Positions 1 through 32,713 of a DNA stretch of 32,713 bases are shown here, piece by piece. Both the position numbers and the translations under genes were made by a program. The first letter of the stretch is position 1. The number at the start of each line of letters is the position of its first letter. The DNA is from a virus, in IMG/VR virus record IMGVR_UViG_3300007344_008816, positions 1-32,713 of that record. The stretch is one strand, 5' to 3'. The notes beneath the pieces are model-generated. The model was not told where the DNA came from, ran no database searches, and worked only from the letters and a program-made list of their open reading frames with translations.

Positions 1-2709
1 CTTCTAGCAGTGGGTGGAATAAACATTAACATAATAGACGAAAACGCTAACTTAAACGCTATAATAGAAACGGTTAAACAGTCTCAAGAAAGTTTTATTA
101 AAAAGAGCTCAGATCTAGATTCTGAAATATCGAGAATAAAAACAAAAATGGCTGAAATAAAGCCAACAACTGATCGCGTAAAAGAGTTACTTATTGAATT
201 AGATAGTGCATGTTTTTCACAACAAGATGAACCGGTTTCAGATGCAGACTTAGAAGCCAAAGTAAAAGATGCAAAAGGAAAAGACCCATTTGGAGCAAAA
301 TCATTTGATGAAACAGATCCTACTCTTCCTTCTATATATGATTACCGATATTGGCTTGAGTTTTCAAAGGTTGTAAACAAAGTAGGTTTGCTTCCTCTTC
401 CTAGTAAGATACCTACTTCTTTACGATATTGGCCTGTTGGTTTGTTTTTTCCTACACCGGTTGGAAAACTAATAAAAATACCTCTTCCTATTATATGGAT
501 CCCTTTGTTAGTAACCCCTACTCCGATAGGTGTCACTGTTATATTTCTAACCATAAATGGACTTTTTATAAGCCCTATTATTTTTAATATAAATGCAACT
601 GGAACAAAACAACATATATTAACAGCAAGAGGACCTAGTAGACAATTTGGATATACAGATGATCCAATAAGCCAGCTTTTAAGATTACCTTTAAATCTAG
701 CTTCAGCTAAATTATCATCTCTTAATCAGGGAGGGCTTGCTAAACTAAGTAAAACAGAAAAAGAATCTTATGAAGCAGAATTAAAAGCTTTAGAAGAGAA
801 GCGGGATAGAGCTACTCCTGGTAGTCGTAGGTATATTAAAATACAATCTAAGATAGACAACTTAAAAGAATCTGTTTCAGGTAAATCTCAAGAGGAAATA
901 ACTAAAGAAGCTATAGATAAAGAAGAATCTCCTCAAGATGCTATAGACAATGCTAAATCTTCAGTCAAAGACAGAATGAATCAACTTGGAGAACCTGAGT
1001 TCTCAAACAGTAGAGCCATTCAACAGCAGATAGAAAACAGGAGAGTAGAAAAACGTAAAGAAATAGACAAGGTTTACAAATCCGACCTTTCACCAAAAGA
1101 AAAGAGAAAAAAATTAAAACAACTTAGAAGGGAACTTAAAGAAGAAGGTGTATCTAAACAGGTAAAAGAAGATGCTATTAGAAAAGATTCTATGTCTTTT
1201 TTTGATAAAATAAAATTACCTTCTATAAAGATACCTGCTGATTCTACAAAGCTTAATCCTCCGCCTACCGCAATGGAACAGCTTAAAGATCGAACTGAGG
1301 AAAATGCAAGTAATTTTAAAGATGATCCTACTTCTAAAGAAAACCGAATGGTTAAAAACGCTATGCGTAGAGAGTTACCTACAGTAGCTGAATTAATAGA
1401 GATAAATGATATTCCAGTAAATGCTAACAATAAGATAGAAATATTAGGTAATGAAGCTGCAATAAAATCAAAATTAAATCAGATAAATCAAGCAATTGTA
1501 GATAAACTAAAAGGCGTTAGTAATCTAAATGAGGAACAAACAAAACAACAGATAGAGGATTTAAAAACCAGAATAGAATCAGAACAGGATAGTTCTACTA
1601 AAAAGCAATTAAAAAGAGATTTAAAAAAACTTGAAGCAAAGCTTAGTAATCATAATGAAGCTCAACAAAATAAAAAAGACAACTCATTAGATCAGGAAAA
1701 ATTAAATGAAGTTTCAGATACTAAATTTAGTTTTAATCCATTAAAAAGTTTAAGTGAATTACAACCTAAAAAAATTGACTTTACACCTAAGGAAAGCGAT
1801 CTATTACCCATTTCACAAGCAGATGCTTTATTAAAATCTTACATATCAGGGTTAACTTCTAATGATATAATATCTCTTTTTGGAGGATCTAAAGAGGTAA
1901 CAGTTTCATCTATTCAAGACGTACATTTTAATATAATCAATACACAAGTTCCTGATACGCTTGTAATGAAAAATAAAACAAGTTCAAAAGATATCTTAAA
2001 GTCTTCTTCAGGTGTTCTTTCTTCAATAGCTATTCCATCTAAAGAAATTGGTTTATTGTCAGCCTTTACTCTTTCAAAAAAGATACCTATTGATTTAAAC
2101 ATGTTACTTGGTCCTCTTAGAAAAAAGGTAACGGAAGATTTACAAAATCTAGATGGCTGCTTACCTGTAGATATAGAAAATAATTTTAGCAGTTTAAGCT
2201 CTACTGATATAAAGGTGTTCATAGAAAACAAAGTAATAGAAAAACTAGATACCTTAACTAGCATACTTGTTCCTCTTTACATCTTAATAAAGTTAGCTAA
2301 ATCTACTAAAGGTATTACTCTTTCCCAATCACAGATAACATCTTTTTTGACTCCTCCATTTGGTCCTCTGGATTTTGCATTATTTACTGCCACTGCTCTT
2401 GCTAAAGTAAACGCACCTAATTCAAATAGTTTAGGTATATACAATATAGAGGCTATAAAAAAAGCAAAGGAAACAATAGATCCAATACTCTCTCCAATAA
2501 TGGATAATCCTGTTAGTTATATAATACCTGCAAGTGCAGCTAGTATAGGTCTTGCTAAGATTCAAAGACTATTACATCCTGTTATAGCAGCTGATGACAT
2601 ACCGCCTTGGGAGAGACTTTCTAGTAGAAATTTCTTATTTGTTTTATTTCTAGATGAGTTTATTTCAGAAGCTGCTGAAAAAGTTGGATTTTTTAGGTCA
2701 TTTATCTAA
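1..2709 (+). CDS. Large unrecognised protein, probably virion-associated; open at left edge
   Basis: I do not recognise this protein. The frame is open back to base 1; the first possible start inside the window is GTG at 10, so the gene may begin upstream. From that GTG it is 899 aa. The N-terminus (about 10-65) is helical and coiled-coil-like. Residues about 139-194 are strongly hydrophobic and rich in Pro and Ile, with no clean transmembrane spacing. Residues 245-300, 335-400 and 480-560 are highly charged and coiled-coil-like. The C-terminal third is mixed, with a hydrophobic end. Size, coiled coils and lack of an enzymatic motif suggest a structural, baseplate or injected protein, but this is inference. 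It ends 43 nt before the S1-like gene on the same strand. Confidence 0.6.
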   Translation, partial: LLAVGGININIIDENANLNAIIETVKQSQESFIKKSSDLDSEISRIKTKMAEIKPTTDRVKELLIELDSACFSQQDEPVSDADLEAKVKDAKGKDPFGAKSFDETDPTLPSIYDYRYWLEFSKVVNKVGLLPLPSKIPTSLRYWPVGLFFPTPVGKLIKIPLPIIWIPLLVTPTPIGVTVIFLTINGLFISPIIFNINATGTKQHILTARGPSRQFGYTDDPISQLLRLPLNLASAKLSSLNQGGLAKLSKTEKESYEAELKALEEKRDRATPGSRRYIKIQSKIDNLKESVSGKSQEEITKEAIDKEESPQDAIDNAKSSVKDRMNQLGEPEFSNSRAIQQQIENRRVEKRKEIDKVYKSDLSPKEKRKKLKQLRRELKEEGVSKQVKEDAIRKDSMSFFDKIKLPSIKIPADSTKLNPPPTAMEQLKDRTEENASNFKDDPTSKENRMVKNAMRRELPTVAELIEINDIPVNANNKIEILGNEAAIKSKLNQINQAIVDKLKGVSNLNEEQTKQQIEDLKTRIESEQDSSTKKQLKRDLKKLEAKLSNHNEAQQNKKDNSLDQEKLNEVSDTKFSFNPLKSLSELQPKKIDFTPKESDLLPISQADALLKSYISGLTSNDIISLFGGSKEVTVSSIQDVHFNIINTQVPDTLVMKNKTSSKDILKSSSGVLSSIAIPSKEIGLLSAFTLSKKIPIDLNMLLGPLRKKVTEDLQNLDGCLPVDIENNFSSLSSTDIKVFIENKVIEKLDTLTSILVPLYILIKLAKSTKGITLSQSQITSFLTPPFGPLDFALFTATALAKVNAPNSNSLGIYNIEAIKKAKETIDPILSPIMDNPVSYIIPASAASIGLAKIQRLLHPVIAADDIPPWERLSSRNFLFVLFLDEFISEAAEKVGFFRSFI

Positions 2710-2752
2710 AACCAAATCTATAATATCAATATAATAATTAAAAATATAGTAT

Positions 2753-3946
2753 ATGCAAAAAGGAAATGTCAAGTATGAATCACCTATTGAAGATTTCGAT
2801 TGGGATTCTTTAACAAATGATAAGTATAATAACAAAATAAAACTCTCAGAAGCTGACAAAAAAGAGGGTACTAGAGTACTATGTAAGGAGTCATATGCTC
2901 AGGAATTATACGACATGTATAAAAAGTACGAAGTTGAAAACGAGGTAAACTTACATGTCAGTAAAGACTTAACTATAGGTGAAGTGTATAAAGTACATGC
3001 TAAGAGTATCTGTCTTGATACTGAAACTATTAAAACAGTTGAAGATAACTCTGGTGTTGAAATAATTATTCCATTAAAAGAATACGGTGGAGATATAGAA
3101 GAACTTAAAAACGGTCATGGAACCGCTTTTAAAGTTATACTTTATAAGTCAAGTGAAAACTGTGAATATGTAGCTTCAGAGAAAAAGAGCAGATCTATTA
3201 ATTATAGAGACGAACTTTTAGAACACTTTGATTCAAATACATGGTTTGATGTTAAAATCAAGAGACTTATTAAAGGTGGATATATCGCAACTTATAAGGA
3301 CGAGATTGAATGTTTCATACCTGGTTCTCAAGCTGGCGCAAATGTAATAAAAGATTTTTCTATTTTATTACATAAAACAATCCCAGTAATGGTAGATAAT
3401 TATGATAAGTCAAATAACTTATTTATTGTTTCTTATAAGAAGTATATTAAACATAGCCTACCTGAAAAAGTTTCTGACTTAAGATTTGGAAAATTATACA
3501 CAGGTACTTTAACTAATAAACCATATGACTTTGGTGTTTTTGTAGAACTTGAAAATTACTATACTGGTCTTATTCATAGTTCAGATTTTGAGAATTATGA
3601 CTCAATTAAAAAGAGTCTTAAAGCCGGTGATGATATAGACGTTTATGTAAAAGGTGTTTCTTACAAAAAGAATCAATATAGAATAGTTTTATCTTTAAAT
3701 AAAGATTCTATACCTGATGATTTAATTAAATGGGATCAGTTAAAAGAAGACTTGGAAGGAAACAAGTTTGAGTTTACTGAACATGAAACAAAAAGAAATA
3801 CTATAATGATGTATTACAACGGTGAATCTATAGAATTACATCTAGATAAGAAATATAGAAAGCTTAATATTTCTGATTTTTCAAAAGTTCTTATTCACAG
3901 AGTGGACTCTGTAAACAAGAGGTTAAATTATTCTTTAACTAACTAG
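2753..3946 (+). CDS. S1-domain RNA-binding protein (ribosomal protein S1-like)
   Basis: This 397-aa protein has three consecutive S1-like (OB-fold) modules: roughly residues 73-143, 160-235 and 245-316. The last is the clearest, with the typical series GKLYTGTL, FGVFVEL, GLIHSSDF, KAGDDIDVYV and RIVLSL. The first two are degenerate. Bacterial ribosomal S1 uses such modules to bind mRNA single strands and bring them to the 30S subunit. A phage copy could favour phage mRNAs, steer host ribosomes or act in RNA turnover; the role is inferred. The ATG start follows an A/T-rich leader without Shine-Dalgarno sequence, as is usual in this window. Two hairpin terminators follow before nrdB. It could also be an exoribonuclease-associated S1 protein, but no nuclease domain is visible. 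Confidence 0.8.
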   Translation: MQKGNVKYESPIEDFDWDSLTNDKYNNKIKLSEADKKEGTRVLCKESYAQELYDMYKKYEVENEVNLHVSKDLTIGEVYKVHAKSICLDTETIKTVEDNSGVEIIIPLKEYGGDIEELKNGHGTAFKVILYKSSENCEYVASEKKSRSINYRDELLEHFDSNTWFDVKIKRLIKGGYIATYKDEIECFIPGSQAGANVIKDFSILLHKTIPVMVDNYDKSNNLFIVSYKKYIKHSLPEKVSDLRFGKLYTGTLTNKPYDFGVFVELENYYTGLIHSSDFENYDSIKKSLKAGDDIDVYVKGVSYKKNQYRIVLSLNKDSIPDDLIKWDQLKEDLEGNKFEFTEHETKRNTIMMYYNGESIELHLDKKYRKLNISDFSKVLIHRVDSVNKRLNYSLTN

Positions 3947-4000
3947 AAAAAACATATCCACTTGCATATCTTAGTGAGTATCTAAATAAATAATTATAAC

Positions 4001-4033
4001 AATGGGCAATACAGAAAGTATATGCCCATTTTT
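4001..4033 (+). terminator. Rho-independent terminator after the S1-like gene
   Basis: An 8-bp stem, AATGGGCA (4001-4008) with TGCCCATT (4023-4030), has a 14-nt loop and runs into a T tract (4029-4033). It lies 54 nt after the S1-like gene and separates it from nrdB. Confidence 0.7.
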
Positions 4034-4041
4034 AAACCAAT

Positions 4042-4063
4042 AGCCTTTATACCCAAGGCTTTT
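4042..4063 (+). terminator. Second hairpin terminator before nrdB
   Basis: AGCCTT (4042-4047) pairs with AAGGCT (4055-4060) around a 7-nt loop, followed by TTTT. It comes only 8 nt after the previous terminator and 19 nt before the nrdB start, so it may be a tandem back-up terminator or part of the nrdB leader. Confidence 0.5.
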
Positions 4064-4082
4064 ATAAAAAAAATTTAAATAT

Positions 4083-5042
4083 ATGTATTTAAAGAATTCA
4101 GATAAAGAAAAACGATACTCAATCTTCCCAATTAAAAATCAAGATTTATGGGATGCTTATAAAGCAGCTGAAAAACAAACATGGGTAGCTGAAGAAGTAA
4201 ATTTAGCTCAAGATGATTATGATTCATTACCAGATAATGAAAAATTATATTTAAAGAATATTTTAGCTTTCTTTACAATCTCAGACGGTCTAGTTATAGA
4301 TAACTTATGCGATAATGTAATAGACAATGTAGAAATTGCTGAAGCTAAATATTACTATAATCATCAAATGTTTATTGAACAGGTTCACGCTAACGCATAT
4401 TCTTTACTGATAGATACATATATCAAAGACCCTAAAGAAAAAACAGAACTTTTTGATTCAATGTTAACTAATAAAGCTGTAAAAGACAAAGCATCTTGGG
4501 CAGAATATTGGTTAAATAATGGTACATTCGTTGAGAAACTAATTGCATTTGCATGTGTTGAAGGTATAGCATTCTCATCAGTGTTTGCTGGAGTATTCTG
4601 GTTTAGAAGCAGAAAGAAAATGCCAGGGTTAGCTGAAATGAATGAATTTATCGTAAGAGATGAATCATTCCATTATGAATTCGCAGTTCAAATGTTTAGA
4701 GAATATGTAAAAGACGAGTATAAACCATCTAAAGAGAGAATTAGAGAAGTTATACTTTCTTGTTTTGAAACAGAAAAAACATTTGTTGAAAGAAGTATGC
4801 CAGAAGGTCTTCAAGGAATGACTAAAGATGATATGATTGAATATGTTAAATTTGTAACTGATATTGTTTTAAATGACTTTACAGGTGAAACAGAATTCAA
4901 AACTAAAAATCCACTTGATTTCATGAAGAAAATTGGATTATCATCTAAAAACAATTTCTTTGAGAGAAGAACTGGCGGAGAATACACAAGAGTAGACATA
5001 CCTACTAGTAATGTTGGTATTTTCGATGAAGTTGATTTTTAG
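4083..5042 (+). CDS. nrdB: Class Ia ribonucleoside-diphosphate reductase, beta (R2) subunit
   Basis: R2 supplies the diferric-tyrosyl radical used by NrdA to reduce ribonucleoside diphosphates to deoxyribonucleotides for phage DNA synthesis. At 319 aa it is near full length. All metal ligands and the radical residue can be assigned by motif: D68 (FTISDGL), E99 and H102 (FIEQVH), E160 (ACVEGIAF), E194 and H197 (VRDESFH), and the radical tyrosine Y106 (HANAY). The motif FTISDGLVIDNL is closer to the eukaryote-type R2 group than to E. coli NrdB. The ATG start follows an A/T-only leader. It is followed after 80 nt by nrdA; the gap holds a 24-bp tandem repeat. The order B then A is the reverse of E. 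coli. Confidence 0.96.
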   Translation: MYLKNSDKEKRYSIFPIKNQDLWDAYKAAEKQTWVAEEVNLAQDDYDSLPDNEKLYLKNILAFFTISDGLVIDNLCDNVIDNVEIAEAKYYYNHQMFIEQVHANAYSLLIDTYIKDPKEKTELFDSMLTNKAVKDKASWAEYWLNNGTFVEKLIAFACVEGIAFSSVFAGVFWFRSRKKMPGLAEMNEFIVRDESFHYEFAVQMFREYVKDEYKPSKERIREVILSCFETEKTFVERSMPEGLQGMTKDDMIEYVKFVTDIVLNDFTGETEFKTKNPLDFMKKIGLSSKNNFFERRTGGEYTRVDIPTSNVGIFDEVDF

Positions 5043-5052
5043 CATTAAGCAT

Positions 5053-5100
5053 AGTTTAATAACAATGATGCAACACAGTTTAATAACAATGATGCAACAT
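5053..5100 (+). repeat. Two tandem copies of a 24-bp unit in the nrdB-nrdA gap
   Basis: Units at 5053-5076 and 5077-5100 are identical except for the last base (C versus T). Each starts AGTTTAATAACAATGATG and ends GCAACAC or GCAACAT. They fill most of the 80-nt spacer upstream of nrdA. Each unit contains an ATG, but no sizeable ORF follows. They may be a regulator or RNA-binding site or a recent replication slippage. Confidence 0.9.
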
Positions 5101-5122
5101 TAATCAATAAAAAATAAAACAG

Positions 5123-7291
5123 ATGAAGATAATAAAAAGAGACGGTAGTAAACAATCTTTTATGCCTAATAAGATATTAACTAGGATAAAGACACAATCA
5201 GTTGGATTAACTATTAATCCTGACATGCTTTTTCAAAGGGTTATACCTCATATTAAAGATGAGATGACAGCTACTGACATAGATGAAATTATAGCTTTTC
5301 AAACAGCAGACCTTCAGATTCAACACCCTGACTATGCAATATTAGGAGGCAGAATACTTGTTTCTAGACAAGGTAAACTTTTAGAAGTAGAAGAAAAAGG
5401 AGTAGATGAAAAATTCGACTCATTTGCTGCTTCTACTTTTCTTACTAAATATTCTGAGAAAAACGAAGACGGTATTCCTATAGAGATTCCTTCAATGATG
5501 CATAATAGAGTAGCTAACCATTTATACCCAGAATCTTTTAAAGATAGAAGAAAATTGTTAAATGAATTATACGAAAAGAAAATTAACTTTGCTACACCTA
5601 TTTTGAGTAATTCAGGAGTAGAAGGAAGAAATGGATTAATTAGCTGTAATCTTACTACTCTTATGGATGACAGTATTGAAGGTATTAATGCTACTCTTGA
5701 TAAAATTGCACATGGATCTAAAGAAGGTTCTGGTATTGGACTATGTATTGATAGACTTAGAAGCTCTAAGAGTATGGTTACTAGTTTTAAAGGTAAAGCC
5801 GGAGGTGTAGTTAGATTCGCAGATATGGTTCAAGCAAAAATGAGATTCTATAAACAAGGAAATAGATCTGGAAGTTGCGCCCTATACTTATCAACTTGGC
5901 ATAAAGATATCTTACCGTTCTTAGAATTAAGATTACCTATAGGTGAAGAATTAAATAGAGCAAGAGATCTTTTTACAGCTGTTACTATTGATGATATTTT
6001 CATGGATGCATTGCTTAATGGTAAAAAGTACTACCTGTTTTGTCCTAATGATATTAAAAAAGCTGGCTTAAAAGCTTTTTATGAAATCCATGGAGAAGAA
6101 TTTAAAGAAGAGTACTATAAAGCAATTGAATTAGGATTAGGAGAAGCGGTAGAACCTAGAAAAATATGGGATGCTATTATTCGCTCTCAAGTAGAGAGTG
6201 GTACACCATATACTTTCTTTAAAGATAACGCTAATCGTAGAAATATGCAAGCTAATATTGGAATTATAAATCAATCTAATTTATGTGCAGAGATTATGCA
6301 AGCAAGTTTACCCACGTACACTCCTCAGTGTACCTTAGCCTCTATAAACCTAGCTGAGCATGATAACTTAAGAACCATAGCAAAGTCCACTAAAGTGCTT
6401 GTAAGAGCCCTTAATAAAGTAATAGATAATAATAAATGGTCAGACGAGTGGAGTAAAAAAGCTGGAGAAGACCAGAGAGCTATTGCAGTTGGTGTAGCAG
6501 GACTTGCTGATTTCTTTGCTAAGAAAAAGATTTCATTTGAAAGTGAAGAGGCTAAAAAGTGGAATAATGATATTTTTGAAACAATGTATAAAGCAGCTGT
6601 TGAAGAAAGTATGACAATAGCCATTGAAGATGATGAAAATTATCCAGCATGGGAAGGTAGCCCATATAGTAAAGGAGAAACCTATATTGAAGATTGGTCT
6701 CCACTAGGTAAAGGTGAACCTATCCCTATGAAAAACTCATTACTTTTAGGTTTAATGCCAACTGCTTCAAGTGCTATACTTCTTGGTTCATTTGAATGTT
6801 TTGAACCTGTTACATCTAATGTATTTAATAGAATGGTAGGTGGCGGAGAATTCGTAGTAATCAATAAATACTTGGTTAGAGAACTTGATGAGTTAGGTAT
6901 TTGGAATAATGATATACGAGATAAAATAATAGCCAATGACGGTAGTGTTCAGGATATTCAAGAAATACCTGAAGACGTTAGATATAGATATAAAACTGTT
7001 TGGGAAATTCCACAAAAAGTGTTACTTGATTTAGCAGTTATTAGAAACAAATACGTAGATCAATCTCAGAGCTTAAATGTTTATCATAGAGACGCTAAAT
7101 ATAGTAAAATATCAAGTGCTCTAGTATACGCTTGGAAAAACGGTTTAAAGACTGGTTCATATTATACTAGAACCAAATCTAAACTTTCAAAGAATAGGAA
7201 ATTGTCTGCTTCAGATAATGAGGCGGCGTCTACTCCAAAAAGACCTGAAAACTCAATGTTTACATGTGCTGGTGGAGGTTGCGACGCATAA
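5123..7291 (+). CDS. nrdA: Class Ia ribonucleoside-diphosphate reductase, alpha (R1) subunit
   Basis: R1 is the catalytic subunit that reduces NDPs to dNDPs together with NrdB. At 722 aa it is slightly shorter than E. coli NrdA (761). Residues about 1-90 form an ATP-cone allosteric domain (MKIIKRDGSK start). Catalytic residues are visible: C175 (LISCNL) and C403 (QCTLAS) as the active-site disulphide pair, N386/C388/E390 (NLCAE) as the radical site, Y680-Y681 as the radical-transfer pair (GSYYTR), and the C-terminal redox cysteines C715 and C720 (CAGGGC). There is no intein, although phage nrdA is a frequent intein host. It ends 55 nt before a terminator hairpin shared with the convergent minus-strand operon. 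Confidence 0.97.
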   Translation: MKIIKRDGSKQSFMPNKILTRIKTQSVGLTINPDMLFQRVIPHIKDEMTATDIDEIIAFQTADLQIQHPDYAILGGRILVSRQGKLLEVEEKGVDEKFDSFAASTFLTKYSEKNEDGIPIEIPSMMHNRVANHLYPESFKDRRKLLNELYEKKINFATPILSNSGVEGRNGLISCNLTTLMDDSIEGINATLDKIAHGSKEGSGIGLCIDRLRSSKSMVTSFKGKAGGVVRFADMVQAKMRFYKQGNRSGSCALYLSTWHKDILPFLELRLPIGEELNRARDLFTAVTIDDIFMDALLNGKKYYLFCPNDIKKAGLKAFYEIHGEEFKEEYYKAIELGLGEAVEPRKIWDAIIRSQVESGTPYTFFKDNANRRNMQANIGIINQSNLCAEIMQASLPTYTPQCTLASINLAEHDNLRTIAKSTKVLVRALNKVIDNNKWSDEWSKKAGEDQRAIAVGVAGLADFFAKKKISFESEEAKKWNNDIFETMYKAAVEESMTIAIEDDENYPAWEGSPYSKGETYIEDWSPLGKGEPIPMKNSLLLGLMPTASSAILLGSFECFEPVTSNVFNRMVGGGEFVVINKYLVRELDELGIWNNDIRDKIIANDGSVQDIQEIPEDVRYRYKTVWEIPQKVLLDLAVIRNKYVDQSQSLNVYHRDAKYSKISSALVYAWKNGLKTGSYYTRTKSKLSKNRKLSASDNEAASTPKRPENSMFTCAGGGCDA

Positions 7292-7298
7292 AATTTGT

Positions 7299-7316
7299 CC
7301 TATACAACGGTATAGG
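7299..7316 (+). other. Small hairpin just after nrdA
   Basis: CCTATAC (7299-7305) pairs with GTATAGG (7310-7316) around an AACG loop, 7 nt after the nrdA stop. There is no T tract, so it is more likely an mRNA 3'-end stabiliser than a terminator. Confidence 0.45.
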
Positions 7317-7345
7317 GCTTTAGGACCGGGATAGTTACCGGAATA

Positions 7346-7380
7346 GAAAGCAGGTCGTTCGCTACGCCTGCTTTCGCTTT
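7346..7380. terminator. Bidirectional terminator between nrdA and the convergent eight-gene operon
   Basis: GAAAGCAGG (7346-7354) pairs with CCTGCTTTC (7367-7375), a 9-bp stem with a further CGT/ACG pairing inside the loop. It lies 54 nt after the nrdA stop and 7 nt after the end of the minus-strand operon (7383), so it can stop both. T tracts are short on both sides. Confidence 0.65.
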
Positions 7381-7382
7381 AT

Positions 7383-8033
7383 CTAGAAATTAGTTTCTGA
7401 ATTGTCTAATTTAGAAAGCATATAATCCATTGCTTCTCTTGGAGTATCAACCAGTTTAAATAGATCTAAATCTTCTGGTGAAATGTTACCTTCTTTTTTA
7501 AGCATCGTCTTTTTAATCCAATCTAACATACCTTTCCAGTAGTCTTTTCCATATAATACTACTGGTACTTTTCTCATATGTCCAGTTTGAATTAAGGTTA
7601 AAGTTTCAAATAATTCATCCAATGTTCCAAATCCTCCTGGAAAGGCAACAAATGCTTGTGAATATTTTAAGAAGAAAACCTTTCTTGTAAAGAAATATCT
7701 ACAATCCACTAATTCATCTATGTAATCGTTCTCTTTTGCTTCGAAAGGTAATTGTATTTTTAATCCTACTGATACCTGATCTGTTTCATGTGCACCAAAA
7801 TTAGCAGCTTCCATTATACCCGGTCCGCCGCCACTTATTACTCCATAACCGTTTTCTGTACATAGATATGAAAGCTTAGCTGCATCTTTATAATACTTAT
7901 GAAGAGTATCTGTTCTAGCTGAACCAAATATCGAAATACATGGTCCTATTTGAGATAATTGATCAAACCCTTTGATAAATTCTCCTTGTATTCTTAATAC
8001 TTGCCATGCGTCATCTATCTTTTTATTTTCCAT
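7383..8033 (-). CDS. LOG-family (TIGR00730, 'lysine decarboxylase-like') Rossmann-fold protein
   Basis: This 216-aa protein has both LOG hallmarks: SGGGPGIMEAA (residues 67-77) and PGGFGTLDE (132-140), with R117 and K118 in between. Characterised LOG proteins hydrolyse the N-glycosidic bond of nucleoside 5'-monophosphates (cytokinin riboside 5'-monophosphate phosphoribohydrolases). The wider SLOG superfamily binds nucleotides in stress and conflict systems. The PGGxGTxxE motif is intact, so activity is plausible; the substrate is unknown. It is the last gene of the minus-strand operon, starting 1 nt after the 51-aa gene. It could handle modified nucleotides, cleave a nucleotide signal or feed purine salvage; none of this is shown by the sequence. 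Confidence 0.9.
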   Translation of the reverse strand: MENKKIDDAWQVLRIQGEFIKGFDQLSQIGPCISIFGSARTDTLHKYYKDAAKLSYLCTENGYGVISGGGPGIMEAANFGAHETDQVSVGLKIQLPFEAKENDYIDELVDCRYFFTRKVFFLKYSQAFVAFPGGFGTLDELFETLTLIQTGHMRKVPVVLYGKDYWKGMLDWIKKTMLKKEGNISPEDLDLFKLVDTPREAMDYMLSKLDNSETNF

Positions 8034-8034
8034 A

Positions 8035-8190
8035 TTAATCTAAAGAGTTTTTTGTTACCCAATATCTATAGCCTAGTAATAACTTTTGCATTTTATTGAG
8101 TTCATATACATTTACACCTCGTTTACTTAGACTAGGTATTATTATTTTATTTATCCTAGCTAATATTTTAAATAGAGGTTTACTATTCAT
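8035..8190 (-). CDS. 51-aa basic protein ending in a YRYWVTKN motif
   Basis: This small gene fills the gap between yqeY and the LOG gene. It is coupled to both: its ATG (8190-8188) overlaps the yqeY stop as TAATG, and its TAA lies 1 nt before the LOG start. The protein starts MNSKPLFKILARINKI and is basic, with a hydrophobic stretch (KIIIPSL) and a C-terminal block GYRYWVTKNSLD. I have a weak memory of similar short phage proteins ending in a YWVTKN block but cannot name a family. The exact fit between neighbours is strong evidence that it is real. It contains one copy of the GATAAATAA motif (8147-8155, minus strand), which could be an internal promoter for the LOG gene or coincidence. Confidence 0.75.
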   Translation of the reverse strand: MNSKPLFKILARINKIIIPSLSKRGVNVYELNKMQKLLLGYRYWVTKNSLD

Positions 8191-8585
8191 TATGATAATA
8201 GTTCTTTTGTTATAGTAGAAGCTAATTTACCGTCGTACTGGCCATCGAAGTTGTCTTTTAAATATCCCATTACTTTACCCATTCCTTTCATTCCAGATAG
8301 GGATTCTTTCATAATAAATCCTCCTATCTTTGCTCTTAAAATATCTTCAGACATTTGAGTAGGTAAATATTCATCTATTATCAATAGCTCTTCATTTGTC
8401 AATGAATTAGTTGCTTCTGCGTTTTTAACCATTGATTTTAGCTTAGATATTATATAATTATCCTCTGGAGTTTTGCTTTCTTTTGTAACTTCTGTTTTTA
8501 TGACTCCTAAGAAGTTTTTTCTTTGCATGTCTTTTGCTTTATATGCAGACATAAAATCCTCATTTATCTTTTCTATTAAATTCAT
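8190..8585 (-). CDS. yqeY: YqeY / GatB-C-terminal-domain-like protein
   Basis: This 131-aa protein has the YqeY pattern: N-terminal MNLIEKINEDFMSAYKAKD, then RKNFLGVIKTEV, LLIIDEYLPTQMSED and a C-terminal GMGKVMGYLKDNFDGQYDG. The domain occurs free-standing in bacteria and fused to GatB/GatE subunits of the tRNA-dependent amidotransferase, where it binds tRNA; the free form has no well-defined role. I chose the ATG at 8585 because it overlaps the upstream gene's TGA as ATGA. An upstream in-frame ATG at 8618 would add 11 residues that do not fit the family. The next gene overlaps by 1 nt. Confidence 0.88.
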   Translation of the reverse strand: MNLIEKINEDFMSAYKAKDMQRKNFLGVIKTEVTKESKTPEDNYIISKLKSMVKNAEATNSLTNEELLIIDEYLPTQMSEDILRAKIGGFIMKESLSGMKGMGKVMGYLKDNFDGQYDGKLASTITKELLS

Positions 8586-8992
8586 ACTTTTATCTTTTTT
8601 TCTAATACTATACTCCAAAACAATTCAAAAGTTATTGAAAATATGGTTTTTAATATAATAATATCTATTAAAGTATTTATCCAACCTGTTTCAAATACTG
8701 ATACTATTCCATCTCCATAGAAAGCTGCTCCTAATATAAAGAATGTTATCATAAAAGATTGTGCAAAATGCCATAAGTCAGTTACCCAAACAAATATAGT
8801 AGATGAACCAGGAAACTTTTCCCCATTTAAACTATTACTATTGTTTTTCCATTTGTTTTTATAACTAATCGCAGGATTAGCCCACCATTCAAATCGACTA
8901 CCTTTAAAAACGCTATTATCCCAATGAAAATTAACTTTATCCATTACTGCATTGCATATGGCTGCTAACACAAAAAATAAAACACTTATCAT
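8582..8992 (-). CDS. Integral membrane protein, unknown
   Basis: This 136-aa protein is not recognised. It has an N-terminal hydrophobic segment (MISVLFFVLAAICNAVMD), a Trp/Asn-rich soluble loop (about 20-70), and two more hydrophobic segments (about 75-92 and 105-130), giving about three membrane passes and a basic tail (EKKIKV). It is translationally coupled to yqeY by an ATGA overlap and follows the zinc-ribbon membrane protein by 5 nt, so the two may form a membrane pair. No lysis or holin signature can be claimed, although a small multi-pass phage protein could be a holin-like protein. Confidence 0.75.
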   Translation of the reverse strand: MISVLFFVLAAICNAVMDKVNFHWDNSVFKGSRFEWWANPAISYKNKWKNNSNSLNGEKFPGSSTIFVWVTDLWHFAQSFMITFFILGAAFYGDGIVSVFETGWINTLIDIIILKTIFSITFELFWSIVLEKKIKV

Positions 8993-8997
8993 AATTT

Positions 8998-9390
8998 TTA
9001 GTTTATTTGCATTCCTGGAAATAGGAATCTAGCCAGTACTTCGAATAATTGAATATTATGGTAATGAGCTAGATACCACCCTCCTCCAAATATGGTAAAC
9101 AGGATTATAAACAATCCTCTCCAGTATGGTAGATATGAATCTCTCCAGCTATCGGGACCAGATCCATATGCAAAGTTTAATTCTTTCCCACAATTTCCAC
9201 AATGTGTAGGTCTAGTAGGTCTAAACCAAGGCAACCAAGTCCAAGGCTTTTCAATCATTCTACCTCTCCACTGCATATGGCTATAATTCCACCAATCCTT
9301 ATGTAGGCATTTACTACACCTGTATTTCTGTCTTGTGAAAAGATTTAATGATGTTCCTTTCCATCTAACGTTCTTAAATTCATTGCTCAA
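8998..9390 (-). CDS. Zinc-ribbon, single-pass membrane protein, unknown
   Basis: This 130-aa protein has two CxxC knuckles (C25/C28 and C64/C67) that can form a zinc ribbon. They are separated by a Trp-rich stretch and followed by a hydrophobic segment at about 91-108. The start is TTG at 9390, preceded 5 nt upstream by AGAGGAGG, the best Shine-Dalgarno sequence in the window. No ATG alternative preserves the first knuckle as well. The family is unknown to me. Its position directly after spoVR (13-nt gap) and before another membrane protein suggests that the PrkA-YeaH-SpoVR module has a membrane-linked partner here. Confidence 0.75.
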   Translation of the reverse strand: MSNEFKNVRWKGTSLNLFTRQKYRCSKCLHKDWWNYSHMQWRGRMIEKPWTWLPWFRPTRPTHCGNCGKELNFAYGSGPDSWRDSYLPYWRGLFIILFTIFGGGWYLAHYHNIQLFEVLARFLFPGMQIN

Positions 9391-9395
9391 AATAA

Positions 9396-9403
9396 CCTCC
9401 TCT
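9396..9403 (-). promoter_or_regulatory. Strong Shine-Dalgarno sequence AGAGGAGG for the TTG-started zinc-ribbon gene
   Basis: On the minus strand AGAGGAGG ends 5 nt before the TTG at 9390. Most genes here have only A/T-rich leaders, so this ribosome-binding site stands out and supports the non-ATG start. Confidence 0.7.
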
Positions 9404-10912
9404 TTAAAATAATTCGTCGCTTATTGTTAATATACTAAGTTGGTCTTCATCCTCTATTAATTTAACTGGGAATCCCCATAAAAGCGCTACGTTATCCACT
9501 ACTGTGTCTACTGTTTCCATGTTAAGTCTCTTTTCATTTATAGGAGTAAAGTTTAAAGTTAGTGTTCTATCTCCATTTACATCTACATCATATACTTGAA
9601 TATCTGGAATATATGTAGATCTATTATATGTTTCAGAAAGACTTTTTCTAACATGTTTGTATCCTCTTTCATTATGAATAGCTCCTATTTCATAAAATCT
9701 TCTCTCCTCTTTATCGTCTACTTCAAATAATTTCATATCTCGTATCACTTTAGGAGAAAGATATTGTAGTACAAAGGTTTCATCTTTAAAGTTCTCCACG
9801 ATGTATCTAAATGTACCTGGCCAATCTTTGTTTCCTGCTATATCTGGAAACCATTGTTTATCTTCTTCTGTTGGGTCTAATGCCATTCTTTTCAAGTCAT
9901 TAAAGATATTAAAACCTAAAGTATATGGATTTATACCTGAATAGAATTTTGAATCAAATCCAGGTTGAAAGATTACGTTTGAATGATTATGGAAAAATTC
10001 CATCATAAACCCTTCGTCTAAGTAACCTTCTTCATACATCTGATTGATTATTTCATAATGACTAAATGTTGCACATCCTTCGTTTATTACTTTTGTTTGT
10101 CCTTGTGGATAAAAATATTGAGCAGTTTTTCTAACTATTCTAATTAATTCTCTTTGCCATGTCTTTAAACTAGGAGAATTCTTCTCTATAAAATAAAGTA
10201 TATTTTCCTCAGGTTGACTCGGGAATCTTTCTTTTCTAGCTTTTCTCTTTGTTGTGTTTTCAGGTAAGGTTCTCCAAATATCGTTTACTAGTACTCTATC
10301 GTCTTCTAGTTTTTTCTTTAACCTTTCTTGTTCCTCTTTTGCGGATATTCTAGTAGGTTTAGTGTACTTGTCAACGCCATATCTTTGTATCATATGACAA
10401 GCATCTAGTATTTTTTCTACCTCTTCGTACCCGTATCTTTCTTCACAATCACTTACATATTTTCTAGCAAATAACATGTAATCAACAATAGCATCTGCAT
10501 GCGTCCATTGTTTAAATAAGTAATTATTTTTAAAGAAGTGATTATGTCCATATGCGGCATGTGCTAATACTAATAACATTAAACATGTAGTATTATCTTC
10601 CATATTATAAGAGATACATGGATTTGAATTAATAACTAATTCATACGCTAATCCCATTTGACCTTTTTTATATCTAGACTTGTTTATAACAAAGTCTTTA
10701 CCAAATTTCCAGTGATTATAAGAAATAGGCAATCCAACAAGCGAATATGCATCAAGCATTTGCTCAGATGTAACTATTTCAAATTGGTTTGGGTAAGTTT
10801 CTAAACCAAGATGATCTTTAGCTATTCTACTAATTATTTTATCAGCTTCTAGAATAGTATCTTCATTCCAGTCTGACCTTGAAAACATCTCTCTTAATTT
10901 TTGCTTTGTCAT
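9404..10912 (-). CDS. spoVR: SpoVR family protein (YcgB homologue)
   Basis: At 502 aa it matches E. coli YcgB (about 510 aa) over its whole length. Family features include the conserved ANxF-type His-rich block LAHAAYGHNHFFKNN, HADAIVDYMLFARKYVSDCEERYG with the following RYGVDKY, the segment NEGCATFSHYEIINQMYEEG, and INPYTLGFNIFNDLKRMA. In Bacillus SpoVR affects spore cortex formation. In proteobacteria ycgB is found with yeaG and yeaH and is stress- and stationary-phase-linked; the biochemical activity is unknown. The ATG overlaps the YeaH-like stop as ATGA, so the two are translationally coupled. It is part of the complete PrkA-YeaH-SpoVR triad, which is unusual in a phage. Confidence 0.95.
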   Translation of the reverse strand: MTKQKLREMFSRSDWNEDTILEADKIISRIAKDHLGLETYPNQFEIVTSEQMLDAYSLVGLPISYNHWKFGKDFVINKSRYKKGQMGLAYELVINSNPCISYNMEDNTTCLMLLVLAHAAYGHNHFFKNNYLFKQWTHADAIVDYMLFARKYVSDCEERYGYEEVEKILDACHMIQRYGVDKYTKPTRISAKEEQERLKKKLEDDRVLVNDIWRTLPENTTKRKARKERFPSQPEENILYFIEKNSPSLKTWQRELIRIVRKTAQYFYPQGQTKVINEGCATFSHYEIINQMYEEGYLDEGFMMEFFHNHSNVIFQPGFDSKFYSGINPYTLGFNIFNDLKRMALDPTEEDKQWFPDIAGNKDWPGTFRYIVENFKDETFVLQYLSPKVIRDMKLFEVDDKEERRFYEIGAIHNERGYKHVRKSLSETYNRSTYIPDIQVYDVDVNGDRTLTLNFTPINEKRLNMETVDTVVDNVALLWGFPVKLIEDEDQLSILTISDELF

Positions 10913-12177
10913 ACCTTTTCTCTTTTCTTAAAGAAGTCTTTAAATACTTCCCATATTTCAGTATTATCTAATATTCTTCCTATATTTAGATTGTTTACAT
11001 TTTTAACAACGCTATCGTATTGATCATATAATGTGCTTATTCTGCTCCTAGCTACTTCAATATAGATCATATATTGAATCTTTTTAAGTAACTTATTATG
11101 TAACATTACTCCACAGTCTATAGCATCTGTTAAGTCCCATACATCTCCGTCTGATGCCTGGGCTGCATAAATATTCCAATCAGAGGAATATCTTTCTTCT
11201 ATAATTTTGTCCATTAATTCTAAACTAGGTAACACTATAGTTCCTCCACTTTCTCTAGAATTAAAAAATTCTTCTTCAGTTACTTCTTTAGCTTGCGTAT
11301 GGTGTCTGATAAAAACAATTTCAATACGTTCATACTGTTTAGTTAAAAACAAGTATAGTAACATAAAGAATCTTTTAGCGATATCTTTCTCCTTTTCTCC
11401 CATTGAACCTGATACGTCCATTATGCAAAACATAACAGCTGAGGTAATAGGAACTGGGTATTTCTCATAATTATTATACTGTAAATCAATCTCTTCCATG
11501 AAATTGATAGACATTTTCATATTAGTAAGTTTCTCTAGCTCTTTTTCTAGTTCTTCTTTTTGAGCTTTAGTTAACTGTTTGTCTTTTAGCTTTTCCTCAA
11601 CTTCTTTGATCTTTTTATCAAAGAATATTCCTGTAGCCATTTTTCTACTCATTGAGTTTTTATAAGACTTAACAACATTTAATCTATTCGGAGAACCTGC
11701 ATTGGTAAAACCTGCTCTTTTTTGTTTCCAATCTACAACAGTGTTTAAATGTTTTTTTACCATATTAGGAAGTTCTAAATCATCAAAGAAATAATCTAAA
11801 AATTCTTCTCTACTTATTGTTATAGTAAAATCGTCTTCTGTTACAGTTGGGTCGTTAGATCCTTTTTGACCACGACCTCCTCCTTCTCCGGATAATGGCT
11901 TTCTAATAGTATCTCCTGGAACATACTCTTTGTTACCAGGGTGGACGTGTTTTTTATCACCTGTTTTACCGTCATAACTAAATTCCGGTTCATTTATTCC
12001 CTTAACAGGTATTTTAACACCTTTCTTAGATGAAGTTAAATCCTTAACATTATTATTTTTGATAATATTGGGCATAGCTTTTTTAATCTTATGCCCAATT
12101 CTTTTAAGTAACTTCTGTCTATTTGGTGAAGATTTACCTTTGGGATTATTTCTTTTATCTACAATGTTAATACCCAT
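10909..12177 (-). CDS. yeaH: YeaH/YhbH family (DUF444) von Willebrand A-domain protein
   Basis: At 422 aa it matches E. coli YeaH (about 427 aa). The N-terminal half is basic and includes a Gly-rich stretch (GEGGGRGQKG) typical of DUF444, then the ISREEFLDYFFDDLELPNMVKK block. The C-terminal half is a VWA domain with an intact MIDAS start DVSGSMGEKEKD (Asp-x-Ser-x-Ser), a basic strand-helix region VFIRHHTQAKEV, and SGGTIVLP. DUF444 proteins accompany PrkA kinases and are thought to be partners or targets. The start lies 14 nt after the prkA stop; the end overlaps the spoVR start by 4 nt. There are no truncations. Confidence 0.94.
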   Translation of the reverse strand: MGINIVDKRNNPKGKSSPNRQKLLKRIGHKIKKAMPNIIKNNNVKDLTSSKKGVKIPVKGINEPEFSYDGKTGDKKHVHPGNKEYVPGDTIRKPLSGEGGGRGQKGSNDPTVTEDDFTITISREEFLDYFFDDLELPNMVKKHLNTVVDWKQKRAGFTNAGSPNRLNVVKSYKNSMSRKMATGIFFDKKIKEVEEKLKDKQLTKAQKEELEKELEKLTNMKMSINFMEEIDLQYNNYEKYPVPITSAVMFCIMDVSGSMGEKEKDIAKRFFMLLYLFLTKQYERIEIVFIRHHTQAKEVTEEEFFNSRESGGTIVLPSLELMDKIIEERYSSDWNIYAAQASDGDVWDLTDAIDCGVMLHNKLLKKIQYMIYIEVARSRISTLYDQYDSVVKNVNNLNIGRILDNTEIWEVFKDFFKKREKV

Positions 12178-12191
12178 ATGTATAAATCTTT

Positions 12192-14114
12192 TTAATTGCT
12201 TTTTCTAACTCTTAAATACCAATCTGTTAATAATTTAATTTGTTTATTAGTGTATCCTCTTTCTTTCATTCTTTCAATAAATTCAGAGTGTTTCTTCTCT
12301 TCATCTTTAGATGTTTTTGTAGAAAAAGATATAACTGGAATCAAATCTTCAGTTTTAGAAAAGATTCTTTTTTCAATAACATTCTTGATCTTTTCATAAG
12401 ATTCCCATTTAGGAGATTCTCCATGCTTAGCTTTATGTCTTAAATAGAATTGAACTAAATCGTTTCTAAAATCCTTTGGATTAGCTATTCCTGCTGGTTT
12501 TTCAATTTTTTCTAGCTCTTCATTAAGTGAACCTCTATCGAATTGTTGACCGGTTTCAGGATCTCTGTAGTCGTTGTCTTGGCACCAGTGGTCTGCATAC
12601 GTTATATATCTTTCAAAAAGATTTTGACCATATTCTTGATATGAATCAACATAAGCTTTTTGAATTTCATCTCCAATAAACTCAGCGTATTTAGAAGAGA
12701 TTGTAGATTTAAGAATACTTAAATAATAATCTTGTAAATCTGCTGGCAATTGTTGTTTAATAATTTCTTGTTCCAATACATAAAAAAGATGTACTGGATT
12801 AGCTGCAATCTCATCAGAATCATGGTTAAATACTTTAGATAATACTTTAAATGCAAAACGGGTTGAAATACCGTCCATACCTTCTGTGATTCCAGCAAAG
12901 TCTTTATATTCTTGAAGTGATTTAGCTTTAGGGTCAACTTCTTTTAAGTTCTCACCGTTGTATATTCTCATTTTAGAAAACATTGTTGAGTTTTCAGGAT
13001 CAATCAATCTTGTCATAATACAAAATTGAGCTAATAACTCTAATGTTTTAGGAGCACACGGTGCTTCAGATAATGAAGAATGATTTAATAGTTTTTCATA
13101 GATTTTAACTTCTTCATCTACTCTTAAACAATAAGGAACTCTTACAATATAAACCCTGTCTAGGAATGCTTCGTTTTTTCTATCGTTTGAGAATGTCTCC
13201 CATTCTGATTCATTTGAGTGTGCTAATATAACACCTTGGAAAGGAATTGCTGGTAAATTTTCTGTACCATTAAAGTTTCCTTCTTGTGTTGCAGTCAATA
13301 ATGGGTGTAATACTTTAATCGGTGCTTTAAACATCTCAACGAATTCCATTAAACCTTGATTAGACTTACATAACGCACCGGAATAGCTATAAGCATCTGC
13401 GTCATCTTGCGAGTATTCAGCCAATTTTCTAATATCAACCTTACCAACTAAAGCTGAAATATCTTGGTTGTTTTCATCACCAGGTTCAGTTTTTGAGATA
13501 CCTAATTGAGATGCAATTGATAACTTAATTTTTCTAACTGAGAATTTAGTAATATCTCCTCCAAACTCGGCTAATCTCTTGGTTGCCCAAGGTGAAGCAC
13601 ATGATGGAATATATCTTCCTGAGATACCATATTCTTCTTCTAATTCTGTTTTATAAGAAGAAAATAAACCTAAAGGATTTTCTAGCACCGGTGACATTTC
13701 TCCATCTGCTACTAAAACATAAATATGGCTATTTTCCATTAATTGCTTTAGTCTCTCTGCTAACGAGGATTTACCACCACCAACAGGTCCTAATAAATAT
13801 AAAACTTGTTTCTTTTCTTCTAGTCCTTGTGCTGCATGTTTAAAGAATGATACAATCTGTTCAATAGTATCTTCCATGCCATAGAAGTCCTTAAATGAAG
13901 GGTATCTTTTAATTTTTTTGTTTGAATGTATTCTACTTAATCTAGGATCATCTTTAGTGTTTACTAACTCAGGCTCTCCTATCGCTTCTAACATTCTCTC
14001 CGCTGGTGTTGAATACACCGCTTTATCTTTTTTACAAAGGCTTAAATATTCTGTAATTTTAATATCTTCAGAATTTGATTCAAATCCGCTCTTAATTTTC
14101 TTCAAAAGACTCAT
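12192..14114 (-). CDS. prkA: PrkA-type serine protein kinase / AAA+ protein (YeaG homologue)
   Basis: At 640 aa it matches E. coli YeaG (644 aa) end to end. An N-terminal AAA+ domain carries GMEDTIEQIVSFFKHAAQGLEEKKQ and the Walker A LLGPVGGGKSS (about 107-117), both almost identical to bacterial PrkA. HPLLTATQEGNFNGTE and ILAHSNESEWETF are also family blocks. The C-terminal region is the PrkA kinase-like domain. Bacterial PrkA is a stress, starvation and sporulation-related kinase; YeaG with YeaH supports survival of nitrogen starvation in E. coli. It is the first gene of an eight-gene operon. A GATAAATAA late-promoter-like motif lies 42 nt upstream. The near-perfect preservation of length and motifs argues for selection in the phage rather than a decaying host fragment. 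Confidence 0.96.
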   Translation of the reverse strand: MSLLKKIKSGFESNSEDIKITEYLSLCKKDKAVYSTPAERMLEAIGEPELVNTKDDPRLSRIHSNKKIKRYPSFKDFYGMEDTIEQIVSFFKHAAQGLEEKKQVLYLLGPVGGGKSSLAERLKQLMENSHIYVLVADGEMSPVLENPLGLFSSYKTELEEEYGISGRYIPSCASPWATKRLAEFGGDITKFSVRKIKLSIASQLGISKTEPGDENNQDISALVGKVDIRKLAEYSQDDADAYSYSGALCKSNQGLMEFVEMFKAPIKVLHPLLTATQEGNFNGTENLPAIPFQGVILAHSNESEWETFSNDRKNEAFLDRVYIVRVPYCLRVDEEVKIYEKLLNHSSLSEAPCAPKTLELLAQFCIMTRLIDPENSTMFSKMRIYNGENLKEVDPKAKSLQEYKDFAGITEGMDGISTRFAFKVLSKVFNHDSDEIAANPVHLFYVLEQEIIKQQLPADLQDYYLSILKSTISSKYAEFIGDEIQKAYVDSYQEYGQNLFERYITYADHWCQDNDYRDPETGQQFDRGSLNEELEKIEKPAGIANPKDFRNDLVQFYLRHKAKHGESPKWESYEKIKNVIEKRIFSKTEDLIPVISFSTKTSKDEEKKHSEFIERMKERGYTNKQIKLLTDWYLRVRKSN

Positions 14115-14155
14115 ACTAATCCGTTTTTTTTATAATATAAATTCAATACTTTTTT

Positions 14156-14164
14156 TTATTTATC
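14156..14164 (-). promoter_or_regulatory. Putative late promoter (GATAAATAA) for the prkA operon
   Basis: The minus strand reads AGATAAATAA, 42 nt upstream of the prkA ATG. It resembles the T4 late promoter box TATAAATA and recurs exactly at four other intergenic sites in this window. Confidence 0.55.
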
Positions 14165-14204
14165 TTTAAATCTTATAAACTAAAAAGAATAAACAATATA
14201 TTTA

Positions 14205-14213
14205 GATAAATAA
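14205..14213 (+). promoter_or_regulatory. Putative late promoter (GATAAATAA) for the 14235 gene
   Basis: AGATAAATAA lies 21 nt upstream of the GTG start at 14235. It is divergent from the motif in front of prkA, so the 120-nt intergenic region would carry back-to-back late promoters. Confidence 0.55.
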
Positions 14214-14234
14214 ATCAAATTAATCAACAACGCA

Positions 14235-14774
14235 GTGATACGAAAATACGTTAAAGATTTTAATAGTTTTATACTGAACGAACAGGACATGGGTTTAGAT
14301 TTAGGAGTAGGCGCAGAAGCTGAGGCACCTAAACCTGCTAAAAAGATAAATTTTTATTCATTCATATTTTTAAAAGATGGTAAAAAAATATCAACAGTAG
14401 GTCCTCTTGAAAAAAGATACAATCTTTATAAAATAAAAGAAACAGAACTAGATGAGTGGATTGATAAAAATATCAGTTCAAAAAAAGAAAGATTATCAGA
14501 TTCATCTAAAACCGAAATAGAAAAAGTTAAATTAGACGTAAAGAACGCTATTATAGGAGAAAGATTTTCAATATCTCAATTAGACGAATCGTTTCTTGAA
14601 AAATTTAAAGCTGACGTTAAAGCTGGTCTAATAGAAGGAACAGACTCAGTTCAACATTACAAAGATAAAAACAATAAAGACTCTTTTAATTCACTAGAAA
14701 CAATAACAGTTGAGTTTGATAAAAATGGAATGCCATTAACTACAGAATTAGAAGTTACCTTTATAGACGTATAA
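14235..14774 (+). CDS. Unknown protein with capsid-targeting-like N-terminus
   Basis: This is a 179-aa protein with a GTG start. The first 16 residues, MIRKYVKDFNSFILNE, fit the T4 capsid-targeting pattern (basic/aromatic amphipathic tag ending in L/I-x-E, the T4 gp21 prohead-protease cleavage consensus). Cleavage would be expected after E16. A Gly/Ala/Glu/Pro linker (about 20-36) then leads to a domain of about 140 aa rich in Lys and Glu, with no motif I recognise. It is first in a likely late transcript with the metallopeptidase-like gene 14 nt downstream, which carries the same kind of tag. My inference is a minor internal head protein packaged in the capsid and delivered with DNA. Confidence 0.7.
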   Translation: MIRKYVKDFNSFILNEQDMGLDLGVGAEAEAPKPAKKINFYSFIFLKDGKKISTVGPLEKRYNLYKIKETELDEWIDKNISSKKERLSDSSKTEIEKVKLDVKNAIIGERFSISQLDESFLEKFKADVKAGLIEGTDSVQHYKDKNNKDSFNSLETITVEFDKNGMPLTTELEVTFIDV

Positions 14775-14788
14775 AAATATATTTTACT

Positions 14789-15547
14789 TTGAAGGTCTTA
14801 AAAAAATACTCTGAATACATACTTGAACACTCAGGAGGTGACGAATTGGATAGTCTAATAAAAACCCTTTCTGACTTAGCTTTAAGCACTGTGGAATCCC
14901 ATGGTGAAACAGGTGACGAGTATATAATAGTCCAAGAACTAGAGGTAACTGAACCTTTTATAGACGTAGATATTAGATTCTTATTGAAAAAGATGCCTCG
15001 ACTAGATTTAACCCAGGATTCTTATTTTTCAAAAATGAATTGGCAACATGAAAAATTAGAAGATCATGGATATGTTGTTACTGGAAATGTATTTATGACA
15101 AAGGGCAATATACCTGAGATAGAAATAATAATAGCCATTGATTCAGATAGATTAAATGGAGAGATGTTTAAGAAGATATATTTCAACTTAAAGAATACCA
15201 TTTCCCATGAACTAAATCATTTAAAACAGAAGGGCTGGAATAAAGATTTCCATAGCATAGACCCTTCATCTCAAGAACACAGAAAAAAGAATAATAAAAG
15301 TTACTCGTATTTTCTATTGCCTGAAGAGATAGAATCAATGGTTTATGGAATGAACAAACAATCTATATCACAAAAAGTTCCTATAGATACTCTATTCGAT
15401 AAACATTTAGAACCTTTTGTTGAATCTGGGTTTATGAAAGAATCTGAAAAACTAGAAGTCATAAGAAAATGGCTTCATCATACCCTAAAGTTTTACCCCA
15501 ATGCTATTTTAAGTGAAAAATATAGCAATATAATAGATAATATTTAA
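14789..15547 (+). CDS. HExxH zinc metallopeptidase-like protein with capsid-targeting-like N-terminus
   Basis: This 252-aa protein has a TTG start at 14789. It begins MKVLKKYSEYILE, a short tag ending in I-L-E, the T4-type prohead protease site. The catalytic region is NTISHELNHLKQ with H140, E141 and H144, and a downstream PEEIESMVYG (E180/E182) that is the usual place for the third zinc ligand in zincins. The segment MPRLDLTQDSYF and the strand EIEIIIAID precede it, as expected for an edge strand. A protease packaged in the head and injected at infection is a plausible role; its target is unknown. It could also act on the phage's own head proteins. Confidence in the zincin motif is good; in the biological role it is low. 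Confidence 0.75.
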   Translation: MKVLKKYSEYILEHSGGDELDSLIKTLSDLALSTVESHGETGDEYIIVQELEVTEPFIDVDIRFLLKKMPRLDLTQDSYFSKMNWQHEKLEDHGYVVTGNVFMTKGNIPEIEIIIAIDSDRLNGEMFKKIYFNLKNTISHELNHLKQKGWNKDFHSIDPSSQEHRKKNNKSYSYFLLPEEIESMVYGMNKQSISQKVPIDTLFDKHLEPFVESGFMKESEKLEVIRKWLHHTLKFYPNAILSEKYSNIIDNI

Positions 15548-15593
15548 AACCTTTTTTATACTTATTTGTAGAAGATAAAAAAATCAAATAAGT

Positions 15594-15857
15594 ATGAGTA
15601 ATCAATTTGAAGAACTTAGAAAAACAGTCTATGATGTGAAAGAATCTCTTTTCGCAGAAATAGAGGAATTAATCGCTACATGCGAAGAAGACGCTGACAA
15701 GTTTTATGAAAAAGGAAACAAAAGCGCAGGTACTAGAATTAGAAAAAGTGCTCAATTAATTAGAAAGCAAATTCATCATCCATCTATTAGAAAACAAATG
15801 GTTAAGATTGAAGAGGCAGCTAAGACTTTGAGAACAACTATTTCTGAAACTAATTAA
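15594..15857 (+). CDS. Histone H1-like (Hc1 family) DNA-binding protein
   Basis: This 87-aa protein has the Hc1-type core DADKFYEKGNKSAGTRIRKS, followed by a basic helix AQLIRKQIHHPSIRKQ. This pattern is shared with the small histone-H1-like proteins of Bacteroidota and chlamydial Hc1, which bind and condense DNA. The N-terminal half is acidic and helical rather than Lys-rich, so nucleic-acid binding may be weaker or modulated. It sits between a probable packaged protein gene and the gp32-type gene. It could organise intracellular phage DNA or be packaged with it. The family also supports a Bacteroidota host. ATG start after an A/T-rich leader. Confidence 0.8.
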   Translation: MSNQFEELRKTVYDVKESLFAEIEELIATCEEDADKFYEKGNKSAGTRIRKSAQLIRKQIHHPSIRKQMVKIEEAAKTLRTTISETN

Positions 15858-15912
15858 TTACATAGGGTATAACAATTACCAATAAAAATAACTTAAATAA
15901 ATTTACATTATT

Positions 15913-16980
15913 ATGAATGACTTTTTTAATTTACCAGAAGACGCGGTATCGTCAAACAATCAAAACAAAGAATACGAAAAAAAGGTAGATGAGAATCTAT
16001 ACGATCCTAATCCTGATTTAAGCGGAGGTGTATACAAATCTGTTATTAGATTTATACCTAATCTTAGAAATCAAGCTGAATCTAAATACACTAAATATAG
16101 TGCTAAGATTTGGAATCCAGTAGCTAGAAGATCTATAGTAGTTGATTGTCCTTCTAACGAAAATAAACCTTCGGTTTTATGGACATTAAGTACTATTTTA
16201 GGAAGATTATACAAAGAAGAGCCTACTATTGTTAAAGAAATCAATGAGAATTTCTCTAGATGGTATACTCATCATTCTTACGTATATGTTTCTAAAGATC
16301 CAACAGTTCCTGCTAATGATGGAAAGATTAAGATCTTTAAATATAGAGCTCAGATTAACGACCTAATTGAACATCAGCTTAATCCTGAAGAGGATGGTTT
16401 AGTGGATGGAGTAAGCTCAGTTAATCCTTTTCATTTATTACATGGTAAAGACTTTTTATGTGTAGTCGGTAAAAAAACCAAAACATGGAGAGACTGGACT
16501 AAATGTAAATTCATGGACGAAACACAACCTTTTAGATTTAATATCAAAGGTACTGAAGTAGTTATGAAAGATGATCCAGGTGCAATTCAATTACTACAAC
16601 AGTTTTTTGATAAAACAGCGCCGTCTTTAGATGAATACAGACACGTTTCATGGACAGATGACACTTATAAGCAAGTAGCAGAAGCTTTAAAAGCAGCTAT
16701 TCCTTATAAACAAGTTTTAGACATGCTAATTAGTGAAACTAGAGACGAAAAAATGAAAGAATTATTAAGTGAAGGTTCTACTGCAACAACAACTGCTGCT
16801 ACTAGCTCTAACACTAATTCAGTAAATGATCTTTCATTTGGAGGAACTACTGAGAATAACGTAACTACTTACACTGATCAGAACCAATCGGATATTAATT
16901 TAGGAGAACCTACCACAGGTGATTCAACTGATTCAGGTTTAGAAGGAGATGAGTACGACGATATCTTCAAAAATCTTTAA
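15913..16980 (+). CDS. 32: gp32-type single-stranded DNA-binding protein
   Basis: This 355-aa protein coats ssDNA at replication forks and in recombination. gp32 features include a basic N-terminal cooperativity region, the OB-fold core with aromatic-rich NFSRWYTHHSYVYVSKDP and KIKIFKYRAQINDLIEHQLNPEE, and PFHLLHGKDFLCVVGKK. A Thr/Ser/Asn-rich linker (about 285-335) leads to an acidic tail (LEGDEYDDIFKNL) that in T4 recruits partner proteins. T4's zinc module (one His and three Cys) is not visible: only one Cys (VVDCPSN) remains in that region. It heads a run of replication genes with RNase H downstream; uvsX and gp41 lie farther away. Confidence 0.93.
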   Translation: MNDFFNLPEDAVSSNNQNKEYEKKVDENLYDPNPDLSGGVYKSVIRFIPNLRNQAESKYTKYSAKIWNPVARRSIVVDCPSNENKPSVLWTLSTILGRLYKEEPTIVKEINENFSRWYTHHSYVYVSKDPTVPANDGKIKIFKYRAQINDLIEHQLNPEEDGLVDGVSSVNPFHLLHGKDFLCVVGKKTKTWRDWTKCKFMDETQPFRFNIKGTEVVMKDDPGAIQLLQQFFDKTAPSLDEYRHVSWTDDTYKQVAEALKAAIPYKQVLDMLISETRDEKMKELLSEGSTATTTAATSSNTNSVNDLSFGGTTENNVTTYTDQNQSDINLGEPTTGDSTDSGLEGDEYDDIFKNL

Positions 16981-16999
16981 AAAAAACAAATCAAAAATT

Positions 17000-17356
17000 A
17001 TGTCTAAAGAAACGACAACAACAACAGAAACAGTAGACCAAACACAGGATACTACAACAACTGCAACAGGTGCTGAAACAGCTACACCTGAAAATGATCC
17101 AAATAAAGTTGTTTTACTTGGAAGTATTTCATACACTAACGAAAGCGAGTATATGGATTGGCTAAGTAAAATGGACGCAAGTCAAGCTATATTTGTATTA
17201 GTTGCTAGTGCAAATTTTTCACAAGCAAAAGGTGTGTACAATTTAGCTGAATCTGAGTTAATCTCTTCTGCAATTAGAGCTATCAAGAATAATTCTACTG
17301 ATACTACTGCCGCTAAAGAGACTACTACTCCTAAAGCTAAAGTTGAGAAAAAATAA
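17000..17356 (+). CDS. Small protein with Thr-rich ends, unknown
   Basis: This 118-aa protein is not recognised. I use the ATG at 17000 (MSKETTTTTETVD), 19 nt after the gp32 gene; an upstream in-frame ATG at 16949 lies inside gp32 and would add 17 unlikely residues. Residues 1-35 are Thr/Glu/Gln low complexity. About 36-98 is a compact domain (KVVLLGSISYTNESEYMDWLSKMDASQAIFVL) with an alpha/beta look. The end is again Thr/Ala/Lys-rich. It is probably co-transcribed with gp32 and the RNase H gene, so a DNA-replication accessory role is possible. Confidence 0.75.
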   Translation: MSKETTTTTETVDQTQDTTTTATGAETATPENDPNKVVLLGSISYTNESEYMDWLSKMDASQAIFVLVASANFSQAKGVYNLAESELISSAIRAIKNNSTDTTAAKETTTPKAKVEKK

Positions 17357-17376
17357 AAGTATCTTAATAGAGTATA

Positions 17377-18489
17377 ATGGTTTACCTAATAGACGGAAAT
17401 GCATATATAAACGTAGCACTAAATGTCATAAAAAGAATGCTTTTTAATGATAAGTCTAGTAGCGAAGACTATTATATGGAAGATATATTCAATGAAGGCA
17501 AATATGTTTTAAAAGAAACCTCTAGAATTAGATTTAGAGATTTTTGTCTAAATTATTTGTCTTCATTGATTTCTCCTGTTTACTCTGAAACTAGAGAAGT
17601 TCATATAGTATTTGATTCCAAGAGTTGGAGAAAAGAATACGTTAAATCTTTTTTTGAAAAAGAAGACTCTACTGATGATTTTCAATATAAGTCAGGTAGA
17701 AAAAAAGATGAAATGATACATCTTTTCTTTGAGTATTTTCAAAACACTATTCAACCTCATCTAGAAAAAGAACCGGGTATTAATTTCCATAGAATAAATG
17801 GAATGGAAGGAGATGACATCATAGCAACGCTAACTGAACGTAATAAAAATACTATTATTTACACTGTTGATAAAGACATGATACAGCTTGTAAAAAATAG
17901 TGGAAATTACGTTATAATGATTATGCCTAAGATGATGACAAAAACTAAAAAATTATTTTATGCTAAAGCTGATAATGCATCTAGCTCTGATTTTTTTAGT
18001 TTAAGTGGAACTGACTTAACTGGAGGTGTAGACACTATCATATCTAAATTTGAGAAGAAAGGTTATTCTAAATTTGAAATAGATCCTAAAGAGAGTCTTT
18101 TAACAAAGATATTTGAAGGAGATAAATCAGATAATATTCCTAGAATACATAAAATGACCCCGTCTAAAGTAAAAAAGATGAATACTTATCTTTTAGAAAA
18201 ATACGGAGAAACTATATTTGAAAAATTAGATAACTACAAACAGGAAGAGTCTTTTTTACAAGAATGTGTAGATAAAGTAGTAGAGCTTAATAAAATTAAA
18301 GATGATAGTATAATATCTTCTTTAAAGAGCAACATATCTCTTAACATTAAACTCATTAGATTGTCTACTTCATTGTTACCTGATTCTGTTAAAACAACTG
18401 ACTATGAAGTTATTTCATCAGATAGGACCTATAAAAAGTTTAACTATACAAAGTTAATAGAAATAAAAAATAATTCAGTACTAATATGA
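17377..18489 (+). CDS. rnh: T4 RNase H-type 5'-3' exonuclease (FEN/PIN family)
   Basis: This 370-aa protein would remove RNA primers and flaps from lagging-strand fragments. Metal-binding acidic residues lie in MVYLIDGNAY (D6), HIVFDSKS, NGMEGDDIIATL and TVDKDMIQL, as in FEN-family nucleases. The helix-3-turn-helix DNA-binding element is GDKSDNIPRI followed by KMTPSKVKKM. Length is somewhat above T4 RNase H (305 aa), with extra residues between the active-site blocks (about 185-225). Its TGA overlaps the groES ATG (ATGA), linking the replication and chaperonin genes in one transcript. ATG start at 17377. Confidence 0.9.
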   Translation: MVYLIDGNAYINVALNVIKRMLFNDKSSSEDYYMEDIFNEGKYVLKETSRIRFRDFCLNYLSSLISPVYSETREVHIVFDSKSWRKEYVKSFFEKEDSTDDFQYKSGRKKDEMIHLFFEYFQNTIQPHLEKEPGINFHRINGMEGDDIIATLTERNKNTIIYTVDKDMIQLVKNSGNYVIMIMPKMMTKTKKLFYAKADNASSSDFFSLSGTDLTGGVDTIISKFEKKGYSKFEIDPKESLLTKIFEGDKSDNIPRIHKMTPSKVKKMNTYLLEKYGETIFEKLDNYKQEESFLQECVDKVVELNKIKDDSIISSLKSNISLNIKLIRLSTSLLPDSVKTTDYEVISSDRTYKKFNYTKLIEIKNNSVLI

Positions 18490-18785
18490 AACCATTATAC
18501 GAAAGAATTTTAATTAAACCTATTGAAAAGGAAACTCAAACAAAATCAGGAATCCTTTTACCCGGTAAAGCCGTAAAAAGACCTAATATTGGAACAGTTA
18601 TTGCTTGTGGAGAAGGAACTACTCATAATCCAATGAAAGTTGAACCTGGTGACATTGTTCTATGTAATAGATACGCTGGAATAGATATAGTTTATAATGA
18701 TACTCCTCATTATGTCATTATGTCTAATGAAGTAATCGCAGTATTAGACGATGTTAATGAAGTTAAGCTTGATGAGTATGAATAG
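18486..18785 (+). CDS. groES: GroES-like co-chaperonin
   Basis: At 99 aa it is the typical GroES length. It starts KPLYERILIKPIEKE, then has a mobile loop TQTKSGILLPGKA (about 18-30) that binds GroEL, the IGTVIACGEG strand, VEPGDIVLCNRYAGIDI, and an end IMSNEVIAVLDD. In T4 the analogous role is played by gp31, which works with host GroEL to fold the major capsid protein; this one is recognisably GroES by sequence. No groEL is in the window, so the host chaperonin is the likely partner. Start and stop overlap both neighbours (ATGA with rnh; 8-14 nt with the GMP reductase-like gene). Confidence 0.93.
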   Translation: MKPLYERILIKPIEKETQTKSGILLPGKAVKRPNIGTVIACGEGTTHNPMKVEPGDIVLCNRYAGIDIVYNDTPHYVIMSNEVIAVLDDVNEVKLDEYE

Positions 18786-19806
18786 AAATAAAGTAGACTT
18801 TAATGATATATTAATAAGTCCTAGTATTCAAACTAACGTTACTTCAAGGGGAGATATAGACATCTATTATAAAGATGGAAAATTACCTCTTATAACTGCA
18901 CCTATGGATACTGTTATTTCTAGTGAAAATGAACACTTCTTTACTAGCAATAGAATAATATCATGTTTACCTAGGGGTGAAAAAACAAGTCATGATGGAA
19001 TAGAATCATATTCTCTTTCCGGTATGATAAATCTGGTTAAAAGTGGTAACATTAAGAGACACTCAGGTTACTTAATAGATACTGCTAATGGTCACATCAA
19101 AGATTTAGAAAGCATCACCAGAATCATTAAAAATGAATATGGAGAAGATATTTATCTAATGGTTGGTAATGTTGCTCACCCAAAAACATATAGATTATTG
19201 TCTGAAGCTGGAGCTGATGCTATTAGAATAGGAATAGGTAACGGAGCAGGTTGTTTAACTACTCAACAAACAGGCGTGGGTTACCCCATGGCTTCACTTA
19301 TTCAAGAATGTTATCAAGAATCCATGAATCTCGATACTCCTGCTAAGATAGTTGCAGATGGAGGAATGAAAACATACTCTGATATAATAAAAGCTTTAGC
19401 TTTAGGTGCCGACTTTGTTATGTTGGGTTCTATTTTTAATAAAGCATTGGAAAGTTGTGCAACTTGTATGTATGAATCTCAATTTGGAAAACATCTAGAT
19501 TTAAATGAACTAACCCACGCAGAGGCATTGGAGAAATTTAACTCAGGTATTTCTATATTTAAAAAGTTTAGAGGCATGTCCACTAAAGAGGTTCAACGAA
19601 AATGGGGAAGGGAAGAAATTAAAACTTCAGAAGGCATTTCAGAGATTAGAAAAGTAGAATATACTCTATCAAGTTGGGTAGATAATTTTGAACATTATCT
19701 AAGATCTGCTATGAGTTATACTGATTCAAGATCTCTAGAATCTTTTATTGGAGGTTGCGATATTTTAAATATTACAGATAACTCTTATAAAAGGTTTAAA
19801 AAATAA
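18772..19806 (+). CDS. GMP reductase / IMP dehydrogenase-family protein (no CBS domains)
   Basis: This TIM-barrel enzyme of about 342-344 aa starts at ATG 18772 or 18778, overlapping groES slightly; an earlier in-frame ATG (18751) lies deep in groES. Family blocks are LPLITAPMDTV (N-terminal), GNVAHPKTYRLLSEAGADAIRIGIG, the catalytic loop NGAGCLTTQQTGVGYP with the catalytic Cys (C159 counted from 18778), VADGGM, ADFVMLGS and FRGMST. The TGVGYP motif, the lack of CBS domains and the length near 345 aa favour GMP reductase over IMP dehydrogenase, but direction is not certain. Either activity would adjust guanine nucleotide pools for phage DNA synthesis. Confidence 0.88.
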   Translation: MSMNRNKVDFNDILISPSIQTNVTSRGDIDIYYKDGKLPLITAPMDTVISSENEHFFTSNRIISCLPRGEKTSHDGIESYSLSGMINLVKSGNIKRHSGYLIDTANGHIKDLESITRIIKNEYGEDIYLMVGNVAHPKTYRLLSEAGADAIRIGIGNGAGCLTTQQTGVGYPMASLIQECYQESMNLDTPAKIVADGGMKTYSDIIKALALGADFVMLGSIFNKALESCATCMYESQFGKHLDLNELTHAEALEKFNSGISIFKKFRGMSTKEVQRKWGREEIKTSEGISEIRKVEYTLSSWVDNFEHYLRSAMSYTDSRSLESFIGGCDILNITDNSYKRFKK

Positions 19807-19836
19807 AACCTAAATTATTAAAAAAATCAATTATAT

Positions 19837-20409
19837 ATGGCAGACATGAACAGTTTACCTCTTCCTTTGGATAGAACATTGTTTTTTGCAAAGGATGTAA
19901 ATCTAGAATCAATTGAATTATTATCTAGAAATATTCTTAGAATAAATGAAGATGATGATCATCTAGAAAAATTATACGGAGTGTATGATATAGACTACGT
20001 TAGAAAACCTATTAAGATAATGATTGATAGTTACGGTGGATACGTATATCAATGTATGGGATTGCTTGGAATAATGGAAAAGTCCACTACCCCTATTCAT
20101 ACGTATGCTACAGGAGCAGCAATGTCTTGTGGCTTTATGATTCTTATCTCTGGTCATAAAAGATTTGCATATAAACATGCTACTCCAATGTATCATCAAG
20201 TTTCTACTGGATTTTGGGGTAAAACTCAAGATATGGAAGAGAGCTATAAAGAAACAAAAAGACTTCAACAGAAATTTGAAAACATAACTCTAGATCTTAC
20301 TAAGATATCTAAAGCTAAATTAAAAGATATTTTAAAAACCAAACAGGATTGGTACATGGATTCTAAAGAAGCGCTTTCTTATGGAGTAATTGACGAAATA
20401 ATAGAATAA
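19837..20409 (+). CDS. clpP: ClpP-type serine protease
   Basis: This 190-aa protein has the S14 catalytic triad at canonical places: S97 (GAAMSCGF), H120 (MYHQVS) and D171 (KQDWYMDS). Other ClpP blocks are KIMIDSYGG, the helix YQCMGLLGIMEKS with the strand PIHTYATG, and EALSYGVIDEI at the end. ClpP assembles in 14-mers and degrades proteins delivered by Clp ATPases. No Clp ATPase is in the window, so it may work with a host unfoldase, replace host ClpP subunits, or act as a processing protease. A head-maturation role is less likely because T4-type prohead proteases have another fold, but it cannot be excluded. Confidence 0.93.
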   Translation: MADMNSLPLPLDRTLFFAKDVNLESIELLSRNILRINEDDDHLEKLYGVYDIDYVRKPIKIMIDSYGGYVYQCMGLLGIMEKSTTPIHTYATGAAMSCGFMILISGHKRFAYKHATPMYHQVSTGFWGKTQDMEESYKETKRLQQKFENITLDLTKISKAKLKDILKTKQDWYMDSKEALSYGVIDEIIE

Positions 20410-20411
20410 TT

Positions 20412-20633
20412 ATGAACAAAGAATTATATACAATGCTAAAATCAATGGCTGAAGCCGAGGTTGCTAAAGCCAAGATGACCTTAACTCTGTTAGGGGAACA
20501 TCCTGCTGGAATAGGAGATCATTCAACAGAGGATTTTTATAAGAATGCTGATGAAGCTTTAACTAAACTGGCTGAAGCTCAAGATAAACTTGAATGTTTA
20601 GAAAAAAATTACCCTCAGCAAGTTAAACTTTAA
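20412..20633 (+). CDS. 73-aa helical protein, unknown
   Basis: This small acidic protein begins 2 nt after the clpP stop and is clearly in the same transcript. It looks like two helices (about 3-28 and 44-66) joined by GEHPAGIGDHSTED. The second helix has heptad-like Ala/Leu spacing (ADEALTKLAEAQDKLECLEKN), suggesting a coiled coil. I do not recognise the family. The tight coupling allows a role as a ClpP adaptor or an unrelated phage protein. Confidence 0.75.
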   Translation: MNKELYTMLKSMAEAEVAKAKMTLTLLGEHPAGIGDHSTEDFYKNADEALTKLAEAQDKLECLEKNYPQQVKL

Positions 20634-20656
20634 TAAAAAAGTTAGTATAATATTCT

Positions 20657-20664
20657 TATAAATA
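20657..20664 (+). promoter_or_regulatory. Exact T4-late-type box TATAAATA before the RNA candidate
   Basis: TATAAATA lies 26 nt before the 5' arm of the long-range helix of the RNA candidate. A start about 10 nt downstream would give a transcript that begins near 20675 and ends at the terminator near 21158. Confidence 0.45.
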
Positions 20665-20689
20665 AGAAAAACGTTCTTTGATAATAATT

Positions 20690-21108
20690 GTGAAAGGTGT
20701 CAAAAGCCGACGGGTGGATGACATTGATATGTGCCAGAATAATAGGTTTAGCGAAGCCTATAATGGAATGTATTAGATCGATGGATCGCAACAGGGCCGG
20801 ATAAAAAGGCCTACTCTAATGAGAATGTTGAACTAAGATAGCTCTTAGAATACAGGTGCATGATATATTAAGAATCTAAAAGATTCGCAAATCGTTTATG
20901 GGTAATACAAAAATCCCATTTAATGACTGAATAACCATTACGTTTGCGTGGTAAGGTGTTTCCAAGACTATAGTGGTCCTAATAATGTTTTAAATGAGTA
21001 CAAGTTTAAAATGAGTTAGTCTTTGACAAAAGATACAGAAAGCAACGATAATTTGTAGTAAACGATTATGTTAGAGGTAATCTTTAATCCTCTCATATCA
21101 TCTTTCAC
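20690..21108 (+). ncRNA. Candidate large structured noncoding RNA (about 420 nt), family not identified
   Basis: The 578 nt between the 73-aa gene and the exonuclease gene hold no ORF of note. They are visibly less A/T-biased than the flanking spacers and rich in pairings. GTGAAAGGTG (20690-20699) pairs with CATCTTTCAC (21099-21108), 10 bp with one G-U, closing a 419-nt domain. Inside are local hairpins: ATAGGTTT/AAGCCTAT with a 4-nt loop (20742-20761), GGCC/GGCC (20795-20811), CTAAGA/TCTTAG with a TAGC loop (20833-20848), GAATCT/AGATTC (20872-20886), ATGGG/CCCAT (20898-20919) and AGAGG/CCTCT (about 21074-21093). A T4-late-like box precedes it and an intrinsic terminator follows. I see no tRNA, tmRNA, RNase P or group I/II intron core. 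Giant phage RNAs such as GOLLD or ROOL are the natural comparison, but I cannot assign it by eye. Confidence 0.72.
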
Positions 21109-21122
21109 TTTTCAATATACTT

Positions 21123-21158
21123 AAAGGGAATTCTATCTATATAGTTTTCCCTTTTTTT
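21123..21158 (+). terminator. Strong intrinsic terminator after the RNA candidate
   Basis: AAAGGGAA (21123-21130) pairs with TTCCCTTT (21147-21154), followed by a T tract to 21158. It ends the RNA candidate and any read-through from the clpP operon, 53 nt before the exonuclease gene. Confidence 0.8.
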
Positions 21159-21179
21159 ATTAGTGCATATTCTTCTATA

Positions 21180-21188
21180 GATAAATAA
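21180..21188 (+). promoter_or_regulatory. Putative late promoter (GATAAATAA) for the exonuclease gene
   Basis: AGATAAATAA lies 23 nt upstream of the ATG at 21212 and just after a terminator, so the gene needs its own promoter. This makes a functional role for the motif more likely. Confidence 0.6.
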
Positions 21189-21211
21189 TATTACCTAAAA
21201 ACATTTACAAT

Positions 21212-22039
21212 ATGTCAAGTTGGATTAAAAACTTTCAAGATTGGAATATATCAGAAGCTAATAGATGGCACGGTAAATCTATCGAAGAATACGTTGAAGA
21301 ATGGAATAGCAAATTTGCAGGAAAAAATCTTATTTTCTTTGACACTGAAACCACGGGCTTACATCATCAAAACGATCAAGTAACTGAAATAGCAGCAATC
21401 GCAATTGGACAGGACGGTGAAGAACTTGGATCTTTTAGAAAAAAACTAGAATTAAATCCAGGAATTTTAGACAGAAGACCCAGAGCTGAAGGACTCCTTA
21501 AAGGGTCTGGATATTGGAATGATAAAGATACTTATGAAGATGAACAAGAATCATTAGAAGCATTTTGGGAATGGGTAGATAGTTTTGACAATGCAGTACT
21601 AGTTGCTCAAAATGCAGTCTTTGATATGAGATTTACTTCAAGAGTAAAAGGCAGGTCTCTTTCTAATTACAACGCTGTTGATACAAAAGATATTATTGAA
21701 ATCATATTTTTACCAGCAATAATTGCAGCTTCCAATGCTGGAGATGAATGGGCAATCGAAGTATTAGATAAGCTTCCTAAAAGCGGAAGAACAGGTCTAC
21801 CTAGCAGCTCAATGGGAAGAATTTCAAAAGCTCTTGATATTGATACGGAAAATTGGCACCAAGCCGATGCAGATGTTAAAATGATGATTGAAATGTTTAA
21901 GACTATTCAAAATTGGTTAGAGTCTAAATCTGGAGAAGGATTAGACATTAGGCCTTCTCAAGAAAAATGGATTAGCAGAAAAAGATATTTTGATAAAAAA
22001 CGTAGAATGAATAGAAAAAAGTCTAGGTTCGATGACTAA
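21212..22039 (+). CDS. DEDDh 3'-5' exonuclease (DnaQ/RNase T-like) with capsid-targeting-like N-terminus
   Basis: This 275-aa protein has all DEDDh residues: D44 and E46 in FFDTETTG, D138 in NAVFDMRF, and H216 with D221 in HQADADVKM. Such enzymes degrade DNA or RNA from 3' ends or proofread. The first 15 residues, MSSWIKNFQDWNISE, match the tag on the proteins encoded at 14235 and 14789 and end in I-S-E, a T4-type prohead cleavage site. The C-terminus is very basic (KRYFDKKRRMNRKKSRFDD), suited to nucleic-acid binding. It is monocistronic, with a putative late promoter and a terminator upstream. My inference is an exonuclease packaged in the head and injected, perhaps to attack host nucleic acid; a plain late replication nuclease is the alternative. 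Confidence 0.88.
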   Translation: MSSWIKNFQDWNISEANRWHGKSIEEYVEEWNSKFAGKNLIFFDTETTGLHHQNDQVTEIAAIAIGQDGEELGSFRKKLELNPGILDRRPRAEGLLKGSGYWNDKDTYEDEQESLEAFWEWVDSFDNAVLVAQNAVFDMRFTSRVKGRSLSNYNAVDTKDIIEIIFLPAIIAASNAGDEWAIEVLDKLPKSGRTGLPSSSMGRISKALDIDTENWHQADADVKMMIEMFKTIQNWLESKSGEGLDIRPSQEKWISRKRYFDKKRRMNRKKSRFDD

Positions 22040-22050
22040 ATAGAAAGGGG

Positions 22051-22067
22051 GCTATGGTGAAGATAGC
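22051..22067. terminator. Weak hairpin between convergent genes
   Basis: GCTAT (22051-22055) and ATAGC (22063-22067) form a short stem in the 33-nt gap between the exonuclease gene and the convergent 73-aa gene. T tracts are poor, so terminator function is doubtful. Confidence 0.3.
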
Positions 22068-22072
22068 TACCA

Positions 22073-22294
22073 CTAATCATTAAAATATATACACTTAAAA
22101 CTTCCATTTTCTAAAACATGATGCTTTAGTCTAGGATATTCTTGAGATATATGATTATTAGTTATCTGCAATATAACTGATTCTTCTGCAGTTACGTTAT
22201 CTAATGCTACTATATAGGATCTACTATTATTTTGTCTACATTCTCTAATAGTTCCATGAGACTGTAATTCTGTTTTTAAGGTATCTTCGTTCAT
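22073..22294 (-). CDS. 73-aa protein, unknown, last gene of the tail-type operon
   Basis: I do not recognise this protein. It has an N-terminal helix (NEDTLKTELQSHG), then strands with RSYIVALDNVT and SVILQITNNH, and an end GSFKCIYFND, suggesting a small alpha/beta fold. It starts 4 nt after the stop of the tail-fibre-type gene and so belongs to that transcript. It might be a chaperone or small accessory for the fibre proteins; this is position-based inference. Confidence 0.65.
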   Translation of the reverse strand: MNEDTLKTELQSHGTIRECRQNNSRSYIVALDNVTAEESVILQITNNHISQEYPRLKHHVLENGSFKCIYFND

Positions 22295-22298
22295 AATT

Positions 22299-23072
22299 TT
22301 AATATTTTAATCTTATGTTTGGTCTATATGACTGATCAGCTGTTCCATAACTTGAGCTTGGATATGAATCATCTTGATGTTTATACCAAGAATCTGCATA
22401 TGTATTATCAAAGTGACATTCAGCCCAACCAAATCCAGGGTTCCATGAACCGTCTCTGTTTTCCCAAATAATCAATAAACTATCTGTTCCATTATATTCA
22501 AAATTAGTATCAAAATCTATAGTTTGATAACCACTTGAATTAATTGTCCATGTAAAGTCGGCTTTAACACTTGTTAAATCAGCTAATCCGTTTATATTTG
22601 TTAAATCTGTTTTAACATTAGACCCAAATTCTAAATCACTAGTATGTGCTAATTTAAGAGTTTGATTATTAAAAGTATAACCTGGAGTATAACCGTTTAC
22701 CTCTATCTCTAATCCGTGTAACATTTTAGCACCTGTTCCTAATTCACTTGCTCTTATGATAATCATTGATTGTCCGTAATCATAATACCCCTCTGCTGGA
22801 TAATGATCTTCATTAGATGTTCCTTCAGGACTCTGCCATACAAGGTTTTGTATAGTTGTCGCGCCTCCTCCACTGGATCCTCCTCCTCCTTCTACAGATT
22901 GTGCGGCGCCTATCTGAATTACTTCATATTGTCCTTCAGTTAATTTTAAGGTATATAATTTTCCATCAGCTATATTAATAGCCAGTTCCCCAGGTAAAAG
23001 ATCTGTTACACTGGGTACCTTTCCAGGCTCTTCTGAGCTCTTTAAAACTATAGTATTGTACTTATCTGACAT
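22299..23072 (-). CDS. Probable tail-fibre / receptor-binding-type virion protein
   Basis: This is a 257-aa protein. Residues about 26-56 contain LLPGELAINIADGKLYTLK, a block common in the N-terminal part of phage tail-fibre and appendage proteins. A Gly/Ser linker (GGGGSSGGG, about 63-71) follows. The remaining 180 residues are Trp/Tyr/Asn/Gly-rich and beta-strand-like, as in carbohydrate- or receptor-binding sandwich domains (DSLLIIWENRDGSWNPGFGW). It is in the minus-strand unit downstream of the sheath region and 2 nt after the 120-aa gene. A GAGGAGG lies upstream inside the previous gene's end but 12 nt away from the ATG, so its use is uncertain. Structural role likely; exact location on the virion unknown. 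Confidence 0.7.
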   Translation of the reverse strand: MSDKYNTIVLKSSEEPGKVPSVTDLLPGELAINIADGKLYTLKLTEGQYEVIQIGAAQSVEGGGGSSGGGATTIQNLVWQSPEGTSNEDHYPAEGYYDYGQSMIIIRASELGTGAKMLHGLEIEVNGYTPGYTFNNQTLKLAHTSDLEFGSNVKTDLTNINGLADLTSVKADFTWTINSSGYQTIDFDTNFEYNGTDSLLIIWENRDGSWNPGFGWAECHFDNTYADSWYKHQDDSYPSSSYGTADQSYRPNIRLKY

Positions 23073-23074
23073 AA

Positions 23075-23437
23075 TTAAAAAGTTCCTCCTCGTATAACGT
23101 CTGACTCTGCTACAAGCCTTACGCCATCGCTGTATCTATTTCTAATAACTATTTCTTCTAATTCAGTTGAAAAGGCTAGGTTCTCATACCCTGTTGATGC
23201 AGTGTATCCTCCTGAGATATAGAGTTCTCCTAAATCTATGGTTTTAAAAGTAACATCTTTGTCTACTCCATCTCCGTGGTGTATAGTTATTCCTGAACCA
23301 AGATACGTATCATTAGTCTCTTCATCACTTCTATAATTAAAGACTATATTATTATCTTCTAGGGATAGTTCACCCAACTTCTTTAAATACGCAGGGATGT
23401 TGTCTATGTCTTTTATTTGACTTAAAAATAATTGCAT
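23075..23437 (-). CDS. 120-aa probable tail-appendage protein
   Basis: I do not recognise a family. The N-terminus contains YLKKLGELSLEDNNIVFNYRSDEE, which resembles the G-E-L-S/A repeat starts seen in fibre-type proteins. The rest is beta-rich with Gly turns (GSGITIHHGDGVDKDVTF). It is the first gene of a three-gene unit with a putative late promoter 17 nt upstream, followed directly by the tail-fibre-type gene. A fibre or fibre-attachment role is inferred from context. Confidence 0.6.
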   Translation of the reverse strand: MQLFLSQIKDIDNIPAYLKKLGELSLEDNNIVFNYRSDEETNDTYLGSGITIHHGDGVDKDVTFKTIDLGELYISGGYTASTGYENLAFSTELEEIVIRNRYSDGVRLVAESDVIRGGTF

Positions 23438-23453
23438 TAGAAACTATTTTTTA

Positions 23454-23462
23454 TTATTTATC
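23454..23462 (-). promoter_or_regulatory. Putative late promoter (GATAAATAA) for the tail-appendage operon
   Basis: The minus strand reads AGATAAATAA, 17 nt upstream of the ATG at 23437. It overlaps the stop codon of the 30-aa ORF at 23458-23550. Confidence 0.55.
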
Positions 23463-23550
23463 TATTTTTTCCTTTTCCTTTATCAACATATACTGATAAA
23501 AGAACAATAGATAGTATTATGAAATATGTTATATCTACATCACTAAACAT
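23458..23550 (-). CDS. Possible 30-aa single-pass membrane peptide
   Basis: A short ATG-started ORF between the sheath terminator and the next operon would encode a peptide starting MFSDVDITYFIILSIVLLSV and ending with a basic tail (DKGKGKNR). The acidic N-terminus, one hydrophobic helix and positively charged end are what a real membrane mini-protein would show, and such order is unlikely by chance in A/T-rich spacer. Against it: the terminator at 23561-23588 lies just upstream, so its promoter is unclear. Function unknown. Confidence 0.45.
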   Translation of the reverse strand: MFSDVDITYFIILSIVLLSVYVDKGKGKNR

Positions 23551-23560
23551 GCTATACAAA

Positions 23561-23588
23561 AAAAGGGAATATTTAAATATTCCCTTTT
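23561..23588 (-). terminator. Terminator after the tail sheath gene
   Basis: A perfect inverted repeat, AAAAGGGAATATTT with AAATATTCCCTTTT (28 bp in all), lies 20 nt after the sheath stop. On the minus strand it is followed by a run of T residues. Confidence 0.8.
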
Positions 23589-23608
23589 AAACTATTTTAT
23601 AAGATCAA

Positions 23609-26545
23609 TTAGAAACTAGGCGTAAATCCTGTAGATTCAGAACTTAATCCTCCACCAACTCTTGTGATAGTAATTCTATTAATGAATTTGTGAATTCCTC
23701 TTGGGAAGTCTACACTAATATCAACTATAGCGGTGTTAGCTTCAATTACTTCATTTGTATTATTCTCTGTATCAAACTGAACAGTATAACCTTGAAGACC
23801 TCTTGCGTTAACAACTGAGTCCATGTAGTTGTCTAATAATCCTTTTACTCTCAATCTTGTTATTTCATCGTTAAAATCAAATAAGAAGTTAACTAAGATT
23901 TGTTCAATATCTCTTTCAATAGTAGATAGGTTATCTCTAATATGAGCATTATTAAGAGCTGATTTAACTCTCTGATAAGCAGTATTATTACTAAATACAG
24001 TTATTCCAAAACCTCTACGTTTAACGATTAGGTTATGTCCAACTGGCTCTAAATAATCTCTATCTTCGTTGTTTAAATCATACTCTAATCCAACTACCTC
24101 TGGATCAGTGATAATCGCTCTTTTACCTGCTGTAATTAAGAAAGGAGTTCCATTTTTGAACTTTCTAACATATGCATTAGAAACATATGCAGCTGGCGGA
24201 ACTGACTTAGTTTTACCACCTTCTCTAATTAGTAAATTAGGCATTACGAAATATTCATAAGAAGACATTGGAACTCCATTGATATCTTCATCTGCAAATT
24301 TAAAAGTATAGCTAGGGTTTAAACTTAAATCACCTCCTTTAGAAATATATTCCGTTGAAACTAATTTATTAATAGTATTTACAAAACTAGGATCAACTGA
24401 TTTCTCAAATTGTTCAAATGATGGATCGTTTAAGATTGCCATTACTTTACCATTCATCGCAGCTATTTTTCCTAAATGATATTTAGAAGATTGTGATAAA
24501 TCTCCTTCATAAGAATCTACGATATATCTATAATCAATAGTTTCTCTGTCTGCTAAAGCAGATGGAATAGCTGTATAATCAAATAAGTATTGTAAAATTT
24601 CTTTTTGTCTAGCAGAAGTTGAATTAGGAAGTAATCCATTTCTTATCTTAAATCCTTTTAAGGCTTGTCCTTTTAAAGTTCCTATGAAATTAGAAATTCC
24701 TTTATAAACTGATAATGTATTTCCAGTAGTATCTAATCCATCTACTTCTTCAATACTAGGTACCATAGTGGTAACTGTATATTCTAATCTATAAGGACTT
24801 AATTCTTCAACTGATGTAATAGAAATTATTTTAAGTAATCTAGGTCTAGAATCACCAACTAATCTAGCTTTAATGTAATGATTTACTTTTAAGAACTCAT
24901 CAATTTCAGCTTTTTCAGCAACATTAGCTGTATTTATTCCTAATACTAATTTATTAGGCTGTTGTACTTGATAATCCGTGAAATAGTCGGTATCAGTAAG
25001 ATCAAATACCTTTTTAAAATCTGATCCAGAATCTAAAGAATATTTTACATATTCATCAACATTTACGTATGAGTTTACACCAATTCTATTTAAAAGGCTA
25101 GAATCTTGGTATGTATATAATTTAATGTATTTGTAATCAGTTCCTCCTAAATCTGCTACAAAACCGTCTTCTATTTTAGTATAGTATGTGTTAGCTACAT
25201 CCAATGATTCATCTCCTGTTTTTAAGAAACCGTTTTCATAAGCTTTATAAGTCTTACTATTTTCAAAAGCTATAAGATAATCATCAGCTGCAGTCCATTT
25301 AATTAAACTTGCTGTGGTTGCGCCTGTGAAATCTCCTTCAGGTAAAGTTAAATCAATTTTATAAATTAACTCTTTATCTGCAGGTTTACTATAACTTAGT
25401 AAGTCTATTAAAGGAGTGCTATCAGCAACGGCTCCACTTGGTTCAAATCCACCGTCATCTATAGAATAAGTGTTATCTGAATCTAATTCATCATATCCAT
25501 GGCCTATGGTATCAACTCTATGCGTTTGCATGTTAATATCGCTAAATGAATCATCTTCAAGATCAATTAAATCTAATTTATCTGCATCTAATGCGCATAA
25601 TAAACCAGTTGTTGCAAATAATCTATTAACTAATGAGTCAATTGATGCAATAGTTCCACTTTGATCTTTAAATTCTGGAATTAAACATCCTGTAACTCTA
25701 GCAATTGCTTTAACTTCTTGTAAAGCTATAAAAGAAGGAATTTGACTATCAATTAAACCGCTTTCGTCAAAATATTGACCATACACAGCATCTTTAGATA
25801 ATCTTATATTGTTTGACCAGTCTCCTTCTACTATAATTACTTCTACGAAATAATCAGATATGAAATCATCTGGACTAACAAAATTTGGAAAATCAACTGT
25901 TTCTCCAAAGCTAGCGTACCATTCTTTTGCAGTTACATCAAATCCCGTAACTGTTGCTTTTCTAACCCAAACTGTCATGTTATTACTTCCAGTGTTAGCA
26001 AAGCTTAATATCTTGTTAGATGCAATTGACGCGCTACCAAACGCACTAGGGTTAACAATGTAATCGTCTCCTAATGCTATGTTTTTTGATTTATTAAGGC
26101 TTTCGTCATCTGCAAACCATAGTTTTCTCCTATTAAAGAATTCAACTAGAGTATATTGATAAGGTGTTGAGTCTTCATTATTAGATGAAGATTCAGTATT
26201 AAATGTTGTAAAATAGGATTTGTCTAAATTAGCAACTACGTCTGTATCTGTATCTAAAGGTAAAACATTCATTGCAAACACAGGACCTTCCCTTAATGCA
26301 ACTTCTATTGTTCTGTGAAAATAACTACCTTGCTTTTCTAATTGAGTATCTCTATCTCCATACACGGCGTTTAATGTACGTAAATCGTTTATTAAAACCA
26401 CTGTATTAAAAGGACCTTTTCTACTAGATCCTATAATTAATCTTCCTGTAGTAAGCGGCAAAGCTAGACCTTGACTTTGGTCTATCTCAACAGTATATAC
26501 TCCGGAAGATTTGAAATTGTTTAAGTTTAATACTTTTTCGGCCAT
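23609..26545 (-). CDS. 18: Contractile tail sheath protein (T4 gp18-like)
   Basis: This protein of 978 aa is half again as long as T4 gp18 (659 aa). The N-terminus SSGVYTVEIDQSQGLALPLTTGRLIIGSSRKGPFNTVVLI and the C-terminal domain (NLIVKRRGFGITVFSNNTAYQR, DNLSTIERDIEQILVNFLFDFND, IVDISVDFPRGIHKFINRITITRVG) are typical of sheath proteins. The central part (about 150-620) is expanded and probably forms the variable outer domains. It polymerises around the tail tube and contracts to drive it through the envelope. It is a one-gene unit with a putative late promoter 21 nt upstream and a strong terminator. The tail tube gene, which follows the sheath in T4, is not next to it. Confidence 0.93.
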   Translation of the reverse strand: MAEKVLNLNNFKSSGVYTVEIDQSQGLALPLTTGRLIIGSSRKGPFNTVVLINDLRTLNAVYGDRDTQLEKQGSYFHRTIEVALREGPVFAMNVLPLDTDTDVVANLDKSYFTTFNTESSSNNEDSTPYQYTLVEFFNRRKLWFADDESLNKSKNIALGDDYIVNPSAFGSASIASNKILSFANTGSNNMTVWVRKATVTGFDVTAKEWYASFGETVDFPNFVSPDDFISDYFVEVIIVEGDWSNNIRLSKDAVYGQYFDESGLIDSQIPSFIALQEVKAIARVTGCLIPEFKDQSGTIASIDSLVNRLFATTGLLCALDADKLDLIDLEDDSFSDINMQTHRVDTIGHGYDELDSDNTYSIDDGGFEPSGAVADSTPLIDLLSYSKPADKELIYKIDLTLPEGDFTGATTASLIKWTAADDYLIAFENSKTYKAYENGFLKTGDESLDVANTYYTKIEDGFVADLGGTDYKYIKLYTYQDSSLLNRIGVNSYVNVDEYVKYSLDSGSDFKKVFDLTDTDYFTDYQVQQPNKLVLGINTANVAEKAEIDEFLKVNHYIKARLVGDSRPRLLKIISITSVEELSPYRLEYTVTTMVPSIEEVDGLDTTGNTLSVYKGISNFIGTLKGQALKGFKIRNGLLPNSTSARQKEILQYLFDYTAIPSALADRETIDYRYIVDSYEGDLSQSSKYHLGKIAAMNGKVMAILNDPSFEQFEKSVDPSFVNTINKLVSTEYISKGGDLSLNPSYTFKFADEDINGVPMSSYEYFVMPNLLIREGGKTKSVPPAAYVSNAYVRKFKNGTPFLITAGKRAIITDPEVVGLEYDLNNEDRDYLEPVGHNLIVKRRGFGITVFSNNTAYQRVKSALNNAHIRDNLSTIERDIEQILVNFLFDFNDEITRLRVKGLLDNYMDSVVNARGLQGYTVQFDTENNTNEVIEANTAIVDISVDFPRGIHKFINRITITRVGGGLSSESTGFTPSF

Positions 26546-26565
26546 TTCTGATACTATATTTTTAA

Positions 26566-26574
26566 TTATTTATC
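26566..26574 (-). promoter_or_regulatory. Putative late promoter (GATAAATAA) for the tail sheath gene
   Basis: The minus strand reads GGATAAATAA, 21 nt upstream of the sheath ATG. The sheath is a true late gene in T4, so this occurrence is the best anchor for calling the motif a late promoter. Confidence 0.6.
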
Positions 26575-26667
26575 CAATATTTATACTAATAAAATTAAAA
26601 ATGCAAAAAAATAAACCTTTTGCAAATATTCAGTAAAAGACTATATAGTTGAAAAAAAATAAATAGT

Positions 26668-27129
26668 ATGGCAAATTCAGACAATCAATGCGCAAAATTA
26701 GAAGTTCAAGATTATACTGACGTAAAAGATACGTTTGGAATGATTTACAACAAGCAGAAAGAATTACAAGAAAGATTAGGTTTAGATTATAGTAACCTAA
26801 CTCTTAAACAGATTGCAGAAACCTGGATGGTAAATAAGCACGCAATGAGTGATGAACTAAATGAGATGTTTGATGCCCTAGGTGGCATAAATGACGGTAT
26901 AGGATCAGCTGCTTGGAAATATTGGAAACAGGATCATTCCAAATCAAGTAAAATGACTATTAATGATCTATCTGAAGCTGATAAATTAGAACTTTATTAT
27001 GAATGGATAGACGGGTTACATTTCTATATGAATTTTGCAATAGCAATAGGAATGACTAGTGATGACATAGTAAATCTATACATGGCTAAGCAGAAAGAAA
27101 ATATCTCTAGGCAAGAAAGAGGTTATTAA
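26668..27129 (+). CDS. All-alpha (dimeric-type) dUTPase / dCTPase-like pyrophosphatase
   Basis: This 153-aa protein belongs to the all-alpha NTP pyrophosphatase superfamily. Metal-binding ExxE and ExxD pairs are visible: E63-E66 (DELNEM) and E112-D115 (YEWIDGLHFYMNFAIAIGM). The ending KQKENISRQERGY is typical of phage dUTPases of this type. It hydrolyses dUTP (in T4 gp56 also dCTP) to the monophosphate, keeping uracil out of DNA and feeding thymidylate synthesis. It diverges from the sheath gene over a 122-nt intergenic region, and a zinc-ribbon gene follows after 15 nt. Confidence 0.85.
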   Translation: MANSDNQCAKLEVQDYTDVKDTFGMIYNKQKELQERLGLDYSNLTLKQIAETWMVNKHAMSDELNEMFDALGGINDGIGSAAWKYWKQDHSKSSKMTINDLSEADKLELYYEWIDGLHFYMNFAIAIGMTSDDIVNLYMAKQKENISRQERGY

Positions 27130-27144
27130 AAAAAATATAATATT

Positions 27145-27393
27145 ATGAATATTGTAAATGACAATCAAAATCCACAACCTAATCAATCAAATCCTTTAAC
27201 TTCAGCTCATTTAAAGGATGCAGAATGGTTAGTATGTGAAGAGTGCGGAAGCAAAACTTTTGTAGAAGCAATGCACATAAAAAAAATATCAAAATTTTTA
27301 ACAGGATCTGAAAGAGACAGTATCGCTCCTATGCCAGTTATAGCTTGTATGTCATGCGGTCACGTCAATGAGGACATGTTACCTAAACTATAA
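27145..27393 (+). CDS. 82-aa zinc-ribbon protein, unknown
   Basis: Two knuckles, C31/C34 (VCEECGSKTF) and C68/C71 (ACMSCGHVN), form a probable zinc ribbon. They are preceded by a 20-residue Asn/Gln/Pro-rich start and separated by a basic segment. It lies between the dUTPase and polymerase genes and ends 6 nt before the polymerase start. It may bind nucleic acid or a replication or transcription partner; no family assigned. Confidence 0.8.
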   Translation: MNIVNDNQNPQPNQSNPLTSAHLKDAEWLVCEECGSKTFVEAMHIKKISKFLTGSERDSIAPMPVIACMSCGHVNEDMLPKL

Positions 27394-27399
27394 GCATAT

Positions 27400-28815
27400 A
27401 TGATAGTAGCTAGTGAATATAATGAAAAAATTCAATCCTTACTTGTTTCTTACATAGCAGAGAACGGTAAAATATCTTACATACAAAAGAAATTACATAA
27501 ATCAGAACTATTTAATTGGACTATTTCAAAGACTCCTACGGTTGATAAAAACTGGGACGGAAGATACATTAAGAGAACCCCTTCTTCAGGTAAATGGTTA
27601 AGTAAAGAGAGAATATTTGAACTTATTCAAAACAAATTCTCAAAACAGGAGCTTGATCTTGTATATGAATCTGACTTTACGCCAAGTAAAGCCTATTTAG
27701 ATATTGAGATAGAGTTAATAAGTGATGATTTTCCTGAGCCTGAAAAAGCAGCAATGCCAATCAATCTTATAACGTTCTGTAATAGCAATAACGATTGTTA
27801 CGTATTAAGCACTATGAAGGATCCTAACACTGGTACTTTCTTAACTAAAGACGATGAATCTAATATGAATGAATTTGTTCATGACTACTTCAAAAAAGTA
27901 GATAATGACAAAGAAAGTGATAGAAAAATATTAGATCAGCAATTTAATATAAGGTACATGTATTTTAACACTGAAGAAGAGATGATGTCATGCTTCTTTC
28001 ATAAAATACTGCCTAAAATACCTGTTATAACAGGCTGGAACGTAATTAACTTTGACTGGGTTTACATGATGAATAGATGTAAAAAAATAGGGATAGACCC
28101 TTTTTTAAATCTTCCTAGTGAAAGAGTAGTTTCTAAGCACAATAAGATTCCAATACATACAGCCGTATTAGATTACATGGATATGGTTATGCAAATGAAA
28201 CCATTTAAAGTAATCGAGAACTATAAATTAGATTATTTTGCAAATCTATCTTTAAAAGTAACTAAATTAAAAAGTCAACACAAATCAATGAGAGAAGCTC
28301 AGAAATTTGTATCTGAGTTTACGATGTATAATATTATTGACGTTTTACTAGTTAAAATGCTAGATGATAAACATGAGCTATTAGACGTAGCTTTAAGTTT
28401 GTCTAAAGTTGCAAGAGTTGAGATCAATAAAGTATTTAACCCTGTTCATATTACAGAAACTTTAATATGCAATGAATTTTTATCTAATGGCTTGAGAATG
28501 GCTAAAGATGGAAAACCTGAAAATGCAAATAAGTCAGGTACATATACTGGAGCTTTTGTAATGCCACCTATTCCTGGACACTATGATTATGTGGCCTGTT
28601 ATGATTTTGCTTCTATGTATCCTAACGTTCAAATGCAATTTAATATTTCACCAGATTCCTTTTTAGGAAAAGGAAATATTAAAAGAGATGGAACTGAGAT
28701 ACCTACAAAAAACAACACTCTTTTTTCTGGTAAAAAAGATTCAGTTACTCGTGTAATATTAAATAGATTATATAATAAACGAGTTGAAACAAAGAAAAAA
28801 ATGAAAAACCTATAA
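27400..28815 (+). CDS. 43A: Family-B DNA polymerase, N-terminal half only (split gp43)
   Basis: This 471-aa protein covers the N-terminal domain, the 3'-5' exonuclease and the beginning of the palm of a T4 gp43-type polymerase (T4: 898 aa). Exonuclease motifs are complete: D101/E103 (LDIEIE), N217/D219 (GWNVINFDW) and Y309/D313 (YNIID). Polymerase motif A is present (DFASMYPNVQMQFNISPDSF, from 401). After the fingers-side helix RVILNRLYNKRVETKKKM the frame stops. Motif B (KxxxNSxYG) and motif C (DTDS) are absent, and I find no polymerase sequence in any frame in the remaining 3.9 kb. So it cannot synthesise DNA alone. Split gp43A/gp43B polymerases are known from some T4-like Aeromonas phages; a separate C-terminal half is expected elsewhere. 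Confidence 0.92.
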   Translation: MIVASEYNEKIQSLLVSYIAENGKISYIQKKLHKSELFNWTISKTPTVDKNWDGRYIKRTPSSGKWLSKERIFELIQNKFSKQELDLVYESDFTPSKAYLDIEIELISDDFPEPEKAAMPINLITFCNSNNDCYVLSTMKDPNTGTFLTKDDESNMNEFVHDYFKKVDNDKESDRKILDQQFNIRYMYFNTEEEMMSCFFHKILPKIPVITGWNVINFDWVYMMNRCKKIGIDPFLNLPSERVVSKHNKIPIHTAVLDYMDMVMQMKPFKVIENYKLDYFANLSLKVTKLKSQHKSMREAQKFVSEFTMYNIIDVLLVKMLDDKHELLDVALSLSKVARVEINKVFNPVHITETLICNEFLSNGLRMAKDGKPENANKSGTYTGAFVMPPIPGHYDYVACYDFASMYPNVQMQFNISPDSFLGKGNIKRDGTEIPTKNNTLFSGKKDSVTRVILNRLYNKRVETKKKMKNL

Positions 28816-28922
28816 TGGAATATTTTTGCAACTATACATGTACTGATTACACTAATACATACGTCTCAAGTTGTACACGTGAGGATATTATAATAAATTA
28901 TGAATTTATAGAAACATGTTAG
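28815..28922 (+). CDS. 35-aa Cys-rich mini-ORF coupled to the polymerase half
   Basis: The ATG overlaps the polymerase stop (TAATG) and the ORF overlaps the next gene start by 7 nt. It begins MEYFCNYTCTDYTNTYVSSC and ends FIETC, with Cys at 5, 9, 20 and 35. It fills the only gap between polymerase half and next gene. It is also reached in frame by a -1 shift at the A7 run 28795-28801, which would append it to the polymerase. It could be a small zinc-binding or disulphide peptide, a C-terminal extension, or chance; I do not recognise it. Confidence 0.45.
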   Translation: MEYFCNYTCTDYTNTYVSSCTREDIIINYEFIETC

Positions 28923-29680
28923 GTTTTATCAAAAAATATTTCAATAAAAAAAACAAAAACAAAATGGATACTGAAAGATTAATAAGCTTAAAGGAACACT
29001 TTACAGGTCAAAAATTTCAATGGATAAAAACTCCAAAACAAGAATTATTAGGAAAAGTTGTTAAATGTAGGGATATAGAACCAAAAGGTAGAGGCTTTAT
29101 GGCCATATTTAATGATGGTTCAACTATTTCAACAGATCTATTAAATAGAAATTTAATGATGATAACAGATGGAATGAACCCTTTAACTAAAGCTGAAGTG
29201 TTATCTATAAATGGACCTCAGGTTCCGCCTTCTACCCAGGCTCAAACCGGTCCAACCGGAAGCGGACCTATCCAAATGCCAGATGAATTAAAACATTTTC
29301 AAACTCCTCCATCTGAGAGAAAGGTTAACCCGGTAGAAACAAATGTTAAATCGGCTACACCAACTTCAACGCTAGAAGGTCCTAAAGAGGAAGATACGTC
29401 TAATATGTTTAGTATGTTTAACGCAGAAGAGACTAACCTAAACGTTAATGTTAATATAAAGCTACCTAATAAAAAGCTTTTAAAGATGATGTATGAAAAC
29501 GCTGACGATAAAGAAAAGTTTTTATTAGATCTTTCTAAATACGTTTATTCAAAGATAAATAACAATATAGTTAGAGAATCTCTTGAAAAAACTCTAGTCC
29601 CTACACAGAGAAGAAAAGCAACGGTTAAACCGGCTTCTTCAGAAGTAGTGGTTACAGAAATAAAGGAAGATAATGAATAA
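28916..29680 (+). CDS. 254-aa protein, unknown
   Basis: The N-terminus is very basic (KKYFNKKNKNK). Residues about 28-85 form a compact, probably beta-rich domain (GQKFQWIKTPKQELLGKVVKCRD, FMAIFNDGSTISTDLL) that may be SH3/KOW-like. A Pro/Thr/Gln-rich linker spans about 98-165 and a helical domain about 175-225 (KLLKMMYENADDKEKFLLDLSKYVYSKI). An alternative ATG after the basic leader (MDTERL) is possible. It lies between the polymerase half and UvsX in the replication cluster and overlaps the next gene by 8 nt. No family recognised. Confidence 0.75.
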   Translation: MLGFIKKYFNKKNKNKMDTERLISLKEHFTGQKFQWIKTPKQELLGKVVKCRDIEPKGRGFMAIFNDGSTISTDLLNRNLMMITDGMNPLTKAEVLSINGPQVPPSTQAQTGPTGSGPIQMPDELKHFQTPPSERKVNPVETNVKSATPTSTLEGPKEEDTSNMFSMFNAEETNLNVNVNIKLPNKKLLKMMYENADDKEKFLLDLSKYVYSKINNNIVRESLEKTLVPTQRRKATVKPASSEVVVTEIKEDNE

Positions 29681-30239
29681 TAAAAAAGAACAAGTTAAGC
29701 AATTATTATATTCAAATGATGACAATTTAGAAATAAATTGGATATCAGACGGAGAAAATGGATTTCAAAGAAGCGTAGATTCTAAACAAGCAGTTTCTAT
29801 ACTTCTTTTTGATTTAACAAATAGTATGAAGATAAACAACATATATCTGCTTAAACAACAGGATTATTCAAATGGTGAATCTTGTAAATCTTGCTTAATC
29901 GAAGATGTTAACTCTAACGTAGATGATGATGCCTACGATACTTTTTTAAGATGTGTAGAAAAAGATTTAGACATAAAAGATCCAAATATAGATTCATGCT
30001 ATTATCTTGGAAAAATTAATCACAACATTCCTTTTAAAAAGACATATTCATGTTACGCATTATGTCTAAATGATTATATAAAATCCCCAGATGGATTTAA
30101 ATTAGATATTCCAGAAGAAGCTATGGATGGAAAAAAATACTCACTTGAAAAAATGAAATTTTCTAGAGTTATTAAAGGTGAGTGTCAAGATTCATTAGTG
30201 TTATCTAGCTGCATGCTTCTTCTTTCTTACCTATCATAA
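29673..30239 (+). CDS. 188-aa Cys-rich protein, unknown
   Basis: The strand-helix pattern in the middle (DAYDTFLRCVEKDLDI, then CYYLGKINHNIPFKKTYSCYALCLND) faintly resembles a Nudix fold, but the Nudix box residues (REx2EExG) are missing, so I do not assign it. Nine Cys are spread over the protein, high for this window. It overlaps the previous gene by 8 nt and precedes uvsX by 89 nt, within the replication cluster. Confidence 0.7.
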   Translation: MNNKKEQVKQLLYSNDDNLEINWISDGENGFQRSVDSKQAVSILLFDLTNSMKINNIYLLKQQDYSNGESCKSCLIEDVNSNVDDDAYDTFLRCVEKDLDIKDPNIDSCYYLGKINHNIPFKKTYSCYALCLNDYIKSPDGFKLDIPEEAMDGKKYSLEKMKFSRVIKGECQDSLVLSSCMLLLSYLS

Positions 30240-30328
30240 TTTTTTTACCGCTATTTATAACGTTTTTTACTACAAAAAAACGAAAACCGTTCTGCATTTC
30301 ATAGTACAAAAATAAAAAATAATATACT

Positions 30329-31537
30329 ATGAGTAAAAGTACAGCAGATACGCTTGCAGCATTTAGCAAATTCAACGACAAATTAGAAAAAGAAACAAAA
30401 GGAAGAGTAAAATTAAGAGGCTTTTCCGATATAGATGAGTTTATACACACAGGTAATTATCTGTTAAACGCTCAAATGTCTGGATCTTTAAGAGGAGGTT
30501 ATCCAAACGCTAGAAGTTTAGGAGTATCAGGTGACTCAGGTACCGGTAAAACTTTCTTAGCCATGAACGCAGTATATAATGCACAAAAGCAAGGATATGT
30601 TGCATTCTATATAGATTCAGAGGGAGCTCTAGATTCAAAAGATTTTGAAAACTTCGGTATTAACATGGATCTTCTTAATTACAAAAGAATGGCTAAAATA
30701 TCAGAGGTAAAATTCTTTATTAATGATATTATCAAAACAGCTGAAGCCAATCCTGGTTTAAAAATCATGGTAATCGTAGATTCACTAACTCACTTATTAA
30801 CTGATAAAGAAGTAAACGATTTAGATAAAGGAAATAACGCACAAGACATGGGTCTTAGAGCAAAAGAGCTTAGATCTTTATTCAAATCATTTACCTTAGA
30901 TCTTTCTAATCTTAAAATTCCATTGATATTTACTGCTCATAACTATGCAGGTCAAGACCAATACGCTGGTAAAACAATGAGTGGCGGAGGAGGTCCCTTA
31001 TATGCTGCTTCTGTTGTAATGATGCTAGCTAAAGGTCATTTAAAAGACGATGACCAAGACGATAAAAAGAAAACCGGAGTAATAGTTAGATCTAATACTG
31101 ATAAAAACCGTTTAGCTAAACCTGAAAGAATAGAATTTCATATTAGTTTCCATAAAGGAATGAATCCGTATGTTGGCTTACAAGATTACATTAGCTGGGA
31201 TGCATGTGGAGTAGGTAGAGGAAGCGTCATTTCAGAAAAAGATTATTCTAAATTATCTGATTCAGACAAGGCAGAATGTAGAGAATTTGAAAGAGAAGGT
31301 AAAACAGTGTATTTCCAACCTAAGAAAACCGCTAGAAACTATATTAACAAATGGACAGGAGAAGCTATTCCTTGGAGAGAAATATTCTCTGATAAAGTCT
31401 TTACTGATAAAGTTATAGATGAGCTTGACGAGAATGTAATTAAGCCTAAATTTAAATATAGTTCTATATCTGAGGTTCTTAAAGATGAATTAGAAGAATT
31501 AGAGGACTCTTTTGAAAATTCTGCGTCTAATGATTAA
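30329..31537 (+). CDS. uvsX: UvsX-type RecA-like recombinase
   Basis: This 402-aa ATPase pairs ssDNA with homologous duplex in recombination-dependent replication and repair. Walker A is GDSGTGKT (68-75), followed by YIDSEGALD, Walker B KIMVIVDSLTHLL, and the L1/L2-region block IFTAHNYAGQDQYAGKTMSGGGGPLYAASVV. The length is close to T4 UvsX (391 aa). It acts with gp32, whose gene is also in this window; no UvsY-like mediator was seen. The next gene overlaps its end by 8 nt and the gp41-type helicase follows, as in T4 (uvsX-40-41). Confidence 0.94.
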   Translation: MSKSTADTLAAFSKFNDKLEKETKGRVKLRGFSDIDEFIHTGNYLLNAQMSGSLRGGYPNARSLGVSGDSGTGKTFLAMNAVYNAQKQGYVAFYIDSEGALDSKDFENFGINMDLLNYKRMAKISEVKFFINDIIKTAEANPGLKIMVIVDSLTHLLTDKEVNDLDKGNNAQDMGLRAKELRSLFKSFTLDLSNLKIPLIFTAHNYAGQDQYAGKTMSGGGGPLYAASVVMMLAKGHLKDDDQDDKKKTGVIVRSNTDKNRLAKPERIEFHISFHKGMNPYVGLQDYISWDACGVGRGSVISEKDYSKLSDSDKAECREFEREGKTVYFQPKKTARNYINKWTGEAIPWREIFSDKVFTDKVIDELDENVIKPKFKYSSISEVLKDELEELEDSFENSASND

Positions 31538-31877
31538 ATTAAAACAGGACCTTCAATTAAAATATTATCTAAATGTTCATTTAAGTGGAACTATTTGTAA
31601 ATATTCAGTTCTATATGAAATAATAAACTATATTATTTCTAATAACATCGAAGGTAAAGACAAAGATATAACTTATAAGAACGTAAAGTTCTCTAGTAAG
31701 ACTTTAAAATATATCTTTGGAGATTCTTTCAATGATGAAGATTACAAAGAAAATATAGTGACACTAATTAAAGAACTAATAACAGATAAATGCATAGATG
31801 TTAGATCAAAAACTTTTCACATAACAGAGAAAGGAATATCTAAATTTTATCAAATAAATGAAAATTATAAAGCATGA
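31530..31877 (+). CDS. 115-aa protein between uvsX and helicase, possibly winged-helix
   Basis: I do not recognise this protein. The start I prefer is ATG 31530 (MIKLKQDLQ), overlapping uvsX by 8 nt; an in-frame ATG at 31512 would overlap by 26 nt. It is helical, with basic segments (YKNVKFSSKTLKYIFG), and ends KTFHITEKGISKFYQINE, which looks like the wing and last strand of a winged-helix domain. It occupies the place of T4 gene 40 but is not membrane-like. It is coupled to the helicase by ATGA, so a helicase or recombinase accessory is plausible. Confidence 0.7.
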   Translation: MIKLKQDLQLKYYLNVHLSGTICKYSVLYEIINYIISNNIEGKDKDITYKNVKFSSKTLKYIFGDSFNDEDYKENIVTLIKELITDKCIDVRSKTFHITEKGISKFYQINENYKA

Positions 31878-32713
31878 TAGACTTCATTGAAAATATAGAA
31901 CTCTTAGAAAAAATGGTATGGAACTTTGTTCTAAATCCAAATGCCGACGAGGATTTATTAAAACCATCTAACTCTGAAGAGTATTTAGATAAAAAAGATT
32001 TAATATCAAAAATAAAATCTAAGTTTTTTACTAACGAAGACTTACAAGTTACTTGGAAATACGCTACTTTATACTACACAGATCACGGTAAAATACCTAG
32101 CAAAAAAGAGCTAAAAATATTCTTAGGATTAAAAAATCAAGAAATAGACGAAATAGTTTTAGACGAGATATACAATTACAACCTATCTGAGCATAATTAT
32201 AGTTTCCTATATAAGTACGTTAAAGCATTTGTTTTACTTAGAGGTTTTAATATACTCTTAATAGATATGTTAACTACTATCAAGACTACTAATATAAACC
32301 CTGAGAATATAGAACAGGTAATAGAGAGTGTTAGAAACAAAATGAACGATAAACTCTCTATTAATTTTGAAAATGGTAGAAGCGGACTTAATATAATGAA
32401 TCCACAACACCACATTCAAGTATCTAAAGAAGGTCAGCCTACTGGTTTTACATTTTTTGATAAAACACAAGGAGGAGGTTGGAATCCAAAAACATTAATT
32501 GTATTTCAAGGTAGACCTAAAGTTGGTAAATCAATTGTTTTAGGTAATGTAGCAACCCGAGCTTTTCTTGCTGGAAACAATACAGGTGTAGTTACTGTAG
32601 AATTATCTGAATCTAAATACATGAAAAGATTAGGTTCAAATGTTCTAGGTATAGAAACAAGTCTTTATGATACATTTACTTCAGAAGAAAAGCTTGGAAA
32701 AATAACCCAAAAA
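31874..32713 (+). CDS. 41: gp41/DnaB-type replicative helicase, 5' part (runs off the right edge)
   Basis: The ATG at 31874 overlaps the previous stop as ATGA. The 280 residues visible comprise the helical N-terminal domain (MIDFIENIELLEKMVWNFVL to about 160), a linker, and the start of the RecA-like core with PTGFTFFDKTQGGGWNPKTLIVFQGRPKVGKS, whose Walker A is GRPKVGKS (213-220), then TGVVTVELSES. This is the hexameric 5'-3' helicase that unwinds the fork and works with a primase. The rest lies outside the window. No intein is seen in the visible part. Confidence 0.93.
   Translation, partial: MIDFIENIELLEKMVWNFVLNPNADEDLLKPSNSEEYLDKKDLISKIKSKFFTNEDLQVTWKYATLYYTDHGKIPSKKELKIFLGLKNQEIDEIVLDEIYNYNLSEHNYSFLYKYVKAFVLLRGFNILLIDMLTTIKTTNINPENIEQVIESVRNKMNDKLSINFENGRSGLNIMNPQHHIQVSKEGQPTGFTFFDKTQGGGWNPKTLIVFQGRPKVGKSIVLGNVATRAFLAGNNTGVVTVELSESKYMKRLGSNVLGIETSLYDTFTSEEKLGKITQK

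Follow-up and report, generated by a model that had tools for sequence, protein, structure and literature searches.

The locus raises the question of what a virus might do with an S1-like protein of its own, when almost none of its genes is preceded by a Shine-Dalgarno (SD) sequence. The window analysed here is the entire virus record IMGVR_UViG_3300007344_008816, a virus fragment of 32,713 bases. An earlier note on this DNA had claimed an S1-like open reading frame at positions 2753-3946 of the plus strand, and the frame is real, with a PF00575 match of 7.7e-14 spread over two stretches. The features needed for the argument are as follows.

10..2709, plus strand: large conserved ORF of 899 codons, function not assigned, possibly incomplete at the record end
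2710..2752, plus strand: A/T-rich leader of 43 bases without SD motif, between the stop of the upstream ORF and the S1 start
2753..3946, plus strand: phage bS1-like protein, ATG start, 397 aa (stop included)
2783..2806, plus strand: PIEDFDWD, residues 11-18 (F15-D16-W17), putative ribosome anchor in common with Bacteroidia-like host bS1
2888..2941, plus strand: conserved helix ESYAQELYD..., residues 46-63 (model helix 49-63), before module 1
2960..3196, plus strand: module 1, residues ~70-148, best match bS1 D1 (P 97.2; next D6, 86.2)
3197..3466, plus strand: module 2, residues ~149-238, best match bS1 D2 (P 98.6, score 78.7; next 39.9)
3467..3709, plus strand: module 3, residues ~239-319, canonical RNA-binding S1 domain with F260, F263 and H275
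3710..3943, plus strand: module 4, residues ~320-397, degenerate OB domain
4083..5042, plus strand: nrdB, ribonucleotide reductase small chain
5123..7291, plus strand: nrdA, ribonucleotide reductase large chain

Domain architecture and relation to bacterial bS1

Tandem S1 (OB) modules are present in the window protein, as two stretches in Pfam and as four successive OB-like units in an AlphaFold2 model (mean pLDDT 85.6, pTM 0.60). The description of the protein as three-module holds for the first three units, which are well matched by sequence profiles, but the model has a fourth, degenerate one (~320-397). bS1 proteins with one to six domains exist, and the four modules thus bar the label 'host-type six-domain bS1' and not 'bS1-like'. 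Domains D5 and D6 are absent after module 4, and the protein of 397 aa lacks the six-domain architecture that is given for bS1 of FCB-group hosts in PMC6705787. The conserved helix before module 1 sits roughly where E. coli bS1 has its uS2-binding helix, with a residue-by-residue register (Phe5/Phe9) that is not fixed. We asked whether this helix is homologous to ESFAQLFEESL of E. coli and do not claim so: ESYAQ resembles ESFAQ, but the structural alignments begin several residues later, at model residues 54-58 against chain residues 1-3.

The earlier note had suggested a profile comparison with host S1 modules, and this comparison (68 phage against 34 Bacteroidota bS1 sequences) gives a colinear match from the N-terminus to D4 with E 2.8e-35. 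Modules 1 and 2 find D1 and D2 as their best partners, in order, and the score of module 2 is twice the next. For modules 3 and 4 the profiles do not decide among D3-D5, and host D5 is a marginally better partner of module 3 than D3 is; the colinearity there is thus based on order and not on score. Searches of the PDB with phmmer also rank bS1 chains first (9zcd_A, 1.2e-13). In Foldseek, the top four hits of the model are bacterial ribosome- or 30S-bound bS1, while in the VIA rows this applies to three of the first four and the remaining one is a chlororibosome chain; model residues 54-317 align with 2-261 of 9gux_B. In NCBIfam, the nine top-ranking models all describe 30S S1 (in one case a fusion with it), and NF004953, the best fit to the host protein P0001, is the only one aligning to the window S1 from residue 8. 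The NCBIfam cut-offs, made for full-length cellular S1, are not reached (best NF005208, 94.8 of 368 bits). A phage protein 45% identical to the window S1, found as a structural match, is already named '30S ribosomal protein S1' in the sequence databases. Judged by these alignments and the predicted fold, the window S1 is a shortened, very diverged bS1 relative rather than part of an RNase or a virion.

Relatives of the window S1 are encoded in 526 stretches of IMG/VR, 80 of which were kept (66 distinct proteins). In a tree built by a quick method only, and with long-branch warnings, the phage S1s group together as a single clade whose stem is very long (5.49 changes per column); the tree does not place this clade inside Bacteroidota and names no donor. 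PHROGs has no family for the window S1, and for six relatives it returned nothing informative, only weak matches to integrase and nuclease families. Compared with the Bacteroidia-type host bS1 (PDB 9zcd_A by sequence; P0001 from locus L025), the phage protein likewise has an F[DN]W peptide, D1 and D2 in order and a D3-type module, but it has four modules in 397 aa at ~20% identity, with D4 degenerate, instead of six S1 domains in ~600 aa. The proteins described as possible rpS1 in huge phages (Al-Shayeb et al. 2020; Prevotella Lak phages and LR records of 460-735 kb) belong to the same gene family and also occur in SD-poor genomes. Lak and LR records match the window S1 at 5e-17 to 7e-6, and the profile search finds them too. 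The window clade is ~23-28% identical to these proteins; Lak S1s are without module 4, whereas in LR phages module 4 is well preserved and the F-D-W peptide is absent. One candidate phage S1, the six-domain protein of MT835643 (L025, 'Bacteriophage sp.'), was set aside as a Bacteroidota host bS1 with 79-89% identity to Bacteroidales-type genomes, and the unverified record MT835643.1 is probably bacterial DNA, at least partly. Short Listeria and Enterococcus records among the matches may be host DNA.

The N-terminal peptide and the RNA-binding residues

Close to their starts, host bS1 (L025) reads SPVENFDWDAF and the phage protein SPIEDFDWDSL, and the two N-termini match at P 95.1 in the profile-profile comparison. 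Of 80 named bS1 loci of Bacteroidales type, 78 encode the peptide. In a phylum sample of 60 genomes, hand-picked down the list of 196 with a match, it is present in 22/23 of one Bacteroidota clade (L107-L129, called Bacteroidia-like on the basis of identity and one clade in the tree) and in 0/37 outside that clade (L130-L166). The bS1 proteins of the latter are without F-D-W, and many have DEYSEEEL-like segments instead. On these sequences, presence or absence of F-D-W is in itself a trait of the host ribosome that differs between clades, and we infer that the peptide would serve the hosts as a ribosome anchor. The open-licence literature searched, at the level of titles and abstract openings, contained neither a description of this peptide nor a docking test of a phage S1.

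Among the 69 distinct phage S1s with an intact N-terminus, 23 carry F[DNE]W near it, where 2000 rounds of shuffling give 0.38 and never more than 4; the motif is seen in 4/393 other ORFs. A looser form of the pattern is found in 28/69, and in 20/24 of a distant branch, while the tryptophan is absent from a large sub-clade (~30 of the 69 sequences) and from the LR megaphages. This distribution fits two readings: the phage S1s may derive from a host bS1 of this type and have lost the peptide later in places, or they may have converged on the same binding site. Either would imply that the N-terminal peptide is under selection.

The residues expected to touch RNA are well conserved. K174, Y177 and F188 align with E. 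coli K117, F120 and F130, the proposed OB2 mRNA pocket (D'Urso 2023, PMC10123108), and F260, F263 and H275 are spaced like Phe19, Phe22 and His34, given as D3 RNA-binding residues in PMC6705787. Over 75 distinct phage S1s, a count that takes in partial sequences, the D2 pocket is kept as K/R at 174 in 57, Y/F at 177 in 74 (one gap) and F188 in 75; the D3 residues are kept as F/Y at 260 in 73, F263 in 75 and H275 in 74. The counterpart of E. coli Lys43, a residue with a minor role in a zinc-pocket salt bridge according to PMC4288201, is absent from the window S1.

Leaders and Shine-Dalgarno use

Two general observations of the earlier note agree with our counts. SD-like tetramers (GGAG/GAGG/AGGA/AAGG at -20..-4) precede 3/27 window genes against 8.7% after shuffling each leader, genes being defined here as ORFs no shorter than 100 aa that begin at their first ATG, so that some starts may be wrong. 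The same scan finds 26/34 in the T4 control (19% expected) and 4/82 in eight relatives. The leaders are indeed A/T-rich: A makes up 74% of the bases at -12 and 63% of those over -17..-10, compared with 37% ahead of internal ATGs. The A peak of the window leaders spans -16 to -10, with additional A at -6 and -3, and the same pattern is reported for F. johnsoniae in PMC6847099. An A-rich, SD-less leader is, in that source (Baez 2019), the signature of the host phylum itself.

The proposal that the phage S1 biases initiation through these leaders did not find support when we turned to Bacteroidota phages in which no S1-domain match was found (PF00575 in 0/6 records), as these are just as A-rich and mostly as SD-poor. 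Their SD counts are 2/43 in PTm1, 3/36 in MaF61, 1/41 in pT24, 0/44 in phiST and 1/46 in Larrie; crAss001 is higher, at 11/37. A-enrichment over -17..-10 is 0.203 in S1-bearing (n=12) and 0.198 in S1-less phages (n=6; Mann-Whitney p=0.96), and leaders that are alike with and without S1 give no sign of tuning to the phage protein. The A1 profile recovers S1 in 9/9 S1-bearing records, some of which are rows of the profile itself, and in 0/4 S1-less ones. Al-Shayeb et al. 2020 (PMC7162821) noted that huge phages with a possible rpS1 rarely bear SD sequences, and suggested that the protein takes part in initiation. Because SD scarcity is equal in S1-less Bacteroidota phages, the host phylum explains this link at least as well, and the published association needs a control for host phylum.

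Candidate roles and genomic surroundings

We consider it probable, from the sequence matches and the model together, that the window S1 is a diverged bS1 relative that stands in for bS1 on the ribosomes of its host, as a surrogate. It would dock through its N-terminal peptide, the helix after it and module 1 where bS1 sits on the 30S neck (uS2/bS18/bS21), and modules 2-3 would grip single-stranded A-rich leaders by the mRNA exit. During infection the phage copy would swap with host bS1, an exchange that we propose to be possible because host bS1 is loosely bound. SD-independent initiation would thereby be kept going and the functions of D5-D6 removed. Such a protein would supply general initiation capacity, and it would not be required to tell phage leaders from host leaders. 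In F. johnsoniae, according to PMC9976891, bS1 raises initiation two-fold on one SD-less message and has little effect on rpsU, so that a phage could plausibly profit from additional S1. A phage bS21 gene is found in 7/21 S1-bearing records, including the contig of the closest relative, and in 0/4 S1-less ones, although many records are fragments and its absences therefore mean little; bS21 contacts OB1 of bS1 in E. coli (PMC10123108). Only as a tentative extension do we suggest that a monophyletic phage S1 family (hundreds of contigs, mostly from Bacteroidota viruses), equipped with the docking peptide of a host clade, refits the 30S mRNA-exit site, sometimes alongside phage bS21. Infected cells would then translate with ribosomes whose S1 consists of D1-D4 and has no D5-D6, a shortened phage arm for SD-independent initiation.

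Other roles can be weighed against the same data. A ribosome-bound phage S1 that picks phage mRNAs by their A/T-rich leaders could draw on the docking and RNA-binding features and on the A-rich leaders of the window; the leaders of S1-less Bacteroidota phages, equally A-rich and mostly equally SD-poor, bear the signature of the host phylum, however, and by base content, which is what the comparison covers, nothing in them flags phage mRNAs as S1 targets. We regard such discrimination as unlikely, and as less likely than a surrogate on the ribosome. Slightly more doubtful still is a dominant-negative plug, a shortened S1 that would take the place of host S1 but deliver mRNA incompletely, lowering host translation or blocking ribosome hibernation. 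The missing D5-D6, the degenerate D4 of the window clade and the retention of the anchor parts while the rest diverged would suit it, but the D2 pocket and the D3 RNA-binding residues are nearly invariant, which is unexpected for a pure plug, and the phage mRNAs, being SD-less as well, would suffer.

The S1 modules could also act away from the ribosome, as an RNA chaperone or mRNA protector, since S1 domains are common in RNA-binding proteins and the peptide tryptophan is absent from the LR megaphages and one sub-clade. The retained bS1-type D2 and N-terminal peptide, and nearest folds that are ribosome-bound bS1, argue against this, and we give it little credence. A virion or RNase component, which the earlier note had named as the finding that would overturn its idea, is very improbable. 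The constant neighbour of S1 is a large ORF without assigned function, which would suit it, but the other neighbours are nucleotide-metabolism genes, Pfam finds no nuclease domain in the 397 aa, and RNase R, PNPase and Tex match single modules only (fold search, NCBIfam). Neither Pfam nor NCBIfam places a catalytic or other large domain beside S1, as in PNPase, RNase R, RNase II or Tex, and both readings were rejected for want of a supporting domain.

Surrogacy on the ribosome has partial precedents. Phage rpS1, its link with missing SD sequences and the idea of hijacking are already in print (Al-Shayeb 2020; PhiMa05 bS1, PMC13157829). Phage bS21 (Mizuno 2019; Chen 2022) is also a viral version of a protein of the 30S platform located at the mRNA exit, and is proposed to exchange with that of the host; it is a different protein, and its entry into E. 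coli ribosomes is shown (cited in PMC9976891), whereas that of phage S1 is only predicted. The bS1 of the Microcystis jumbo phage PhiMa05 is likewise phage-encoded and proposed to replace that of the host, but PMC13157829 traces it to a Vampirovibrio-like host, while our tree gives no donor. Mizuno 2019 left S1 aside, and Al-Shayeb 2020 (PMC7162821) could not confirm a 'true' phage rpS1 because the S1 domain occurs everywhere. New here is a residue-level case, from sequence comparison, that a phage S1 may dock on the ribosome. The D1/D2 match, the clade-specific peptide and the pocket residues together make a sequence test by which a generic S1 protein can be told from a bS1 surrogate, and F15, W17, K174, Y177, F188, F260, F263 and H275 are named for bench work. 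If the proposal is true, a small natural S1 would make SD-less mRNA recruitment by Bacteroidota ribosomes testable.

The order large ORF, S1, nrdB, nrdA recurs in many relatives. The large ORF, for which Pfam and PHROGs give no informative family, always sits next to S1, on its upstream side, in close relatives, and its counterpart also adjoins S1 in two distant ones (L234 and L240). In two relatives (L010/L214) nrdB and nrdA are 80-82% identical to those of the window and S1 only 46%, while the nrd genes in the same place beside S1 in most other relatives (L181-L217) are 21-28% identical; the pair looks, in these comparisons, as if it had been swapped in situ. The best named matches of the window NrdA are Cellulophaga and Tenacibaculum phages, and the tail sheath matches Lak, Flavobacterium MaF61 and Tenacibaculum PTm1, which supports the Bacteroidota host that had been assumed for this virus.

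PADLOC gave no match. A complete prkA-yeaH(DUF444)-spoVR stress-kinase cassette lies at 9404-14114 on the minus strand; its PrkA shares 81-83% identity with that of the 635-642 kb megaphages LR745206 and LR756502, while the S1 proteins of these two share only ~25% with the window S1, a contrast that suggests recent exchange among large phages. A LOG/'lysine decarboxylase'-like protein and a YqeY-like protein are encoded at 7383-8618 on the minus strand. On the plus strand, a GroES-like co-chaperonin, an IMPDH/GMP-reductase-like enzyme and a ClpP-like protease follow one another at 18486-20409, and a histone H1-like Hc1 protein at 15594-15857 has 90-91% identity in the nearest relatives.
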